This document shows positions 1-62,887 of a stretch of 62,887 bases of DNA, in pieces. The first letter of the stretch is position 1. Each line of letters starts with the position of its first letter. Source of the DNA: Pengzhenrongella frigida (GTDB taxonomy: Bacteria > Actinomycetota > Actinomycetes > Actinomycetales > Cellulomonadaceae); the NCBI RefSeq assembly GCF_004168625.1, contig NZ_SDWW01000026.1, positions 1 through 62,887 of the forward strand, given 5' to 3'. The notes under the pieces were generated by a model. It did not search any database, was not told where the DNA came from, and saw only the letters and a program-made list of their open reading frames with translations. A program made the translations under genes and the position numbers.

Positions 1-2
1 TG

Positions 3-74
3 GGAAAAGCGCACGAACTCTTGGAAGTGCTTACCAAGAGCTCGCAGGACGACGCCGAGCACACCAAGCCCTGA
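3..74 (+). CDS. IS3-type transposase OrfA, C-terminal end (partial)
   Basis: Only the last 23 residues are visible (…GKAHELLEVLTKSSQDD…HTKP), charged and helix-prone as expected for the tail of an IS3 OrfA helix-turn-helix/leucine-zipper protein. The TGA at 72-74 shares its last base with the ATG of OrfB. Normally OrfA and OrfB are joined by programmed frameshifting; here the visible junction looks like translational coupling. Confidence 0.55.
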   Translation, partial: GKAHELLEVLTKSSQDDAEHTKP

Positions 75-1069
75 TGGACATCTACCGTGAACTGACCGTC
101 GTCGGGGTCCCGACCCGGGCCGCGTCCGCGCTGGTCGGAGTGCCGCGGGCGACCGCGACCCGCAAGCCCCGCACGCCGACGGTGACCAAGGTGAGGGTGC
201 CGGCGAACAAGCTGACCGACGCCGAGCGCACCGAGGTCCTGGCGGTCGTGAACAGTCCCCGGTTCGTGGACCTGCCTCCGATCCAGATATACGCGCACCT
301 GCTCGACGAGGGCGTGTACTTGGGGTCGATCTCCACGATCTACCGGATCCTGGCGGCGAACTTGCAGGTCAAGGAGCGTCGCCGCCTGGCGCGGCACCCG
401 GCCCGCGCCATCCCCGAGCTCGTCGCGACCGGTCCTGGGCAGGTCTACAGCTGGGACATCACCAAGCTCGCCGGACCGGTCAAGGGCAAGTACTTCGACG
501 CCTACGTGATGATCGACATCTACTCCCGCTACATCGTGGGCGCGCACGTGCACGCCCACGAGTCCGCCGTCCTGGCGGCGGAGATGATGCGGGAGATCTT
601 CGGGGTCCACGGGATCCCGAACGTGGTGCACGCCGACCGGGGCACGTCGATGACGTCCAAGACCGTCGCGGCGTTGCTGTCCGACCTGGAGGTCACCAAG
701 TCGCACAGCCGGCCGCGGGTGAGCAACGACAACCCGTACTCGGAGTCGTGGTTCAAGACGTTGAAGTTCGCCCCGGTCTTCCCCGAGCGCTTCGCCTCGC
801 TGGGGGACGCCAGGAGCTTCATGGCCGAGTTCGTCGAGGGCTACAACCATCACCACCACCACACCGGCATCGGGCTGAACACCCCCGCCGACGTGCACTA
901 CGGACTGGCGGCCGCGAAGGCCGCCGAACGGGCGCTCGTCCTGGCCGCCGCACGCAGCCGGCACCCCGAACGATTCGCCACGACCCAGGACCCCAAGATC
1001 CTGGCCATCCCGACCACGGCGTGGATCAACCAGCCCGCCGACAACACCGGAATCGGGTTAGCCGCTTAA
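74..1069 (+). CDS. IS3-type transposase OrfB (DDE integrase core)
   Basis: The 331-residue protein has a retroviral-integrase-type catalytic core. The acidic triad is D128 (YSWDITKL), D188 (VVHADRGTSM) and E224 (NPYSESWFKTL). The last two are 35 residues apart, the D(35)E spacing of IS3-type transposases. An N-terminal HTH-21-like segment (residues 45-95, with QIYAHLLDEGVYLG) precedes it. Length and motifs look complete, so it could be active if the left end and OrfA outside the window are intact. The ATG at 74 overlaps the OrfA stop. Confidence 0.9.
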   Translation: MDIYRELTVVGVPTRAASALVGVPRATATRKPRTPTVTKVRVPANKLTDAERTEVLAVVNSPRFVDLPPIQIYAHLLDEGVYLGSISTIYRILAANLQVKERRRLARHPARAIPELVATGPGQVYSWDITKLAGPVKGKYFDAYVMIDIYSRYIVGAHVHAHESAVLAAEMMREIFGVHGIPNVVHADRGTSMTSKTVAALLSDLEVTKSHSRPRVSNDNPYSESWFKTLKFAPVFPERFASLGDARSFMAEFVEGYNHHHHHTGIGLNTPADVHYGLAAAKAAERALVLAAARSRHPERFATTQDPKILAIPTTAWINQPADNTGIGLAA

Positions 1070-1938
1070 CACCCACCGGCCTCAACTACCTTGACAAATT
1101 CCGCCTCGCCGGACTCACCGATCCGGGCGGCCCGCAGGGTCACCCATAGGCCGTCCGCGACATGCACCCGCGCCATGGGTGCGCTCATGTCGACGCCGGC
1201 CTCGACCGCCCCAAGCTGCGCGGCCACGTTATAGGCAGCGGCGGGGACCGGCGCCCGGCCCCCTTCGGGCGGGACCAGCGCACGGAGGTAGGCCTGCGTC
1301 TTGGACGTCAAAGCCCGCACGACAAGCTCCGGGGAGAGCAGCAGGACCAAGGGATCGATGCGATGCCGGCCAGCCGGTGCGGGAACGACGAAGGTCTCGG
1401 CCTGGCTGCGCCGCAACGCCTCGGTGACCGGTGCAGCGGCCTGGGCCAGGAAGTCGGCGTCGCCCGCAGTGAAGGGGCCGCTGTCGCCGATCCGCCAGAG
1501 ATCGAGGAAGCTCCAGCAGCCGTAGCGGTCGCGAAAGACCGTCGACGCGATGTCGGTGACGTCGTATCGATGGAGCAGTTCCCGCCAGACACGACTACGC
1601 GCCAACTCCCCACCGGTAGCGTCCTGCAGGCGCGCGACGGGTGGGTCACCCAGCGTCGTCCACCGGCTCACTTCGGTGAGGTACTTGAGCCGGATCAGGT
1701 CGGGCAGCTCCGACATGCACGGCACGTCCGCCAACGGCGCCGAGCCCACCGAAGTCTCCGGATCGGTCATCAACCAGGCATAGGCATCGAACGGCACGGC
1801 GCGGCGGATCACCTCGAGGATCCGCCGCCGCAGTGATCTCGAGTCGCCCGTCGACCGGCATGCCTCGATGATGCCCGCCGCAGCCAGCGCGTACACCGAT
1901 CGCGTCGCCACACCGCCACCGTACGCGGCCGGTGACAT
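1066..1938 (-). pseudogene. LuxR-type regulator truncated by the IS element
   Basis: The visible part has a GAF-like sensory region (…[27 protein letters not shown]…, …VWRELLHRYDVTDIASTVFRDRYGCWSFLDLWR…) typical of actinobacterial helix-turn-helix regulators of about 350-370 residues. The conserved segment 'VHVADGLWVTLRAARIGESG' normally precedes an AsnC/LuxR-type HTH, but the frame runs straight into the IS right end. The last dozen residues and the stop are probably IS-derived. The DNA-binding domain is therefore lost and the product is likely non-functional. ATG at 1938 was chosen over more upstream starts because the upstream part is composition-biased and unlike the family. It is divergent from the gene at 2066, which it may once have regulated. 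Confidence 0.7.
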
Positions 1939-2065
1939 GCGGAGGCCGCCGGCCCGTGGTGCCGGAGGACACCGTGCGAAAAGACCACCAGAACCTGGGA
2001 TGGACCCTCGACACTCGGCTCTCATAGCGTCGCGAGCACGAGGCATCACACATCAAGGAGCCACC

Positions 2066-2374
2066 ATGACCACCCTGCACATCGAGCACCCGATCACCGA
2101 CTTCAACGTCTGGGTCGCAGCCTTCGAGGGCTTCGTCGAGGCCCGGCAGCGGGCCGGCGTCCGCGCCCACCGCATCCAGCGTCCAATCGACGACCCCAAG
2201 TACGTCATCATCGACCTCGACTTCGACACCGTCCCGCAGGCCGAGCAGTTCCTCGCCTTCCTCCGCACACGCGTCTGGGCCTCCCCCGCGACTGCCCCGG
2301 CACTGGCCGGGGAACCGCGGACCCGGATCCTCCAACCTGTGGGCGCCACCGGCTCCGTCGGCACAGATCGCTGA
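2066..2374 (+). CDS. Small cyclase/ABM-like dimeric alpha-beta barrel protein
   Basis: A 102-residue protein starting [20 protein letters not shown] with a strong Shine-Dalgarno AAGGAG at 2055-2060. The length and pattern (paired betas, '[24 protein letters not shown]', '[22 protein letters not shown]') fit small ferredoxin-like-fold proteins often annotated as cyclases or antibiotic-biosynthesis monooxygenase-like proteins. No catalytic residue can be assigned and the substrate is unknown. It sits divergently beside the truncated regulator, a common pairing in actinobacteria, so its expression may now be constitutive or lost. Confidence 0.7.
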
Positions 2375-3148
2375 GCCGCCAGGCACAACCGGCCCGCCGC
2401 ACCCTCACACCGATCCGCACCGCGAACCCGGGCGCTCGCATCGGGGTTGACACCTATGGCGAGCGCCGTTCGCTCGGCACCGACCGGATCGACGAGTGCG
2501 TCACCGAGCGCGGGGGCTTCCCCCAGCCGTGTACCGGCGCCCGAGGGTTTGCCCGGGGCCTGCGTGTGCCCCCGTTGCGAGGCCGGCGGGAAGAGGAGCG
2601 GTCGCCCGAGCCCGCGGAGCGCGGCGTCGACATCCCCCTGTCGGGGCGACCGAGCCTGCGCGGCTCCGGCTCCGGTACCGGCTCGGCAGCGCCGGCCGGG
2701 CCAAGGGCGCTGTTCACGGTCTGGCCACGGACGATGTCGATGTCGATGTCGATGTCGATGAACGGTGCCATCGACCCGTACGACTGCTGCGGACACCGAG
2801 AGCGCCGCCACTGTGCCCGCGGCCGACGAGGCGCGAACCACCAGCAGCCGCGGCCGCCGCGGTAGCGCCCGCAACCGCACCCTCGCCCTCGCCGCACCCC
2901 AAGACATGGCGCTCGCGATGCTCTCGCTGTCGCTGAAGGGACGCCGCTTCACTGTCGTCAAGCGTTGTTGACGCGGCGGGCACGTGCGTGGCGGAGTGCG
3001 GCGTTTGTTGACTGCCAATCAGTGGCGAGAAGCACGCTCGCGCGCCGGGCTGACGCCTCTGGGCGCCGATGCAGGGTTGGTGCAGATTCGCCCCAGCTCG
3101 GAGTTGAGTCCGCCTCGGCATTGGGGCTGGGGTGCGACGATTCGGGGC
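2375..3148. other. Non-coding or decayed stretch
   Basis: I see no convincing gene in these 774 bases. Several open frames exist, but they are arginine/proline-rich, lack family resemblance and lack good ribosome binding sites. The only distinct structure is the hexanucleotide repeat at 2733-2760. Confidence 0.5.
2733..2760. repeat. GATGTC tandem hexanucleotide repeat
   Basis: Four complete and one partial copy of GATGTC in perfect tandem array. In one minus-strand frame it would encode alternating Asp-Ile, but that frame shows no other coding signs. Confidence 0.95.
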
Positions 3149-4138
3149 ATGCGCCCTCACCGTTCAGTGATCGTTGGGGCACTCGTCGCGGTGGTTGGCT
3201 CGGTTGGCGCCTGCTCTGCAGATGTCTCGCACGAGCCCGCGCCTTCGGTCCGGGTGGTCGGACGTGTCTTCCTGCCGGCCCCTCGCGTATCCGACGGGCC
3301 GGCCGGTCCGTGCACGACCACCGACCTCGACTTCGTGGTCGAGGCATTCAGCCCCACGATGGGGAACTCCTGGGCGCAGCTGCGCACGATCAACCACGCT
3401 GACCGCCCATGCGTGCTCGATGGCCTCCCTGAGGTGACGATCGACCAAGCCGGTCACCGGCTCCGGCTGACCATCGATCACAGCTCAACGCTCCTCGACG
3501 GGACCGACGTGCCGACTCAGCTCACGCTCGAGCCCCAGGCCTCAGCGACAGCAGAGTTGTTCTGGCGCGGCTACCGCGACGCCGCAGACCAGACGACGGC
3601 GCAGTTCGCGCGCGTAGTACTCGCCGACGCGTCAAGCAAACCTGCCTCAATGGGCACATACGTGCCAGCCGCCCCGTTCGACATCGTCGACGGTGGCGTG
3701 ATGACGGTCGGCCCGTGGGTGGCAGTTGGCTACGGAGCGCCCTCCTACGACTGGCCACACGAACCGGTCCAGTCGAGCCAGCGATGCCGTGCCCGTGACC
3801 TGGTCGCAACCATCACTGGCCCGCACAATGGCACCTCCTCCGACGACGAGGGACCCACCGCGGAACTGGTCGTCGTCAATCTTGGACTTGAGCCGTGCAT
3901 CGTCGCCGGAGATCCAACCGTCGCCGGGCCGAACGGCCAGCTCGTTGGCACTTCGAGGGAACCCGGTGAGCCAGGTCAGCAGTGGGTGCTTCGCCCCTCC
4001 GACGGGCTCTCCAGGACCCTGCCTTGGGCGGCGGTAGCGCCCGTCATCGACGCACCCGACACCTGGACGGCTGTTGCCGGCGGCGACGAACGAGTGCCCA
4101 TCACGACCTGGGATACCGGCTCTGACGCGGCCGAATGA
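3149..4138 (+). CDS. Secreted lipoprotein with two DUF4232-like domains
   Basis: The 329-residue product begins MRPHRSVIVGALVAVVGSVGAC, a lipoprotein signal peptide with the lipobox ending VGAC. Two tandem DUF4232-like units follow. The first has 'PCTTTDLDFVVEAF…NHADRPCVLDGLPEVTI'; the second has 'RCRARDLVATITG…NLGLEPCIVAGDPTV'. Each carries the paired cysteines typical of the family, and a C-terminal 'SDGLSRTLPW' segment follows. The ATG at 3149 places the signal peptide at the N terminus; a longer in-frame extension from 2984 would bury it. DUF4232 proteins are actinobacterial cell-envelope proteins of unknown role. No operon partner is evident. Confidence 0.85.
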   Translation: MRPHRSVIVGALVAVVGSVGACSADVSHEPAPSVRVVGRVFLPAPRVSDGPAGPCTTTDLDFVVEAFSPTMGNSWAQLRTINHADRPCVLDGLPEVTIDQAGHRLRLTIDHSSTLLDGTDVPTQLTLEPQASATAELFWRGYRDAADQTTAQFARVVLADASSKPASMGTYVPAAPFDIVDGGVMTVGPWVAVGYGAPSYDWPHEPVQSSQRCRARDLVATITGPHNGTSSDDEGPTAELVVVNLGLEPCIVAGDPTVAGPNGQLVGTSREPGEPGQQWVLRPSDGLSRTLPWAAVAPVIDAPDTWTAVAGGDERVPITTWDTGSDAAE

Positions 4139-4257
4139 CTTGGAACCGAGTCCCTCGGCCGAACATCTACCCCGGCAGGACGGCCGGCGCTGCGCCGCAA
4201 CGCAACCTATCTGTCGTCATGCGCTGTGCTCATCCGTGCAGCGTCGTTGCCGACCTA

Positions 4258-4273
4258 CGTTCCCGCGGGAACG
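4258..4273. promoter_or_regulatory. 16-bp perfect palindrome, copy 1
   Basis: CGTTCCCGCGGGAACG, a loop-less perfect palindrome. An identical copy starts exactly 63 bp downstream. The symmetric loop-less form suits a dimeric DNA-binding protein better than an RNA hairpin. Confidence 0.6.
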
Positions 4274-4320
4274 CGTCGACGGAGCCCGTGGACGATTCCA
4301 TCTCAATCCTTGGGACCAGA

Positions 4321-4336
4321 CGTTCCCGCGGGAACG
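4321..4336. promoter_or_regulatory. 16-bp perfect palindrome, copy 2
   Basis: Identical to the palindrome at 4258-4273. The spacing of 63 bp is six helical turns, so both sites would face the same side of the helix, as in cooperative operators. The flanking bases differ between copies. Confidence 0.6.
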
Positions 4337-4403
4337 GCTCAGCACAGAGCCGCTCGCCTCCGAGCAGGACGCCTGAGGTCCGCCTTCGGCGCGCAGGACC
4401 AAG

Positions 4404-4675
4404 TCACCGGACCTGGCCGTGCCACTGCCTGGCGCGCAACTGGCCGCTGCGGATCACGCCCTCGCGCCCCGCAGCACCAAGGGCCCGTTGCTCGAAGGCG
4501 AGGGTGCCGCCGTCAGGGGTGACCAACGCGTGGGCCTCGGCCCGGTCCCGCAACCGCTGACCGGACGTGAGACCGAACCACTGCACGCGCCCGCACCATC
4601 CTCGCTGGAACGCTCGGCCAGCAGGACCTCGACGTCCGCGCTGGTCATCGGCCGGAGCACTACGAGATTGGACAT
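4404..4675 (-). pseudogene. Decayed GNAT N-acetyltransferase
   Basis: The N terminus reads MSNLVVLRPMTSADVEVLLAE in one frame from ATG at 4675, a standard GNAT beginning. Within about 30 codons the recognisable sequence shifts to another frame ([23 protein letters not shown], then PDGGTLAFEQ). It then jumps directly to the family C terminus (QRALGAAGREGVIRSGQLRARQWHGQV). The central acetyl-CoA-binding motif (Q/R-x-x-G-x-G/A) is absent. This indicates at least one frameshift and an internal deletion of roughly 60-80 codons. Exact GNAT subfamily unknown. Confidence 0.7.
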
Positions 4676-4932
4676 CGGGCAACCTCAGGGGCCGGCGCGG
4701 CCGGGCGTGCCCGCCTCCCGGCGCCAAATCCTGCGTGGCTCTCGACTCTTCTGACCGCGACCTGAAGGACGACAACGCGTACGCGATCGTGCGGACGCTC
4801 GCGTGGCGGTGATGGGCTCGACGGTTTCGTTCGCGACCAACTCGCTCGCGAGGTTCGCTCTCGGGGGTTTGACTGGGCTGGGCACAGTTGTTGTCTACCT
4901 GGCTTGGCTCCGCGGCGTGCGATGCTCGCCCG

Positions 4933-5895
4933 ATGACGACCGTGCCAGCGGGGCTGCGCCGATCAGTGGCGGGCGCCGAGGGTGGCGACGAGTGGCTCGC
5001 GGCACTCCCGGCGCTCGTGGTGCGCGTAGCCAAGCGGTGGCGGCTGATCCTCGGGCGGCCGTTCGAGGACGGCACGGCGGCGTGGACCGCTCCCGTCACG
5101 CTGGGGTCAGGCGCACTTGGGGTTCTGAAGATCTCCTACCCGCATCTCGAGGCGCGGCACGAGGCGGCGGCCTTGAGAGTGTGGGCAGGCAGCGGTGCTG
5201 TGCGGATCCTCGACTCGCACGAGGATGACTGGGCACTGCTCCTGGAGCGCTGCATGCCGGGCACATCGCTGCGGGACCAGGGGCTAGAGCACCTCGAGCA
5301 CGTACAGATCGGTGCCACGCTCATGGAGCAGATGGCCATGGCAGCAGTTCCGGTCGGCGGGCCGTTCCCCACGTTGGTCGCCGTCGCGGCCGGGCTCGCC
5401 GACCTTGCGAGCGAGCGGATCGACCGGCTCGTCGGCTCGGCGCCGATCTCGTTGGACAAAGGCCTCCTCGTTCATGCCGTCGACCTCCTGCGGACCCTGC
5501 CGCTCGACGCCCCCAGCGAAGGGCTCGCGCACGGCGACCTCAACCCTGGCAACATCCTGCGGGACGACTCTGGCGGCGCGGCGCGCTGGGTCGCCATCGA
5601 CCCCAAGGCCGTGGTCGGCGACCTCGCCTGGGATCCCTGGCCCCTGATCACGCAGGTCGGCGACTGGGCGACAGCTGTGACACCGGCGGGCGAGCTGGCG
5701 GAGCGCACCCGCCTGCTGTCCGACCTGACTGGCCTCGACGCCGCGCGGATCGCGGCCTGGTCGACGGCCCGAGGGGTCGAGTCCGCGCTCTGGGCCGCGA
5801 ACCGGGGCTGGTGGACGGGTTTCCGCGGGGCCGACGGTGACCTCGTGCGTGCCCGCGAATGGGCGACGGCGGCGACTCTGCTTGGCACCGGCTGA
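4933..5895 (+). CDS. Aminoglycoside/hydroxyurea phosphotransferase (APH(6)-like kinase)
   Basis: A 320-residue protein with the small-molecule kinase fold. The catalytic loop H200-G-D202-L-N-P-G-N207 and the metal-binding 'AIDPKAVVGDLAWDPWPLI' (D223) are both intact. The pattern matches the streptomycin 6-phosphotransferase/hydroxyurea phosphotransferase family. An N-lobe motif ('GSGALGVLKISYPHLEARHEAAALRVWAG') supplies the ATP-binding strand and Lys. ATG at 4933 (MTTVPAGLRR) fits family lengths. Many chromosomal members in actinobacteria have unknown substrates, so antibiotic resistance is possible but not shown. Stands alone. Confidence 0.85.
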   Translation: MTTVPAGLRRSVAGAEGGDEWLAALPALVVRVAKRWRLILGRPFEDGTAAWTAPVTLGSGALGVLKISYPHLEARHEAAALRVWAGSGAVRILDSHEDDWALLLERCMPGTSLRDQGLEHLEHVQIGATLMEQMAMAAVPVGGPFPTLVAVAAGLADLASERIDRLVGSAPISLDKGLLVHAVDLLRTLPLDAPSEGLAHGDLNPGNILRDDSGGAARWVAIDPKAVVGDLAWDPWPLITQVGDWATAVTPAGELAERTRLLSDLTGLDAARIAAWSTARGVESALWAANRGWWTGFRGADGDLVRAREWATAATLLGTG

Positions 5896-6264
5896 GGGCT
5901 TCGGGTCGACCCGCCAGCATTCACAGCGTCACCGCAAAGCAGGCGCTGATATTTGTCGCCATGCCTACCTTCCGCTACTCGAGCTGGAGCACGAGCAGCG
6001 GAACACCCCACAGCGCCAGGAACAGGAGGCCGGCCCCACCGCCTTCGGGGGCAGGGAGAGCACGTCCTGATCCCGTGCTGGGGTGGTCCCCTCGAAGGCG
6101 GATTTCGTGAAATCTGAGACGAACGCAGGACCGCCCGCGGCGCTGGTCGCCGCTCGGGGGCCGGAACACCTGGCGCCGAGATGGCCCTAGCGCCCGGAAA
6201 CGTGACATCGCCAAGTCAGTTCAGTTGCCGCTCGTGGCCGCTGGCCGGCACGGCGCCATACCGT
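5896..6264. other. Intergenic stretch without a supported gene
   Basis: No gene supported. A minus-strand frame ending near 5975 has a hydrophobic tail (GLLFLALWGVPLLVLQLE) that could be a remnant of a membrane protein, but nothing else in the frame supports it. Confidence 0.4.
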
Positions 6265-6684
6265 TCACACGGTCATGCCGTATTGGATGGCCGCGTGAAG
6301 CGCATCGGCGTTGATGACGGAGAGGCGCTTGAACCTGATGCAGTAGCCCGTGACGCTGGCATTGCCGATCGAGGCGCTGTAGGTGCGCGAGAGGTAGGTC
6401 TTGTCGTCGAGGCCAAGGACGTAGACCGAAATGCCCGTCGTGTTGGCGCTCAGGCCGATGCGATAGAACTCACGCGAAGACCCATTGGCGTAGTTGATCG
6501 TGTAGACGCCATAGCCGATGTTCGGGTTGGCCACGACCTTGCCGCCCTCGTTCGTGCCGTCGGTGAACCACAGCCTGCACCCAGGAAACTCCGCCACCAC
6601 GCGAGCGTGCAACTGTCGGAGGTCGGTCTGCTTGGGCTGGGGTTGACTGGCGAGGTAAGCCTCGATCTGCTCAGGGATATCCAT
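6265..6684 (-). CDS. DUF1801 family protein
   Basis: A 139-residue YdhG/DUF1801-type protein starting MDIPEQIEAYLASQPQPKQTD, with typical 'LRQLHARVVAEFPGCRLWFTDG' and 'GYGVYTINYANGSSREFYRIGLSANTTGISVYVLG' segments. The family has an SCP2-like/frataxin-like fold and unproven function. Codon use is somewhat less GC-extreme than neighbours, which may reflect acquisition. A start seven codons upstream is possible; the chosen ATG matches the family start. Confidence 0.8.
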   Translation of the reverse strand: MDIPEQIEAYLASQPQPKQTDLRQLHARVVAEFPGCRLWFTDGTNEGGKVVANPNIGYGVYTINYANGSSREFYRIGLSANTTGISVYVLGLDDKTYLSRTYSASIGNASVTGYCIRFKRLSVINADALHAAIQYGMTV

Positions 6685-6950
6685 CTCGGGACCAGATGCT
6701 AGCAACGCTGAGACGTGGCGGAACGGGGTCCAGCAGGCCGAGAACGACGAGCGTCACCGGCCCGAGCGACCACGGCCGAGGCCCAGCGGACGCTCAGTCG
6801 GGCTCCTGAGTCACTCCCCGGTGGGAGTCGAAGCGATCAGCAACCTCGCCGACCTGGAGAACGCACTCAGGGCGACATGACCCGCAAGATCGGCGGCACC
6901 GAAGGTCACCCCTGCTGGTCGCGACGGCGTGATCTCCCCGGGGCCGGGAC

Positions 6951-7547
6951 CTACTCACCGCTCAGCAGCCCGTTGCGGCGGGCCGCGTCCCGGAGATTCG
7001 CCTCGGCGGCCCGTCTGAGCGGGTCGGGCTCGGCCGCCGGCATCCACGGGAACGGTGTGGCGGCCAGCTCACTGCCGTGCTTCGACGTGACCTGCACGGT
7101 GTGCGGCTCGGCCGGAGCCTCGGGCCACGCCACCAGCAGGTAGTCCTCGACGGGCTCCTCGGCAACCAGGTCGTAGAGCAGGTCCCGTCCGCGAGCGTGC
7201 GCCCGCACCCGGTACCACCCGGTGCCGCCGTCGACCAGGTCGAAGCGCAGATCGCGGTGCTCGACCCACGGTCCGCGTACGAAGACGGGCCTGCCGTCCG
7301 CGAGGATGCTCACCTCGCCGACGTCCTCCCAGCCGGCCTCGACGACGTCGGGCCGGGCGTCGAGCGTACGAATCGTGACGCGGGCAGGTCCCATCACGAT
7401 GCCGGCAAGGAGGTGGACCGGCTGCTCGGCGCCCATGCGGACGATCAGCCCTCCGGCAGCGAGACTGGTCGCCGTCGACACCTGGTCGGACGAGCCCACC
7501 TCGAGCACGCGCAGGTCGACCCGGGTGACATAGCTCGCCTCCACCAT
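6951..7547 (-). CDS. Hypothetical protein at the end of the glycan operon
   Basis: A 198-residue soluble protein (MVEASYVTRVDLRVLEVG… RNGLLSGE) that I do not recognise. It starts 10 bases beyond the GH78 stop and is the last gene of the minus-strand operon. Sequence features are alternating beta strands (RVTIRTLDARPDVVEAGWEDVGEVSI, LRFDLVDGGTGWYRVRAHARG) and a helical C terminus, without signal peptide or membrane segment. Operon position suggests a role in sensing or modifying the imported glycoside. An upstream TTG start overlapping the GH78 stop is an alternative. Confidence 0.7.
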   Translation of the reverse strand: MVEASYVTRVDLRVLEVGSSDQVSTATSLAAGGLIVRMGAEQPVHLLAGIVMGPARVTIRTLDARPDVVEAGWEDVGEVSILADGRPVFVRGPWVEHRDLRFDLVDGGTGWYRVRAHARGRDLLYDLVAEEPVEDYLLVAWPEAPAEPHTVQVTSKHGSELAATPFPWMPAAEPDPLRRAAEANLRDAARRNGLLSGE

Positions 7548-7557
7548 GGACGGCACA

Positions 7558-10476
7558 CTAGCCAAGCGCGGCCACGGTGCGCTCGATCGTGGCGATCGCG
7601 TCGAGCGAGAGCATCACCAGCGACTGGCGCAGCGACGTGTCGCTGCGCCACCGGCCGTCGGCGGTCCAGCCTGCGGCGAAGAAGAAGCCCACCTCCGCGA
7701 GCACGGCGAGCAGGGCCGAGCGGGCGACGTCGTCGTCCATGAAGCGTGCCAGGGGCGTGTCGAGCGTCCAGGGCGCGGGGTCCACGGCGGGCGGGGCCGG
7801 CAGCGCGCAGGTCCAGGTGTGCTCGCCCGAGCCGACCTCGACCGCGTCGTCGGCCCCGGGCAGGGTGACCAGCGCGCGGGTGTTGGCCGGGACGCTCGCC
7901 CGCAGAGTGAAGGTCGACCCGTCACCCTGGACCGCGGCGCCCTCGACACCGGTGCCTTCGACCGCGCTGCCTTCGACAACCCAGTCGACGGTCACCACGC
8001 CGTACCCGGTGTCGAGAGACGCCGCCGCCGAGGTCAGTCCCCCGCCCGGCACGGGCGCGATCGCCACGGTCGCGTACCCGGGCTCCGCGGGCGCGATGCC
8101 GCCGATCGCGCGGTGCATCCAGTCGGCGACCGCCCCGAGCGCGTAGTGGTTGAACGACGTCATCTCGCCCGGGTTGATGCGTCCGTCCGGGAGCATCGAG
8201 TCCCAGCGTTCCCAGATGGTCGTGGCCCCCATCGTGACCGGGTAGAGCCACGACGGGCAGCCCTGCTCGAGCAGCAGGCGGTAGGCGACGTCGGCGTGCC
8301 CCGTGCGGGTGAGTGCGTCGGTCATCAGCGGCGTGCCGACGAACCCGGTGCCGATCCGGTACCCGAAGGCCCGGACCAGCTCCGCGAGGTTGGCGCCCAG
8401 GCGCGCCCGCAGCGCCGGCTCGGTCACCAGGCCGAACTCGATGGCCAGCGCGTACGCGGTATGGGCGTCGCACATCATCCGCCCGGCGGGGGTGACGTAC
8501 TCGGCCACGAAGGCGAGCCGGATCTGCTCGGCGAGCGCGGCGTAGGTGTGCGCGTCGTCCTCGCACCCGAGCACCTGGGCCGCGCGCGTGAGGGCCGCCG
8601 TCGACCGGTAGTAGTAGGCGCTCGCGACGATGTCGGAGTGGGTGCGCGCCTGGTTGGGCTTGTCCGGCGGGGCCGAGGGGTCGAGCCAGTCGCCGAACTG
8701 GAAGCCACCCGTCCACAGGTTGCTGTCCCCCGCGATCGCCCGCAGGTCCTCGACCCAGGCCCGCATGGACGCGTATTGGCGCGCGAGCGGCTCGGGATCG
8801 GCGTAGTGCGCGTACAGCGCGTCCGGGACGATCGTGGCCGCGTCGCCCCAGGCCGCGCCGGGCGGCGAGCCGAACGGCAGCGGGTTCGGCACGACGATCG
8901 GCACCGTGCCGGACCGCGCCTGCTCGACGGTGAGGTCGCTCAGCCACGAGCCGAGGAAGCCCGCGGTGTCGTACAGGTAGCTCGCCGTCGGCGCGAACAC
9001 CTGGATGTCGCCGGTCCACCCGAGCCGCTCGTCGCGCTGCGGACAGTCGGTCGGCAGGGACACGAAGTTGCCGCGCATGCCCCAGCGCACGTTGCTGTGC
9101 AGCTGGTTGAGCAGCGGGTTGCTCGTGGTGAGCTCGCCGGTGCGCACCAGGTCCGAGTGCACCACCTCGGCGGTCACGTCGGCGGGGTCGAACGCGCCGG
9201 GCCACCCGCTCACCTCGACGTACCGGAAGCCGTGGAACGTGAACCGCGGGTGCCACTCCTCCGGCCCGTCGCCACGCAGCGTGTAGCGGTCGGTCGCCTT
9301 CGCGAACCGCAGCGGTCGCACCCCCAGCTCGCCGTCCTCGAGCACCTCGGCGTGCCGCAGCGTGATGACGGTGCCGGCGCGCCCGTCCACCCGCAGCCGG
9401 ACCCAGCCGACGAGGTTCTGGCCGAAGTCGAGGATCGTCGCACCGGAACCGCTGGTGCGGACCTCGCGCACGGGCAGCGTCTCGATCACCCGCACCGGCG
9501 GGGACGACGCCGGGACCAGTCGCGCGGCCGTGAGGTGGTCGGCCGCGTCGTCGTCGGTCAGCACGTCCGCGAGCAGCCGCGCGGGCAGCGCCGCCGGCAA
9601 CGTGACCCCGGGCACCGCCGCCGCGTCGTCGTCCAGGCGCGCGTCATGGCTCTCGCCCTGGTAGATGCTCGCGGAGGTCACGGGCCCGACGACGGACGTG
9701 GTCCAGTCCGGCCCCGTCGTCACCCAGGTGACCGCGCCGGCCTCGTCGACCAGGCGCAGCTGCGCCGCGAGCGCCACCGGCCCCGGGTACGCGCGCGCGA
9801 AGTTCCCGTCGAAGCCGAACCGCTCGCCGTACCAGCCCTCGGCCACGGTCGCGGCGAGCACCACGTCGCCGTCGGCCGCCGCCGCGCGCACGAGGGCGGT
9901 GACGTCGTGGGTCTGGAACGCCAGCCGGTCGCGGTAAGCCGTCCACCCGGGGGTGAGCAGCTCGTCGCCAACGCGCACCCCGCCGACGGTCGCCTCGTAC
10001 AAGCCGTGCGCGGTCACCGACAGCACCGCGGACGCGAGCCCGGCGGGCGCGGTCAGCTCGGTCCGGAACCGCGCCGTGCCGCGTTCGGGCCAGGCGTCCG
10101 CCGCGACGGCTGGTGTGATCAGCGGCGCGCGCCAGTCGTCGCCGCCCAGCGGACCCGTGCGCACCTCGACCCAGCTGCTCAGCGCCGACGCGGACCCGTC
10201 GGTCCCCCGGACCCACACCCGGACGGCCGCGCTCTCGTAGGCCGCGAGGTCGCGCGCGGGCCAGGGCTGACGCTGCGAACCGGCCCCGAGCAGGTCGAAG
10301 CCCGTGACCACACCGTCGAGCCGGACCTCGATCTGCGCCGACCGCTGTGCCCAGTCGGTGCCCTCGGACTCCACCGCCCATGACACCGTCGGACGCGCGG
10401 TGGCCAAGAACTCGGGCCGGCCGCGGTCCCCCACCCACAGCGCGACGACGCGGACGGCGGGCGGGTCGGCGGTCAT
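7558..10476 (-). CDS. GH78 alpha-L-rhamnosidase
   Basis: The 972-residue enzyme has the GH78 layout: an N-terminal beta-sandwich, the alpha-L-rhamnosidase N domain ('ATVGGVRVGDELLTPGWTAYRDR', 'VLAATVAEGWYGERFGF'), a concanavalin-like domain, and a (alpha/alpha)6 catalytic barrel. The barrel carries the hallmark 'LPTDCPQRDERLGWTGD' (about residues 475-490) and 'GATTIWERWDSMLPDG…TSFNHYALGAVADW'. It removes terminal alpha-L-rhamnose from oligosaccharides or glycosides. There is no signal peptide, so it acts inside the cell on imported material. An unusual extra C-terminal helical tail of about 60 residues follows the usual C domain. The ATG overlaps the TGA of the preceding gene (ATGA). Confidence 0.95.
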   Translation of the reverse strand: MTADPPAVRVVALWVGDRGRPEFLATARPTVSWAVESEGTDWAQRSAQIEVRLDGVVTGFDLLGAGSQRQPWPARDLAAYESAAVRVWVRGTDGSASALSSWVEVRTGPLGGDDWRAPLITPAVAADAWPERGTARFRTELTAPAGLASAVLSVTAHGLYEATVGGVRVGDELLTPGWTAYRDRLAFQTHDVTALVRAAAADGDVVLAATVAEGWYGERFGFDGNFARAYPGPVALAAQLRLVDEAGAVTWVTTGPDWTTSVVGPVTSASIYQGESHDARLDDDAAAVPGVTLPAALPARLLADVLTDDDAADHLTAARLVPASSPPVRVIETLPVREVRTSGSGATILDFGQNLVGWVRLRVDGRAGTVITLRHAEVLEDGELGVRPLRFAKATDRYTLRGDGPEEWHPRFTFHGFRYVEVSGWPGAFDPADVTAEVVHSDLVRTGELTTSNPLLNQLHSNVRWGMRGNFVSLPTDCPQRDERLGWTGDIQVFAPTASYLYDTAGFLGSWLSDLTVEQARSGTVPIVVPNPLPFGSPPGAAWGDAATIVPDALYAHYADPEPLARQYASMRAWVEDLRAIAGDSNLWTGGFQFGDWLDPSAPPDKPNQARTHSDIVASAYYYRSTAALTRAAQVLGCEDDAHTYAALAEQIRLAFVAEYVTPAGRMMCDAHTAYALAIEFGLVTEPALRARLGANLAELVRAFGYRIGTGFVGTPLMTDALTRTGHADVAYRLLLEQGCPSWLYPVTMGATTIWERWDSMLPDGRINPGEMTSFNHYALGAVADWMHRAIGGIAPAEPGYATVAIAPVPGGGLTSAAASLDTGYGVVTVDWVVEGSAVEGTGVEGAAVQGDGSTFTLRASVPANTRALVTLPGADDAVEVGSGEHTWTCALPAPPAVDPAPWTLDTPLARFMDDDVARSALLAVLAEVGFFFAAGWTADGRWRSDTSLRQSLVMLSLDAIATIERTVAALG

Positions 10477-11474
10477 CGGGAGATCTCCTCGGCGGGTGCT
10501 GCGGTTGGGGTGGTCGGCGTGGTCCGCGTGGCTGCCCCGGTCGGGGTGGTGCGCGCGTGCCGGGCGAGCTTGGCGTACAGGTCGGTGAACATCAGGCGGT
10601 TGTCGAGGTGCGTGTAGACCCGGATCGGTCGGCCGTCGGGGCGCGGCAGATAGCTGCCGTCGTCGGCGATCCGCGGGGCGGGGAGCACGACGTGCCGGCT
10701 CGAGCTCGAGTCGGCCTCGAAGGACGACAACAACGCGGTGAGCAGCACGAGCGGGCTGTCACCGAGGATGTACGTCTCGCCCAGGTCGTAGGCCGTCCCG
10801 GCACACATCCGCCGCACGACGTCGAGCGCGTCGACCAGGTGCGCGCCGAGCGGGGCGGCCGGGCGCAGGTGCTCGTCCAGCTCGTCGAAGCTCACCAGGG
10901 TCTGCCGGTAGGCGTCCCGCGGCACCTGCCACAGCGGGATCGGCGAGTCGAACACCACCTGGGCGGCGACGAGGTCGATCTTCAGGTTGTACTCGGGTCC
11001 CACCGACCCGGGCGGAGCCTCGGCCAGCCCGGGGTGCTCGGGCCCGCCGATCCAGACCGCGGTGAGCCGGTCGGCGATGCGCGGCTCGAGCAGGTACGCG
11101 CTGGCCAGCTCCGTCAGCCCCGCGCCGAGCACCACGTACAGCGGCCGGTCCGTGTCCTCGCGCAAGGCCTCGGCGATGATCGCCGCCGCCCCCGCCGAGC
11201 GGTGCGGCGTGACGGCGTCGACCAGGGCGTCCTCGGCCCCGACGACCACCTCGACGCCGGTGCGCCCGGCCAGCGCCACGACCTTCTCGGCCGCGACGCC
11301 TGCCGACTCCGCGGTGCGGCCGGAGGTGTCGAACGGGTCCCCCGGCGCGAGGTGCGAGCCGATCACGGCGCGCACCTCGACCGAGGGCGACAGCAGCAGG
11401 TGGGCGAGCTGGATCAGCCCGTCCGGGTCGCCCGAGTAGTCGTTGTCGCTGATGACCCGCAGGCGCGCCGACAT
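10473..11474 (-). CDS. Nucleoside-hydrolase-like protein
   Basis: A 333-residue member of the inosine-uridine nucleoside hydrolase fold. The Ca-binding N-terminal motif reads VISDNDYSGDPDGLIQL in place of the usual DTDPGxDDA. Its aspartates are retained, so metal binding is plausible. 'YVVLGAGLTELASAYL' and 'WIGGPEHPG' correspond to the family core, and 'EYNLKIDLVAAQVVFDSPIPLWQVP' to the conserved N-x-x-x-D region. This variant recurs in glycan-degradation loci, so a glycosidic bond other than a nucleoside's may be the target (inference). The Thr/Ala-rich C-terminal tail is low complexity. Both ends overlap neighbours (TGATG and ATGA), showing translational coupling. Confidence 0.85.
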   Translation of the reverse strand: MSARLRVISDNDYSGDPDGLIQLAHLLLSPSVEVRAVIGSHLAPGDPFDTSGRTAESAGVAAEKVVALAGRTGVEVVVGAEDALVDAVTPHRSAGAAAIIAEALREDTDRPLYVVLGAGLTELASAYLLEPRIADRLTAVWIGGPEHPGLAEAPPGSVGPEYNLKIDLVAAQVVFDSPIPLWQVPRDAYRQTLVSFDELDEHLRPAAPLGAHLVDALDVVRRMCAGTAYDLGETYILGDSPLVLLTALLSSFEADSSSSRHVVLPAPRIADDGSYLPRPDGRPIRVYTHLDNRLMFTDLYAKLARHARTTPTGAATRTTPTTPTAAPAEEISR

Positions 11475-14026
11475 CAGAGCCCTTCGGTCCAGACCAGCTC
11501 GCACGCGAGCGGCAGGTCCGCGCTGGACGAGCCGGCCTCGAGCTGGAACGCGCCGTGCTCGATGTCCCAGCCGTGCGTGTCGACGTCCCAGTGCTCGAAC
11601 CCGCGCACCGGCAGCGACACCTGCACGGTGACGACCTCGCCCGGGTCGGCCTCGACCGCGGCGAAGCCCGCCAGCCAGCGCACGGGCCGCTCGAGGTCGC
11701 TGCCCGGCCGGGACAGGTAGACCTGCACGACCTCGCGGCCGCGGCGCGTGCCGGTGTTGCGTACCCGCACCTCCGCGACGCCCGCCCGCAGGTTCTCGAG
11801 CATCGGCGCGACCGGGACCTCCAGCGCGGTGTACTCCCAGGTGGTGTAGCCGAGCCCGTGCCCGAACGCGTACAGCGCGTCCCGGTTCGGGTCGCGGTAG
11901 CCGACCAGCAGGCCCTCGCCGTACACGACCCGACCGTCGATTGGGGTCGTGGACGGCAGCCGGTCCTCGGACACCGGCCACGTGGTGGGCAGGCGCCCGC
12001 CGGGCTCGACGGCGCCGAGCAGGACGTCGGCGAGCGCGTTGCCGAGCTCCTGGCCGGGGAACCAGACCAGCAGCACGGCGCCGACCTCGTCGGCCCACGG
12101 CATCAGGACCGGGGCGCCGGCGTTGACGACCACGACCGTGCTCGGGTTCGCCGCCGCCACGCGGCGCACGAGCTCGTCCTGGCGGCCGGGCAGCGCGAGC
12201 GAGTCGCGGTCGTAACCCTCGGACTCGACCTCCTCGTTCGTGCCGACGACGACGACGGCGACATCGGCCGCGCGGGCCAGCTCGACCGCGTGCGCGATCG
12301 CGTCGTCGTCCGACGCGTGCGGGGGCTCGATGTTGAACTGCAGCATCGTGCCGAGGTCCACGCCCGCCTCCTGCAGGCCGCCGCTGCCGACATCGTGGGT
12401 GAGCACGACGTCGACGCTCTCGCCCGCGGCGAGCGTGACCGGGTGGACGCTCTGCGGCGGCGTCATCATGCCCTCGACGATGTCGGCGCCCGGGGGCAGC
12501 GCGAGCTGGACGTCGAACACCTGCTCGCCGTCGACCGTGAGGCGGTACCGGCCCAGGCCCGAGCCGCCGATCTCGTAGGTGCCGGCCTCGACCGCGCGCA
12601 CGGTCGCCGCGATCTGGATGGTCGCGACCTGCCCCGAGACCTCGGTGCCGAACCCGGCGAGCCAGTTGAACGTCCCGCCGGTGCGGGGCTGGGTGGCCAG
12701 GACGACGCCGGCCGCGTCGACGAACCGGATCTCGACGCCCGCGCTCCCGTCGGGGCGGGCGGTGAACACGTCCCGCGCCGGCGAGGTGCGCGCGTGCGCG
12801 CGGACCCCGGGGGCGGAGGTCACCTCGGCGCCGCCGGGCAGGGCGGCCAGGGCCGCGCGGATCCCGTCGAGCGGGGAGACCGCGTACGGCGGGTACACGG
12901 TCGCGCTGCCGCCACCGAGGGTCCGGCCGACCTCCGCGTTCGGTCCGAGCACCGCGACGCGGGTCACGTCCGCCGGGATCGGCAGGACGCCCTGGTTGCG
13001 GACCAGCACGAACCCGGCGGCCGCGGCGGACCGCAGCTCGGCGGCGATCTGCGCGTCGGAGTACGTCGGCGCCTGCGCGACGGCGGCGATGCCCTCGAGC
13101 GCGCCGACCCGGGCGGCCAGCCGCAGGATGCGCAGCACGTGGTCGTCGATCCGGGCGAGGTCGACGTCGCCCGCGAGCACCGCGTCCACCAGCGCCTGGC
13201 CCCAGGGACCGGCCGGGCCCGGCATCGCGAGGTCGAGGCCGCCGTTGCCGGCGGCGACGGTCGAGCGGGTCGCGAACCAGTCGGACATGGTCACGCCGTC
13301 GAAGCCCCACGCGTCGTGCAGCACGTCCCGCAGCAGCGGGTTCTCGGTCATGGTCGTGCCGTTGACCTGGTTGTACGCCGCCATCACGGCCCACACCCCG
13401 GCCTCGCGCACGATCGCCTCGAACGGCGCAAGGTACAGCTCGTGCAGGGTGCGCTCGTCGACGAGCGCGTTCAGGCTCATCCGGTCCGTCTCGGAGTCGT
13501 TCGCCACGAAGTGCTTGACCGTCGCGCCGACCCCGCCGGCCTGGACACCCTGCACGTACGCGACCCCGATCCGCGCCGTCAGGTACGGGTCCTCGCTGAG
13601 GTTCTCGAAGTGCCGACCGCCGTACGGGGTCCGGTGCAGGTTGACGGTCGGCGCGAGCAGCACGTCGACCCCCTTGCGGCGGGCCTCGAACGCCAGCAGG
13701 CGGCCGATCCGCTCGACCCGGTCGACGTCCCACGTGGCCGCGAGCGCCGTCGGCGAGGGCACGTTGGCCGACGTGTCGCGCTCGTCCCAGGTCTCCCCGC
13801 GCACACCCGCCGGACCGTCCGAGACCACCAGCCGGCGCAGCCCCGCGGCGGGTTCGGGATGCAGCGCCCAGAAGTCGGCGCCGGTCAGCAGGCGCACCTT
13901 CTGCTCGAGCGAGAGCGCACCGAGGCGGGCCGAGAGGTCCGCCTCGTCCACGGCCGGGGCCGCGGTCGGGGCGGGCGTCGGGACGGGTGCGTCGGCGGCG
14001 GGGGCGGCGATCGAGAGGTCAGTCAT
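11474..14026 (-). CDS. GH3 beta-glycosidase with inserted PA14 domain
   Basis: The 850-residue protein shows the GH3 N domain ('DGPAGVRGETWDERDTSANVPSPTALAATWD', 'KHFVANDSETDRMSLNALVDERTLHELYLAPFE'). The catalytic nucleophile is D249 in VTMSDWFATRST. The C domain ('GFVLVRNQGVLPIP', 'VVVVGTNEEVESEGYDRDSLALPGRQDELV') is split by a PA14-like insert around residues 400-530. A fibronectin III-like domain ends it. PA14-bearing GH3 enzymes are mostly beta-glucosidases that tolerate large aglycones. No signal peptide, so cytoplasmic. The ATG at 14026 has GGAG eight bases upstream. The first 35 residues are Ala/Pro-rich. Confidence 0.93.
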   Translation of the reverse strand: MTDLSIAAPAADAPVPTPAPTAAPAVDEADLSARLGALSLEQKVRLLTGADFWALHPEPAAGLRRLVVSDGPAGVRGETWDERDTSANVPSPTALAATWDVDRVERIGRLLAFEARRKGVDVLLAPTVNLHRTPYGGRHFENLSEDPYLTARIGVAYVQGVQAGGVGATVKHFVANDSETDRMSLNALVDERTLHELYLAPFEAIVREAGVWAVMAAYNQVNGTTMTENPLLRDVLHDAWGFDGVTMSDWFATRSTVAAGNGGLDLAMPGPAGPWGQALVDAVLAGDVDLARIDDHVLRILRLAARVGALEGIAAVAQAPTYSDAQIAAELRSAAAAGFVLVRNQGVLPIPADVTRVAVLGPNAEVGRTLGGGSATVYPPYAVSPLDGIRAALAALPGGAEVTSAPGVRAHARTSPARDVFTARPDGSAGVEIRFVDAAGVVLATQPRTGGTFNWLAGFGTEVSGQVATIQIAATVRAVEAGTYEIGGSGLGRYRLTVDGEQVFDVQLALPPGADIVEGMMTPPQSVHPVTLAAGESVDVVLTHDVGSGGLQEAGVDLGTMLQFNIEPPHASDDDAIAHAVELARAADVAVVVVGTNEEVESEGYDRDSLALPGRQDELVRRVAAANPSTVVVVNAGAPVLMPWADEVGAVLLVWFPGQELGNALADVLLGAVEPGGRLPTTWPVSEDRLPSTTPIDGRVVYGEGLLVGYRDPNRDALYAFGHGLGYTTWEYTALEVPVAPMLENLRAGVAEVRVRNTGTRRGREVVQVYLSRPGSDLERPVRWLAGFAAVEADPGEVVTVQVSLPVRGFEHWDVDTHGWDIEHGAFQLEAGSSSADLPLACELVWTEGL

Positions 14027-14093
14027 GGCGTGCTCCGGAGGTGGTTCGTCGTGGTCGGTCGAGGAAGACGGTGCGGGTACGGGTGCGGGTGCG

Positions 14094-16256
14094 TCAGGGG
14101 GTCTCGCGCAGGACCCGCACATCCCACGGGCCCAGCGCGAGCAGCTCGCCGGCGGCGAGGGCGACGTCGTCGAGCACGTCACGCACCGCCGCGGGCAGCC
14201 GATAGGTCGCAGGTTCCCACGACCAGTTGTGCACGAACCGCAGCCGCTCCCCGGCGGCGTTGACCGCCGCGGTGACGGTGACGGTCTCGGGCCGCGCGTC
14301 GCGCCACGGGTCGACCGGCAGCGACGTGCGGGCCAGGTACCGGGCGAGGTGCCCGGCCAGCTCGCGGTCGGGGACGGTGCCGACGGTGGTCACCCGACCG
14401 GCCCCCGCCACGCGCGTGGTGACCGCGGCGAACTGGCCCAGGTGCGGGTGGTCGTACCCGGCGAGCACCTCGGCATCGTCCACCAGCAGCCCGTCGGCCC
14501 ACGCGGTGCCGGCCCCGGTCCACCCGGCACCGGTGACCGGGACGGGATGCACCAGGTTGGTGTACTCGAGGTAGTGCACCCCCGCAGCCCCGCGCAGCAC
14601 GCCTGGTGCCACGGTCGAGCGCACGACGGCGTCGGCGTCCGCATACCCGGTGCGGGGGGTGAGCACGAGGTGCCCGCCCGCCTCGGCGTACCGACGCAGG
14701 AGGTCGAGCGTGGCGTCGTCGGCGATGTAGAGCCCGGGTACGACCAGCACCCGCCAGCGCGCGACCAGGGCGGCCGCCGCGGCGTCGTCGGGCAGACCGG
14801 GCCCGACGTCGGCCAGCTGGCCGGGCGAGACGATGTCGGCGGCGAGGCCGGCGTCGAACAGGCCGCGGTAGAACGCCGCCAGGATGCGATCGTACGAGCC
14901 CGGGTCGCCCATCCAGCTGTGCGCCGGGCCGGCGAGCGGTCCCATGCACTCCATCGCCCAGCGGCTCTCGGCTCCCACGAGCACCCCGACGTCGCTGACC
15001 GGTTCGAGGCCCGCGAGGGCGTCGGTCGCCGCGGTGAGCTCGTTCGCGACCCGGGACAGCTCGGCGTAGGTGCGGCCCGGCTCGAGCGAGTGCCCGAGGA
15101 TGCCGCCCCAGTACGTCTCCGCGCCGTAGTGCAGCGTGTGCCAGTGCCAGTAGTTCAGCAGCCGCGCCCCGCGGGCCACCATGTGCCACGCGGTCTGACG
15201 CCACTGGCCGTCGTAGGCGGGGAAGTTGTCGGCCGTGCCGCCGATCGAGGTCGCGTTCGTCTCGGTCACCAGGAACGGCGCCTGGCGCGTCCCGCGAGCG
15301 GTGTCGGCCTGCAGCGACAGGTACGCGGGCCCCGACCACGGCACGAAGAACGACGCGAGGCCGCCCTCGAGCCCCTGGGCGCCGGGCAGCTCGAGCCCGT
15401 CCTGGGTCGCGTAGTAGAGGTTGGCGCCCGCGACGTCGAGCGGCTCGCCGATGACGGTGATGTCCTGGCCCTGCTGGCCGAGCGCGATGCAGGTGGTGAC
15501 GAACTGGTCGGCGGGCACGAGCGAGCGCACCAGGTCGGTCTGCCAGCGGATGAGGTCGTGGCCGAGGGTCGCCTGGTAGCGACGCCAGGCCAGGTCGTAC
15601 GACGGCGTGGAGTTGCCGTCGGGCGTCCACAGCTCGGACCAGTCCGCGATCCGGTGCGACCAGTACGTCAGGCCCCACCGGCGGTTGAGCTCGTCGACGG
15701 TGCCGTAGGTGTCCTTGAGGTGCTCGACGAACCCGGCGAAGACCTGCGGGTTGTAGAAGATCTTGTGGCCGGGCTCGTTGTCGACCTGCCACCCGATCAC
15801 CGCGGGGTGGTCCGCGTAGCGGCCGACGATCTTGCGCACGACCCGTTCCGCGAGGTAGCGGAACGTGGGGTGCGAGTAGTCGACGTCCTGGCGCATCCCG
15901 TACGGGATCTCGACGCCGGTCGCGCTGTGCGCGGTGGTCTCGGGGTACGTCTTGCGCAGCCACGGCGGCACCGCGTACGTCGGGGTCCCGACGACGACGG
16001 CGATGCCGCGCGCGTGCGCGCCGTCGAGCACCGGCTGGAGCCAGTCGAGGTCGAAGACGCCGTCGCGCGGCTCCCACGTGGACCACACCGACTCCCCCAC
16101 CCGGATCACGCCGAACCCGCCTGCGGCCATGAGGTCGAGGTCGGCCTCGAGCCGCTCGTACGGCTGGTACTCGGTGTAGTACGCAGCGCCGAGCAGGATC
16201 CGCTCGGGCAGCCCCGGCACGGGAGCCGCCGGGTTCGGGTCGGTCGACTCAGCCAT
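14094..16256 (-). CDS. GH42 beta-galactosidase
   Basis: A 720-residue GH42 enzyme. The TIM barrel starts 'ILLGAAYYTEYQPYERLEADLDLMAAGGFGVIRVGESVWSTWEP'. The acid/base is E161 in WQVDNEPG and the nucleophile is E332 in FLVTETNATS. Trimerisation (GATase-like) and small C-terminal domains follow. It hydrolyses beta-D-galactosides (or alpha-L-arabinopyranosides) in the cytoplasm. ATG at 16256 was preferred over one four codons upstream because GAGGG is correctly spaced. It overlaps the GH43 stop by eight bases. The following GH3 gene starts 68 bases beyond its stop. Confidence 0.94.
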   Translation of the reverse strand: MAESTDPNPAAPVPGLPERILLGAAYYTEYQPYERLEADLDLMAAGGFGVIRVGESVWSTWEPRDGVFDLDWLQPVLDGAHARGIAVVVGTPTYAVPPWLRKTYPETTAHSATGVEIPYGMRQDVDYSHPTFRYLAERVVRKIVGRYADHPAVIGWQVDNEPGHKIFYNPQVFAGFVEHLKDTYGTVDELNRRWGLTYWSHRIADWSELWTPDGNSTPSYDLAWRRYQATLGHDLIRWQTDLVRSLVPADQFVTTCIALGQQGQDITVIGEPLDVAGANLYYATQDGLELPGAQGLEGGLASFFVPWSGPAYLSLQADTARGTRQAPFLVTETNATSIGGTADNFPAYDGQWRQTAWHMVARGARLLNYWHWHTLHYGAETYWGGILGHSLEPGRTYAELSRVANELTAATDALAGLEPVSDVGVLVGAESRWAMECMGPLAGPAHSWMGDPGSYDRILAAFYRGLFDAGLAADIVSPGQLADVGPGLPDDAAAAALVARWRVLVVPGLYIADDATLDLLRRYAEAGGHLVLTPRTGYADADAVVRSTVAPGVLRGAAGVHYLEYTNLVHPVPVTGAGWTGAGTAWADGLLVDDAEVLAGYDHPHLGQFAAVTTRVAGAGRVTTVGTVPDRELAGHLARYLARTSLPVDPWRDARPETVTVTAAVNAAGERLRFVHNWSWEPATYRLPAAVRDVLDDVALAAGELLALGPWDVRVLRETP

Positions 16257-17757
16257 GGTGTCCCTCATAGGTGAAGTGCTCGAACGCGACGTCGCCGGCG
16301 GCGGCGTACATGCCCGTGACGCGCCCCGTGAATGAGGCCGTCGTGTCGGAGGTCAGGTAGCGCCCGTCCATCGCGGCGACCTCCACGGCGTCGTCGCCGG
16401 TGCCGTACCCGAGGCGGACGACGTCGCACGTCATCCCGGCCAGGCCCAGCCCTGCGGCCACGGGCGGTTCGGTGGTGATCCACAGCTCGACCGGGCCGTC
16501 CGGCGCGGGCACGGCCCAGGTCTGGTCGACCTGGTCCAGCCGCACCCGGGCGAGCACGACGCCGCCGCCGACCTCGATGTCGTAGTGGTGGGCCTCGTCG
16601 TACCGCACGCTGAGCCCGCCGACCCCGGTCGTTCCGGTGTCCACCAGCGCCGCGCACCGCGAGGTGACGTGCTGCTGACGCCGCCCGAGGAACCGCGGCC
16701 GTTCGGCATCCATCGCCACCGCGCCGGCGTCGGCGTCGGCCGCGTGGAGCCGGAGCCAGCCCGGGCGCGCGTCGAGCGTGGCCCACGGGCGGTCGGCGTC
16801 GCGCACCGAGAGCCACTCGAGGCCGAGGTCGACGCCGGCGTCGAAGGTCGTGCGGACCGTGACCGGCGGTCGGTCCGCCGTGAGCTCGAACCGGTCCACG
16901 ACGGGCCAGCCATCCACCCACGACAGCGTGGTCGCGAACGTCTCGCGGCCCATCGGCGCGAAGGCCTGGGTCATGCCGCCCGGCCGCGTGCCGAGCAGGA
17001 TGACCACCCAGCCGGTGTCCGTGCGCACGAGGTCGCCGTGACCGGCGTTCTGCACGGGGTGGTTCGTGCTGCGGTGCGAGTACACCGGGTTGGCCGGGCA
17101 GCCCTCGAACGGACCCGTCGGGCTGTCCCCGCGCGCGATCGAGATCGAATGGCCGCGCTCGGTGCCGCCCTCGGCGATCATCAGGTACCAGGCGCCGTCG
17201 ATCTCGTACAGGTGCGGCGCCTCGGGGAACTTCAGCCCGGTGCCCGACCACAGCGACCGCGGCTCCTCCAGCGCGAGCCCGGTGGTCGTGTCCATCCGCA
17301 CCTGCTGGATGCCCAGGTGCCGGCCGATGTCCTCGCCCTCGAGGTTGAGCCCGGAGAACGTCACGTAGCAGGCGCCGTCGGCGTCCCACGCGATGTCGTG
17401 GTCGATTCCGGGCGCGCCCTGCATCGCCAGGCCGTCGCTCCACGGCCCCTCGGCCCGTTCGGCGGTGAAGATCAGCGCGCCGCGGCCCATCGCGTCGGTC
17501 ACGGTGATCCAGAACAGCCCGTCGTGGTGCCGGATCGTGGGGGCCCAGACCCCGCCGCCGGTCGGGACGTGCTCGACGGCGATCTGCCCGGGGCGGGTCA
17601 CGACGTGCCCGATCGGGGTCCAGTGCTCTGCGTCGGTCGAGTGGAACAGCGGGATGCCCGGGAAGTACTCGAAGCTCGAGCACGCGAGGTAGTAGTCGTC
17701 GCCGACCCGCACGACGGACGGGTCGGGGTGGAAACCGCAGACGGCAGGGTTGAGCAC
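16249..17757 (-). CDS. GH43 beta-xylosidase/alpha-L-arabinofuranosidase
   Basis: A 502-residue two-domain GH43. The five-bladed propeller starts 'NPAVCGFHPDPSVVRVGDDYYLACSSFEYFPGIPLFHS' (Asp in HPDPS is the general base). 'GIDHDIAWDADGACYVTF' contains the pKa-modulating Asp, and 'GTGLKFPEAPHLYEIDGAWYL' contains the acid Glu. The C-terminal concanavalin-like sandwich ('GLEWLSVRDADRPWATLDARPGWLRLHA…FLGRRQQH') is that of subfamilies 11/12. Start is GTG at 17757, three bases after the ABC ATPase stop, so translation is likely coupled. Cytoplasmic. Distinguishing xylosidase from arabinofuranosidase needs biochemical data. Confidence 0.93.
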   Translation of the reverse strand: MLNPAVCGFHPDPSVVRVGDDYYLACSSFEYFPGIPLFHSTDAEHWTPIGHVVTRPGQIAVEHVPTGGGVWAPTIRHHDGLFWITVTDAMGRGALIFTAERAEGPWSDGLAMQGAPGIDHDIAWDADGACYVTFSGLNLEGEDIGRHLGIQQVRMDTTTGLALEEPRSLWSGTGLKFPEAPHLYEIDGAWYLMIAEGGTERGHSISIARGDSPTGPFEGCPANPVYSHRSTNHPVQNAGHGDLVRTDTGWVVILLGTRPGGMTQAFAPMGRETFATTLSWVDGWPVVDRFELTADRPPVTVRTTFDAGVDLGLEWLSVRDADRPWATLDARPGWLRLHAADADAGAVAMDAERPRFLGRRQQHVTSRCAALVDTGTTGVGGLSVRYDEAHHYDIEVGGGVVLARVRLDQVDQTWAVPAPDGPVELWITTEPPVAAGLGLAGMTCDVVRLGYGTGDDAVEVAAMDGRYLTSDTTASFTGRVTGMYAAAGDVAFEHFTYEGHHG

Positions 17758-17760
17758 GGG

Positions 17761-18714
17761 TCAGGCCTCTCGGGAAGGATCGGTGGAATGGGCCTCGTCG
17801 CCGCCGACGCCGGCGCCGGCCTGCTCGTCCTGCGCGGCGAGCTGGGTCGCGAGGCGCTGCCGGTCGGCGCGCCGCTGCAGCTGGCGGACCGGGTCGGGCA
17901 CCGGTGCGGCGAGCAGCAGCCGTTGCGTGTACGGGTGCTCGGGGGTCGAGGTCACCGCGCCGGCGTCGCCGGACTCGACGATCTCGCCGTGGTACATCAC
18001 GGCGACCCGGTGGCTGATGTGACGCACCACCGACAGGTCGTGCGTGATGAAGAGGTACGCGACGCCGGTGCGCTCCTGGATCTCGATGAACAGGTCGAGC
18101 ACGCGGGCCTGGTTGGACAGGTCGAGCGCGCTGACGGGTTCGTCGCACACGATCACCTTCGGGTCCCGCGACAGCGCCCGGGCGATCGCGATCCGCTGGC
18201 GCTGACCGCCGGAGAACTCGCGCGGCAGCCGCTGGCCGGCATCCTGCGGGAGCTTGACCTGGTCGAGCAGGTCGCGCACCCGCTTGTTCGCGTCGGTGCG
18301 GGACACCCCGGCCACGAGCAGGGGCTCGGTGAGGATGTCGTTGACCGTCATCGCCGGGTTGAGCGACGTGTACGGGTCCTGGAACACGACCTGCAGGTCG
18401 TCGCTCAGCGCGCGACGCTGCTTCTTGTTGATCCCGGAGATGCGGTCACCGGCGTACCGGATCTCGCCGCCCGTCACCGGCGCGAGGCCGAGCACGGCGC
18501 GCCCGAGGGTGGTCTTGCCTGAGCCCGACTCGCCGACCAGGCCGACGGTCTCCCCCGCCCGGATGGACAGCGAGACCCCCTTGAGCGCCTGGAACGGCGG
18601 GGCCCGGAAGCCCTTGCCCGGATACTCCACGACGAGGTTCTCCACCACGAGGAGCGGTTCGTCCGTCGCGGCGGATCTTCCCGCACCTGGCCGGTGCTGC
18701 GTGACGGCGCTCAT
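17761..18714 (-). CDS. ABC transporter ATP-binding protein (DppF-type)
   Basis: A 317-residue ATPase with Walker A GLVGESGSGKTTLGRAVLGL, Q-loop 'VVFQDPYTSLNPAMTV', signature FSGGQRQRIAIARAL, Walker B 'KVIVCDEPVSALD' and switch His 'LFITHD'. The C-terminal oligopeptide-transporter extension ('HPYTQRLLLAAPVPDP') identifies the peptide/opine/nickel family. Within this operon the cargo is most likely oligosaccharides. The ATG overlaps the stop of the fused permease-ATPase (ATGA). The last 35 residues are a hydrophilic tail. Confidence 0.94.
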   Translation of the reverse strand: MSAVTQHRPGAGRSAATDEPLLVVENLVVEYPGKGFRAPPFQALKGVSLSIRAGETVGLVGESGSGKTTLGRAVLGLAPVTGGEIRYAGDRISGINKKQRRALSDDLQVVFQDPYTSLNPAMTVNDILTEPLLVAGVSRTDANKRVRDLLDQVKLPQDAGQRLPREFSGGQRQRIAIARALSRDPKVIVCDEPVSALDLSNQARVLDLFIEIQERTGVAYLFITHDLSVVRHISHRVAVMYHGEIVESGDAGAVTSTPEHPYTQRLLLAAPVPDPVRQLQRRADRQRLATQLAAQDEQAGAGVGGDEAHSTDPSREA

Positions 18715-20651
18715 GCGCTCTCTCCGGTCGGGGTCGTCGGGTCGGTGGCGAGGGTGGTGTCGGCGGCGGTGCTGCCGGTGGCGGCCGCACCCACCGCGGC
18801 GAGCGCGCGGCGCGGGACGGAGTCCTCGAGGGTGGAGTCGAGCAGCATCCGGGTGTACGGGTGCTGCGGGTTCGCGAACAGCTCGCGGGCCGGGGCCGTC
18901 TCGACGATCTTGCCGGTCTGCATGACGGCGACCCGGTCGCAGATGTCGGCCACCACACCGAAGTTGTGGGTGACCAGGATCATCCCCATCTCGCGTTCGG
19001 CCTGCAGGGACCGCATCAGGTCGAGGACCTCGGCCTGCACGGTCACGTCGAGCGCGGTGGTCGGCTCGTCGGCGATGAGCAGCTCGGGGTCGCACGACAC
19101 GGCCCCGGCGATCAGCACGCGTTGGGCCATGCCGCCGGAGATCTCGTGCGGGTACGCCGCGAACGTGCGCTCGGGGTCGTTGATCCCCACCCGCGCCAGC
19201 AGCCCGAGGGCCTTCGCCTTCGCCTGCGCCTTGGACAGCCCCAGGTGCTGCCGCATGGGCTCGACCAGCTGGAAGCCGATCCGGAACGACGGGTCGAGGT
19301 TCGACATCGGCTCCTGCGGCACGTACCCGATGCGGCGCCCGCGGAGCTCGTTCATGGCGTTGCGCCCGAGGCCGGCGATCTGGCGGCCGTCGAACGAGAT
19401 CGTGTGCGCCGTGACCTGCGCCTCGGGGGGCAGCAGACCCAGGATGGAGAACGCGGTCTGCGTCTTGCCCGAGCCCGACTCCCCGACCAGGCCGACGACC
19501 TCACCCTTGCGCACGGTGAGCGAGATGCCGTCCACGACGACCGACTCGCCGCCGGACGTCGGGTAGGCGACCCGCAGGTTCTCGACCACCAGCAGCACGT
19601 CGGCCTCGGGCGTGGCGGCATCGGCAGCGGCGTCGTCGTCGTCGGAAGCGGCGTCGTCGCTGAGCACGATCGCGGGGGTCTTCGCCGACGGTGTGACCCG
19701 GGCCGCGGACTTCGCCGCCCGAGCCTTGCGCCGCGCGGCGCGTGACGGCTTGATGGCCGTGGCCCCCAGCGAGTCGCGCAGCGCGTTGCCGAGCAGCGCG
19801 AACGCGGAGACCGTGATCGTCAGGGCCAGACCCGGCCACACGAGCAGCTGCGGCGCGACGTAGATGTTCGAGAAGGCGTCGGAGAGCATCGAGCCCCAGG
19901 AGGACTCGGCCGACGACCCGATCCCCAGGAACTGCAGACCCGCCTGGATCATGATGGCGATGCCGAACATCTGGGCGGCCTGGATGATCGTGGGCGCCGC
20001 GACCACGGGCAGGATGTGCCGGCGCATGATCCGCGCGTCCGACAGCCCCGACACCCGCGCGGCATCGACGTACAGCTCCTCGCGCACCGCGACCACCGAG
20101 GCGCGCACGAGGCGGAACACCCCGGGCGACATGAGCACCCCGAACACGATCATCGCGGTGCTCGTGCTCGCGCCGAGCGCGGTCATGACCACCAGGAGGA
20201 TGACGATGGCCGGGATCGCCATCGTGAGGTTGGCCGTCCAGCTCGCCACGGCGTCGAACGCGCCCTTGGCGTACCCGGCCAGCAGCCCGGACGGGACACC
20301 GATCGCGACGGCGACCAAGACCGCGATCAGGGCGCCGATGAGGCTGACCTGCCCGCCGTAGAGCAGGCGGGCGAAGATGTCCCGGCCGACGCCGTCGAAG
20401 CCGAGCGGGTGGCCCGGCGCGGGCGGCCCGAGCGTGTTGGCCAGGGACGGGGCGGCGGGATCGGCGCTGGTGAGCAGCGGGGCGGCGAAGCTCGCCGCCG
20501 CGATCACGATCAGCAGCACGATCGAGACGACCGCGGTCGGGTCTTTCAGGAGGCGACGGACGAGGTGCGCGCGCTTGGGCAGCGCCACGCCGACGAGAGC
20601 CGCCGCGTCGGGAGCGACGCCTGCGGTGCCATCCGGAGAGGGGAGAGTCAT
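18711..20651 (-). CDS. Fused ABC permease-ATPase (DppC-DppD type)
   Basis: A 646-residue fusion. Residues 1-310 are a DppC-type permease with an N-terminal cytoplasmic segment, about six membrane helices and the EAA loop ('EELYVDAARVSGLSDARIMRRHILPVVAAPTII'). An acidic/alanine linker (around 315-355, AIVLSDDAASDDDDAA) leads to a DppD-type ATPase. That domain has Walker A GLVGESGSGKTQTAFSILGL, signature ISGGMAQRVLIAGA, Walker B 'LLIADEPTTALDVT' and 'ILVTHNFGVVADICD'. These halves are usually separate genes; such fusions occur in actinobacteria. Start and stop overlap both neighbours by one and four bases. Confidence 0.95.
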   Translation of the reverse strand: MTLPSPDGTAGVAPDAAALVGVALPKRAHLVRRLLKDPTAVVSIVLLIVIAAASFAAPLLTSADPAAPSLANTLGPPAPGHPLGFDGVGRDIFARLLYGGQVSLIGALIAVLVAVAIGVPSGLLAGYAKGAFDAVASWTANLTMAIPAIVILLVVMTALGASTSTAMIVFGVLMSPGVFRLVRASVVAVREELYVDAARVSGLSDARIMRRHILPVVAAPTIIQAAQMFGIAIMIQAGLQFLGIGSSAESSWGSMLSDAFSNIYVAPQLLVWPGLALTITVSAFALLGNALRDSLGATAIKPSRAARRKARAAKSAARVTPSAKTPAIVLSDDAASDDDDAAADAATPEADVLLVVENLRVAYPTSGGESVVVDGISLTVRKGEVVGLVGESGSGKTQTAFSILGLLPPEAQVTAHTISFDGRQIAGLGRNAMNELRGRRIGYVPQEPMSNLDPSFRIGFQLVEPMRQHLGLSKAQAKAKALGLLARVGINDPERTFAAYPHEISGGMAQRVLIAGAVSCDPELLIADEPTTALDVTVQAEVLDLMRSLQAEREMGMILVTHNFGVVADICDRVAVMQTGKIVETAPARELFANPQHPYTRMLLDSTLEDSVPRRALAAVGAAATGSTAADTTLATDPTTPTGESA

Positions 20652-21589
20652 CAGACACGCACCTTCGGGTTGAGCCAGCCGTACGCGACATCCATGAGCA
20701 GGTTGACGAGGACGATGATGAGGACCATGACCACCACGACGCCGAGCACGAGGGGCTGGTCACCGGAGCTGGACGACGAGAACACCAGGGTGCCGATGCC
20801 GTACAGGCCGAAGACCTTCTCGACCACGACGGCCCCGCCGACGAGGCCGATGAACTGGAGCGACAGGACGGTCAGGGCAGGTGGCGCGGCGTTGCGCAGG
20901 GCGTGCCGGAACAGCAGGCTCCGCGCCGACAGGCCACGGCTGCGCAGCGTGCGGACGTAGTCCATCTTCAGGACGTCGATCATCGAGCCGCGGACCTGCT
21001 GCGCGGTGGCCGCGATCGCCCCGATCGCGAGCGCGATCGCCGGCAGCGTGATCGACTTCGCCCATCCGCTGAACGACTCCGCGAGCTCGACGTACCCGAC
21101 CGCGGGGAAGATCTGGAGCTTGACCGCGAAGATGGCGGCCAGCACGAGGGCGATGAGGAAGCTGGGCAGGGCGAACCCGATGATCGCGAGCAGCTGGACC
21201 GCGCGATCGACCCATCCGCCCTTGACCGCGGCCGCGACGCCGATGATGACACTGAAGATGGTCCCGACCAGCAGGCCCACGAGCAGGATCGACAGCGTCA
21301 CGGGGAGCTTCGCGCCGATCGTGTCCGTGACGGGCTGGCCGGTGAACCACGATGAGCCCAGGTCACCCTGGATCGCGCTCCCGATCCAGTCCAGGTAGCG
21401 GGTCACGACCGGCTGGTCGAGGCCGAGCTCGGCGGACTTGGCCGCCACCTGCTCCTCGCTGGCGGTCTGTCCGGCGATGTTCCGCGCGACGTTCTGGCCG
21501 GTCATGTTCATCAGGACGAACATGAGCGACGCGATTACGACGATGAGCGCGAGGCCGGAGCCGATCCGGCGTAACAGGAAGCTGAGCAT
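20651..21589 (-). CDS. ABC transporter permease (DppB-type)
   Basis: A 312-residue permease with six predicted membrane segments. The characteristic DppB N terminus is 'LLRRIGSGLALIVVIASLMFVLMNMTGQNVARNIAG', and the EAA-loop region is 'MIDVLKMDYVRTLRSRGLSARSLLFRHALRNAAPPALTVL'. It partners the fused subunit encoded immediately downstream (TGATG overlap). It follows the binding-protein gene by about 110 bases. Confidence 0.93.
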   Translation of the reverse strand: MLSFLLRRIGSGLALIVVIASLMFVLMNMTGQNVARNIAGQTASEEQVAAKSAELGLDQPVVTRYLDWIGSAIQGDLGSSWFTGQPVTDTIGAKLPVTLSILLVGLLVGTIFSVIIGVAAAVKGGWVDRAVQLLAIIGFALPSFLIALVLAAIFAVKLQIFPAVGYVELAESFSGWAKSITLPAIALAIGAIAATAQQVRGSMIDVLKMDYVRTLRSRGLSARSLLFRHALRNAAPPALTVLSLQFIGLVGGAVVVEKVFGLYGIGTLVFSSSSSGDQPLVLGVVVVMVLIIVLVNLLMDVAYGWLNPKVRV

Positions 21590-21700
21590 CGTTGCCCCTT
21601 GTGGCTGCTTGTGGCTGCGTGTGGCTGCGATTCGGTGAACGGGCGGGCGCCCGGGGTAGGGCCGGTGTGTCGACCGACCCCGCCCCGGGCACCCGGGTCG

Positions 21701-23239
21701 TCAGCTGGCGGGGCTGAAGTTGTACAGGCCGGGCGAGGTCGCGAACGCCTGCGTCGTGACCTGCACGTTGTCGGAGTACGCGAACGTGCTCTGCACCGCG
21801 CTCCACGGCGCGTTCCAGGCCTGCTCGACCGTGTACGCGTTGATCTCCTTGAAGAGCGCGTCCTGGTCAGCACCGGTCGCGAGCTGCGACTGGTTGATCA
21901 GGTCGGTGAGCGTCGGGTCCTCGAACTTGAGCGGGTTCCAGAGGGCGTCCGGCGTGAGCTGGATCTGGATCGTGTCCCACGGGCGGAACGAGGCGAGCTG
22001 GAAGAAGGAGGCGGCCCACTTGCCTGCGAGCAGGTCGTTGATGACCGTGTCCAGCGGGACCGTCTCGAGATTGACCGTGATGCCGATCGCCGCGAGCTGC
22101 TCGACGACAGCCGCCTGAGCCCCCGCGGAGAAGGCCGACAGGTCAGGCATCGTCAGCTCGAAGCCGTCCGGGTAGCCGGCCTCGGCGAGGAGCTTCTTGG
22201 CCTCGTCGACGTCGTACGGGTAGGTGTCGTTGAGCTCGGCGTCGTAGGCAGCCGTGTCCGGGTTGAACAGCTGGGTCGAGAGCGACCCGGCGCCACCGAA
22301 CGCGGTGTCGATGATCGTCTGGCGGTCGAACGCGAGGTTGATCGCCTGGCGGACCTTCAGCTCACCGAGCGCGGGGACCATGACGCCCGCGCGGTCCCAG
22401 ATGTACAGGCCCGAGACGTCGCCCGAGGCGTACTGGACCGTGTTGAGCCCGGCACCCTCGAGGGTGGCGATGTTCTTCTGGTCGGAGACCAGGGCGCCGT
22501 CCACCTGACCGGCCTGGAGCGCGTTCATGACGGCGTTCGAGTCGGTGAGCGGCGTGAGCACGACCGTGTCGAACGGGAACGCCTCGGTGTTCCAGTAGTC
22601 CGGGTTGCGCACGAAGGTGTACTTCGCGTCGATGGTCGTGTTCGCCTCGTCCATCATGTACGGACCCGAGCCGACGGGCGTGGTCTGCAGCCCCGGGGTG
22701 CCGATCGCGGCCGGGCTCGCCATCATGCCGGCGGTCGAACCGAGGTTCGGGACCAGCGACGGGTCGGGCGCGTTGAGGTTGATCGTCGCGGTGAACTCGT
22801 CGACGACGTCGACCGAGTCGACCGACTTGAGCTGGTTGGCGGCCTCGTTGGTGCCGCTCTTGGTGTTCATCAGGTTGGCCTTGACGGCCTCAGCGTTGAA
22901 CGCCTCGCCGTCGGTGAACGTGACGTCGTCGCGCAGCGTGACGGTGAGCTTCGTGAGCGTCTCGTCGTAGGTCCACTCGGTGGCCAGGTTGGGTCCGACC
23001 TCGGCCTTCGGGTCGAGCCGGAACAGCTGGTCGTAGACCGGCTGGTAGTAGATCGTGTTGTTCCCCAGCCCGGCGTCCTTGAGGTCCCACGGCTGCGCGA
23101 CGACGATCGGCGCGAGGGTGAGGGTTCCGCCGCTCTCCGCGGCTCCGTTCGAGGTGGTTTCGTCCGACGAGCCGCCCGAGCAGGCAGCCAGGCCGAGAGC
23201 GAGGACGACGGCACCGGCCGCCAGCAAACGTCTGCGCAT
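21701..23239 (-). CDS. ABC substrate-binding lipoprotein (SBP family 5)
   Basis: A 512-residue extracytoplasmic binding protein. The signal peptide is MRRRLLAAGAVVLALGLAAC, with Cys20 as the lipidation site, followed by a Ser/Gly linker. Family 5 signatures are 'LATEWTYDETLTKLTVTLRDDVTFTDGEAFNAEAV', 'PVGSGPYMM' and 'LKVRQAINLAFDRQTII'. A near-ideal AAGGGAG precedes ATG at 23239. Although the family is named for peptides, the adjacent glycosidases indicate an oligosaccharide ligand. It heads the transport part of the operon, 202 bases after the LacI gene, with an operator-like site between. Confidence 0.93.
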   Translation of the reverse strand: MRRRLLAAGAVVLALGLAACSGGSSDETTSNGAAESGGTLTLAPIVVAQPWDLKDAGLGNNTIYYQPVYDQLFRLDPKAEVGPNLATEWTYDETLTKLTVTLRDDVTFTDGEAFNAEAVKANLMNTKSGTNEAANQLKSVDSVDVVDEFTATINLNAPDPSLVPNLGSTAGMMASPAAIGTPGLQTTPVGSGPYMMDEANTTIDAKYTFVRNPDYWNTEAFPFDTVVLTPLTDSNAVMNALQAGQVDGALVSDQKNIATLEGAGLNTVQYASGDVSGLYIWDRAGVMVPALGELKVRQAINLAFDRQTIIDTAFGGAGSLSTQLFNPDTAAYDAELNDTYPYDVDEAKKLLAEAGYPDGFELTMPDLSAFSAGAQAAVVEQLAAIGITVNLETVPLDTVINDLLAGKWAASFFQLASFRPWDTIQIQLTPDALWNPLKFEDPTLTDLINQSQLATGADQDALFKEINAYTVEQAWNAPWSAVQSTFAYSDNVQVTTQAFATSPGLYNFSPAS

Positions 23240-23294
23240 TTTCTCTCCCTTGAGATGCACGCCGCGACCCACGGTGGTCTACTGATGCGTGTAG

Positions 23295-23308
23295 GTGATT
23301 CGTTTCAG
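23295..23308. promoter_or_regulatory. LacI-type operator candidate before the binding-protein gene
   Basis: Plus strand GTGATTCGTTTCAG; minus strand CTGAAACGAATCAC. It is an imperfect palindrome around a central CG, close to the generic LacI-family pattern CTGAAnCGnTTCAG. It lies 56-69 bases upstream of the ATG at 23239. A related site lies before the regulator gene. Confidence 0.5.
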
Positions 23309-23385
23309 TACGTTAATCCCCGACAAGCCAGGACGCAAGAACCATCACAGGATCGTTATCTGAGCCACAGGTCGACCCGAGGCGG

Positions 23386-23449
23386 AGCGAGCGCGTCAGG
23401 CAGGGCGCGTCAGGCAGAGCGAGCGCGTCAGGCAGGGCGCGTCAGGCAG
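23386..23449. repeat. Perfect 32-bp tandem duplication at the LacI stop codon
   Basis: Two identical 32-base units (23386-23417 and 23418-23449). Each contains two copies of GTCAGGCAG. The LacI stop codon (23442-23444) lies inside the second unit, so the final codon and stop of that gene are repeated downstream of it. Confidence 0.95.
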
Positions 23450-24500
23450 ATTCGCGCACCACGAGCGTCACGACGTCGGCCGCGCGGGACCGCGGCGGAC
23501 GCCGACCGGCGATCGCCGCGACGATCGTTCGCGCCATGAAGGCCGCCACCGCCTCGAGGTTCTGATCGATGGTGGTCAGCGGCGGGGTCGCGAGCTGGGC
23601 CAGTGGAATGTTGTCGACCCCGATCACAGCGAGGTCGCGCGGCGCGGCCAGCCCGAGGCTATACATCCCGGACAGGATCGCGAAAGCGGTCTCGTCGTTG
23701 TAGGCGCACACGCCGGTCACCGGGTTCTCCCCCGCGCGCCACGCGCGGACGGCGGCCTCCCCCGCCGGCACGTCGAGCGAGACCGGCAGGACGTACGGCT
23801 CGTCGAGCCCCAGGTCCAGGCACGCCGTGCGCACCCCGTACAGCCGCAGGTGGAAGTACTCGCTCACCCGGGCGTCGTCCGGCGCGGCGTACCCGATCCG
23901 GCGATGGCCGGTCGCTGCCAGGTGCTCGACCTGCATCCGCCCGACGAGCGTCTGCGGCACGCTCAGCATCGATCGACCCGACACCGGCGACAGCAGCGCA
24001 CTGACCACATGGATGCCGGCCTCGCGCATCTCGAGCTCGTCCTGCTCGCCGAACGAGGACAGCCCGATGACGGCCACCGGGCGCAGCTCGCGCCAGAGCC
24101 CGGACACCGGGGTGGAGTCGCGCGTCCGCCGGGTGATCGCGGTCAGACCATGAGGTTCGAGCTCGTCGGTGATCGACTCCATGAAGTGGGCGATGTTCGG
24201 CCCCAGCGGCACGTCGGGCAGCACGAGAAGCACGAGATCGCTGCTCCCCCGCCGCAGCGCCCGGGCGGCGGCCGACGGCGTGTAGCGCAGGGCGGCGACT
24301 GCGGCCAGGACCCGCTCACGCGTCTCGTCGGAGATCTTCTGGTGCGCGGTGTTGTTGATGACGTAGCTGACGGTCGCCTGGGACACCCCGGCCTCGCGCG
24401 CGACGTCCTTGGCCGTCACCCGTCGGGTGGCGCCGCTTCCGTTGCCGCTGCCGTTCCCCGTGCCGGTGCCTCTACCGTTCGATGCCGAAGTGATGGCCAC
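23442..24500 (-). CDS. LacI-family transcriptional regulator of the glycan operon
   Basis: A 352-residue LacI/GalR protein. The HTH and hinge are 'RRVTAKDVAREAGVSQATVSYVINNTAHQKISDETRERVLAAVAALRYTPSAAARALRRG' (about residues 26-85), followed by a periplasmic-binding-like effector domain ('HRRIGYAAPDDARVSEYF', 'VTGVCAYNDETAFAILSGMY', 'DLAVIGVDNIPLAQLATPPLTTIDQN'). GTG at 24500 gives normal family length. A longer frame to 24623 exists but would enclose an operator-like site. A Gly/Asn/Thr-rich stretch precedes the HTH, which is unusual. Position directly upstream of the transporter genes makes it the likely sugar-responsive repressor. Confidence 0.9.
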   Translation of the reverse strand: MAITSASNGRGTGTGNGSGNGSGATRRVTAKDVAREAGVSQATVSYVINNTAHQKISDETRERVLAAVAALRYTPSAAARALRRGSSDLVLLVLPDVPLGPNIAHFMESITDELEPHGLTAITRRTRDSTPVSGLWRELRPVAVIGLSSFGEQDELEMREAGIHVVSALLSPVSGRSMLSVPQTLVGRMQVEHLAATGHRRIGYAAPDDARVSEYFHLRLYGVRTACLDLGLDEPYVLPVSLDVPAGEAAVRAWRAGENPVTGVCAYNDETAFAILSGMYSLGLAAPRDLAVIGVDNIPLAQLATPPLTTIDQNLEAVAAFMARTIVAAIAGRRPPRSRAADVVTLVVRESA

Positions 24501-24555
24501 TGGCGCCGCCCCCGTCCGTCTCGACCGCTGCCGACACGTCTCTGCGCGCGTGCCA

Positions 24556-24569
24556 CTGAATCGTAACAG
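24556..24569. promoter_or_regulatory. LacI-type operator candidate before the regulator gene
   Basis: CTGAATCGTAACAG, an imperfect palindrome with central CG, resembling the site at 23295-23308. Its place 56-69 bases before GTG 24500 fits autoregulation and supports that start. Confidence 0.45.
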
Positions 24570-24626
24570 CGCAGTTCCGCGGTCCGTCGGCAAGACGCGC
24601 GGCGAACGGTCGCCATCGGCCACCCG

Positions 24627-25361
24627 TCAGGAAGGTCGGACCTCGGCCCACAGCGCCTCGTAGCTCAGCGCCGCACGGCTCAACGGGGCGAAGGCCGGCA
24701 CGGGGGCCCGGCGCTCGGCCATCTGCTCGATGATCGACAGAGCGGGGATCACGGTCGTGGCCACCCCCGCGGCACCGTCGAACGCCTCGATCACCTCGCG
24801 GTGCAGGCGCTTGCGCCGATCGGCCATCGAGAAGAAGGCAAGCACCTCGGGGCGCGGCTTGGCCGACTCGGCGACGAAGGTCTTGAGCTGGTCGAACGTG
24901 CGCAGCGAGAGCGCCGCCGGGATCAGCGGCACGAGCAGGGTGTCGGCGGCGTGCAGCACGTTCTCGGACAGCAGCGAGATGCTCGGCGGGCAGTCCAGGA
25001 AGACGACGTCGTAGTCGGCCGTGAAGCCGGTCAGCAGCTGCCCCAGCCGACGGGTCCGCTTCTTGGCGTCGTCGAGGTCCAGGTCCAGATTCCGGTAGCT
25101 GAAGTCGGCCGGCAGCAGGTCGAGGTTCTCGAAGTCGGTCGCCTTGAGGACCGACTCGGCCGGTCGCCGGCCGGTGACCAGACCGTGCGCGCCGCCCTTG
25201 ACCTTCGGCCGGACCCGGAAGAGGTACGTCGCGGCGGCCTGCGGATCAAGGTCCCACAGGAGCGTGCGCTGCCCCTCGCGTGCCGCAAGGTAGGCGAGGT
25301 TCACCGCCGTCGACGTCTTGCCGACGCCACCCTTGATGTTGTACGTCGCGAAGATCCTCAT
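24627..25361 (-). CDS. Orphan ParA-type ATPase
   Basis: A 244-residue P-loop ATPase of the ParA/MinD family. It has the deviant Walker A KGGVGKTSTAVNLAYLA (with the signature lysine), 'LLWDLDPQAAATYLF', Walker B-like 'YDVVFLDCPPSISLLSENVL' and 'LVPLIPAALSLRTFDQL'. There is no N-terminal HTH and no ParB next to it, so it is not an obvious chromosome-partition pair. Its ATG overlaps the stop of the CHAD gene (ATGA), implying stoichiometric co-translation. Such orphan ParAs position non-DNA cargo in other bacteria. The cargo here is possibly polyphosphate granules (inference). Confidence 0.93.
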   Translation of the reverse strand: MRIFATYNIKGGVGKTSTAVNLAYLAAREGQRTLLWDLDPQAAATYLFRVRPKVKGGAHGLVTGRRPAESVLKATDFENLDLLPADFSYRNLDLDLDDAKKRTRRLGQLLTGFTADYDVVFLDCPPSISLLSENVLHAADTLLVPLIPAALSLRTFDQLKTFVAESAKPRPEVLAFFSMADRRKRLHREVIEAFDGAAGVATTVIPALSIIEQMAERRAPVPAFAPLSRAALSYEALWAEVRPS

Positions 25362-26899
25362 GTGTCGCCTCCGGGTCGGTGCAGGGGTGCGCGTCCTGAC
25401 GGTCGGACGAACCGCGTGAACGCCTGGTCGAACTCGCGCCGGGCCTTGCCCTGCTCGGCGTCGAGATGCGCGATGAGCTCCCCCATGGCGAGCAGGGCCG
25501 CGGCGGGCACCCCGGAGGTCAGCATCTCCTCGGCGAACTCACGCAGCGCGCGACGTTGCACGTCGGCGTCCTGGAACCGGCCGAGGACGTCCTGCAGGCC
25601 CCGGAGGTCCGCGACCACCCGCCGCGACGGCGGCGGGTCGACCACCGGGGCGAACACCTCGAGCGCGTACCGCAGCTCCTTGCACCGCCCGCGGAGCCGG
25701 TGCAGGTCGTCGGCCGGGGAGCCGGCGCCGATCGCGGCACCGTCCCGCACGACCTTCCGGGAGGCCCGGGCGAGGACGCGACCGCCCAGCACCCCGGCCG
25801 ACGTCGACCGTTCGGTGCCGGTCGCGGTGCCGGTCGCACGGCCACCCAGCGTGACCAGCGCCCCTTCCCAACCGGCCAGCAGCCGGCGGAACCGGGCAGA
25901 CCTGAGCCCGTCCACCATCTCCTGGCGTGCGATCGCGCGCCGCTGGGTGAGATGCCGGCCGAACGAGTCGAGGTCGGTGGCGTCCGCCGCGACCAGCCAG
26001 CCCGACATGGCAGGCAGGCCGAGCAGGTAGACATCCAGATCGCGGACCGGCGTCGTCAGGGCGCCGAGCCCGGCGAAGGCCGGCTCCCACTCGCTGCGGA
26101 ACTCGGCAGGCAGGACCTCCCGTCCCCACCGGAGGGTGGAGCGGGTCCGACGCAGCGCGACCCGGAAGTCGTGCAGGAACTCGGTGTCGATGTCGGCCAG
26201 CACCCCGGGCAGGTTCGCCCTCATCACCGCAAGGAAGCCGGACAGCGCCGCCGCCAGCAGCGCGGTGGCCGGGGCGTCCGCGGCGACGGGCGCCGGGACG
26301 TCGTCGGCCAGGTCGTCGCCGTCGGGCATCCCCGCCAGCCCGGCCAGGCCGGCCTCGACCGGGCGCAGACCGAGTCCGGTCAGGAGGCGGTCGACCCGGC
26401 GCGCGTGCTCGTCGTAGCCGCGCAGCGCCCGCACGGTGACCCGGCCCGCTCCTCCGACCACGGCGAGCGGCTCGTCGAGCTCGACCCGGACGACCGTCTT
26501 GCCGTCGGCGTCGCGCAGGTCGAGCTGCCGCCACGAGTGGCGCTCGTCCGAGACCACCAGCAGGGCGCGGATCCCGGCGACCGGAGCGACCGCGTCCCGG
26601 ACCCGACCCGCCCGCAGCACCTCGGCGCCGGCCGGCCACCGCAGGTCTCCGGTGACCGCGTCGGTCGAGGGTCCGTCCGCGCCGTCGAGCACCACGCGGC
26701 GGGCCCGAGGTTCGCTGTGGTGCTCGAGGGTCAGGCCGGCGGCCCGCAGGCGCCGGTCGAAGGTGTCGAGCCGACGACGACGCACGGTCCGCGGGCGGCC
26801 GGCCTCGACCGTGTACCGATCGGCCAGCACGCCGACGACCGCGTCGAGCTCGAGCCGACCCTCGTCGACTCCCTGGAAGGCACGGGCCGGGCGCGTCAT
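25358..26899 (-). CDS. CHAD-domain protein with divergent CYTH-like N terminus
   Basis: A 513-residue protein. The C-terminal half (about residues 215-500) is a CHAD helical domain. It has the conserved basic/His motifs 'LHDFRVALRRTRSTLRWGREVL' and 'LHRLRGRCKELRYALEVFAPVV' and 'LQDVLGRFQDADV'. The N-terminal 200 residues resemble a CYTH barrel ('DTFDRRLRAAGLTLEHHSEPRARRVVLDG') but lack the ExExK signature, so triphosphatase activity is doubtful. CHAD domains bind inorganic polyphosphate and localise to polyphosphate granules in other bacteria. It is coupled to the downstream ParA. A long inverted repeat abuts its ATG. Confidence 0.88.
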   Translation of the reverse strand: MTRPARAFQGVDEGRLELDAVVGVLADRYTVEAGRPRTVRRRRLDTFDRRLRAAGLTLEHHSEPRARRVVLDGADGPSTDAVTGDLRWPAGAEVLRAGRVRDAVAPVAGIRALLVVSDERHSWRQLDLRDADGKTVVRVELDEPLAVVGGAGRVTVRALRGYDEHARRVDRLLTGLGLRPVEAGLAGLAGMPDGDDLADDVPAPVAADAPATALLAAALSGFLAVMRANLPGVLADIDTEFLHDFRVALRRTRSTLRWGREVLPAEFRSEWEPAFAGLGALTTPVRDLDVYLLGLPAMSGWLVAADATDLDSFGRHLTQRRAIARQEMVDGLRSARFRRLLAGWEGALVTLGGRATGTATGTERSTSAGVLGGRVLARASRKVVRDGAAIGAGSPADDLHRLRGRCKELRYALEVFAPVVDPPPSRRVVADLRGLQDVLGRFQDADVQRRALREFAEEMLTSGVPAAALLAMGELIAHLDAEQGKARREFDQAFTRFVRPSGRAPLHRPGGDT

Positions 26900-26900
26900 G

Positions 26901-26931
26901 GTGCACCCAACCTAACCGCGCCAGGGTGCAC
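26901..26931. promoter_or_regulatory. 8-bp inverted repeat abutting the CHAD start codon
   Basis: Arms GTGCACCC (26901-26908) and GGGTGCAC (26924-26931) are perfectly complementary with 15 bases between. The minus-strand ATG lies one base beyond the first arm. The spacer contains TAGGTT, a plausible -10, placing transcription start at or near the ATG (leaderless). This could be an operator, or a hairpin at the end of the upstream gene. Confidence 0.55.
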
Positions 26932-26970
26932 GATTCCGGCAGATTGCCCTCGCAGGCCCGCGTGTCTGCC

Positions 26971-27651
26971 TCACAGGAGGTTGATCGCCCGGGCGACGAC
27001 CAGCGCCGCCAACGACAACGAGATCAGCGACTCGATGATCATCCCGAGCTTGGCCCAGCGCTTCACCGCCGACACGTCCGTCGGCCCGAACGCGGTCGCG
27101 GTGTTGAACGAGAGCGCGAGGTAGTCCACGAACTGCGGGTACCAGGTGGCGGGGACGAGCGTGGCGTTGGTCATCTCGGGGAACACGAACGCCGGATTGC
27201 TGGTCGCCCCACGCGCAGCCCGAGTGCTCGCACCGCCGCCGTCGAGGTCCCAGAACCACAGCGCGAACGTGAGGATGTTGATGAGCCAGACGATCGCGCC
27301 GATGGCGAGCAGCGGGCCGGCGGTGTCGAACGATCCCGGTCGCAGGATGCCGGCGACCAGGCGGATGGCGGCGATCACGTTCACCGACGTGATCAGCGCG
27401 ATCAGCAGCCCGGTGGTCACCCGCAGCCACCGCCGGTCCCGGTCGATCAAGCCCGGGTCGCCCGCGACCAGCAGCACCAGGAACACGACGAGAACGGACG
27501 GGTACACCCAGTGGGGCGACACCCGGAAGTCCGCCGGGAGGAACTGGTGCAGCACTCCGGCGGTCAGGGCGGCGATGGCCATCGGCCAGCGATGCTCCCC
27601 ACGGCGGTGCACCGGGACCGCACCTCGGGACGACCGCGCGTCGTCGGTCAC
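26971..27651 (-). CDS. Multi-pass membrane protein (DUF1345-like C terminus)
   Basis: A 226-residue protein with about five or six membrane helices ('WPMAIAALTAGVLHQFL', 'VYPSVLVVFLVLLVAGD', 'LRVTTGLLIALITSVNVIAAIRLVAGIL', 'LLAIGAIVWLINILTFALWFWDL'). A final segment 'YLALSFNTATAFGPTDVSAVKRWAKLGMIIESLISLSLAALVVARAINLL' recalls DUF1345/ion-channel-like proteins. GTG at 27651 was chosen because a GGGGG motif lies upstream; another GTG is five codons earlier. Function unknown. It sits between DUF2252 and CHAD genes on the same strand. Confidence 0.78.
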   Translation of the reverse strand: MTDDARSSRGAVPVHRRGEHRWPMAIAALTAGVLHQFLPADFRVSPHWVYPSVLVVFLVLLVAGDPGLIDRDRRWLRVTTGLLIALITSVNVIAAIRLVAGILRPGSFDTAGPLLAIGAIVWLINILTFALWFWDLDGGGASTRAARGATSNPAFVFPEMTNATLVPATWYPQFVDYLALSFNTATAFGPTDVSAVKRWAKLGMIIESLISLSLAALVVARAINLL

Positions 27652-27692
27652 GGCGGCCCCCGTCACCCGGTCGACAGGCGCGGGCCCATCGA

Positions 27693-29129
27693 CTAGATCC
27701 CGCTCTGCGCGGTCACCCGACCGGAGCGCACGGCTTCCACGAGCAGGGCATGATCGAGCTCGTTCAGGTCGGCGTAGGACGTGGCGAAGTCGGCGATCGC
27801 CTGGTCGAACTCGTCCCCCTCCCCCAGGTACCCGGTGATCGCGACCCGGTCCCCCGACCGCGCATGTGCGCGGGCCAGCGCCTGCCCGCAGAGCCGTCCG
27901 TACAGGCCCATCGTGTCGGGAGCCTGGCTCTCGACGATGGCCGACGCCTTCCCGTCGCGGAGCTGGCGCAGGTAGAAGTCGCGCTCGACCCCGTCGGGAC
28001 CGAGCACGCGGTCCCAGCCGAGGAAGATGTCGCTCGTCGCCTGCATCAGGTGCTGGCCGGCCACGACCCGCTCGCCCTGGTTCTTGAAGCCGTTCGCCTT
28101 GGTGAAGCCGGACAGCACCGACTTCTGAGCCTCCTTCGCCTGCAGGAACAGCGGGTCGGTGCCGTCGAGGCCCTCGAAGAGCAGGATCCAGGCGCGGGTG
28201 CCCACGCTCCCGACCCCGACGACCTTGCGCGCGATCTGCACCAGCGTGAACTGCTCGAGCAGGTGACGACGGTCGGACTGGAGGGTCCGCCGGTACGACC
28301 CGAGCAGCTTCGTCAACCGCTCGTAGGTCACCTTCGCCTCGTCCTCGCCCCACAGCTCCTCGACGGGGACGACCAGCGGCGGCTGGCTGACGATGCGGGG
28401 GCGGCCGTCCACCATGGTCGTCAGCTTGGCGAGCGCCTGCACGCTGTCCCGGGTTCGCGCCTTGGCGAGCATGGACCTCATCCGGGTCTCGCGCTTGGCA
28501 TCGAGCTGCTGACCTATCTGAGGCAGCAGCTCCTCCATGTCGAGATGGGAGTACCAGACCTCGAGGTTGCCCCGGTGGGAGAAGCTGGTCACCGTGTCGC
28601 GATACCCGGCAACCGCCTGCAGGACGACCTTGCGGCACTTCTTCGCGGAGAACCCGTTGCCCCGGGCGGCCACCTCCAGGCTCGCGGCGAGCCGCTTGAC
28701 GTCCCACTCGAACGGTCCGGGGTGCGTCTCGTCGAAGTCGTTGACGTCGAAGACGAGCTTGCGCTCGGGCGAGGCGTAGACCCCGAAGTTGCTCAGATGG
28801 GCGTCGCCGCACAGCTGCACGATCAAGCCGGAGTGCGGGCTCTGCGACAGGTCCGACGCCATGATCAGCGCGCCGCCGCGGTAGAAGGTGAACGGCGAGT
28901 CGAGCATGCGCCCGTACCGGATCGGGACGAGCTCGGGGACCCGGCTGGCGGCCTGGCCCTCGAGCTGCGCCACCGGGTCGGACCGACCGGCCGTCACGAG
29001 CGCGGCCTGCGCCGCGAGAGGCACCCGGTCGCGGACCGCTCTCCCGGCGGTCGCCCGCTCCTCCCGGCTCGCCACAGCCCCCGAGCTCGACCCGATCACA
29101 GAACCACGCACGGCCGTCTCCTTTGCCAT
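27693..29129 (-). CDS. DUF2252 family protein (kinase-like)
   Basis: A 478-residue DUF2252 protein. Typical motifs are 'IRYGRMLDSPFTFYRGGALIMASDL', 'VQLCGDAHLSNFGVYASPERKLVFDVNDFDETHPGPFEWDVKRLAAS' and 'GVGSVGTRAWILLFEG'. The GDAHLSNFG…FDVNDFDE arrangement resembles the catalytic loop and metal-binding Asp of aminoglycoside-phosphotransferase-fold kinases, so a kinase-like activity is possible but undemonstrated. C-terminal 'LARAHARSGDRVAITGYLGEGDEFDQAIADFATSYADL' is family-typical. Same strand as, and 42 bases upstream of, the membrane protein gene. Confidence 0.9.
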   Translation of the reverse strand: MAKETAVRGSVIGSSSGAVASREERATAGRAVRDRVPLAAQAALVTAGRSDPVAQLEGQAASRVPELVPIRYGRMLDSPFTFYRGGALIMASDLSQSPHSGLIVQLCGDAHLSNFGVYASPERKLVFDVNDFDETHPGPFEWDVKRLAASLEVAARGNGFSAKKCRKVVLQAVAGYRDTVTSFSHRGNLEVWYSHLDMEELLPQIGQQLDAKRETRMRSMLAKARTRDSVQALAKLTTMVDGRPRIVSQPPLVVPVEELWGEDEAKVTYERLTKLLGSYRRTLQSDRRHLLEQFTLVQIARKVVGVGSVGTRAWILLFEGLDGTDPLFLQAKEAQKSVLSGFTKANGFKNQGERVVAGQHLMQATSDIFLGWDRVLGPDGVERDFYLRQLRDGKASAIVESQAPDTMGLYGRLCGQALARAHARSGDRVAITGYLGEGDEFDQAIADFATSYADLNELDHALLVEAVRSGRVTAQSGI

Positions 29130-29174
29130 CTTCCGCGTTCGCGGGGTGCCCGCGCCCTCAGGTCCAGGCGACTG

Positions 29175-29669
29175 TCAGGCGCCTGCACCCTCCGAGAGCT
29201 CGTGCGCGAGCTCCTTCTCGTCGCTCTCCGAGAGCGAGGTCTTCAGCAGCGTCCCGCCGTACTTGCTCATGGCATCGGCGAACTTGTCCTCGGTGATCTT
29301 CGACGCCATCACGACGACGGCGGCTCCACCCGGCTTGAGCAGCGACTTCACCTGCGACCGGAACTCGTCGTTCACACCGGACTTGCCGAGCTTGCCCATG
29401 AGGGCACCCATCGCACCACCGAGCGCGAGACCGACGAACGGGACGAGGAAGAGCAGGCCGATGATCATGCCCCAGAGCGCGCCGGATGCGGCGGAGACGC
29501 CGACGATCTTGGTCGGGGTCTCGACGTGGGTCTTGCCGGCGGAGTCCACCTGCACGAGCGCGAGCCCGGTGAGCTGGACGACGAAGTCCTTCTGGAGGCC
29601 GATCACCTCGTTGTACGCGGACGTGGCAGTCTGCTGGTCGTCGTACCCGATGACGATGAGTTCGGACAT
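29175..29669 (-). CDS. DUF1269-type glycine-zipper membrane protein
   Basis: A 164-residue protein beginning MSELIVIGYDDQQTATSAYNEV with an excellent SD (AAGGAG, seven bases from ATG 29669). It has the DUF1269 layout: an N-terminal soluble domain that 'tracks' two-partner-like betas, a Gly-rich membrane hairpin ('GALWGMIIGLLFLVPFVGLALGGAMGALMGKL'), and a C-terminal domain ('LKPGGAAVVVMASKITEDKFADAM'). The family is associated with stress and envelope but functionally undefined. It lies 45 bases after the DUF2252 start in the opposite reading order, so it may be the upstream end of that transcription unit. Confidence 0.88.
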   Translation of the reverse strand: MSELIVIGYDDQQTATSAYNEVIGLQKDFVVQLTGLALVQVDSAGKTHVETPTKIVGVSAASGALWGMIIGLLFLVPFVGLALGGAMGALMGKLGKSGVNDEFRSQVKSLLKPGGAAVVVMASKITEDKFADAMSKYGGTLLKTSLSESDEKELAHELSEGAGA

Positions 29670-29797
29670 GTCGTACTCCTTGGGGCTGGGGAACGGGTGC
29701 TCGGGAAGATCGGAAGAACTCGGGCCCGGTCCCGTGGCGATCGGCGATGCCGATGCCCCGGGACCGGGACGTTCGATGTGTCCAAGACGTGCGCGAC

Positions 29798-29857
29798 CTA
29801 GCGGCGCCGCGCGACTCGGCGAGATGTGCGCCGCGCCACCCTGCGTGATGCGAACAT
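29798..29857 (-). CDS. Arginine-rich 19-residue mini-protein (putative)
   Basis: An ATG at 29857 with a near-perfect SD (GGAAGGAGGT, about five bases away) opens a 19-codon frame MFASRRVARRTSRRVARRR ending at TAG (29798-29800). Nine of 19 residues are Arg. It lies between the DUF6325 gene and the DUF1269 gene on their strand. It could be a real small basic peptide, a leader peptide, or the remnant of a longer gene. The SD strength is the main evidence. Confidence 0.45.
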   Translation of the reverse strand: MFASRRVARRTSRRVARRR

Positions 29858-29903
29858 GGCGACCTCCTTCCACCTGGACGGGTCCGCGTGCGGGCTGGTG
29901 GTG

Positions 29904-30440
29904 CTATCGGGCTCCGGAGCTCATCGCGTCGATCTGCTGGGCTTCCTCGACCGTGTGCAGGCCCAGGGTGACCAGGTCGAGCGGGCTGATGAACCCGTCG
30001 CTGATCCGGTACCCGTGGGCCCGGGCTACCGCGTCGCGGAACGGGACCGCCCACCGGTGCTCGAGCAGGATGAGCGCAGCGGCGGTGCCCGCGGGGATGT
30101 CGTCGATGACGTCCCAGGCTTCTTCGTCCGTGAAGACCTCGAGGCCCTCGGCCCCGGCCTCCGCGCCGGCGGCCGCGCCGATGTCGATGCCCCGGTCGCC
30201 CTCGATCTCGAGGCCGATGAGCGCGCCGATCGTGCTGCCGAGCTCGATCGCGTCGTCCTTGGTGAGGTTGCTCAGGTGCATGACCTCGATGTCACCGGCA
30301 GTGTCCTTGTAGACGGCCAGTGCGTCGATCACCCGCACGACGTCGGAGTCGCGGAGCCGCTCGAGCTCGTCGACTATCTCGCCCCGGAAGTCGGGGTGGT
30401 CGAAACCCAGGACCAGTAGCTGAACAGGTCCGATTGTCAT
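29904..30440 (-). CDS. DUF6325 family protein
   Basis: A 178-residue soluble protein (MTIGPVQLLVLGFDHPDFRGEIVDELERLRDSDVVRVIDALAVYKDTAGDIEV…) matching the actinobacterial DUF6325 pattern. It has a ferredoxin-like first half, an Ala/Gly/Glu-rich middle and a second half 'AALILLEHRWAVPFRDAVARAHG'. The fold logic (tracking domain plus Gly-rich segment) is similar to the neighbouring DUF1269 proteins but without a clear membrane hairpin. Function unknown; same-strand cluster suggests joint expression. Confidence 0.85.
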   Translation of the reverse strand: MTIGPVQLLVLGFDHPDFRGEIVDELERLRDSDVVRVIDALAVYKDTAGDIEVMHLSNLTKDDAIELGSTIGALIGLEIEGDRGIDIGAAAGAEAGAEGLEVFTDEEAWDVIDDIPAGTAAALILLEHRWAVPFRDAVARAHGYRISDGFISPLDLVTLGLHTVEEAQQIDAMSSGAR

Positions 30441-30562
30441 GTGCTGTTCCTCCCTCGGGTTGGTCGATGCTCATGGGTGCAGAGCACCGGACCGCCGGGG
30501 CGCGCCGAGCACGGTGCGCCCTGGCGGTTCAGATTCAGCCAAAGATGCGCTTGAGCCGCCGG

Positions 30563-31024
30563 TCAGGCGTCGATCGACTTCATCTCCCGGCCGTGCACGA
30601 TGACGGCCCAGATCACCAGCACGTCGATGGCGATCATGATCGTCGACCACACCGGGTACGCGGCCATGAACCCGATGTTCACGACGGCGCTGACGAACGC
30701 GATGATGACGGCGATGACCCGGGCCCACATCTGCCCGACCAGCAGCCCGAGGCCGGCGGCTACCGCGAGGGCGCCGAGGACGATGTGCGTCCAGCCCCAC
30801 TGGGTGTAGTCGACGTTCACCGTCAGGCCGTTCTCGCCCACCAGGTAGTACTCGGTCTGGAACAGCGCGATGAACCCCTGAATCACGTGGAAGGTGCCGA
30901 GGAGCAGCATCATCGTGCCGGCGAAGGCGATCCAGCCGACCCAGCCGGTGGGTCCGCGCTCGGTCTGCCACGACGTGTTCTCCACGGAGGTGTCGCGCGA
31001 GGATTCCCGCCTCATGTCAGTCAT
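30563..31024 (-). CDS. DUF7144 family four-helix membrane protein
   Basis: A 153-residue protein from MTDMRRESSRDTSVENTSW with SD AAGGAG before ATG 31024. Four membrane helices follow ('WIAFAGTMMLLLGTFHVIQGFIALF', 'WTHIVLGALAVAAGLGLLVGQ', 'VIAVIIAFVSAVVNIGFMAAY', 'WSTIMIAIDVLVIWAVIV'), a pattern common in actinobacterial stress-associated gene clusters. It is divergent from the DUF1269 gene at 31203; the 178 bases between probably hold both promoters. Confidence 0.87.
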   Translation of the reverse strand: MTDMRRESSRDTSVENTSWQTERGPTGWVGWIAFAGTMMLLLGTFHVIQGFIALFQTEYYLVGENGLTVNVDYTQWGWTHIVLGALAVAAGLGLLVGQMWARVIAVIIAFVSAVVNIGFMAAYPVWSTIMIAIDVLVIWAVIVHGREMKSIDA

Positions 31025-31202
31025 GTCAACTCCTTCTCGCTGTGGACAACATTCAGCGTCGTCCGGTGCCGGAGCGGGGGTCCTCATCCCCTGCGGGTGA
31101 GAGGAGCGGGGCCGGCCACCCCGGTCGGCTGGCGTCACAGGTCCGGTGGGGCTACGACGGTTCGAGGGGACAGTCCCCGTACCGGTTCAAGGAGGCAGCA
31201 AG

Positions 31203-31703
31203 ATGACCGACACCACCGTGCAGCTGTTCGTCGCGGCGTTCGACAACGAGCCGCAGGCGGCCATCGCGCTGCAGGACTTCCGGGAGATGGACCGGGCGGG
31301 GGCGATCGACCTGATCGACGCCGCCGTGCTCGTGCGCCACACCGACGGCAAGGTCAAGTTCGAGGAGACGGCCGACCCGAGCGGGAAGAAGTGGGCCGCG
31401 CGCGGCGCGGTCGTCGGTGGCCTGGTCGGGCTGATCTTTCCCCCGAGCATCATCGCGGGCGCCCTCATCGGCGGCGCGGGCGGCGGGGTCTGGGGCAAGA
31501 TCCGCGACAAGGGCTTCAAGGACGAGGACCTCAAGGCGATCGGCGAGAGCCTCGAGCCGGGGACGTCGGCCATCATCGCGATCGCCGAGGACAAGGTCAT
31601 CGAGCGGCTCGAGGCGGGTCTCGAGGGCTACGAGCGGATCGCCAAGCACGCGCTGAGCGCCGAGGCCGCCGCAACGATCGAAGCCGAGATCACGAACCCC
31701 TAG
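31203..31703 (+). CDS. DUF1269-type glycine-zipper membrane protein (second copy)
   Basis: A 166-residue protein (MTDTTVQLFVAAFDNEPQAAIALQDFREMDRAGAIDLIDAAVLVRHTDGKVKFEET…) with SD AAGGAGG at 31189-31195. The hydrophobic Gly zipper ('AARGAVVGGLVGLIFPPSIIAGALIGGAGGGVWGKI') and C-terminal 'LEPGTSAIIAIAEDKVIERLEAGLEGYERIAKHAL' are typical of the family. It is a divergent paralogue of the protein at 29175. The two copies plus DUF6325 and DUF7144 form a compact cluster of small proteins. Confidence 0.88.
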   Translation: MTDTTVQLFVAAFDNEPQAAIALQDFREMDRAGAIDLIDAAVLVRHTDGKVKFEETADPSGKKWAARGAVVGGLVGLIFPPSIIAGALIGGAGGGVWGKIRDKGFKDEDLKAIGESLEPGTSAIIAIAEDKVIERLEAGLEGYERIAKHALSAEAAATIEAEITNP

Positions 31704-31791
31704 CGAGGGGCAGGGTGGGGTCCGGCCGGGCAAAGGGGATTCTCAGCAGACCAACAGCATGCCTTCAGCGCCCTGCGGCATCGTCGATCCC

Positions 31792-31875
31792 ATGACCACC
31801 ACGACAGCTCGTCCCGCTCCGCTCCTCGACGGTCGACCCCGTCGCGCCCTCACCGGCGATCGGTCCCGCTCGTGA
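31792..31875 (+). CDS. 27-residue upstream ORF overlapping the FMN-binding gene
   Basis: ATG at 31792 opens MTTTTARPAPLLDGRPRRAL…, whose TGA overlaps the GTG of the next gene as GTGA, the overlap style used for coupling elsewhere in this genome. It may be a leader peptide that couples translation, or the remnant of a deleted gene. No clear SD was seen. Confidence 0.35.
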   Translation: MTTTTARPAPLLDGRPRRALTGDRSRS

Positions 31876-32315
31876 AGCGGGACCCGGTGCGCCGCATCGT
31901 CCTCGCCACCGGCACCACGCTCACCGGTGTCGCGCTGCTGCTCTCCTACTCGGCGAGCGTGAGCCGGTCGGCCGCGACCTCGATCGTCAGCGGGTCGACC
32001 ACCGCGTCGGCCGCCTCCGTCGACACCGGGGCGAGCACGACCCAGACGTACGACGGCGCGGCCGCCTCGACCCGGTTCGGGAACGTGCAGGTCCGCATCA
32101 CCGTCACCGACGGCGTGCTCACCGCCGCCGAGGCGATCGACTACCCGGACTCCGACGGGCACGACCAGCAGATCAACTCGTACGCGATCCCGATCCTCAA
32201 TGCGGAGGCCGTGGACGCGGGCACCGCGAGCATCGACATGGTCTCGGGCGCGACGTACACCAGCAACGGCTACGTCCAGTCCCTGCAGGACGCCCTCGAC
32301 CAGGCCGGGCTCTGA
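31872..32315 (+). CDS. Exported FMN-binding domain protein
   Basis: A 147-residue protein with an N-terminal membrane/signal segment ('RRIVLATGTTLTGVALLLSYSASV'), a Ser/Thr/Ala linker and an FMN-binding domain. The ending 'TASIDMVSGATYTSNGYVQSLQDALDQAGL' contains the SGAT motif. Its Thr is the residue to which ApbE covalently attaches FMN in NqrC/RnfG-like proteins. An extracytoplasmic electron-transfer role follows from the family. Usual partners (ApbE, ferric-reductase-like membrane protein) are absent next to it, so it is an orphan here. Start is GTG. Confidence 0.85.
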   Translation: MKRDPVRRIVLATGTTLTGVALLLSYSASVSRSAATSIVSGSTTASAASVDTGASTTQTYDGAAASTRFGNVQVRITVTDGVLTAAEAIDYPDSDGHDQQINSYAIPILNAEAVDAGTASIDMVSGATYTSNGYVQSLQDALDQAGL

Positions 32316-32319
32316 CCCG

Positions 32320-32370
32320 TCAGTTGCCGGGTCTGATCAGTTGCCGGGCCTGATCAGTCGCCGGCCTTGA
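32320..32370. repeat. Three tandem 17-bp units over the LiaF-like gene stop
   Basis: Units at 32320-32336, 32337-32353 and 32354-32370 share TCAGT-GCCGG---TGA. The third contains the last codons and stop of the minus-strand gene, so its coding end has been copied twice into the spacer. Confidence 0.85.
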
Positions 32371-33025
32371 TCTCGACGCCGCCCATGATCGCCGTGACGT
32401 GCACCGTGAGCACGGGGGCCTCGGGATCAGCGGGGGGCACGGTCTTGTTCTCCCACCCGCCGAGCACCGGAAGCCCACTGACCTGCACGCGCCAGGTCGG
32501 CGGGACCTTGATCTCGACGCCGCCCCAGAAGGTGAAGACCGAGATCTCCGCACCGTCGGCGAGACCGGCCTGACGAAGGTCCACCTCGATGCCGCCCATG
32601 ATCGCGCTGAGGCTGCCACCTTCGAACTGCTGCGACGTCGTCCGGCGTGCGGAGCCCCACCAGATCACCGCGGAGTTGATCGTCCGGTCGTCCGTGCCGC
32701 GCGTGCCGAGGTTCGTCAGCAGCGAAAGGCCGACGAAGATGATCACCAGCGGCCACAGGAGCTCCCCGACAGCCACGTCGAGCAGGTCCAGGTTGTCCAG
32801 CTGGAAGAGCAGCCCGACCGTCACGATCAGGGTCGGACCGATCCAGGCGCGCGGTGCCGCGACCAGCGCGGCGAGACCGACCAAGATGATCGCCAGCGGC
32901 CACCAGGTCGAGAAGAGATCGTCGAGGCTGAGATCGACCAGCCCCATGGCGCGCAGCAGCCCCACCACGCCGACGACGACGATGACGACCCCGAGCACGA
33001 TCTGCGGCAAGGGGCGTCGGTTCAT
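32354..33025 (-). CDS. LiaF/DUF5668-like membrane protein
   Basis: A 223-residue protein. The N-terminal four-helix DUF5668/LiaF-type transmembrane part is 'PQIVLGVVIVVVGVVGLLRAMGLVDLSLDDLFSTWWPLAIILVGLAALV…WIGPTLIVTVGLLFQLDNLDLLDV…LLWPLVIIFVGLSLL'. A soluble right-handed beta-helix-like C terminus carries repeated 'SAIMGGIEVDLRQAGL', 'FTFWGGVEIKVPPTW' and 'TAIMGGVEIKAGD'. LiaF-like proteins restrain envelope-stress histidine kinases in Firmicutes, but no two-component system is nearby. Starts nine bases after the stop of the upstream small gene. Confidence 0.88.
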   Translation of the reverse strand: MNRRPLPQIVLGVVIVVVGVVGLLRAMGLVDLSLDDLFSTWWPLAIILVGLAALVAAPRAWIGPTLIVTVGLLFQLDNLDLLDVAVGELLWPLVIIFVGLSLLTNLGTRGTDDRTINSAVIWWGSARRTTSQQFEGGSLSAIMGGIEVDLRQAGLADGAEISVFTFWGGVEIKVPPTWRVQVSGLPVLGGWENKTVPPADPEAPVLTVHVTAIMGGVEIKAGD

Positions 33026-33034
33026 GGTGACACC

Positions 33035-33319
33035 TTAGCGGCGGGTGCGTCGCTCCACGGCGAGCCGTGCGCTCTCGGCGAGCTGGCCCTGCCGCCGCGC
33101 ACTGCGCTCCAGCGCCTGCAGCCGCTGCCGGCGGTCTGCCTCCGGCACGTCCCACGCGAGCCGGATCCGGTCACTCTCCTTCGCGCGGATCAGCGCCTCG
33201 AGCTCGGCGAACCTGCGCGCACGTCCGGGTGCCGGTGCCTCGATGGTCGGTGCCGGGCGGGCGAGCTGGAGGGTTGCTGCGCGGCCGCGGTCCGGCGGCC
33301 GCTCGTCGAGTGTGACCAC
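33035..33319 (-). CDS. Small basic, helical protein of unknown function
   Basis: A 94-residue protein from GTG at 33319 with AGGAG eight bases upstream. It is rich in Arg, Ala and Glu; 'ARRFAELEALIRAKESDRIRLAWDVPEADRRQRLQALERSARRQGQLAESARLAVERR' is strongly helix/coiled-coil-prone. Not recognised. The nine-base gap to the LiaF-like gene suggests an operon. Confidence 0.6.
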   Translation of the reverse strand: MVTLDERPPDRGRAATLQLARPAPTIEAPAPGRARRFAELEALIRAKESDRIRLAWDVPEADRRQRLQALERSARRQGQLAESARLAVERRTRR

Positions 33320-33476
33320 GCGATTCTCCTCAGTGCGACGCCTTTGAGCGCTGACGAGTACCGACCAGGCAATCCCGGTGCACGCGCGGTGACCGGCTCC
33401 CTGGCCGAGGAACTGGCCGTGATGACGGCTACCTCCGGTATAACACCTCTCCCCCCGCGCGCCATCCGAACCGCGC

Positions 33477-36152
33477 TCAGCCGGTGTTCTGCAGGCCGGC
33501 GGCCACCCCGTTGACGCTCAGCAGGAGCAGGCGGCGCACATCTTCGACCTCGTCCGCGGCGACACCGCCGCGCAGGCGCTTGAGCGCCCGGAGCTGCAGC
33601 AGGGACAGCGCGTCGATGTAGGGGCTGCGCAGCTGGACCGCCCGACCGAGGACCCGCCGGTGGGAGAGCGTGCTGTCCGAACCGGTGGTGGCAAGCACCC
33701 AGTACCGGGTGAGCCGCATCTCCTCGAGGACGAGAGCCGCCAGGTCGGGCCGGTCCCCGAGGGCGAGATACCGGGCCGCGATGCGCTCGTCGGTCTTGCC
33801 GAGCGACATCTCGACGTTGTCGATGAAGGTCGCGAACAGGGGCCAGTCGGCGTACGCGGCCTGCAGCTCGGCCAGATCGCCGACGGCGGCGAGCGCGGTG
33901 CCCAGACCGAACCAGCCCGCGAGGTTGGTCCGGGCCTGCGACCACGAGAACACCCAGGGGATCGCGCGCAGGTCGTCCAGCGATTCGACGGACAGCCCCC
34001 GGCGGGCAGGGCGTGAGCCGATCGGGAGCAGCCCGATCTCCTCGAGCGGCGTGACCTCGGCGAACCAGGCGGGGAAGCCATCGGCGCGGACGAGCTCGTA
34101 GAACCGGGCCCGCGAGGTCTCGTCCAGCACGGCGGCGAGCGGGGCGAACCGCGCCGTGGCGGCCGCGTTCCGCTGGCCGAGCGCGGGCGAGCCGGCGAGC
34201 AGCGTGGCGGCCGCCACCTGCTCGATGTGCCGCGCAGCGATCACCGGGTCGCCGTACCGGGCGAAGATGACCTCACCCTGCTCGGTGACCTTGAACCGGC
34301 CGTCGACCGAACCGGGCGGCTGGGCGAGCAGGGCGCGGTTGGCCGGGCCGCCCCCGCGACCGAGGGCGCCGCCGCGACCGTGAAAGAGCGTGAGGGTGAT
34401 GTTGTGCCGCCCGGCCCACTCGGTGATCCGGCTCTGGGCGACATCGAGGGAGAGCGTCGCGGCCACGGGGCCGACGTCCTTGGAGGAGTCGGAGTAGCCG
34501 AGCATGATCTCGACCCGGCGACCGTTGCTCGCCAGGCGTCGCTGCACGGCCGGGAGGTCGAGCATCGCCTCGAGGATGTCCACGCTGGCGGCGAGGTCGG
34601 CGAAGGTCTCGAACAGCGGGATGACGTCGATCACCGGCGCCTGCGCGGGATCGGGGAAGACCAGGTCGGCGAGCTCGTACACCGCCGCGATGTGCTCCGG
34701 GCGCTGCGTGAACGACACGATGTAGCGCCGCGCGGCCTCGACGCCGTGGCGCCGCTGGACGGCGCCGATCGAGCGGAAGGTGTCCAGCACCTCGCTCGTG
34801 CGGGCCGACAGCGGACCGTCGATGCCGAGCTCGGCGATCTCGGCGAGCGCGGCGGCGTGCACCTGGGAGTGCTGACGCACCTCGAGCTCGGCCAGGTGGA
34901 ACCCGAACGTCTCCACCTGCCAGATCAGGCGCTGCAGGTCTCCGTAGGCGGCGCGGGGCGCGCCGGCGGCGACCAGGGAACGCTGCACCACGGCCAGGTC
35001 GGCCAGGAGGTCCTCCGAGCGCGCGTACGCCAGGTCGGCGTCGCGACGCTTGGTCGCGGCGATCCGCGCCGCCACCACGAGCAGGGCTCGGCGGTGCGGC
35101 TCGTTCGGCGAGCTGTCGGCGACCGTCGAGGTGAGCGTCTCGGACAGCTCGCGCTGGCGCTGCCAGAGCGTGAGGAGCTCGGCCGAGGCCGGCGTGCCGT
35201 GCCCGTCGTGCGTGAGCGCGCGGCCCGTGCGCCGCGCTGCCTCCTCAAGGGCCGTCAGGACGTGCTCGGACGCGATCACCGCGGCGGCCCGGGTCACGTC
35301 CGGCGTGACGTTGGGGTTGCCGTCGCGGTCCCCGCCGATCCAGGAACCCAGGCGGATGAACGGGCGGACGATCGGAGCCTGGGCACCGGCGGCATCGGCC
35401 TGCAGCCAGTCGTCGAGCCGCCGGTAGACCTCGGGGAACACCTCGAAGAAGGTGGCGTCGAAGACCGCCATGACGGTGCGCACCTCGTCGAGCACCATCG
35501 GCTTGGCGGCCCGCAACGGCGAGGTGCGCCACAGGACGTCGATCTCGGCGAGCAGGCTCCGCTCGTTCTCGGCCAGGGAGGTTCCGCCCACGTGCAGCGC
35601 ATCGCGCTCGGCGACCAGGTCGGAGATCCGTCGGATCGCGCTCGCCACCGCGCGGCGGCGCGCCTCGGTGGGGTGTGCCGTCACGACCGGACGGAACTCC
35701 AGCTCCTGCAGGCGCGCGATGGCGGCGTCGAACCCGATCTCCTTGGCGAGCTCGGCCACCGCAGCCGGCAGGGAGTCGTCGGAGGACAGCTCGTGCGGCG
35801 CGAGGACCGACTCCCGGCCGTGCAGTGTGCGCACGCGGTGGTACTCCTCGGCCAGGTTCGCCAGATGGAAGTAGCAGGTGAACGCCCGCGCGACCTGCTC
35901 GGCCCGGGCCGGCGAGAAGCCCTCCACGAGCGCCTCGGCCTCGAGCAGCGCGTCCATCCCCTGCTCGTCGTGCGCGCGGATCGTCAGCTCCCGCAGCCGC
36001 TCGACGTCGGCGAGAAGCTCCGCACCGCCGGCCTCGCGCAGCACGGTTCCGAGGAGACCGCCCAGCAGGCGGACGTCGTTGCGCAGCGCGTCGGGCACGT
36101 CGTGACGGGCGAGGCCACGACGGGCATCCTGCGGGGGGTTCTGAGCGATCAC
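33477..36152 (-). CDS. ppc: Phosphoenolpyruvate carboxylase
   Basis: An 891-residue PEP carboxylase converting PEP and bicarbonate to oxaloacetate, the anaplerotic step. Catalytic motifs are intact: 'EFRPVVTAHPTEARRRAVA' (catalytic His), 'LGSWIGGDRDGNPNVT', 'VEIMLGYSDSSKDVGPVAATL', and the mobile loop 'FHGRGGALGRGGGPANRALLAQPPGSVDG'. It ends with the family C terminus 'SVNGVAAGLQNTG'. Full length. It is divergent from the PadR gene with about 100 bases between. Confidence 0.97.
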   Translation of the reverse strand: MIAQNPPQDARRGLARHDVPDALRNDVRLLGGLLGTVLREAGGAELLADVERLRELTIRAHDEQGMDALLEAEALVEGFSPARAEQVARAFTCYFHLANLAEEYHRVRTLHGRESVLAPHELSSDDSLPAAVAELAKEIGFDAAIARLQELEFRPVVTAHPTEARRRAVASAIRRISDLVAERDALHVGGTSLAENERSLLAEIDVLWRTSPLRAAKPMVLDEVRTVMAVFDATFFEVFPEVYRRLDDWLQADAAGAQAPIVRPFIRLGSWIGGDRDGNPNVTPDVTRAAAVIASEHVLTALEEAARRTGRALTHDGHGTPASAELLTLWQRQRELSETLTSTVADSSPNEPHRRALLVVAARIAATKRRDADLAYARSEDLLADLAVVQRSLVAAGAPRAAYGDLQRLIWQVETFGFHLAELEVRQHSQVHAAALAEIAELGIDGPLSARTSEVLDTFRSIGAVQRRHGVEAARRYIVSFTQRPEHIAAVYELADLVFPDPAQAPVIDVIPLFETFADLAASVDILEAMLDLPAVQRRLASNGRRVEIMLGYSDSSKDVGPVAATLSLDVAQSRITEWAGRHNITLTLFHGRGGALGRGGGPANRALLAQPPGSVDGRFKVTEQGEVIFARYGDPVIAARHIEQVAAATLLAGSPALGQRNAAATARFAPLAAVLDETSRARFYELVRADGFPAWFAEVTPLEEIGLLPIGSRPARRGLSVESLDDLRAIPWVFSWSQARTNLAGWFGLGTALAAVGDLAELQAAYADWPLFATFIDNVEMSLGKTDERIAARYLALGDRPDLAALVLEEMRLTRYWVLATTGSDSTLSHRRVLGRAVQLRSPYIDALSLLQLRALKRLRGGVAADEVEDVRRLLLLSVNGVAAGLQNTG

Positions 36153-36240
36153 GGGCGAAACACTAGGTCAACGACACCGATCCCGGGCCCGATGACCAGG
36201 AACCGGTCGTCGCCATAGTTGTCATGTCGACTAATTGCGT

Positions 36241-36253
36241 GCTCTACTAGAGC
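36241..36253. promoter_or_regulatory. Perfect palindrome abutting the PadR start codon
   Basis: GCTCTACTAGAGC (6-bp arms, one central base) ends at the base before the ATG. A TTGTCA at 36219-36224 could be a -35 box, and there is no SD, so the message may be leaderless. An autoregulatory operator for PadR is likely. Confidence 0.5.
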
Positions 36254-36778
36254 ATGATCCTGGCGCGTCTCGTCCTCGGCCTGCTCAACCTCGCCCCGAT
36301 GACGGGCTACGACCTCAAGAAGGTCTTCGACTCGAGCATCAGCCACTTCTGGGCCGCCGACAAGGCCCAGATCTACCGCACGCTCAACACTCTCGTGGCC
36401 GAGGGCTATGCCACGGTCGAGGTCGTGCCCCAGGCGAACTACCCCGACCGCCAGGAGCACCACATCACCCCGGCCGGCCAGGCGGTGCTCCTGGAGTGGC
36501 TCACCTCGGAACCGACGCCGCACGCGGCCCGCGAGCCGTTCCTCGCGCGCGTGTTCTTCGCCGGAAACCTGCCGCGCGCCCAGGTGCTCGACCTGCTGCG
36601 CGAGCGTCGCGCCGAGGCCGAGGCGATGCTCACCCGCTTCACGGACAAGCGCGAGAGCCTGCGCCCGGCGGAGGCCGACCGGGCGCGGTACCTGACGATC
36701 GCCACGCTGGACAACGGCATCGCCCACACCAAGGCCGAGCTGGCCTGGCTGGACACGGTCGAGCAGGACCTGCCGTGA
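36254..36778 (+). CDS. PadR-family transcriptional regulator
   Basis: A 174-residue PadR protein. The winged helix is 'MILARLVLGLLNLAPMTGYDLKKVFDSSISHFWAADKAQIYRTLNTLVAEGYATVEVVPQANYPDRQEHHITPAGQAVLLEWL', and the Vir-type C-terminal dimerisation helices are 'LARVFFAGNLPRAQVLDLLRERRAEAEAML…YLTIATLDNGIAHTKAELAWLDTVEQ'. These repressors respond to small phenolic or hydrophobic ligands. The downstream alpha/beta hydrolase overlaps by GTGA and is its probable target. Confidence 0.92.
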   Translation: MILARLVLGLLNLAPMTGYDLKKVFDSSISHFWAADKAQIYRTLNTLVAEGYATVEVVPQANYPDRQEHHITPAGQAVLLEWLTSEPTPHAAREPFLARVFFAGNLPRAQVLDLLRERRAEAEAMLTRFTDKRESLRPAEADRARYLTIATLDNGIAHTKAELAWLDTVEQDLP

Positions 36779-37584
36779 CGGCGGCCGCACCCGGCCCGGC
36801 GCCGACCACGCCTCCGTACCCGGTCGAGCACCCGTCCGCCGGTCCGCACGCCGGCACCACCATCGCGTTGGTGCACGGCGGCAACGTCGCCAACTGGATG
36901 TGGGAGCCGCAGGTCGCCGGACTCGCGGACTTCCACGTGCTCACTCCGCACCTGCCCGGTTTCGGCGCGCGCGCCGCGGAGACCTGGCGCGACCTCGATG
37001 CCGCTGCCGACGATCTGGCGGCCACGATCGCCGACCTCGCCCGCGGGGGCCGCGCCCACGTCGTGGGACTCTCCCTCGGCGGGGTGGTCACCACCCGCCT
37101 GCTGGCGCGTCACCCCGACGTCGTGCACTCGGCCCTGATCAGCGGGGTCCCCCTCGCCGGGGTGCACGGCAGCACGCGGGCGCTGGCCGACCTGCAGCTG
37201 CGGTTCTGGGACCGGCGCTGGTTCTGGCGGGTGCAGGCGCGGGCGTTCGGCCTGCCCGCGGACTCGCGCGAGCTGTTCGTGTCGCACGGGCTGACCGTCA
37301 GCCGGGCCAATGCCGTGCGGCTGATGCGGGAGGTCTACGACGGCGGCGTGCCGACCGGACTCGACCGCTACCGGGGCCCGCTGCTCGCGATCGCCGGGGG
37401 GCGCGAGGCCGCCGTCGTCCGATCCTCGTTCCCCGCGCTGCGCCGGGCCGTGCCACACGCGACCTGCCGGATCGCGCCGGGGATGCACCACGCCTGGAGC
37501 ATCGAGGACGCCGGCCTGTTCACCGAGGTGGTCCGCCGGTGGGTGTGCGACGGCGTCGTCGACCCGCGGCTGCAGCCGGCCTGA
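36775..37584 (+). CDS. Alpha/beta hydrolase
   Basis: A 269-residue alpha/beta hydrolase. The oxyanion region is 'IALVHGGNVANWMWEPQVAGL', the nucleophile elbow is GLSLGG, and the catalytic His lies in 'PGMHHAWSIEDAGLFTEVVRRWV'. Substrate unknown. GTG at 36775 overlaps the PadR stop, so both are co-translated. Confidence 0.88.
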   Translation: MTAAAPGPAPTTPPYPVEHPSAGPHAGTTIALVHGGNVANWMWEPQVAGLADFHVLTPHLPGFGARAAETWRDLDAAADDLAATIADLARGGRAHVVGLSLGGVVTTRLLARHPDVVHSALISGVPLAGVHGSTRALADLQLRFWDRRWFWRVQARAFGLPADSRELFVSHGLTVSRANAVRLMREVYDGGVPTGLDRYRGPLLAIAGGREAAVVRSSFPALRRAVPHATCRIAPGMHHAWSIEDAGLFTEVVRRWVCDGVVDPRLQPA

Positions 37585-37615
37585 CCCGACGAGGCACGGC
37601 GGTACCGTCGAGGAC

Positions 37616-38368
37616 GTGGCCCCACCAGCAGCACGACGTGAAAGCAACGCCCCCGTCGTCACCGTCCTCGCCGGCGCGGGCATCTCGACCGGCTCCGGCA
37701 TCCCGGACTTTCGCGGCCCCGACGGCGTGTGGACGCGCGACCCGGCGGCGGCCCAGCTGCTCGAGCACAGCCGCTACGTGACCGACGCCGCCATCCGGCG
37801 GCGGACCTGGCAGATGTGGCGCGACAGCCCGGTCTGGCGGGCCGAACCGACGCCGGCGCACGCGAGCCTCGTCGACCTCGAGCGGGCCGGTGCCCTGCGC
37901 GCCATCTGCACGCAGAACTTCGATGGCCTGCACCAGCGGGCCGGCTCGTCGGTCGGCAAGGTGCTTGAGCTGCACGGAAGCCTGACCGGGTCGCGGTGCC
38001 TGCGGTGCGGCGCCGCCGAACCCACGGCCGGCATCCTGGCCCGCCTCGATGCCGAACCCGACCCGCACTGCACCGGCTGCGGCGGCCTGCTGGCCACCGA
38101 CGTCGTGATGTTCGGCGAGCCGCTGCCCAGCGCGGTGTTCGACGCGGCGATCGAGGCGGCGGCCGGCTGCGACGTCTTCGTCGTGATCGGCTCGACCCTG
38201 ACCGTGCAACCGGTCGCCAGCTTGACCACGGTGGCCGCCGAGGCAGGGGCGCGCGTGGTGATCGTGAACGCCGAACCGACTCCGTACGACCACCTCGCGG
38301 ACAGGGTCGAGCGGCGCCCGATCCAAGAGGCGCTGCCGGCCCTGGTTCGTGAGCTGCTCGCCGTCTGA
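37616..38368 (+). CDS. cobB: Sir2-family NAD-dependent protein deacylase
   Basis: A 250-residue sirtuin. The NAD-binding motifs are 'VLAGAGISTGSGIPDFRGPDGVW' and 'ICTQNFDGLHQRAG', the catalytic His is in 'VLELHGSLTGS', the structural zinc pairs are CLRC and CTGC, and 'DVVMFGEPLP' and 'VIGSTLTVQPVASL' are present. All catalytic residues are present. It removes acetyl or acyl groups from protein lysines with NAD. GTG start at 37616, 31 bases after the hydrolase. Confidence 0.93.
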   Translation: MAPPAARRESNAPVVTVLAGAGISTGSGIPDFRGPDGVWTRDPAAAQLLEHSRYVTDAAIRRRTWQMWRDSPVWRAEPTPAHASLVDLERAGALRAICTQNFDGLHQRAGSSVGKVLELHGSLTGSRCLRCGAAEPTAGILARLDAEPDPHCTGCGGLLATDVVMFGEPLPSAVFDAAIEAAAGCDVFVVIGSTLTVQPVASLTTVAAEAGARVVIVNAEPTPYDHLADRVERRPIQEALPALVRELLAV

Positions 38369-38434
38369 CCTGCCACAATCTGACCTCGCCCCCGCGGCGA
38401 CCCAGCCCGATCGACCCACCCGAAAGCGCGGACC

Positions 38435-39274
38435 ATGCCTGGACGCACCATCATCATCACCGGCGCCAGCGACGGCATCGGAGCCGCCGCAGCCCGCCGC
38501 CTCACCGCGCAGGGCGAGACCGTCGTCGTCGTCGGCCGGTCGCGGTCGAAGACCACGGCCGTCGCGGCCGAGATCGGCGCGGACTCGTTCGTCGCCGACT
38601 TCGCGCAGCTCGACTCGGTCCGCGAGCTCGCCGCGGGCCTGCGTGCGGCCTACCCCCGGATCGACGTCCTGGCCAACAACGCCGGTGGCCTCATGGGTGC
38701 GCCCGAGACCACCACGGACGGGTTCGAGAAGACCTTCCAGGTGAACCACCTCGGACCGTTCCTGCTGACGAACCTGCTCATGGACACGCTGGTGGCGAGT
38801 CGGGCGTCGGTCCTGAACACCTCGAGCGTGGCTGCGAAGCGGTTCGGGCACCTCGACCTCGACGACCTCGACAACGCGCGCGACTACTCCCCGACCAAGG
38901 CCTACGGCGACGGCAAGCTCGCCAACGTGCTCTTCACCCGCGAGCTGCACAGGCGCTTCCACGACGCGGGCATCTCGACGGCGGCCTTCCACCCGGGGAA
39001 CGTCGCGACCAGCTTCGCCTCGGACACCACCAGCGTCCTGCGGTTCGTCTACCACACGCCCCTCAAGCGGCTCGTGCTGATCTCGCCGGACCGGGGCGCC
39101 GAGGACCTGGTGTGGCTGGCCACGAGTGAGCCCGGCACCGCCTGGACCTCGGGCGCGTACTACGCCAGGAAGAAGCTCGCGAGCACGAACAAGCAGGCCG
39201 ACGACGCCGACCTCGCGCGCGAGCTCTGGGACCGCAGCGCCGAGATGGTCGGCGTGCCGGCGGCCACCGCCTGA
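38435..39274 (+). CDS. Short-chain dehydrogenase/reductase
   Basis: A 279-residue SDR related to retinol-dehydrogenase-like members. Cofactor motif is TGASDGIG, with NNAGG and catalytic Tyr/Lys in 'PTKAYGDGKLANVLFTREL'. 'VVVVGRSRSKT' with basic residues after beta-2 suggests NADP preference. Substrate cannot be predicted. Stands alone between the sirtuin and VOC genes. Confidence 0.9.
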   Translation: MPGRTIIITGASDGIGAAAARRLTAQGETVVVVGRSRSKTTAVAAEIGADSFVADFAQLDSVRELAAGLRAAYPRIDVLANNAGGLMGAPETTTDGFEKTFQVNHLGPFLLTNLLMDTLVASRASVLNTSSVAAKRFGHLDLDDLDNARDYSPTKAYGDGKLANVLFTRELHRRFHDAGISTAAFHPGNVATSFASDTTSVLRFVYHTPLKRLVLISPDRGAEDLVWLATSEPGTAWTSGAYYARKKLASTNKQADDADLARELWDRSAEMVGVPAATA

Positions 39275-39444
39275 GCATCGCTCCGCCCCCGGGCTCGCCG
39301 CGTCGGGCGTCGGTCGAGGCGCAGGCCATAGCCGAGAGCAGGGCCACCGGCGTAAAATTCTTACCCGTCACGGACGACGTCGTCTGACGGAGCGGAACGG
39401 CCGACCCCGCGGGCGGGACGTCCGGAACCGGAAGGAGTAGTCCC

Positions 39445-39816
39445 ATGTTGAAGGATCTTCATACTGTCCTGCCGGCGGCGGATCTGCAGCGAGCACGGGA
39501 GTTCTACCACGCCGCGCTCGACCTCGACCCAGTCGAGGAGCACGCTGGGCTCCTCATGTACCGGTACGGCGAGAACACCGGGTTCGAGATCTACGAGACG
39601 CCCAACGCGGGCACCGCCCGCAACACCCAGATGAGCTGGATGACCGACGATCTCGATGCCGACATGGCCCGGCTCCGAGCTCGGGGAGTCGTCTTCGAGG
39701 ACTACGACATCCCGGGCATGAAGACGGTGAACGGTGTCGCGACCACCGACGAGACCAGGGCTGCCTGGTTCCGGGACACGGAAGGCAACTTCCTCTGCAT
39801 CACCCAGATGCTCTGA
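39445..39816 (+). CDS. VOC-family (glyoxalase-like) protein
   Basis: A 123-residue vicinal-oxygen-chelate protein (MLKDLHTVLPAADLQRAREFYHAALDLDPVEEHAGLLMYRYGENTGFEIYET…WFRDTEGNFLCITQML) with the two beta-alpha-beta-beta-beta modules. Metal-site residues are not obviously all present, so substrate and chemistry are open. SD GGAAGGAG before ATG. A strong hairpin follows its stop. Confidence 0.88.
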   Translation: MLKDLHTVLPAADLQRAREFYHAALDLDPVEEHAGLLMYRYGENTGFEIYETPNAGTARNTQMSWMTDDLDADMARLRARGVVFEDYDIPGMKTVNGVATTDETRAAWFRDTEGNFLCITQML

Positions 39817-39839
39817 GCCCTCCGCACACGGCACGTCCG

Positions 39840-39869
39840 AGCGCTGACCTCCCGCCGGGAGTCAGCGCT
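39840..39869 (+). terminator. Hairpin after the VOC gene
   Basis: Outer arms AGCGCTGA and TCAGCGCT and inner arms CTCCC and GGGAG with a three-base loop and one bulge form a very stable GC-rich stem. There is no U-run, as is usual in high-GC actinobacteria. Confidence 0.6.
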
Positions 39870-39948
39870 CGTCAACGGTGACGCACCTGACGGAGCGGCG
39901 GGCTAGCGTGGTCCGACTTCACCCGTGCCAGGAACTGAGAAGGACACC

Positions 39949-41124
39949 GTGGCTCTCCCGCCCCTCGTCGAACCCGCACCCGAGCTCACCCCGCATGAGG
40001 TCCAGCGCTACGCCCGCCACCTCACGTTGCCTGGCATCGGGCACGAGGGGCAGCGCCGGCTGAAGAACGCGCGGGTGCTGGTCGTCGGCGCCGGCGGGCT
40101 CGGCTCCCCCGTGCTGCTGTACCTCGCCGCTGCGGGCGTCGGCACGCTCGGGGTCGTCGACTCCGACGTGGTCGACGAGTCCAACCTCCAGCGCCAGGTG
40201 CTGCACGGCACGCCCGACGTCGACCGGGCCAAGACCGCGAGCGCACGCGACGCGGTCGAACGGCTCAACCCGCTGGTCCACGTGCAGGAGCACGACCTCC
40301 GACTCGACGCCGCCACCGCGATCGAGACGCTGCGGGGCTACGACCTGGTCGTGGACGGCACCGACAACTTCGCCACCCGGTACCTGGTCAACGACGCGTG
40401 CGTGCTGCTCGGGCTCCCGCTGGTATGGGGGTCGATCTACCGCTTCGACGGGCAGACCTCGGTGTTCTGGGCGGATCCCCCCGCCGGGTCCGGCTACGAG
40501 GGCATCCACTACCGCGACGTCTTCCCCACGCCTCCCGCGCCGGGCACCGTGCCGAGCTGCGCCGAGGGCGGCGTGCTCGGGGTGCTGTGCGGGGCGATCG
40601 GCTCGGTGATGGCGAACGAGGCCGTCAAGCTGATCACCGGCGTCGGCGAGCCGCTGCTGGGCCGACTCCTGACCTTCGATGCCCTGACGACGCGCTGGCG
40701 CGAGATCACGGTGCGCCCGGACCCGGACCGCGCTCCGATCGGTGACCTCGCCGACATCGAGATCGCGTGCGCGGTGCCGGCGCCCACGCCCCTTCCCGCC
40801 GGCCTCGTGATCTCGGCGCGTCGACTCGCCGAGCGGATCGCCCAGCGCGCTCTCGGCGCCGACGACTTCGACCTCGTCGACGTTCGCGAGCCGTCCGAGC
40901 ACGCCGAGGTGGCCATCCCGGGGGCCCGGTTGCTGCCGCGGGGCGGATTCATCGACGGCTCCGCGTTCGCCACCCTCGACCGCGCCCGGCCGCTGATCCT
41001 GCACTGCGCGTCCGGGATCCGCTCCGCGGAGGTGCTGGCGATCGCACGAGCCGAGGGATACGACGTCGTGCATCTCGAAGGTGGCATCCTGGCCTGGGCC
41101 AGCCAGCCCGCGCCGCCCTCCTGA
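39949..41124 (+). CDS. moeZ: MoeZ: adenylyltransferase-sulfurtransferase
   Basis: A 391-residue fusion of a MoeB/ThiF-type adenylating domain and a C-terminal rhodanese. The adenylating domain has 'ARVLVVGAGGLGSPVLLYLAAAGVG', 'VDESNLQRQVLHGTPDVDRAKT', 'VDGTDNFATRYLVND' and 'PGTVPSCAEGGVLGVLCGAIGSVMANEAVKLI'. The rhodanese active loop is 'LHCASGIRSAE', persulfide Cys at its start. It adenylates and sulfurates the C-terminal Gly-Gly of MoaD/ThiS/CysO-like carriers. GTG 39949 preferred because AGAAGG lies six bases upstream. It is followed by a Gly-Gly carrier gene. Confidence 0.93.
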   Translation: MALPPLVEPAPELTPHEVQRYARHLTLPGIGHEGQRRLKNARVLVVGAGGLGSPVLLYLAAAGVGTLGVVDSDVVDESNLQRQVLHGTPDVDRAKTASARDAVERLNPLVHVQEHDLRLDAATAIETLRGYDLVVDGTDNFATRYLVNDACVLLGLPLVWGSIYRFDGQTSVFWADPPAGSGYEGIHYRDVFPTPPAPGTVPSCAEGGVLGVLCGAIGSVMANEAVKLITGVGEPLLGRLLTFDALTTRWREITVRPDPDRAPIGDLADIEIACAVPAPTPLPAGLVISARRLAERIAQRALGADDFDLVDVREPSEHAEVAIPGARLLPRGGFIDGSAFATLDRARPLILHCASGIRSAEVLAIARAEGYDVVHLEGGILAWASQPAPPS

Positions 41125-41176
41125 ACCTGCCTGACCCCGCCGCCCCCACCGGGCGGACCTCCGTGAGAAGGACCCC

Positions 41177-41440
41177 ATGCCCGACACCCTGATGGTCACG
41201 CTGCGGTACTTCGCGGGAGCCGGCGCCGCAGCCGGCGTCGAGGAGGAGCAGGCGGCGCTGCCGGTCGGCTCCACCGTGGCCGATGCGCTCGGCGGTGCCG
41301 GCGACCGCCGCGGCCCCGCGCTGACCCGCGTCATCGCGGCCAGCAGCGTCATGGTCGACGGCGTCCACCAGCACACCCGTGAGGCCACCCTGCGCGACGG
41401 TGCCACGCTCGACGTGCTGCCGCCGTTCGCGGGCGGCTGA
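41177..41440 (+). CDS. MoaD/ThiS-family sulfur carrier protein
   Basis: An 87-residue ubiquitin-like protein (TLMVTLRYFAGAGAAAGVEEEQAALPVGSTVADAL…LRDGATLDVLPPFAGG) ending in the obligatory Gly-Gly. It would be the substrate of MoeZ encoded upstream (same GAGAAGGAC SD style). Molybdopterin synthesis (MoaD) is the likeliest role, given the molybdoenzyme in this window, but a ThiS-like role is possible. Confidence 0.9.
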   Translation: MPDTLMVTLRYFAGAGAAAGVEEEQAALPVGSTVADALGGAGDRRGPALTRVIAASSVMVDGVHQHTREATLRDGATLDVLPPFAGG

Positions 41441-41464
41441 CGGGACGGGACGTGGGCGCGCCGC

Positions 41465-41483
41465 GCTGCGTCGGTGGCGCAGC
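41465..41483. terminator. Possible bidirectional hairpin between convergent genes
   Basis: GCTGCG and CGCAGC arms with a seven-base loop, midway between the stop codons of the MoaD-like and ATP-grasp genes. Stability is moderate and there is no U-run. Confidence 0.35.
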
Positions 41484-41488
41484 TGCGA

Positions 41489-42445
41489 TCACGTCCGCGC
41501 ACGGATACTTGACCGCTCGAGCAGCGCCTCCGGCTGCGGCTCCTGACCGGGGGTGAGCTGACCCGCCCGCGCGAACCGCACGCGCAGCCGCGCCTCGGCC
41601 TCCTCCCACATGGCGCCGAGCGCACGGTCGATGTCCTGCCGCGCGATCCACCTGCCGCCGGGCTCGGGCGTGATCTCCCCGAGCACGACGCCGTCGGCGT
41701 CCTCGAACAGGTCGACCCGCAGCGCTGCGCGGGGAACGGCCGAGCTCACCAGGCTTGCGAGCTCGAGCAGCTCGCGGCGGCGGACCGGCAGCGGGATCGT
41801 CGGGTCGAGCGGGACACCCGAGAAGGCAGAGCTGAGGTCGCGCCACTGCGGGTCGAAAATCCGGAAGCCCGCCCCGCCGCCCGCGGAGTCCCGCTCGTGC
41901 GACTTCGCCACGATCAACCCGACGCGCCCGAAGAACGTGTAGACCTTGTAGTCGATCGGGGGCAGCCCAGGCATCCGGGGGTCCACGATCAGCTTCTCGA
42001 CGAGCACGGCCGAGGAGATCGCGTCGGTCGCGACGAGGTCGCGGTACTCCCGTTCCACGTCTTGACGTCGGATATCGCGCCCCGAGCGCAGCTCCCGCCA
42101 GCCGCCGTCGACGCGCTGGAGCAAGAACACGCCCATGCTGGTCGACCCCCGGAACGGCTTGATAACGAACTGCTCCGGGAGCTCTTCCCAGGGAAGGTCG
42201 CCGACCTCGGCGTAGGTGCCGAGCAGGTCGGGGATGCGCACCCCCAGCGCCCGGGCCCACTCGTGGGTCTTGTCCTTCCCGTTGATCGCGAAGACCGGAT
42301 CCGAGCAGCTGAACTCCCGCATGAGCTCGAGCACCCGGCCCGCCTCGTGACGCTTGTACGTGTATGACGGCGCCCGCAGGTTCTGACTGCGGATGGTGCG
42401 GTACGCGCGAATCGCCCGGTTTCGTGCACGGCGAAGAAGGATCAT
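41489..42445 (-). CDS. TupA-like ATP-grasp protein
   Basis: A 318-residue protein of the TupA/sugar-transfer-associated ATP-grasp group. The sequence has '[47 protein letters not shown]', '[20 protein letters not shown]' (nucleotide Lys), '[23 protein letters not shown]', and the Mg-binding end '[22 protein letters not shown]'. Such enzymes ligate amino acids or acyl groups in envelope polymer synthesis; the substrate is not predictable. ATG 42445 chosen over an immediately upstream GTG. Confidence 0.85.
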
Positions 42446-42608
42446 CACGGAGAACTCCCTGTCAGGCGACGGGACCTGCGCCGAACGGGTGTGCGCACAC
42501 GGCTCTGCATGCCGCGGCCGGAGTCCTGACCACCCGGTTCGATTCCCAGGTCATGGCTCCACATCACGCTATCGCGAGCGGTTCCGTCCTGCGATGCGAG
42601 CGCGGGGC

Positions 42609-42690
42609 AGCAGTGTCCTCTCGCGCGGGACAGCAGTGTCCTCTCGCGCGGGACAGCAGTGTCCTCTCGCGCGGGACAGCAGTAGCCTCG
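42609..42690. repeat. Three perfect 23-bp tandem repeats plus a partial copy
   Basis: Units at 42609-42631, 42632-42654 and 42655-42677 are identical; a degenerate partial copy follows to about 42690. Each unit contains GTCC and GGAC arms around CG-rich DNA, so each could fold as a small hairpin. The array ends just before the acylphosphatase start. Confidence 0.95.
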
Positions 42691-42695
42691 AGAAT

Positions 42696-42947
42696 GTGCC
42701 CGTGCCGGACGCCGCCTGTGTCGCGAAGGTGCGCGGCCGTGTCCAGGGTGTCGGCTTTCGCTGGTGGACCCGCGACCAGCTGTCGCGGCTGGGCCTGACC
42801 GGATCGGCGCGCAACCTCGACGACGGCAGCGTCGAGGTCGTCGCGCACGGTGACCCGGCGGCGATCGAGCGGCTGCTCGCGGCGCTGCGCGGTCCCCACA
42901 CCCCGGGTCGGGTCGACTCCGTCGAGGTCACGCGCATCCCCGGGTAG
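42696..42947 (+). CDS. acyP: Acylphosphatase
   Basis: An 83-residue acylphosphatase. The phosphate loop '[19 protein letters not shown]' carries the catalytic Arg, and '[17 protein letters not shown]' the catalytic Asn. It hydrolyses carboxyl-phosphate bonds. GTG 42696 is the likely start; another GTG lies two codons on. The 23-bp repeat array occupies the leader. The mutarotase ATG follows 48 bases after the stop. Confidence 0.93.
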
Positions 42948-42994
42948 TGGCGAGGTGGGAGCATCATCTGACCCGCCCCGACCCCGGAGACCCG

Positions 42995-43939
42995 ATGCCA
43001 TCCGCACTGCCCGCCCATGCATCCCTGCCCTCCTCTGTGCGCGTCGGCCCCGGCCACGGGGGCCTGCCGGTGGTGTTCGTCGCCGGTCGCACCGGATCGG
43101 CCGAGATCTACCTGCACGGCGCGCACGTCACGCACTGGGCGCCGGCCGGGGCCGCGCCGGTGATCTGGATGAGCGCAGCGAGCCGGTACGTGCCCGATGC
43201 GCCGCTGCGAGGTGGGGTGCCGCTGTGCTTCCCGTGGTTCGGCGCGCACGACGGCGACGCGGCCGCCCCCGCGCACGGCTTCGCGCGGCTGCTCGACTGG
43301 GAGCTGGCGGACGCGCAGGACGACGGTGACGACGTCGTGGCGACCTTCCGGCTCGCCGACTCCCCCGCCACGAGGTCCTCCGCGTGGCCCCACCGTTTCG
43401 AGGCCCGCTACACCGTGACCGTCGGCGCCCGCCTGACGCTCGCGTTGGAGGTCACGAACCTCGACCCGAGCGACGTGATGTTCGAGGAAGCGCTGCACAC
43501 CTACCTGCGCGTGAGCGACATCGCCTCGACCGAGGTCACCGGGCTCGAGGGCGCGCCGTTCCTGGACCGGCTCGGTGGTCCAGATCCGCAGGCGGGCGAG
43601 GATGGTCCGGTGCGGTTCGCCGGCGAGACCGACCGCATCTACCTCGGCACTCGCAGCGCGGCGACGGTGGTCGATGGCGCGGTGGTCGACGGCGCGGTGG
43701 TCGACGGCGGGGTGGTCGACGGCGCGGTGGGGCGACGGGTCAGGATCGACAAGCTGGGCTCGGGCTCGACCGTGGTGTGGAACCCCTGGGTCGACAAGTC
43801 CGCGGCAATGGCCGACTTCGGCGATGACGAGTGGACCACGATGGTGTGCGTCGAGACGTGCAACATCCGCACGGACGCCGTGCGCCTCGCACCCGGGCAG
43901 AGCCACACCATGACCGCTGTCCTGGGGCTCACCGCCTGA
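42995..43939 (+). CDS. D-hexose-6-phosphate mutarotase-like aldose epimerase
   Basis: A 314-residue galactose-mutarotase-like protein of the YeaD type. It has 'AEIYLHGAHVTHWAPAGAAPVIWMS', 'RGGVPLCFPWFGAHDGDAAAPAHGFAR' (catalytic His) and 'FEEALHTYLRVSDI' (catalytic Glu nearby), then 'VWNPWVDKSAAMADFGDDEWTTMVCVETCNI'. It interconverts alpha/beta anomers of hexose 6-phosphates. Odd: a 15-bp in-frame tandem repeat inserts VVDGA-type units in a loop after 'GTRSAAT'. SD CGGAG before ATG 42995. Confidence 0.92.
   Translation: MPSALPAHASLPSSVRVGPGHGGLPVVFVAGRTGSAEIYLHGAHVTHWAPAGAAPVIWMSAASRYVPDAPLRGGVPLCFPWFGAHDGDAAAPAHGFARLLDWELADAQDDGDDVVATFRLADSPATRSSAWPHRFEARYTVTVGARLTLALEVTNLDPSDVMFEEALHTYLRVSDIASTEVTGLEGAPFLDRLGGPDPQAGEDGPVRFAGETDRIYLGTRSAATVVDGAVVDGAVVDGGVVDGAVGRRVRIDKLGSGSTVVWNPWVDKSAAMADFGDDEWTTMVCVETCNIRTDAVRLAPGQSHTMTAVLGLTA
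43667..43729. repeat. In-frame 15-bp minisatellite inside the mutarotase gene
   Basis: Four tandem copies of a 15-bp unit (43667-43726) with at most two differences, encoding VVDGA VVDGA VVDGG VVDGA, and a trailing GTG. Length is a multiple of three, so copy-number change would not break the frame. Confidence 0.95.
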
Positions 43940-43979
43940 TTGCGCCCGGCCGCGGCCGTTGCCGCATCCGGACAATCAA

Positions 43980-44194
43980 ATGCCCTCTCACCTGGGACGA
44001 TGTGCCTTGCGACGGACAGATCGACCAGACCGAGAGGGCATCTGACAGAGGCCATTCTGTCATGCCCCGGAGCCCGTCCCGGACGAGAGGGGCCGCGGCG
44101 ACCGCCCCGGGTCGGAAGGGACCAACGTCCCCGACCCGCACGCCGCCTCGACGCGCAGACTGTCCAGGCAGCCGGGGACCGCCTGTCTGGACAG
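43980..44194 (+). promoter_or_regulatory. Structured leader of the radical SAM gene
   Basis: Three inverted repeats lie in the 267-base spacer. ATGCCCTCTC (43980-43989) pairs with GAGAGGGCAT (44032-44041). TGACAGA (44043-44049) pairs with TCTGTCA (44056-44062) around GGCCAT. CTGTCCAG (44160-44167) pairs with CTGGACAG (44187-44194) just before the SD. The first could be a terminator of the mutarotase gene; the last could control ribosome access. Confidence 0.5.
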
Positions 44195-44206
44195 CAAAGG
44201 AGCACC

Positions 44207-45391
44207 GTGCAGTCTCGACCGGAGATGACGGCCACGCCGACTCAGGCGACGGGAATCATGGGGGGCAGCCGGCTGGACTACGGGCGCCGCCCGATGCTGG
44301 TCTTCTGGGAGACCACCCGCGCGTGCCAGCTCGCATGCCGGCACTGCCGCGCGAGCGCGACCGAACAGGCATTGCCCGGTGAGCTCACCACAGCACAGGG
44401 CCACGAGCTGATCGACCAGGTGGCCGGCTTCGGGCGGCCCTATCCGATCCTCGTGCTCACCGGCGGCGACTGCCTGCTGCGCCCGGACCTGTTCGAGCTC
44501 GTCGAGCACGCGACCGGGCTGGGCCTGCCGACGGCCCTGGCGCCGTCGGTCACGCCGTCGCTCACGCCCGAGATGATCGACCGGATCGTCGCGAGCGGGG
44601 TCAAGGCCGTCTCGATCAGCCTCGATGGTGCGCTCGCGGCGACCCACGAGGGGGTGCGGGGCATCGAGGGACACTTCGACGCCACCGTGCACGCGATCCG
44701 CACCCTCGCCGCCGCCGGGCTGACCGTGCAGGTCAACACCACGGTGATGCGCGCGAACGTGGACGAGCTCGCGGACGTCGCCGCCCTGATCTCGAGCGCG
44801 GGCGCGCACATCTGGGAGGTCTTCTTCCTGGTCCAGGTCGGCCGCGGCGTGGCTACCGAGGCGGTCACCCCCGCCGAGCACGAAGACATCTGCCACTTCC
44901 TGTTCGACGCCTCGCAGCACGGGTTCATCGTCCGCACGGTGGAGGCCCCGTTCTTCCGCCGCGTGGTCAAGTGCCGGCTCGCCGGTGACCCCGCCCCGAC
45001 CACCCCGCTGTACGAGCGGTTGTCCGGTCGGCTCGCCACGCTGATGGGACCGTCGATCGGTCGGGCCCGGGCGCACACCGCCGCCACCCGCGACGGCAAG
45101 GGCATCGTCTTCGTCGCGTACGACGGCGAGGTCTACCCGGCCGGGTTCCTGCCGGAGCCCCTCGGCAACGTGAAGACCACGCCGATCGCCGAGATCTACC
45201 AGGACAACCCGCTGCTGCGCCAGATCCGCGCGGCCGAGTTCACCGGTCGGTGCGGTCGGTGCGAGTACGCCGACCTGTGCGGGGGTTCGCGCGCCCGCGC
45301 GTTCGCTGCGAGCGGCGACCCGCTGGGCGAGGACCCCGCGTGCCCCTACCAGCCCGGCCCCCAGCAGCCCGAGGCCGTCCTGGTCTCCTGA
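44207..45391 (+). CDS. Radical SAM/SPASM protein (TIGR04053-like)
   Basis: A 394-residue radical SAM enzyme. The SAM cluster motif is 'ETTRACQLACRHCRASA' (CxxxCxxC), followed by 'PILVLTGGDCLLRPDLFELVEHA' and 'SISLDGALAATHEGVRGIEGHF'. A C-terminal SPASM-like cluster is 'CGRCEYADLCGGSRARAFAASGDPLGEDPACPYQP'. The pattern fits the TIGR04053 group, related to AhbD/NirJ haem-pathway enzymes. The usual TGGDP is TGGDC here. Substrate unknown. GTG 44207 has AAAGGAG four bases upstream; ATG 44225 is an alternative. Confidence 0.88.
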   Translation: MQSRPEMTATPTQATGIMGGSRLDYGRRPMLVFWETTRACQLACRHCRASATEQALPGELTTAQGHELIDQVAGFGRPYPILVLTGGDCLLRPDLFELVEHATGLGLPTALAPSVTPSLTPEMIDRIVASGVKAVSISLDGALAATHEGVRGIEGHFDATVHAIRTLAAAGLTVQVNTTVMRANVDELADVAALISSAGAHIWEVFFLVQVGRGVATEAVTPAEHEDICHFLFDASQHGFIVRTVEAPFFRRVVKCRLAGDPAPTTPLYERLSGRLATLMGPSIGRARAHTAATRDGKGIVFVAYDGEVYPAGFLPEPLGNVKTTPIAEIYQDNPLLRQIRAAEFTGRCGRCEYADLCGGSRARAFAASGDPLGEDPACPYQPGPQQPEAVLVS

Positions 45392-45488
45392 CCGGGAGCG
45401 TCGAGCGGCGCCCGCCTCGCCCGCTGGGCCCCATGCTCGACGCCGTCCAGCTGTCACCAGGTGCGGCGGGCGACCCGAATCAAGCGTA

Positions 45489-45532
45489 TGATGAACTCAT
45501 CAACTGATTGATTGAAGAACTTATGTTCTTCA
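45489..45532 (+). promoter_or_regulatory. Promoter with nested palindromes before the ArsR gene
   Basis: TGATGA-AC-TCATCA (45489-45502), ATCAA-CTGA-TTGAT (45499-45512) and TGAAGAAC-TTAT-GTTCTTCA (45513-45532) follow each other. The first overlaps TATGAT (45487-45492), a good -10 box. Binding of a dimeric ArsR repressor here would block RNA polymerase. Confidence 0.65.
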
Positions 45533-45562
45533 CGGACCTCGAGCGGGAAGGGCGGTGCCCCG

Positions 45563-45910
45563 ATGCCTGAGCCGATCGACAAGCTGAAGGCCGAGTTCTT
45601 CAAGACCCTCGGACACCCCGCTCGGATCCGGATCCTCGAGCTCCTCGCCACCGGTGAGCACTCGGTCGGTGAGCTGATGCCCGAGCTCGGGCTCGAGGCC
45701 TCGCACCTGTCGCAGCAGCTCGCCGTGTTGCGCCGGGCCGGCGTCGTCGTCGCCCGCAAGCAGGGCAACACCGTGATCTATTCGATGGCCTCGCCGGACA
45801 TCGCGGCGCTGCTCCTGCTTGCCCGGAAGGTGCTGACGGGGCTGCTCACCGAGCAGATGGACCTCCTCAAGGACCTCCAGTCCGCCAGCGAGCCCACCAC
45901 GAGCAACTGA
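45563..45910 (+). CDS. ArsR-family regulator without metal-binding cysteines
   Basis: A 115-residue winged-helix protein ('EFFKTLGHPARIRILELLATGEHSVGELMPELGLEASHLSQQLAVLRRAGVVVARKQGNTVIYSM'). It contains no cysteine, so the classic CxC/alpha3 thiolate metal sites are absent; the signal may be non-thiol metal, redox or a protein partner. It begins 64 bases ahead of the Hyf-like complex operon on the same strand, with palindromic sites in front, so it likely autoregulates and controls that operon. ATG 45563 matches the family start. Confidence 0.9.
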   Translation: MPEPIDKLKAEFFKTLGHPARIRILELLATGEHSVGELMPELGLEASHLSQQLAVLRRAGVVVARKQGNTVIYSMASPDIAALLLLARKVLTGLLTEQMDLLKDLQSASEPTTSN

Positions 45911-45974
45911 CCGCTCCGGCGGTCCCGGCCGGCACCTCGTCGCACCGCTGAGCCGCACACGAAAGTAGGGACGC

Positions 45975-46454
45975 ATGACCTGGATCGGCAAGATCCGCCG
46001 AGTCGGGCGGATCGTGGAGCCCGCGCCCGCTGCACCCGAGCCGACCGTCGCACCCCCGACCGGCGTGCGCGGATCGCTCCAGCTGCGGCACGTCGACGCC
46101 GGCTCGTGCAACGGCTGCGAGCTGGAGCTCGCCGGTGCGTTCTCGCCCGTCTACGACGCCGAGCAGTACGGCGCGCGCCTGATCGCCTCGCCGCGCCATG
46201 CCGACGGGCTGATCGTGACCGGGGTCGTCACGCACAACATGCATGAGCCGCTGCTCAACACGCTCGCCGCCGTGCCCGAGCCCCGGGTCGTCATCGCGGT
46301 GGGCGACTGCGCGTGCAACCGCGGCGTGTTCGCGACGGCGTACGGCGTCGTGGGATCGGTCGCCGACGTGATCGACGTCGACGTCCAGGTGCCCGGCTGC
46401 CCGCCCACGCCCGACCAGATCGTCACCGCACTGCGTTCGGTCACCGGCAAGTGA
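45975..46454 (+). CDS. Ehr/Hyf-like complex small subunit (NuoB/HycG-type)
   Basis: A 159-residue NuoB-like iron-sulfur subunit. The proximal [4Fe-4S] ligands are C45 and C48 (SCNGCELEL), C112 (GDCACNRG) and C142 (PGCPPTPDQI), all present. It would pass electrons to or from the large subunit of the membrane complex. It is the first structural gene. The following gene starts within its stop (GTGA). Confidence 0.92.
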   Translation: MTWIGKIRRVGRIVEPAPAAPEPTVAPPTGVRGSLQLRHVDAGSCNGCELELAGAFSPVYDAEQYGARLIASPRHADGLIVTGVVTHNMHEPLLNTLAAVPEPRVVIAVGDCACNRGVFATAYGVVGSVADVIDVDVQVPGCPPTPDQIVTALRSVTGK

Positions 46455-48451
46455 CCACCACCGTGCTCCCCGCCGCCGCTGCCGAGCTCGGCGAGGGTCC
46501 CCGCACTGCTCGCCTCGCCCGCGAAGCCATCGCCTCCGGCCTCGCCACCACCCTGCTCGGCGCGCTCGGCCTGGTCCTCGGCGTGGTCGCGATCTTCGGC
46601 CCGACCCGGCACCTGCGGATCGACTGGCTGCTGCCGCTCGCCGGGGTCCGCTTCGACGTCGACCCGCTCGGCGGCCTCTTCATCGCCGTGACCGGCGCCG
46701 TCGCGGTCGCCGTGGGCATCTACACCGTCGGGTACGCGCAGCGCGAGCACTGGGCCCGGTTCCCGATGGTCGTGCTGCCCCTGTTCGTGGCCGGCATGCT
46801 CCTCGTCCCGGCCGCCGGGTCGGTCCCCACGTTCCTGCTGGCCTGGGAGCTGATGGCCGCCGCGTCGCTGGTGCTGGTGCTGTCCGAGCACAACCGCGGG
46901 GCGGTCCGGTTCGCCGGGGTGTTCTACGCGGTCATGACGCAGCTGGGCTTCGTGATGATCCTGCTCGCGCTCGTCCTGCTGTCCGCCGCGGCCGGGGGCG
47001 ACGCGTTCACCACGATCGCGGCCCACGCGGACGACATGTCGGCCGGGACGCGGACAGCCGTCTTCGTGCTGACCGTCCTGGGGTTCGGCTCGAAGGCCGG
47101 CCTGCTGCCGCTGCACGCGTGGCTCCCGAAGGCCCACCCCGAGGCACCGAGCCCGGTGTCGGCGCTGATGAGTGCCGCGATGGTCAACATGGGCATCTAC
47201 GGCATCATCCGTATCGACCTGCAGATCCTCGGCCCCGGGCCGCAGTGGTGGGGTCTGACGCTCATGATCCTCGGTGCCGTCTCGGCGGTCTTCGGGGTGC
47301 TGCAGGCCACGGTCGCCACCGACCTCAAACGGCTGCTGGCCTACTCCACCACCGAGAACATGGGCCTGGTCACGCTCGCGCTCGGGACGGCGTCGCTGCT
47401 GTCCGCCTCCGGGGCGCCCGACGTCGCCGCCATCGCGATGACCGCGGCGCTGCTGCACGTGCTCGCGCATGCGGCGTTCAAGACGCTCGCGTTCCTCGCG
47501 GCCGGCTCCGTGCTCGCCGCGACCGGGCTGCGGGACCTCGACAAGCTCGGCGGCCTCGCCCGCCGGATGCCGGTCACCACCGTGATGTTCGGGATCGGAG
47601 CGCTCGGCGCGTCGGGCCTGCCGATGGGTGCCGGGTTCGTCAGCGAGTGGATCCTGTTCCAGAGCCTCATCCACTCCCCCCCCGACGGCAACACCCTCCT
47701 CGCCCTGGCGATGCCGCTGTCCGTGGGCGCGGTCGCGCTCACGACCGGGCTCGGGATCGCCTCGATGGTGAAGGCGTTCGGCGTCGGCTTCCTCGCGCGG
47801 CCGCGATCGGTCGCCGCCGAGGACGCCCGCGAGTCCCCCATGAGCATGCTCACCGGCATGGGGCTGGCGGCGGCGGCCTGCGCGGTGTTCGCGTTCTGGC
47901 CGGCCTTGGTGGCACCCGCCCTGCGCGGCGTGCTCGACGCGCTGCCCGAGGTCGGCGGGGACACCGCAGGGGTCCAGCTGGCGACGTTCCTGCGCCTGCC
48001 GGGGATCGACGGCTCGCTCTCTCCCGCCCTGCTGGCGGTCGCCCTCGCTGCCGGCGTGCTCCTCGCGTTCGCGGCGTCCCGCTGGGGCGCCCGGCACCGG
48101 CCCGCGCCGGTCGAGGTTCCCCTGTGGGCGTGCGGCGCCGAGACCCTGAGCCCCCGGATGCAGTACACCGCGACCTCGTTCGCGGAGCCGCTGCAGCGCG
48201 TGTTCGACAACGTGCTGCGGCCCGATACCGACGTGGAGGTCACTCATTTCGCCGAGTCGCAGTACCTGGTCGAGAAGGTCACCTTCACCACTCGGCTCGC
48301 CGACCCGGTGGAGCAGCGGCTGTACACCCCGGTGGTGGGCGCCGTGATCGCACTGGCCCAGACCGTGCGCCGCGCCCACAACGGCAGCGTGCACCTCTAC
48401 CTGCTGTACGGCGCCATCGGGCTGCTCGTCGTGCTGCTGGTCGCCCAGTGA
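46451..48451 (+). CDS. HyfB-like antiporter-type membrane subunit
   Basis: A 666-residue, roughly 14-16 helix Mrp/NuoL-type subunit. 'GFGSKAGLLPLHAWLPKAHPEAPSPVSALMSAAMVNMGIYGIIRIDL' contains the conserved proton-channel Lys/His region, and 'ATDLKRLLAYSTTENMGLVTLALG' and 'LLHVLAHAAFKTLAFLAAGSV' are further antiporter signatures. The C-terminal soluble portion ('VEVPLWACGAETLSPRMQYTATSFAEPLQRVFDNVL') is HyfB-typical. It is predicted to translocate protons or sodium when electrons pass through the complex. GTG start overlaps the previous stop. Confidence 0.93.
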   Translation: MTTTVLPAAAAELGEGPRTARLAREAIASGLATTLLGALGLVLGVVAIFGPTRHLRIDWLLPLAGVRFDVDPLGGLFIAVTGAVAVAVGIYTVGYAQREHWARFPMVVLPLFVAGMLLVPAAGSVPTFLLAWELMAAASLVLVLSEHNRGAVRFAGVFYAVMTQLGFVMILLALVLLSAAAGGDAFTTIAAHADDMSAGTRTAVFVLTVLGFGSKAGLLPLHAWLPKAHPEAPSPVSALMSAAMVNMGIYGIIRIDLQILGPGPQWWGLTLMILGAVSAVFGVLQATVATDLKRLLAYSTTENMGLVTLALGTASLLSASGAPDVAAIAMTAALLHVLAHAAFKTLAFLAAGSVLAATGLRDLDKLGGLARRMPVTTVMFGIGALGASGLPMGAGFVSEWILFQSLIHSPPDGNTLLALAMPLSVGAVALTTGLGIASMVKAFGVGFLARPRSVAAEDARESPMSMLTGMGLAAAACAVFAFWPALVAPALRGVLDALPEVGGDTAGVQLATFLRLPGIDGSLSPALLAVALAAGVLLAFAASRWGARHRPAPVEVPLWACGAETLSPRMQYTATSFAEPLQRVFDNVLRPDTDVEVTHFAESQYLVEKVTFTTRLADPVEQRLYTPVVGAVIALAQTVRRAHNGSVHLYLLYGAIGLLVVLLVAQ

Positions 48452-49410
48452 GCGCCCTGTCGATCGTCGCGGCCGTGCTCCAGGTCGTCGTCGTCCTCGT
48501 CGGCGCCCCGTTCGTGGTCGGTGGGATGCGCCAGGTGCGCGCCCGCCTCGAGGGCCGCGCCGGGGGCGGCGTCGGGCAGCCGTGGCGGGACCTGCGCAAG
48601 CAGCTCCGCAAGCAGCAGGTCACCCCGCGCGGGACGACGCTCGTGTTCGCGGTGGCCCCGGCGATCGCGGCCGGCACCACCCTGCTGATCGCGGCGATCC
48701 TGCCGATCTTCGCTCTCGGCTCGCCGCTCGACTCCGTGGCCGACCTGTTCGGCGTCGTCGGGCTGCTGTTCCTGGGGACGGTCGCCCTGACCCTGGCGGG
48801 TCTGGACACCGGCACGGCGTTCGGCGGGATGGGCTCCAGCCGCGAGATCACCATCGCCGCGCTCGTCGAGCCGACGATCCTGCTCGCGGTGTTCGCCCTG
48901 TCCATCCCGGGCCAGTCGGCCAACCTGTCGGCCATCGTCTCGGCCACGCTCGACAACCCGGGCCAGGTGTTCTCCCTCGGCAGCGTGCTCGCGTTCGTCG
49001 CGCTCGTGATCGTGATCATCGCCGAGACCGGGCGGCTCCCCGTGGACAACCCCTCGACCCACCTCGAGCTGACCATGATCCACGAGGCGATGGTCCTCGA
49101 GTACGCCGGCCCGAAGCTCGCGCTCGTCGAGTGGGCCAGCGGGATGCGGCTGACGGTGCTGCTCGCGCTGCTGGCGAACCTGTTCCTGCCGTGGGGCATC
49201 GCCGGGGCCGATCCGTCGCTGCTCGCGGTCCTGATCGGCGTCGTGGCGATCGCCGTCAAGGTGTCGGTGCTGGCCGGACTGCTCGCGGCCGGCGAGGTCT
49301 TCATCGCCAAGCTGCGGTACTTCCGCGTGCCCGAGCTGCTCTCCGGGTCCTTCCTGCTCGCGCTGCTCGCGGTGACCGCGTCCTACTTCCTCGCCACCCC
49401 GACCCGATGA
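48448..49410 (+). CDS. HyfC-like (NuoH-type) membrane subunit
   Basis: A 320-residue NuoH/HycD homologue linking the peripheral arm to the membrane arm. The conserved quinone-cavity-like loop '[37 protein letters not shown]', '[40 protein letters not shown]' and the C terminus '[27 protein letters not shown]' are present. GTG overlaps the HyfB-like stop. Confidence 0.93.
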
Positions 49411-49426
49411 CCGGAAGGATCCGCTG

Positions 49427-50089
49427 ATGTCCCTCGCGACCTATACCGGCGTGCTCGACCTGACCGCAGGTGCGTTCCTGCTCGCCGCGGTGCTCATCGT
49501 GTGGCGCCGCGAGCTCCGCTCGATCGTGCACCTGCTGGCCTGGCAGGGCGTGGCCCTCGCCGCGATCCCCCTCACCGAGGGGCTCTACGAGGGCAACCCG
49601 GGCCCGGTCATCGTCGGCCTCGTCGTGCTCGTCCTGCGCGCCGGCGTGCTGCCCGTGCTGCTTCTGCGGGCCGTCGGGACCGCGGACGCCGAGCGCCGAG
49701 AGAGCACACCGCTGGTCAACACGACGTCCTCCCTGCTGATCACCGCCGCCCTGACCATGCTCGCGTACGCGGTCACCCGGCCGATCATCGCGCTCGACCA
49801 GGCCGCGGCCACCCGCGCCGTGCCCGCCGCGTTCGCCGTGATCCTCATCGCCCTGTTCGTGATGGTGAGCCGCCGTCGGGCCCTGTCCCAGGCGGTCGGG
49901 TTCCTGATGCTCGACAACGGCATCACGGCCACCGCGTTCCTCATCACCGGCGGCGTCCCCCTGATCGTCGAGCTCGGCGCGTCGATGGACGTGCTCTTCG
50001 CCGTGTTCGTCCTCGGGCTGCTCACCGGCCACATGCGTCGCGCCTTCGGGGGCACCGACCTCGATCAGCTACGGGAGTTGCGCGACTGA
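49427..50089 (+). CDS. HyfE-like membrane subunit
   Basis: A 220-residue protein with about seven helices of the HyfE/NuoK-fusion type ('[39 protein letters not shown]', '[65 protein letters not shown]'). SD GGAAGGA before ATG. Its TGA overlaps the next ATG. Confidence 0.9.
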
Positions 50090-51558
50090 TGAGCTATCTC
50101 TTGCTCGTACCCATCCTCGCCCCGCTCGTCGCGGCCGGCCTCGCCGCGCTGCTCGGCTGGCGGCGCCTGACCGCGTACGTCACGCTCGCGGCCGCCTTCG
50201 CCGTGCTGCTCAGCGGCGCGATCCTGGTCCACCGGGTGGAGTCCGGGGCGGTCTTCGCCGTCGGTCACCTGCTGCGGGCCGACTCCCTGACCGTCACCAT
50301 GCTGCTCGTGATGGGCACGGTCGGCACGCTCGCCACCTGGGCCAGCGTCGGCTACATCGACGCCGAGCTCCGCGACGGGCACACCGACCGCGCCGGCGCG
50401 CACCTGTACGCCGTCCTCCTGCCGCTGTTCCTCGCGGCGATGGCGCTGGCCGTGGTGGCCAACAACATCGGCGTCATGTGGGTCGCCATCGAGGCCACCA
50501 CCGTGGCCACCGCGTTCCTCGTCGGCCACCGCCGCACCCGGGCGGCGTTCGAGGCGGCCTGGAAGTACGTCGTGATCTGCTCGGTCGGCATCGCCCTGGC
50601 CCTGCTCGGCACCGTGCTGCTCTACTTCGTCAGCCTCCACGCCGGTGCCAGCAGCGCGCACGCACTCGACATCGACACGCTGCTGAACAACGCCGCCCAG
50701 CTCGACCCCGACGTGACCCGCCTCGCCGCGGGGCTGCTGCTGCTCGGCTATGGCGCCAAGGCGGGGCTCGTCCCGTTCCACACCTGGCTCGCCGACGCCC
50801 ACAGCCAGGCGCCCGCGCCGGTCTCGGCGCTGATGAGCGGCGTCCTGCTGTCGGTGGCGTTCGCGTCGCTGCTGCGGGTCAAGTCGGTCGTCGACCTGAC
50901 GCTGGGCACCGGGTTCCTCCGGGCCGGGCTCCTCGTCGTCGGGCTCCTCACGGTCCTGATCGCGGCCTCCCTGCTGGTGGTCCAGACGGACTTCAAGCGG
51001 ATGCTCGCCTACTCCTCCATGGAGAACATGGGCCTGGTCGCGATCGCGGCGGCGGCCGGCACCAAGCTGGCGATCGCCGCGCTCCTGCTCCACGTGCTGG
51101 CGCACGGCATCGGCAAGTCGCTCGTGTTCCTCGCGGCCGGCCAGCTCCAGGCCGCGCACGACTCCACGGCGATCAGCGCCGTCACCGGCGTCCTGACCCG
51201 GTCCCGCCTCGTCGGGGTGGCCTTCGCGGTCGGGCTCGCGGTCCTGATCGGGCTGCCGCCGTTCGCCATGTTCGCGAGCGAGCTGTCCATCGCACGGGCG
51301 CTGGCCGGAGCGAACCTCGGCTGGGTTCTCGGTGCCACCCTGCTGCTGCTGACCATCGCGTTCGCGTCCTTGGTCCGCAACGGCAGCCGCATGCTGCTCG
51401 GTCCGCCGCAACCGGACGCCCCGACCATCGCCCTGCCGGGCACCGTCGCCGCGGCGATGGTCACCGGCATCATCCTGAGCCTGGCCCTCGGCCTCAGCGC
51501 GGGTCCGCTCACGGCGCTCTTCCAGTCCGCTGCCACCCAGCTCGGAGCCAGCTCATGA
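50089..51558 (+). CDS. HyfF-like antiporter-type membrane subunit
   Basis: A 489-residue second antiporter-like subunit. Signatures include 'YGAKAGLVPFHTWLADAHSQAPAPVSALMSGVLLSVAFASLLRVKSVV', 'QTDFKRMLAYSSMENMGLVAIA' and 'LLHVLAHGIGKSLVFLAAGQLQ'. Together with the HyfB-like subunit the complex has two candidate ion channels. Overlaps at both ends (TGATG, ATGA) show strict coupling. Confidence 0.93.
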   Translation: MSYLLLVPILAPLVAAGLAALLGWRRLTAYVTLAAAFAVLLSGAILVHRVESGAVFAVGHLLRADSLTVTMLLVMGTVGTLATWASVGYIDAELRDGHTDRAGAHLYAVLLPLFLAAMALAVVANNIGVMWVAIEATTVATAFLVGHRRTRAAFEAAWKYVVICSVGIALALLGTVLLYFVSLHAGASSAHALDIDTLLNNAAQLDPDVTRLAAGLLLLGYGAKAGLVPFHTWLADAHSQAPAPVSALMSGVLLSVAFASLLRVKSVVDLTLGTGFLRAGLLVVGLLTVLIAASLLVVQTDFKRMLAYSSMENMGLVAIAAAAGTKLAIAALLLHVLAHGIGKSLVFLAAGQLQAAHDSTAISAVTGVLTRSRLVGVAFAVGLAVLIGLPPFAMFASELSIARALAGANLGWVLGATLLLLTIAFASLVRNGSRMLLGPPQPDAPTIALPGTVAAAMVTGIILSLALGLSAGPLTALFQSAATQLGASS

Positions 51559-53090
51559 CCGTCCCCCAGCCCCCCATCGGCGCACCCGCCGGCCTCCACC
51601 GCACCAGTCGGACCCTGCTGCCCGAGGAGCTCGCCGGGCAGGCCGCGTCGCTGCTCGAGGCCGGCTTCCGCCTCGGCCTGGTCGCCGCGCACGACGACGG
51701 CGCGACCCTGCGGGTGGTGTACCTGTTCCTGGCCGGCGACCCGGACCGCCGGGTCGAGCTGCAGGTCCGGCTCCCCGCCGACAACCCGCGGATCGCCTCC
51801 CTCGCCCCGCTGTCGTTCGCGGCCTCCCGGTTCGAGCGCGAGATGCACGACCTGTACGGCATCGTGCCCGTCAACCACCCGCTCCCCCGCCGCATGGTCC
51901 GGCACGCGCACTGGCCGGCGGGCTGGTACCCGATGCGCTCCGGCGCGGGCGACGTGCCGCCGTTCCGCGACACGGGCGCCGACGCCTACCCGTTCATCGC
52001 GGTCGAGGGCGACGGGGTCTACGAGATCCCGGTCGGGCCCGTCCACGCCGGGATCATCGAGCCGGGTCACTTCCGCTTCTCCGTGGTCGGCGAGAGCGTC
52101 CTGAAGCTCAAGGCCCGCCTGTGGTTCACCCACCGGGGCATCGAGAAGCTGTTCGAGGGCTTCGCCGCGACCGAGGCCGTCCACCTGGCCGAACGCATCA
52201 GCGGAGACACGTCCGCCGCGCACGCACTGGCCCACACGCTCGCGGTGGAGGACGCGCTCGGTATCACCATGCCCGCAGCCGCCCAGCAGCTGCGCGCCCT
52301 GCTGGTCGAGCTCGAGCGGCTGTACAACCACGCAGCCGATCTCGGAGCGCTGCCGAACGACGTCGGATTCTCGCTCGCCAACGCGCACGCGCTGCGCATC
52401 CGCGAGCAGCTGCTGCGGATCAACCTCGCCACCACCGGCCACCGGCTGCTGCGCGGCGGCATCCGGCCGGGGGCGGTCGAGCTGCTCAGCCTGCCCGACC
52501 CGGCCGAGCTGGACCGGATCGCGGCCGACCTGGCGGAGGTCGTCGAGCTCTCGCTCGCGAACTCGGTCATCCGCGACCGGTTCACCGGCACGGCGGTCCT
52601 CACCCGCACCCAGGCCTACGACCTCGGCTGTCTCGGCTACGTCGCCCGCGCGAGCGGCCTGGCCACCGACGCCCGGACCGACCACCCGGCCACCCCGCTC
52701 GCGGTGACCCCGGCCACCGCGACCGACGGCGACGTGCTCGCCCGGTTCACCATCCGGCGCGACGAGTTCGCGTCGTCGGTCCGGTTGGTGAAGCAGCTCA
52801 TCGCGGCCGCCGGCCCGCTGAGCTACCGCGCCGAGCCGGCCGAGCGGTCCGCGGCCGAGCCGACGTCGGCCGCCGTGCGCAGCGGGGTCGGCATCGTCGA
52901 GGGCTGGCGCGGGACGATCGTCCACCGCGTCGAGGTGGCCCCCGACGGGCTGCTGACCCGCGCCAAGGTCGTGGACCCGTCCTGGTTCAACTGGCCGGCC
53001 GTACCGCTGTCGATGGCGGACACGATCGTCCCGGACTTCCCGGTGACCAACAAGAGCTTCAACCTGTCCTACGCGGGCAACGACCTGTAG
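51555..53090 (+). CDS. Ehr-type large subunit: HycE/NuoCD-like without Ni-Fe cysteines
   Basis: A 511-residue fusion of a NuoC-like N terminus ('RVELQVRLPADNPRIASLAPLSFAASRFEREMHDLYGIVPVNHPLPRRMVRH') and a NuoD/HycE-like C terminus ('GPVHAGIIEPGHFRFSVVGESVLKLKARLWFTHRGIEKLFEG'). Where [NiFe] hydrogenases have RxCGxC it reads ERISGDTSAAH, with S216 and T219 in place of the cysteines. The C-terminal DPCxxC is missing; it ends DFPVTNKSFNLSYAGNDL. It therefore cannot bind a Ni-Fe centre and belongs with energy-converting hydrogenase-related (Ehr) complexes. The redox partner is unknown. Confidence 0.92.
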   Translation: MTVPQPPIGAPAGLHRTSRTLLPEELAGQAASLLEAGFRLGLVAAHDDGATLRVVYLFLAGDPDRRVELQVRLPADNPRIASLAPLSFAASRFEREMHDLYGIVPVNHPLPRRMVRHAHWPAGWYPMRSGAGDVPPFRDTGADAYPFIAVEGDGVYEIPVGPVHAGIIEPGHFRFSVVGESVLKLKARLWFTHRGIEKLFEGFAATEAVHLAERISGDTSAAHALAHTLAVEDALGITMPAAAQQLRALLVELERLYNHAADLGALPNDVGFSLANAHALRIREQLLRINLATTGHRLLRGGIRPGAVELLSLPDPAELDRIAADLAEVVELSLANSVIRDRFTGTAVLTRTQAYDLGCLGYVARASGLATDARTDHPATPLAVTPATATDGDVLARFTIRRDEFASSVRLVKQLIAAAGPLSYRAEPAERSAAEPTSAAVRSGVGIVEGWRGTIVHRVEVAPDGLLTRAKVVDPSWFNWPAVPLSMADTIVPDFPVTNKSFNLSYAGNDL

Positions 53091-53107
53091 CGCACCCGCG
53101 CACCGCG

Positions 53108-53431
53108 TCATCGCGACCGTCGGCTCGCAGCCGCGCCCGAACCGGCGCCGCCGGAGAAGACCGCGCTCACCCCGAGCATGAAGCCGAAGTTGTACCAGTT
53201 GCCGTTGTTGTGCACCTCGTAGATGTTCACGTCGGAGTTGAACAACGAGACGAGGAACGTGATCGGGCTGATCAGGCCCTGCCAGAGCCCGAGCCAGAAG
53301 CCCGCGACGTCCGGGTTGCCGACCCCGACCGAGTCGTTCGGGCCGGCAGCACACCCCGCGAGCCCCAGCAGCGCGAGCCCGCACACCCCTGCCACGAGCA
53401 GAACCATCCGCAGACTTCTGGTCCGGGTCAT
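53108..53431 (-). CDS. Small lipoprotein of unknown function
   Basis: A 107-residue protein with signal peptide MTRTRSLRMVLLVAGVCGLALLGLAGC (lipobox LAGC). A short mature part follows with one hydrophobic segment ('GFWLGLWQGLISPITFLVSLFNSDVNIYEVHNNGNWYNFGFMLGVSAVFSGGAG'), a pattern seen in small actinobacterial proteins next to envelope or hydrogenase genes. SD GGTGGAG directly before ATG 53431. Convergent with the Ehr large subunit, 17 bases apart, and the last gene on the hydrogenase strand. Confidence 0.78.
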   Translation of the reverse strand: MTRTRSLRMVLLVAGVCGLALLGLAGCAAGPNDSVGVGNPDVAGFWLGLWQGLISPITFLVSLFNSDVNIYEVHNNGNWYNFGFMLGVSAVFSGGAGSGAAASRRSR

Positions 53432-53501
53432 CTCCACCACCTGTCGTCGGTCTCCATCATGGACGTCCGGCGCACGCACGTCCCGCGATCGTGCGTGCTG
53501 G

Positions 53502-54338
53502 TCAGCCGAGCACGCGGACGGGCGGCGGGACCGCCAGGGCGTTCACCGCCGCGAGCTGTCGGCCGGTGCGGTAGCGCAACGCAGCGAGCCGGCGCGGGGT
53601 GAGCCGTTCGCACACCCAGTCCCAGTGCAGCGAGCACCAGTCGCCGGGGCGCAGCGGTCCGGCGAGTCCCAGCCCGTCCATCGCCACCACGACCTGGTCG
53701 AGGTCGGGCGGTCCCTCGCGCAGCACCCGCCCGTCCCACTCGAGCGGGCGGCTGCGCACCACGGCGCGATCGCCGACGACGTCGACCACCCGGCCCCACC
53801 GGACCCGGCACCGGTCCAGCACCCGCAGCGGTTCGTCGACGCGGCCGGACCGGAGCAGCCCGAGCCACGGGTAGACGCCGAACACATGGAAGCTGTGGTG
53901 CGGCTGCGCCCCCGGGATGGCCTCGGTGAACTGCGACCACGACCGCCCGGCTCGGGCGCGGAACCGGTCCTCGAGCGACCCGCCCATCATCGAGACGGGA
54001 ACGCGGTCGAGCAGCACGTTGCCGATCCAGTACGCCTCGACCACGCGGACGTCGAGCGGGTCCCCGATGCCGTTGGCCGCCGCGATCAGCTCGAGGTACG
54101 GCCACGCGCCGGCGAAGCCCCGCGCCAGCTCACGCAGACCGCCGTCGTCCGCCGGGCCGCTGACCAGCTCGAGAAGGTGGTGGGGCGCGTCGGGGCCGCA
54201 GAAGCCCAGCTCGTTCGGCGGATAGGCGTACCGGGCGAACAGCACGGGTCCGCTGACCGGCCGGCCACCGACCCGCGCCGGCGCGCCCCGACGATCCCGC
54301 ACCGCATCGGAGACCGGCGACGTCCCGCCCTCGAGCAC
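53502..54338 (-). CDS. DUF6390 family protein in the hydrogenase operon
   Basis: A 278-residue protein of the DUF6390 group ('GPVLFARYAYPPNELGFCGPDAPHHLLELVSG', 'GFAGAWPYLELIAAANGIGDPLDVRVVEAYWIGNVLLDRV', 'HHSFHVFGVYPWLGLLRSGRVDEPLRVLDRCRVRWGRVVDVVGD', 'LHWDWVCERL'). Function unknown. It lies eight bases beyond the EamA stop at the end of the hydrogenase operon, so an accessory or maturation role is a reasonable guess. GTG 54338 gives a non-conserved 27-residue lead; GTG 54302 is an alternative. Confidence 0.83.
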   Translation of the reverse strand: MLEGGTSPVSDAVRDRRGAPARVGGRPVSGPVLFARYAYPPNELGFCGPDAPHHLLELVSGPADDGGLRELARGFAGAWPYLELIAAANGIGDPLDVRVVEAYWIGNVLLDRVPVSMMGGSLEDRFRARAGRSWSQFTEAIPGAQPHHSFHVFGVYPWLGLLRSGRVDEPLRVLDRCRVRWGRVVDVVGDRAVVRSRPLEWDGRVLREGPPDLDQVVVAMDGLGLAGPLRPGDWCSLHWDWVCERLTPRRLAALRYRTGRQLAAVNALAVPPPVRVLG

Positions 54339-54346
54339 GATCGGCC

Positions 54347-55264
54347 CTAGACCGCGAGCGCGCGCGGGAGCTCGTCCGCGCTGCGCCACACGTGCCAGGA
54401 CAGCAGCATCCCGCCACCGAGCAGCAATCCGAGCCAGACCAGCTGCGGCGAGACGCCCGCACCACCGACCGCGGCCTGCAGCCCGGCGGTCACCAGGGCC
54501 CCGAGCACGAGCACCGCGGTCACGTCGACCGCCTGCGCCCGGGCCAGCGCCGCGAACCAGGTCGACACGAAGCCGGCCAGGATCACCCCGGTCAGCAGCA
54601 CCCAACCCCACTGCGCGGCGTCCATCGACACCAGGATCGCCGCCTGGCCGCGGACGACGACCCATGCGACGAGCAGGAGGGCCCCGATCCCCATCCGGGC
54701 CAGCCCCACCGTCCACGACGACACCTCGCCGAGCAGCCGCTTGGCGACGACCACCTCGACCGACCAGAGCAGGGTCGCGGCGAGGATCATCAGCTCGCCG
54801 GAGCCGACGGCGGTCGTGATCCCGCCGACGAGACCGATCTGGCCGATCACGAGCAGCGCGATCGCCACCCAGTGGAAGACGGACAGCCGCTCGCCGAGCA
54901 GCGCCACGGCCAGCACCGCGACCCAGACCACCAGGGTCTTGTGGAGGAACGCCGACTGGACCGACGACGCCCGTGCGAGCCCCTCGAAGAACAGCAGGAA
55001 CGGGATGCTGCCGCCGATGACCCCGACCGCCGTCAGGCCGAGCCACTGGCGGGCACCGTGCGGACGGGTCACCCGCGCACCCGCGCGGCTGCCGGCGGTC
55101 ACCACGACCAGCAGGACCACCGCCGCGACGAGGTTCTTCGCCGTCGTGTAGACGGACGCGTTGCCGAAGGCCTTGACGCCATAGCTGTTGAGGAAGACCG
55201 CGACGCCGCTGAGCGCGGCCGTGGCGAGGGCCAGGAGAAGGCCCGTCCGTCGGGTGCTGGTCAT
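54347..55264 (-). CDS. EamA/DMT-family transporter
   Basis: A 305-residue, ten-helix drug/metabolite transporter with two EamA repeats ('LALATAALSGVAVFLNSYGVKAFG…IPFLLFFEGLARASSVQSAFLHKTLVVWVAVLAVALLGERLS' and 'ELMILAATLLWSVEVVVAKRLLGEV…FVSTWFAALARAQAVDVTAVLVLGALVTAGLQAAVGG'). The ATG overlaps the HypC stop (ATGA), so it is translated with the hydrogenase maturation genes. Cargo unknown; a metal or cofactor-related solute would fit the context (inference). Confidence 0.88.
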   Translation of the reverse strand: MTSTRRTGLLLALATAALSGVAVFLNSYGVKAFGNASVYTTAKNLVAAVVLLVVVTAGSRAGARVTRPHGARQWLGLTAVGVIGGSIPFLLFFEGLARASSVQSAFLHKTLVVWVAVLAVALLGERLSVFHWVAIALLVIGQIGLVGGITTAVGSGELMILAATLLWSVEVVVAKRLLGEVSSWTVGLARMGIGALLLVAWVVVRGQAAILVSMDAAQWGWVLLTGVILAGFVSTWFAALARAQAVDVTAVLVLGALVTAGLQAAVGGAGVSPQLVWLGLLLGGGMLLSWHVWRSADELPRALAV

Positions 55265-55521
55265 GCCGATCCCTCCAGGGGGGTGCGGGGTGCAGCGGTG
55301 GCAGCAGGTGACAGACCTGCTCGCAGGGCCAGGGCGTCCTGCGCCTCCGCGACGCTCAGCCGGTCCAGGGCGAACCCGGCGTGCATCACGACCCAGTCGC
55401 CGACCTCCACGGGAGCGTCCAGCGTGACGAGCGAGACCGCCACCGTGCGGTCCGCGGTGTGCACGCGCGCCCAGCCGCCGCGCCGGAGCTCGACGACGCG
55501 GCCCACCTCACCGAGACACAT
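55261..55521 (-). CDS. hypC: [NiFe] hydrogenase maturation chaperone HypC
   Basis: An 86-residue HypC/HupF protein starting MCLGEVGRVVE, with the essential Cys2 that carries the Fe(CN)2CO precursor with HypD. The beta-barrel segment 'ARVHTADRTVAVSLVTLDAPVEVGDWVVMHAGFALDRLSVAEAQDAL' is typical. It overlaps the protease gene by 14 bases and EamA by four. HypA, B, D, E and F are not in the window and must be elsewhere. Confidence 0.93.
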   Translation of the reverse strand: MCLGEVGRVVELRRGGWARVHTADRTVAVSLVTLDAPVEVGDWVVMHAGFALDRLSVAEAQDALALRAGLSPAATAAPRTPLEGSA

Positions 55522-56029
55522 CGAGATCGACCTCCTGGGCCGGAATCTGGTGCTGCGCGGGGAGCTGGCGTGCGAGCGCGCCGACGACGGCGGCGACCGC
55601 CGCGGGCAGGGCGTCCTGCACCGTGGCCGACAGCGAGGTGGAGTGCTCGACGGTGGCCGCCTCGACCCCGACGAGCACGAGCCGCGGCGGCAGCCGGTGC
55701 AGGGCGCGGGCCAGCTCGACGGCGGCGGCGAGCCCGAAGGCGTGCGTGCCGCCGCGTCCGGTGCGGGCCCACGCATCCGCGGTGAGCGGGGGCGCGTCCG
55801 CGCCGGCAGCCAGCACGAACAGCGCTCCCGGTGCTGCGCCCGATCGGACGGCGTCGACCACGAGGGCGAGGTCGGCCTGACCCCACACGTCGATCAGGCC
55901 GGTCGGGTCCTCGTGCTCGATGACGGCCACGCCCGGCAGCCCGAGGGCCGCCACCCGCCGTGCGACCCAGAGCCCGACGGCGTCGTCCCCACCGTCGGGA
56001 CTGCCGAGCCCGATCACGAGGTCGGTCAT
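55508..56029 (-). CDS. Hydrogenase maturation protease
   Basis: A 173-residue HycI/HybD-type endopeptidase. The nickel-sensing acidic and His residues are D16 (GSPDGGDDAVG), D59 (LVVDAVRSG) and H96 (GGTHAFGLAAAVELA). It cleaves the C-terminal tail of the large subunit after Ni insertion. The target is encoded directly upstream, with ATGA overlap, and retains such a tail. Confidence 0.92.
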   Translation of the reverse strand: MTDLVIGLGSPDGGDDAVGLWVARRVAALGLPGVAVIEHEDPTGLIDVWGQADLALVVDAVRSGAAPGALFVLAAGADAPPLTADAWARTGRGGTHAFGLAAAVELARALHRLPPRLVLVGVEAATVEHSTSLSATVQDALPAAVAAVVGALARQLPAQHQIPAQEVDLDVSR

Positions 56030-57333
56030 GTCCGCTCCACGGTGAGGTCCAAGAAGTGCGTGGCGCACGAGATGCAGGGGTCGTAGTTGCGGATGGCCGC
56101 CTCGCACCGGTGGGACAGGTCGTGGTCGGACAGCTCGAGCCAGCTCTCGGCGAGCGTGCGCATGTCGGCCTCGATGCTCGGCTGGTTCTGCGACGTCGGC
56201 GGGACGATCTGCGCGTCGAGGATCGTGCCGTCGTCGTCCAGGCGGTAGCGGTGGAACAGCACGCCGCGGGGTGCCTCGGTGGCGCCGAACCCCTCGCCCG
56301 CGCGGGCCGGCACCGGGACGGACGGCGCTGTCCCGTCCCGCCAGGCGTCGATGATCCGCAGCGCCTCGCTGAAGACCTCGACCAGCTCCACCGACCGCAC
56401 GATGATCGATCGGAACGGGTTGCGGCAGGTCTCACCGAGGCCCGCCTCCCGGGCGGCCTGCTGGGCGAGCGGCGACAGCCGGTCGAAGTTCAACGTGTAC
56501 CGCGCGAGCGGCCCGACGACGTAAGGCCCACCGCCGTCGAGGCTGGCGTGCAGCGCGTTGGAGTGTGCGACGTGGTGCTCGGTGATGTGCTCCGGGAAGT
56601 CACGCACGTCGAAGGCGGTGCCGGCCGTCGTCACCACGCTGCCCGACTCGATCGGGTAGCCCTGCTCGGGCCGCAGCGAGAGGTAGGTGTACGGCTGCTC
56701 CAGGTCGGGGAAGTCGAAGGTCGACACCAGCCGCACGGTCGCCAGCGCATCCTCGAGCCCGCGTTCGAGCGCCGGCCTCAGACCGCCCAGCTCCGCGACC
56801 GTGGGCATCCGGTAGAAGCCGCCGAGCTTGACGTTGATCGGGTGCACCGACCGGCCGCCGACGAGGGTCATGAGCTCGTTGCCGACCTTCTTCAGCCGAA
56901 GCCCCTGCTCGACGGCGGCCGGGTGGTCCTTCGCCATCTCGATCCCGCCCGGGTAGCCGAGGAAGTCCGGGGCGTGCAGCAGGTAGATGTGCAGGGCGTG
57001 GCTCTCGATCCACTCGCCGCAGTACAGCAGGCGGCGCATGGTGCGGATCGTGTCGGGCACGCTCACGCCGCAAGCGTCCTCGAGCGCGTTGCACGCGCTG
57101 AACTGGTACGCGACCGGGCAGATGCCGCAGATTCGTGCGGTGATGTCAGGCGGTTCGGTCCAGGACCGGCCCCGCAGGAACGCCTCGTAGAACCGGGGCG
57201 GCTCGAAGATCCGCAGCTCGACCGCACCGACGTGCCCGTCATGGATCTCCAGGTGCATCCCGCCCTCGCCCTCGACCCGCGAGAGGGTCCCCACGTGCAG
57301 CACCTGGCCGCCGTCGGTCAGCTTGTGGCTCAT
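56026..57333 (-). CDS. Group 3b-type [NiFe] hydrogenase large (alpha) subunit
   Basis: A 435-residue catalytic subunit with complete metal ligands: C69 and C72 in ARICGICP and C420 and C423 in DPCISCATH. The tail FLDLTVERT after His426 should be removed by the adjacent protease. '[17 protein letters not shown]' at the N terminus is the conserved E-containing proton path. Together with the flavin subunit this is a cytoplasmic bidirectional NAD(P)-linked (sulf)hydrogenase of group 3b. Overlaps its neighbours by four bases at each end. Confidence 0.94.
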
Positions 57334-58139
57334 GTCAGGGCCTCCTCGTCGCGCGCGGGCTCGTGCCGCTCGCTCTCCCGGCGAAATGGCTCGGAGGCGG
57401 CGTTGAAGGTCCGGTAGATGCGCATGACCTCGTCGTCGGCCATCCCGAGCGAGATCAGGCGGTCGGACATCGCCGCGGTGTTCGGCGAGTCCTGCGGCCC
57501 GAAGCAGCCGTAGCAGCCGCGGGCGAAGGCCGGGCACAGGGCCCCGCAGCCCGCCTGCGTGACCGGGCCGAGGCACGGGGTCCCGTTGGCGACCGCGACG
57601 CACACCGCACCACGCCGCTTGCACTCGACACACACGCTGTAGGTGGGGATCCGCGGCTTGCGGCGCTGGATGTAGGCGGCGAGCACCTCGAGCAGCTGAT
57701 GCTTGTTGATCGGGCAGCCGCGCAGCTCGAAGTCCACGTCGACGTGCGCGGAGATCGGCGTCGACCGCGCCAGCGTCGACAGGTACTCCGGATGGGCGTA
57801 GACCACGGACCGGAACTCCGCGATGTCCCCGAAGTTGCGCAGGGCCTGGATCCCGCCGCTGGTCGCGCAGGCCCCGATCGTGACGACGTTGCGCGACATC
57901 TCGCGCACCTGGCCGATGCGCTCGATCTCCTCGGGCGTGGTGACCGAACCCTCGACGAGCGAAACGTCGTACGGGCCCTCGACGACGGCGCGCGTCGCCT
58001 CCGGGAAGTACGCGATCTGCACCTCGCCCGCGAGCGCCATCAGCTCGTCCTCGCAGTTGAGCAGGGTCAGCTGGCAGCCGTCGCACGAGGCGAACTTCCA
58101 TACGGCCAGCTTCGGCAGGGCCTGGGTCTGGATCGTCAT
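57330..58139 (-). CDS. Group 3b-type hydrogenase small (delta) subunit
   Basis: A 269-residue iron-sulfur subunit without signal peptide. The proximal cluster motifs are '[17 protein letters not shown]', '[16 protein letters not shown]' and '[19 protein letters not shown]'. A Cys-rich second half ('[48 protein letters not shown]') provides further [4Fe-4S] clusters. It relays electrons between the Ni-Fe site and the flavin subunit. Start overlaps the upstream stop (TGATG). Confidence 0.93.
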
Positions 58140-59011
58140 CACAGCTCCCGACTGGACAGCAGCGGGGCGAGCCGGTCGTAGGTCAGCACCGGCCCGTCGA
58201 CGCAGACGAACAGCTCGCGCAGCTGGCAGTGCCCGCACAGCCCCACGCCGCACTTCATGTTGCGTTCCATCGACATGCGGATCCGGCTCGGCCGCACCCC
58301 ACGGTCGGCGAGCGCTGCGGCCGAGAACCGCATCATCACCTCGGGCCCGCACACGAAGGCCGTCGTGTTCCGCGGGTCGAACCCCGCCCGGGGGATCAGC
58401 TGGGTGACCAGGCCGACCTTGCCGCGCCAGGCGTGCTGCCCGTTGTCGACCGTGACGCCCACCACGATGCCGTGGTCGTGGGCCCAGCTGCGCAGCTCGT
58501 CGCCGAAGATGATGTCCTCCGGGGTGCGTACCCCGTACAGCAGGACGACCCGGCCGTACCGGTCCCGCTCGGAGATCAGCTCGAGCAGCGCCGGGCGCAG
58601 CGGCGGGAACCCGATCCCACCGGCGATGAACACCACGTCACCGCCCGCGCCGAGGGACACGTCCCACGAGGTGCCGAACGGGCCCCGCACGCCCAGCAGC
58701 GTGCCGACCGGTGCCGTGATGAGCGCGTGGGTGACGACGCCGACGTCGCGGATGGTCTGCTCGAGCGGCCCCCCGCGGGCCGGGTCCCCGCTGATGGAGA
58801 TCGGTACCTCCCCGACCCCGAAGGCGTCGAGCATCGTGAACTGACCGGGGCGGTAGGCCAGCGGTGGGCCCTCGGTCGGCTCGAGCTCGAGGGTGAAGGT
58901 GTCCCGGGTGTCCTGACGGGTGTGCGCGATCCGGTACCGCCGGGGTCGCATCGGGTCGGCGAGCGTCTCCGGCGACGTCCCCGCCCGGTGGAGGTGTTCG
59001 ACCATGCTCAT
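58139..59011 (-). CDS. Hydrogenase flavin/NAD(P)-binding (gamma) subunit
   Basis: A 290-residue ferredoxin-NADP reductase-like subunit. The FAD motif is '[25 protein letters not shown]', the nucleotide motif is '[44 protein letters not shown]', and '[11 protein letters not shown]' follows. A C-terminal [2Fe-2S] motif Cx4Cx2Cx8C is in '[18 protein letters not shown]'. It exchanges electrons with NAD(P)H. ATG 59011 has GGGAG upstream; 29 bases separate it from the Fe-S subunit gene. Confidence 0.93.
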
Positions 59012-59040
59012 CGTCTGCTGCTCCCGCCCTGTGGATCGCC

Positions 59041-60186
59041 TCAGCTGCGGCCCGCGGCTGGTTGCGGGGTCCAGCGCAGTGCTGCGGCCTCCGCGGTGAT
59101 GTCGATCGCCGCCGGGCACCAGGTGATGCACCGGCCGCACCCCACGCACCCCGACATGCCGAACTGGTCCTGCCAGGACGCGAGCTTGTGGGTGATCCAC
59201 TGGCGGTACCGCGACCGGATCTCGGGCCGGATGGCGCCGCCGTGGATGTAGGAGAAGTCCTCGGAGAAGCACGAGTCCCACACCCGCCGCCGCTCGGCGA
59301 CGTCGCCGGTGAGGTCGGCCACGTCCTCGACCGACGTGCAGAAGCAGGTGGGGCACACCAGCGTGCAGTTGGTGCACGCCAGGCACAGGGAGGCGACGTC
59401 GTCCCAGCGGGGGCTCTCGGCGTTCGCGTACAGGACCTCCTTGATCCCGTCGGTGTCGAGCGTGCGGCCCATGTGCGCGACGGACCAGGCGACGGCGTCG
59501 TCGGCGGCCCGCACGTCGTGCGCCGGCGCGGACGTCGTCGGGACCTCGGCGAGGACCTCCTCACCCCGCGGTGTGCCCACCTCGACGAGGAACCGGTGCG
59601 GGCCGTCGTCGAGCAGCTCGGTCAGCGCGAGGTCGTAGCCGGCGTCCGGCCGCGGGCCGGTGCCCATCGAGGCGCAGAAGCAGGTGCCGCCCGGAGCGGT
59701 GCAGGTCACGGCCACGACGAAGGCGCCGGCCCGGCGGGCCGCGTACCGCACGTCGACGTGGTCGCGACCGAGGAGCACGACGTCGTGGATCGCCAGGGCG
59801 TGCAGGTCGCACGATCGGACCCCGAGCAGCGCGTACGGCCCCTCGTCCCCGGCACGCTCGGCCCCGTCCTCGTTGACCGTGAACTCCTCGCCGGTGCGCC
59901 GCCCACGCCAGATGAGCTCCTCGGCCGGGAACAGCACCGGCTTCGGGGACTGCGCACCGGCGGCGAAGCCGAACAGGGCGTCGTCGGCGCGGCGTCGGAG
60001 CCGGTAGTGCGCGGCGTCCTGGTCGTCGCCCCAGCCGCGCGGGAGGTCGTCGATCGTGGCGATCGGCGCGTGCACGATCGCCCCGTCCCGCACCGTGGGC
60101 CCCACGACGGCGTAGCCGCGAGCACGCAGAGTGTCGATGAGCCCCTGCAGCCCGAGCAGATCAAGAACCCGCATCTCGGCATCCAT
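59041..60186 (-). CDS. Hydrogenase iron-sulfur (beta) subunit
   Basis: A 381-residue protein like the beta subunit of sulfhydrogenases/anaerobic sulfite reductase A. The N-terminal part is 'EELIWRGRRTGEEFTVNE…YALLGVRSCDLHALAIHDVVLLG…AVTCTAPGGTCFCASMGTGP'. Two C-terminal [4Fe-4S] motifs follow: 'CLACTNCTLVCPTCFC' and 'CVGCGRCITWCP'. First gene of the hydrogenase operon. ATG 60186 chosen because GGGGAGG lies six bases upstream. It could host electron exchange with ferredoxin or sulfur. Confidence 0.92.
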   Translation of the reverse strand: MDAEMRVLDLLGLQGLIDTLRARGYAVVGPTVRDGAIVHAPIATIDDLPRGWGDDQDAAHYRLRRRADDALFGFAAGAQSPKPVLFPAEELIWRGRRTGEEFTVNEDGAERAGDEGPYALLGVRSCDLHALAIHDVVLLGRDHVDVRYAARRAGAFVVAVTCTAPGGTCFCASMGTGPRPDAGYDLALTELLDDGPHRFLVEVGTPRGEEVLAEVPTTSAPAHDVRAADDAVAWSVAHMGRTLDTDGIKEVLYANAESPRWDDVASLCLACTNCTLVCPTCFCTSVEDVADLTGDVAERRRVWDSCFSEDFSYIHGGAIRPEIRSRYRQWITHKLASWQDQFGMSGCVGCGRCITWCPAAIDITAEAAALRWTPQPAAGRS

Positions 60187-60201
60187 GAGACGCCTCCCCA
60201 T

Positions 60202-60401
60202 CGATTCCCTCCCCACGCTTGCACGCGCGGACAGCACCCTCCAGGGACCTTTGTCCGCATACGTCCGTTGTGCCCGAAGCCGGAGGCGAAACGGTTCAAT
60301 CCCGACATTGATAGGACCATTGACCCGCCTTTGGGGCTGAGCGGGGGCAAACATGAGATAAGACCCGAGGACCTTCTGCCTTCCATCCGAGAGGACACAC
60401 C
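60202..60401. promoter_or_regulatory. Shared divergent promoter region, hydrogenase and dms operons
   Basis: About 200 bases separate the two start codons. It is locally AT-richer around 60290-60360. A weak inverted pair TCAA (60296-60299) and TTGA (60308-60311) was seen, insufficient to name a regulator. Confidence 0.45.
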
Positions 60402-62861
60402 GTGACCGCCCCCACCACCGATCGCCCCACCACCGGAGGCGTTCCGCGGCGTTCGTTCCTCAAGTGGTCCGGCGTCACGGGGGGTGCCGCGGCGCTCGTG
60501 ACCACCGGCGCGCACCTCGGTTCCGTTCCCGGCGTCGGGGCAGCCAATGCCGTCCTCGTCTCCGGCGGGCTCGACGTCGACCGGACCACCTGGTCCGCGT
60601 GCATCATCAACTGCGGCTCGCGGTGCCCGCTGCGGCTGCAGGTCAAGGACGGCACCATCGTGCGGGTGCTGCCGGACGACACCGGTGACGACGAGATCGG
60701 GTCGCAGCAGATCCGGGCGTGCGTGCGCGGTCGATCGATGCGCCAGCGCATCTACAACCCGGACCGGCTCAAGGCCCCGCTCAAGCGCGTCGGCAAGCGC
60801 GGGTCGGGCGAGTTCGAGGAGATCACCTGGGACGAGGCGTTCACGCTGTTCGCCGACAAGCTGAAGTACACGATCGAGACGTACGGCAACGAGGCCGTCT
60901 ACAAGCAGTACGGCTCGGGCACCTGGAACGGCCTGCTCTCGACCAGCGGTGGCTGGAAGCGCCTGCTCAACCTCATGGGCGGATTCCTCGGCTACTACGG
61001 CAACTACAGCTACGCGCAGATCGGCACGTGCACGCGGTTCCACTACGGGAACACGGACGAGCAGATGGGCAACAGCTTCGAGGACAGCGCCGAGAACTCG
61101 AAGCTCATCGTGCTGTGGGGAAACAACCCGCAGGAGACCCGCATGAGTGGCGGCGGCGTGCTGTTCACCTCGATGTGGGCCAAGAAGAAGGCCGGCGTCA
61201 AGATCATCGTGATCGACCCCCGCCAGTCCGACTCCGTCGTGACCCTCGCAGACGAGTGGCTCGCGCCGCGTCCCGGCACCGACGCCGCCCTGGTGGCCGG
61301 CATGGTGCACACGATGGTGTCCGAGGGGCTGCACGACCAGGCCTTCCTGGACACGTACTGCCAGGGCTTCGACGAGGCACACATGCCCGCGGGGGTCCCC
61401 GCGGGCAACTCCTACCGGAGCTACGTGATGGGTGAGGGCCCCGACGGGATCGCGAAGACCCCCGCCTGGGCCGCCTCGATCAGCGGGGTGCCGGCCGACG
61501 CGATCGTGCGGGTCGCCCGCCAGATCGCCCTGGCCGGACCGGTCAACATCGCCCAGGGCTGGGGCCCGCAGCGGCACGCCAACGGGGAGAACCAGGCGCG
61601 CGCGATCTACACGCTGGCCGCGGTGACCGGCAACGTCGGCATCCCCGGCGGCGGCACCGGTGGGCGGGAGGGCTACTACTGGCCCGTGTCCGAGTGGTTC
61701 CCCGACGGGAAGAACCCGGTCAAGACCCAGATCTCGGTGTTCGGCTGGACCGACGCGATCGAGCGGGGCGCGGAGCTGACCAAGCTGCGCGACGGCGTGC
61801 GAGGCAAGGACAAGCTCGACGTCGGCATCAAGTTCATGCTCGCCTACGCCGGCAACATGCTCTCGAGCCAGCACTCCGACATCAACCGCACGCGCGAGAT
61901 CCTCAAGGACGAGTCGCTGTGCGAGTTCATCGTCGTGGTCGACAACCAGATGACCGCCTCGGCCAAGATGGCCGACCTCATCCTGCCGGACACCACGACC
62001 GCCGAGCGCTGGGACATGGCGCCGAGTGAGTACACCGGCGACACGGCGTACGTGATCATGTGCGAGAAGGCGATCGAGCCGCTGTTCAACTCCATGCCGT
62101 CCTACGACATCTGCACCGGGATCGCCAAGAAGCTCGGCATCGAGGCGGAGTTCACCGAGGGACGCACCGAGGAGGAGTGGGTGCGTTGGCTGCACGACCA
62201 GACGCGTGCGGAGCACCCCGACTTCCCCGAGTTCGACCAGCTCCGCGAGCAGGGGATCTACCGCTACAAGGACCCCGAAGGTCCCACGATCCCCCTCAAG
62301 GCGTTCCGCGCCGACCCGGTGGCCAACCCGCTCGAGACGCCGTCGGGCAAGATCGAGATCTTCTCCTCCGAGCTCTGGGAGATGACCCAGACCTGGCAGT
62401 TCGACAACCCTGGCCCCGGCGACAAGCTCACGGCCCTGCCGGAGCACGTCGACACCTGGGAGGGCGCGGTCGAGGCGCGGACCAACACGAAGTTCCCGTT
62501 GCAGGTGATCGGGCACCACTACAAGGCCCGCACGCACTCGACCTACGGGAACGCCGCGTGGCTGAAGGAGGCCCATCCGCAGAAGGTCTGGATGAGCACC
62601 CTCGATGCGGCGGCGCGCGGGATCGCCAACGACGACCTGGTGGAGGTCTTCAACGACCGCGGCCGGATCCGGCTGCCCGCCAAGGTGACCACCCGCATCC
62701 TGCCGGGCGTGCTGTCGGTGCCGCAGGGGGCCTGGTTCAACCCCGACAAGGACGGGGTCGACACGGGCGGCGCGGTCAACACCCTCACGAACATCCACCC
62801 CACCCCGCTGAGCAAGGGCAACGCCCAGCACACCACGCTCGCTCAGGTTGAGAAGGTTTGA
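60402..62861 (+). CDS. dmsA: DmsA-type molybdopterin oxidoreductase, catalytic subunit
   Basis: An 819-residue DMSO-reductase-family enzyme. The twin-arginine signal is RRSFLKWSG (residues 16-24), exported by Tat. The [4Fe-4S] motif is CIINCGSRC…IRACVRGRSM. Cofactor segments are 'NYSYAQIGTCTRFHYGN', 'LIVLWGNNPQETRMSGGG', 'VKIIVIDPRQSDSVVTLADEWLAPRPGTDAAL' and 'GWGPQRHANGENQARAIYTLAAVTGNVGIPGGGTGG'. The Ser in the first is a candidate Mo ligand. DMSO, TMAO or another oxo-acceptor is the probable substrate. GTG 60402 follows GAGAGGA. Confidence 0.92.
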   Translation: MTAPTTDRPTTGGVPRRSFLKWSGVTGGAAALVTTGAHLGSVPGVGAANAVLVSGGLDVDRTTWSACIINCGSRCPLRLQVKDGTIVRVLPDDTGDDEIGSQQIRACVRGRSMRQRIYNPDRLKAPLKRVGKRGSGEFEEITWDEAFTLFADKLKYTIETYGNEAVYKQYGSGTWNGLLSTSGGWKRLLNLMGGFLGYYGNYSYAQIGTCTRFHYGNTDEQMGNSFEDSAENSKLIVLWGNNPQETRMSGGGVLFTSMWAKKKAGVKIIVIDPRQSDSVVTLADEWLAPRPGTDAALVAGMVHTMVSEGLHDQAFLDTYCQGFDEAHMPAGVPAGNSYRSYVMGEGPDGIAKTPAWAASISGVPADAIVRVARQIALAGPVNIAQGWGPQRHANGENQARAIYTLAAVTGNVGIPGGGTGGREGYYWPVSEWFPDGKNPVKTQISVFGWTDAIERGAELTKLRDGVRGKDKLDVGIKFMLAYAGNMLSSQHSDINRTREILKDESLCEFIVVVDNQMTASAKMADLILPDTTTAERWDMAPSEYTGDTAYVIMCEKAIEPLFNSMPSYDICTGIAKKLGIEAEFTEGRTEEEWVRWLHDQTRAEHPDFPEFDQLREQGIYRYKDPEGPTIPLKAFRADPVANPLETPSGKIEIFSSELWEMTQTWQFDNPGPGDKLTALPEHVDTWEGAVEARTNTKFPLQVIGHHYKARTHSTYGNAAWLKEAHPQKVWMSTLDAAARGIANDDLVEVFNDRGRIRLPAKVTTRILPGVLSVPQGAWFNPDKDGVDTGGAVNTLTNIHPTPLSKGNAQHTTLAQVEKV

Positions 62862-62866
62862 CGGTC

Positions 62867-62887
62867 ATGGCGGACAAGCTGGGTTTC
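62867..62887 (+). CDS. dmsB: DmsB-type Fe-S subunit (start only)
   Basis: Six bases after the dmsA stop, ATG GCG GAC… encodes MADKLGF, the typical beginning of DmsB-like four-cluster ferredoxin subunits. The gene runs off the window. Identification rests on the position and seven residues. Confidence 0.65.

Follow-up and report, generated by a model that had tools for sequence, protein, structure and literature searches.

An Ehr-type candidate ion-translocating complex in Pengzhenrongella frigida and loss of NuoB cluster cysteines among its Ni-Fe-less relatives

The operon at positions 45975 to 53090 of the window (the whole stretch analyzed, 62,887 nucleotides of contig NZ_SDWW01000026.1 of Pengzhenrongella frigida) is predicted to encode an Ehr-type complex that neither makes nor uses H2, an assignment supported by its sequence: a group 4/complex I-like core is accompanied by a large subunit without Ni-Fe cysteine motifs. 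New here is that NuoB cluster cysteines have been lost in several Ni-Fe-less lineages, the loss being found in relatives and not in the window. The complex is tentatively interpreted as an ion-translocating one whose shared function would proceed without obligatory electron transfer, a reading only slightly preferred over an MBS-like cluster-based pump, which is a strong rival.

All six core subunits reported in the initial annotation were found on the + strand, behind the ArsR regulator gene that it had also placed at the operon. Features are listed below.

45563..45910, + strand: ArsR-family regulator, before NuoB (Pfam HTH_5, 2.7e-12; PDB 6jmi, Rv0081, E 1.1e-37 over residues 5-111; no cysteine)
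45975..46454, + strand: NuoB/HycG-like subunit, 159 aa (Oxidored_q6, 2.9e-29; aligned with HycG, HyfI and NuoB; no ferredoxin domain)
46451..48451, + strand: HyfB-like antiporter subunit (NF005086, 1.7e-169, below cut-off; 34% identity to E. coli HyfB)
48448..49410, + strand: HyfC/NuoH-like subunit (NADHdh, 9.2e-39; alignment)
49021..49110, + strand: HyfC loop of 30 residues, almost unchanged across the clade but distinct from that of E. coli HycD/HyfC (69 HyfC proteins from 81 loci)
49427..50089, + strand: HyfE/NuoK-like subunit with E182 and D188 (NF008556, 1.1e-19, below cut-off; alignment)
50089..51558, + strand: HyfF-like antiporter subunit (NF005044, 2e-104, below cut-off; 38% identity to E. 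coli HyfF)
51555..53090, + strand: NuoC+NuoD/HycE-like large subunit, 511 aa, without Ni-Fe ligands (PDB 7z0s_E, FHL subunit 5, HycE, 1.5e-54; alignment)
52191..52223, + strand: L1 motif ERISGDTSAAH, replacing the hydrogenase CGxC motif (alignment)
53067..53087, + strand: large-subunit C-terminus SYAGNDL, replacing CYSCTDR, without a maturation tail (alignment)

Profile searches of the operon returned the Pfam families Oxidored_q6, Proton_antipo_M (twice), NADHdh, Complex1_49kDa/30kDa and HTH_5, and the large subunit also matched the N-terminal part of NiFeSe_Hases. No Pfam model matched HyfE, for which NF008556 was the sole NCBIfam match; most NCBIfam matches of the operon proteins fall under the curated cut-offs. 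The genes had been described as translationally coupled, which holds at four of the five junctions (overlaps of 1-4 bases) and fails at HyfC-HyfE, where a 16-base gap is present. Key residues for ion translocation were located by alignment in HyfB (E133, K215, K293, K344, E399) and HyfF (E135, K224, K303, K343, E398), and those of HyfC are likewise present in the window.

Alignment of the large subunit with E. coli HycE, HyfG and NuoCD placed S216/T219 at both L1 cysteines and S505/G508 at both C-terminal cysteines, bearing out the annotated replacement of CGxC and the end without DPCxxC; no cysteine lies close to the replaced positions. The protein stops at the equivalent of HycE ...CTDR, the mature HycE end, and the precursor tail is missing. 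A second large subunit with intact cysteines had been set beforehand as a refutation, and none was found: across the whole genome (126 contigs), PF00346 returned only the complex I NuoD and the operon large subunit, and PF00374 only the adjoining soluble hydrogenase and the operon large subunit. The positions of His38 and Tyr87 (Thermus numbering), which we take to be the quinone ligands of the complex I 49 kDa subunit, are occupied by I168 and G217. An AlphaFold model of the large subunit (7-row alignment) reached a mean pLDDT of 59.9, inadequate for fold searching, and was set aside. HypD, which is needed for the Ni-Fe cofactor, was missing in 27 and present in 23 of 50 carrier genomes searched, many of them incomplete metagenome genomes; it was missing also in 9 of the 20 RefSeq NZ_ records among these. 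The search covered 50 of a first set of 80 loci, and the window genome, with its own [NiFe] hydrogenase, lies outside that set. The four replaced ligands, the mature-end gene and the missing HypD together uphold the exclusion of H2 production or oxidation made in the initial annotation. Across the sample, Ni-Fe ligands were missing from the large subunit in 103 of 115 loci. Of the features expected of a group 4 [NiFe] hydrogenase, CxxC at L1 and at the C-terminus and ferredoxin-type subunits are absent, and Hyp genes are not general among carriers, as the HypD counts show. Of those expected of complex I, the gene cluster has neither NuoI nor an NADH module, and the quinone ligands of the 49 kDa subunit are replaced.

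The window is the counterpart of the mycobacterial Rv0081-Rv0087 locus, a point missed in the initial annotation. Its ArsR is related to Rv0081 (the next PDB match is at 6.9e-14), and the order ArsR-NuoB-HyfB-HyfC-HyfE-HyfF-large subunit was seen directly in L032, L034, L035, L040 and L065 but not in L031, these being the six mycobacterial loci identified by name. In M. tuberculosis, the regulator Rv0081 and the "probable oxidoreductases" Rv0082-Rv0083 are followed by hycD, hycP, hycQ and hycE, and the locus is labelled a putative [NiFe] hydrogenase (PMC6901956). The large subunit was matched in 71 of 248 sampled mycobacterial genomes, and in the best 30 of these 71 all 30 large subunits are without Ni-Fe ligands. 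Rv0082 and Rv0083 are presumably the NuoB-like and HyfB-like subunits. Compared with E. coli Hyc/Hyf, the window operon has counterparts of HyfB, C, E, F, G and I and none of HyfA, HyfD, HyfH, HyfJ or HycI; it further differs in the absence of Ni-Fe ligands and of the C-terminal tail and in the HyfC loop. Archaeal MBS/Mbx, as generally described, likewise combine a Ni-Fe-less large subunit with a cluster-bearing NuoB; MBS has more Mrp-type subunits plus a ferredoxin subunit and, as a sulfane reductase, acts on polysulfide through an exposed NuoB-type cluster. Chain 6u8y_L, which we take to be MBS, matches the window large subunit at 3.6e-15, the closest solved relative being HycE and not 6u8y. 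Ehr complexes share with the window a group 4-like core, antiporter-like subunits and the absence of Ni-Fe ligands, and are suspected in the literature to link ion translocation to a redox reaction in the cytoplasm. "Six syntenic genes", of function unknown there, lie near each Ni-Fe-less subunit in Sulfobacillus (PMC4378227), and for Riflemargulisbacteria and Saganbacteria FDH has been proposed to pair with Ehr (PMC6349859); the portions available of these two papers do not mention the loss of NuoB cluster ligands seen here in relatives of the window.

Window NuoB residues C45, C48, C112 and C142 align with the cluster ligands of HycG, confirming the four cysteines noted initially, and the window complex probably still assembles one NuoB cluster. 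The sample of 115 loci, begun with 80 of at least 580, comprised 12 with Ni-Fe cysteines and 92 Ni-Fe-less with a readable NuoB; 11 without a NuoB sequence (mostly contig ends) do not enter the NuoB counts. All 12 Ni-Fe-bearing loci have a four-cysteine NuoB. Four cysteines are present in 64 of the 92 Ni-Fe-less loci, two or three in 12, and none or one in 16, the last falling in about four lineages that include Patescibacteria and Microbacteriaceae and in which the set of six genes is still complete; these counts carry a bias toward cluster loss, 15 of 34 added loci having been fetched with two cysteine-poor NuoB queries. NuoB of L071 reads PCCC, with a neighboring cysteine present (GSPNCCE). 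Parsimony on the large-subunit tree gave one change for the Ni-Fe ligands, six for any NuoB cysteine loss and four for loss of three or four cysteines; the branch behind the single Ni-Fe change has SH-aLRT 89 in this quickly built tree, where L142 sits on a very long branch. Gene decay was judged an unlikely cause of the cysteine loss because reading frames are open and dN/dS is low where measurable, at 0.10-0.17 for all six genes of L061 versus L143 (ACAS/GCAS) and 0.17-0.21 for L150 versus L151 (TCDD), dS being saturated for most Patescibacteria comparisons. No cluster-less relatives were recognized in the open-access literature from titles and abstract openings. Retention of four cysteines in most Ni-Fe-less loci, the window among them, points to selection on the cluster in those loci, where it may take part in catalysis; their loss in several lineages makes it doubtful that redox chemistry is the shared function.

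That electron-input subunits are absent, as reported initially, is confirmed for the window, where no ORF carries two closely spaced 4Fe-4S motifs (8-60 residues between motifs), and the same motif scan found none in 107 of 114 other loci. As a positive control, the scan picked up the two ferredoxin subunits encoded at L165, a true FHL locus; it missed the soluble hydrogenase beta subunit (59041-60186) because the two motifs of that protein are widely spaced. Ferredoxin-domain states on NuoB were scored by eye and motif, with eight examples examined by Pfam. Among Ni-Fe-bearing loci the domain is intact in L082 and L099, near-intact in L101, degenerate in L090, L091 and L107, and absent from L154-L158, and L165 has separate ferredoxin subunits. 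Among Ni-Fe-less loci it is intact in L092, L152 and L153 (by Pfam for L092 and L152), with degenerate remnants in L081, L084, L102, L104, L105, L142, L161, L162 and L164. No strict rule therefore ties a Ni-Fe site to a ferredoxin domain, L154-L158 being counter-examples, and since these make up five of the 12 Ni-Fe-bearing loci, absence of the domain alone does not imply absence of electron input.

A scan for conserved neighbors, as the initial annotation had proposed, was run on 81 loci. Apart from the six genes themselves, ArsR alone was present at more than 10 of these loci (29 of 81; flanks at most 10 kb, often shorter), and no partner gene was, so that neighbors were rejected as a clue to a partner. 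A SulP-type transporter beside the operon in four loci (L093, L096, L099 and L102) was judged too weak a clue. The soluble group 3b hydrogenase adjoining the window operon (55508-60186, minus strand; a molybdopterin enzyme follows at 60498) was pointed out in the initial annotation; it is not a conserved neighbor across loci.

In loci with none or one NuoB cysteine, all five key residues are kept in HyfB in 13 of 15 readable cases and in HyfF in 14 of 16, and all nine in HyfC in 13 of 15. At HyfE E182/D188, seven of the 15 readable loci of this group carry substitutions (QN in three, QD in two, EA in two), all seven in a Patescibacteria-type clade, as against 2 of 62 four-cysteine loci, where both are conservative (EE); part of the ion path may thus be altered in the cluster-poor clade. 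The pocket triplet SGD occurs in 60 of 64 four-cysteine loci versus 11 of 16 loci with none or one cysteine, five of which have TGD (two), AGD (one) or EGV (two), so those lineages may have changed function; the G-D pair is kept in 14 of the 16. Given these changes in HyfE and in the triplet, it does not hold that the ion path stays complete and the pocket identical wherever the cluster has been lost. In 10 Patescibacteria carriers, F1 beta was over the cut-off in nine, and searches for COX1 and NuoF gave none each; in three of them the operon and the F1 beta gene are at most 10 kb apart, and in L086 the operon is placed between atpC and atpD.

Several explanations compete. That the operon encodes a working [NiFe] hydrogenase or formate hydrogenlyase, in line with the mycobacterial label (PMC6901956), is hardly credible: overall homology to HycE is clear, but the four Ni-Fe ligands are missing both here and from the mycobacterial large subunits compared, and the window genome holds no other candidate by PF00346 or PF00374. 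Pairing with the adjoining group 3b hydrogenase or the molybdopterin enzyme in a two-part H2- or formate-linked pump appears improbable. Both enzymes do lie within 10 kb in the window, and the proposed FDH-Ehr pairing (PMC6349859) offers a precedent; yet neither recurs within the flanks of at most 10 kb, genes of the window hydrogenase region cluster with no other locus, and HypD is missing from over half of the carriers searched.

A one-cluster redox pump resembling MBS is a quite possible explanation. A soluble low-potential donor such as ferredoxin would dock on NuoB at the old ferredoxin-domain site. From the single [4Fe-4S] cluster, electrons would reach a small acceptor, for instance polysulfide or quinone, in the pocket that once held Ni-Fe, and this transfer would power ion pumping; the cluster-less lineages would have changed function secondarily. 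The four cysteines kept in the window and in most Ni-Fe-less loci agree with this, as does the intact ferredoxin domain of L152, L153 and L092, by which electrons could still enter after Ni-Fe loss, and a change of function predicts just such a concentration of HyfE and pocket changes in cluster-poor lineages. It is harder to reconcile with an SGD triplet common to most four-cysteine and most cluster-poor loci, with the lack of any donor or acceptor gene recurring as a neighbor, and with I168 and G217 at the quinone ligand positions.

We lean, slightly and tentatively, toward an ion-translocating Ehr-type complex whose shared function has no obligatory electron transfer. Relatives without the last cluster keep most ion-pumping parts, so some such complexes may run without any electron transfer. 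The six-subunit membrane complex would descend from a group 4 [NiFe] hydrogenase, several early-branching members having a ferredoxin domain on NuoB, and its conserved residues suggest that it translocates ions. The common function may reside in the pocket of the large subunit in its remodelled form (for the window type, SGD[S/T] ... SYxGxD), where an event would act on the antiporter-like subunits by way of the HyfC loop. Instead of redox chemistry, the partner reaction would be either ligand or ion binding or ion-for-ion exchange, and the window NuoB cluster would be a sensor, gate or leftover, not the driving reaction. ArsR may switch the operon on under a specific stress, its M. tuberculosis relative regulating the corresponding operon.

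A broader reading, possible but rather doubtful, is that the window complex belongs to a group of complex I relatives which have ceased to be redox enzymes: once the Ni-Fe site and the ferredoxin domain were gone, several lineages would have shed every known redox center and kept a conserved ion-translocating machine, powered by a non-redox event in the former active-site pocket and, in some Patescibacteria, encoded beside ATP synthase. The complex would then be a candidate energy-converting system for Patescibacteria without detected COX1 or NuoF, and the hydrogenase/formate hydrogenlyase label on the mycobacterial operon would be corrected. It is a long-standing question how chemistry in the peripheral arm of complex I powers pumping far off in the membrane. 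If this reading is true, a natural relative that retains the pocket, the NuoH-type loop and the antiporter-like subunits yet has no redox center would show that the arm can be driven without electron transfer as such, and the coupling could be studied alone.

Seven co-directional genes occupy positions 45563-53090 of the window, with an ArsR gene followed by genes for NuoB-, HyfB-, HyfC-, HyfE-, HyfF- and NuoCD/HycE-like subunits. The initial annotation had described all six core subunit genes as present and translationally coupled; all six were found, and coupling held at the four of five junctions that overlap by 1-4 bases but not at HyfC-HyfE, where there is a gap of 16 bases. The closest solved relatives were HycE of formate hydrogenlyase for the large subunit (7z0s_E, 1.5e-54) and HycG for NuoB (7z0s_G, 9.8e-32). 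Alignment with E. coli HycE, HyfG and NuoCD placed S216, T219, S505 and G508 at the four Ni-Fe cysteines and the last residue, L511, at the R of the HycE motif CTDR, after which HycE is cleaved; the subsequent HycE tail is absent. The proposed loss of the Ni-Fe ligands was thus borne out, and NuoB was confirmed by alignment to retain C45, C48, C112 and C142. A second large subunit with intact cysteines was sought across the genome and none was found: PF00346 matched the NuoD of complex I and the window large subunit and nothing else, and PF00374 a group 3b hydrogenase (56029-57333) and the window large subunit and nothing else. With the ligands absent and a C-terminus of the mature type, the complex may safely be stated to be Ehr-type (energy-converting hydrogenase-related) and without hydrogenase activity, in agreement with the earlier assignment; NuoB probably carries one [4Fe-4S] cluster. 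Ehr complexes are an already published class, passages of PMC6349859 and PMC4378227 describing complexes without Ni-Fe ligands and a passage of the latter terming their function unknown.

The operon is flanked in the window by the following features.

43940-45391, + strand, TIGR04053 radical SAM/SPASM protein, over cut-off, immediately 5' of the ArsR gene
55508-60186, - strand, group 3b-type soluble [NiFe] hydrogenase (large, delta, gamma and beta subunits and maturation protease), subunit matches below curated cut-offs
60498-62861, + strand, molybdopterin oxidoreductase with 4Fe-4S N-terminal domain, near the window end

Two repeats were seen further upstream: short repeat units in the translations of both strands at about 42500-42700, ahead of an acylphosphatase-like ORF (by eye), and the in-frame repeat VVDGAVVDGAVVDGGVVDGAV at about 43650-43720, inside ORF 42947-43939.

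Relatives were collected by a contig scan with a seven-row alignment, in which at least 588 stretches matched and at least 580 were confirmed; 80 loci (handles L030-L109) were retained, with record titles from actinobacteria, Rokubacteria, Nitrospira, Acidobacteria, Proteobacteria, Verrucomicrobia, Planctomycetota, Bacillota, Omnitrophota, Daviesbacteria and others. The order (ArsR)-NuoB-HyfB-HyfC-HyfE-HyfF-large subunit was found in most actinobacterial and Rokubacteria loci with the upstream region covered, and NuoB is the last gene in most loci outside these groups. ArsR (29 of 81 loci) was the sole gene beyond the core six to recur in more than 10 of the 81 loci checked for conserved neighbours. 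The TIGR04053 gene clustered with no other locus and each gene of the window hydrogenase region with no gene of any other locus, the soluble hydrogenase being no recurrent neighbour of the Ehr operon. A SulP-type anion transporter gene adjoins the operon in four scattered loci (L093, L096, L099, L102; Pfam checked for two). Scanning of 114 loci for a two-cluster ferredoxin motif within 5 kb of the operon gave seven positives: the domain is fused to NuoB in L082 (which has a second ORF too), L092, L099, L152 and L153, L165 encodes a genuine formate hydrogenlyase whose ferredoxin subunits are separate proteins, and L087 has such an ORF at a distance of 3.6 kb. The motif scan found no two-cluster ferredoxin in the window, so the reported lack of a ferredoxin-type subunit gene stands, and is shared with 107 of the 114 other loci.

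The window ArsR protein matched Rv0081 (6jmi) at 1.1e-37, the runner-up match being 6.9e-14. In a passage of PMC6901956, Rv0081 is a regulatory protein, Rv0082-Rv0083 are probable oxidoreductases and Rv0084-Rv0087 are hycD, hycP, hycQ and hycE, a locus regulated by Rv0081 and termed a putative [NiFe] hydrogenase complex. Six named mycobacterial loci were compared; gene order equals that of the window in five (L032, L034, L035, L040, L065), and in L031 ArsR lies in a different place. The large subunit was matched at E <=1e-100 in 71 of 248 sampled genomes of the genus Mycobacterium, and among the best 30 of the 71 all 30 large subunits were cysteine-free at the four ligand positions. In L040 (Candidatus Mycobacterium methanotrophicum, 10001-12116) the large-subunit match extends ~600 bases beyond expectation, and two ORFs were called.

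HyfB E133, K215, K293, K344 and E399 and HyfF E135, K224, K303, K343 and E398 are common to the window and E. coli proteins by alignment and almost constant across relatives; by analogy with complex I, we take these residues to have a proton-transfer role. In the HyfC loop, the window has its own 30-residue sequence where E. coli HycD has EMGKLPFDLAEAEQELQEGPLSEYSG. This loop is almost invariant in 69 HyfC proteins (from 81 loci), and because these include loci with Ni-Fe cysteines it marks the clade rather than nickel loss.

The set was enlarged from 81 to 115 loci, 19 added from a phylum-wide large-subunit search and 15 by match to two cysteine-poor NuoB queries (L057, L086) already known to miss one or three cysteines. 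Ni-Fe cysteines were kept in 12 of the 115 and lost in 103. NuoB has four cysteines in all 12 Ni-Fe-bearing loci; among the 92 of 103 Ni-Fe-less loci with readable NuoB, 64 have all four (CCCC, residues at the positions of C45, C48, C112 and C142), 12 have two or three and 16 have none or one. The intermediate group is mainly Cryobacterium and kin (CCCS, CCCN), with L159 and L160 (CCPS), L164 (CCCN) and L071 (PCCC), in which the first cluster cysteine has moved to give a tandem pair (GSPNCCE) like the paired cysteines of complex I. Eleven of the 16 belong to one clade, which contains the Patescibacteria and two genomes from the same phylum as the window (L086, L134-L141, L150, L151; TCDD, TEDD, TEGD, SEGD, DCDN); the others are L061 and L143 of Microbacteriaceae (ACAS, GCAS), L162 and L163 of a more distant Ehr type (DEDS, DDDS) and L142 (DADN). 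Matches were found in 13 of 331 Patescibacteria genomes, 10 of them having lost three or four cysteines, the rest being L131 and L132 of a different, four-cysteine type and one fragment; a family-level search matched 8 of 249 genomes, with three cysteines in six and one in two. Asp and Glu largely replace the former ligands in separate lineages (L134-L142, L162, L163), and in the Patescibacteria and L162/L163 lineages may form a new (carboxylate) metal or salt-bridge site.

HypD, which is required for Ni-Fe cofactor assembly, was present in 23 and absent from 27 of 50 operon-carrying genomes (50 of 80 loci), many of them incomplete metagenome genomes. It was found in 4 of 5 carriers with Ni-Fe cysteines versus 19 of 45 without, and was missing from 9 of 20 NZ_ records (L032, L037, L041, L042, L046, L056, L057, L059, L067).

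The cluster-less complexes appear, where this is measurable, to be under constraint. All six genes are open and of expected length in L086, L134-L141, L143, L150 and L151; the L061 contig stops inside the large-subunit gene, and L142 is covered in part. Key residues were complete in loci with none or one cysteine versus four-cysteine loci as follows: HyfB (five) 13/15 versus 55/57, HyfF (five) 14/16 versus 54/63, and HyfC (nine) 13/15 versus 57/60. The pocket triplet of the 16 loci reads SGD in 11, TGD in two, AGD in one and EGV in two. Values of dN/dS were 0.10-0.17 (L061 versus L143) and 0.17-0.21 (L150 versus L151), no higher than in the mycobacterial pair L035 versus L032 (0.16-0.39), synonymous sites being saturated in most Patescibacteria comparisons. 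HyfE E182/D188, however, is altered in 7 of 15 loci with none or one cysteine (L086, L135, L137, L140, L141, L150, L151) versus 2 of 62 four-cysteine loci, both conservative; replacement by Q, N or A at either or both positions in the cluster-less clade is almost absent elsewhere, so the Patescibacteria clade may have an altered ion path. F1 beta was matched in 10 of 10 Patescibacteria genomes (above cut-off in nine), and COX1 and NuoF in none of the 10. In three, no more than 10 kb separates the operon from the F1 beta gene; it lies between atpC and atpD in L086 (atpA, atpG and atpC by Pfam) and one gene away in L140; since L140 and L141 are sister rows, this amounts to at most two independent cases. 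In the remaining seven, operon and F1 beta gene are on different contigs or F1 beta is under cut-off.

In a quick tree made from 118 large subunits, motif columns excluded, Ni-Fe-bearing rows were placed at the base. Under parsimony the Ni-Fe ligands changed once, a count that depends on a single branch (SH-aLRT 89); losing any NuoB cysteine took six changes, and losing at least three took four. The branch of L142 is long. The ferredoxin domain on NuoB, examined by Pfam in eight examples, is intact in Ni-Fe-bearing L082 and L099 (nearly so in L101) and Ni-Fe-less L092, L152 and L153, and lacking in the window type and Patescibacteria clade; degenerate remnants occur in further loci of both kinds. 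Together, tree and domain states suggest that nickel was lost first, then the ferredoxin domain and finally, in a small number of lineages, the last cluster. Against so neat an order, the domain is missing from Ni-Fe-bearing L154-L158 too, and cluster cysteines are lost in L142, L162 and L164 with ferredoxin remnants still visible. In L154-L158 an ArsR gene adjoins the operon, and the large subunits carry either CGAC or CAAC and terminate in a CxxC ending xDR, with no tail; these are possibly nickel-bearing members without known electron input.

Two mechanisms are candidates for the window complex, a redox pump working through the cluster and a pump without redox chemistry. The cluster is retained in the majority of members, and its loss went with changes in HyfE and, in some lineages, in the pocket, which leaves a small margin between them. 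Because the HyfC loop persists with and without the cluster, as do most residues of the channels and pocket, sequence comparison favours, by that small margin, the non-redox pump for the family taken as a whole.
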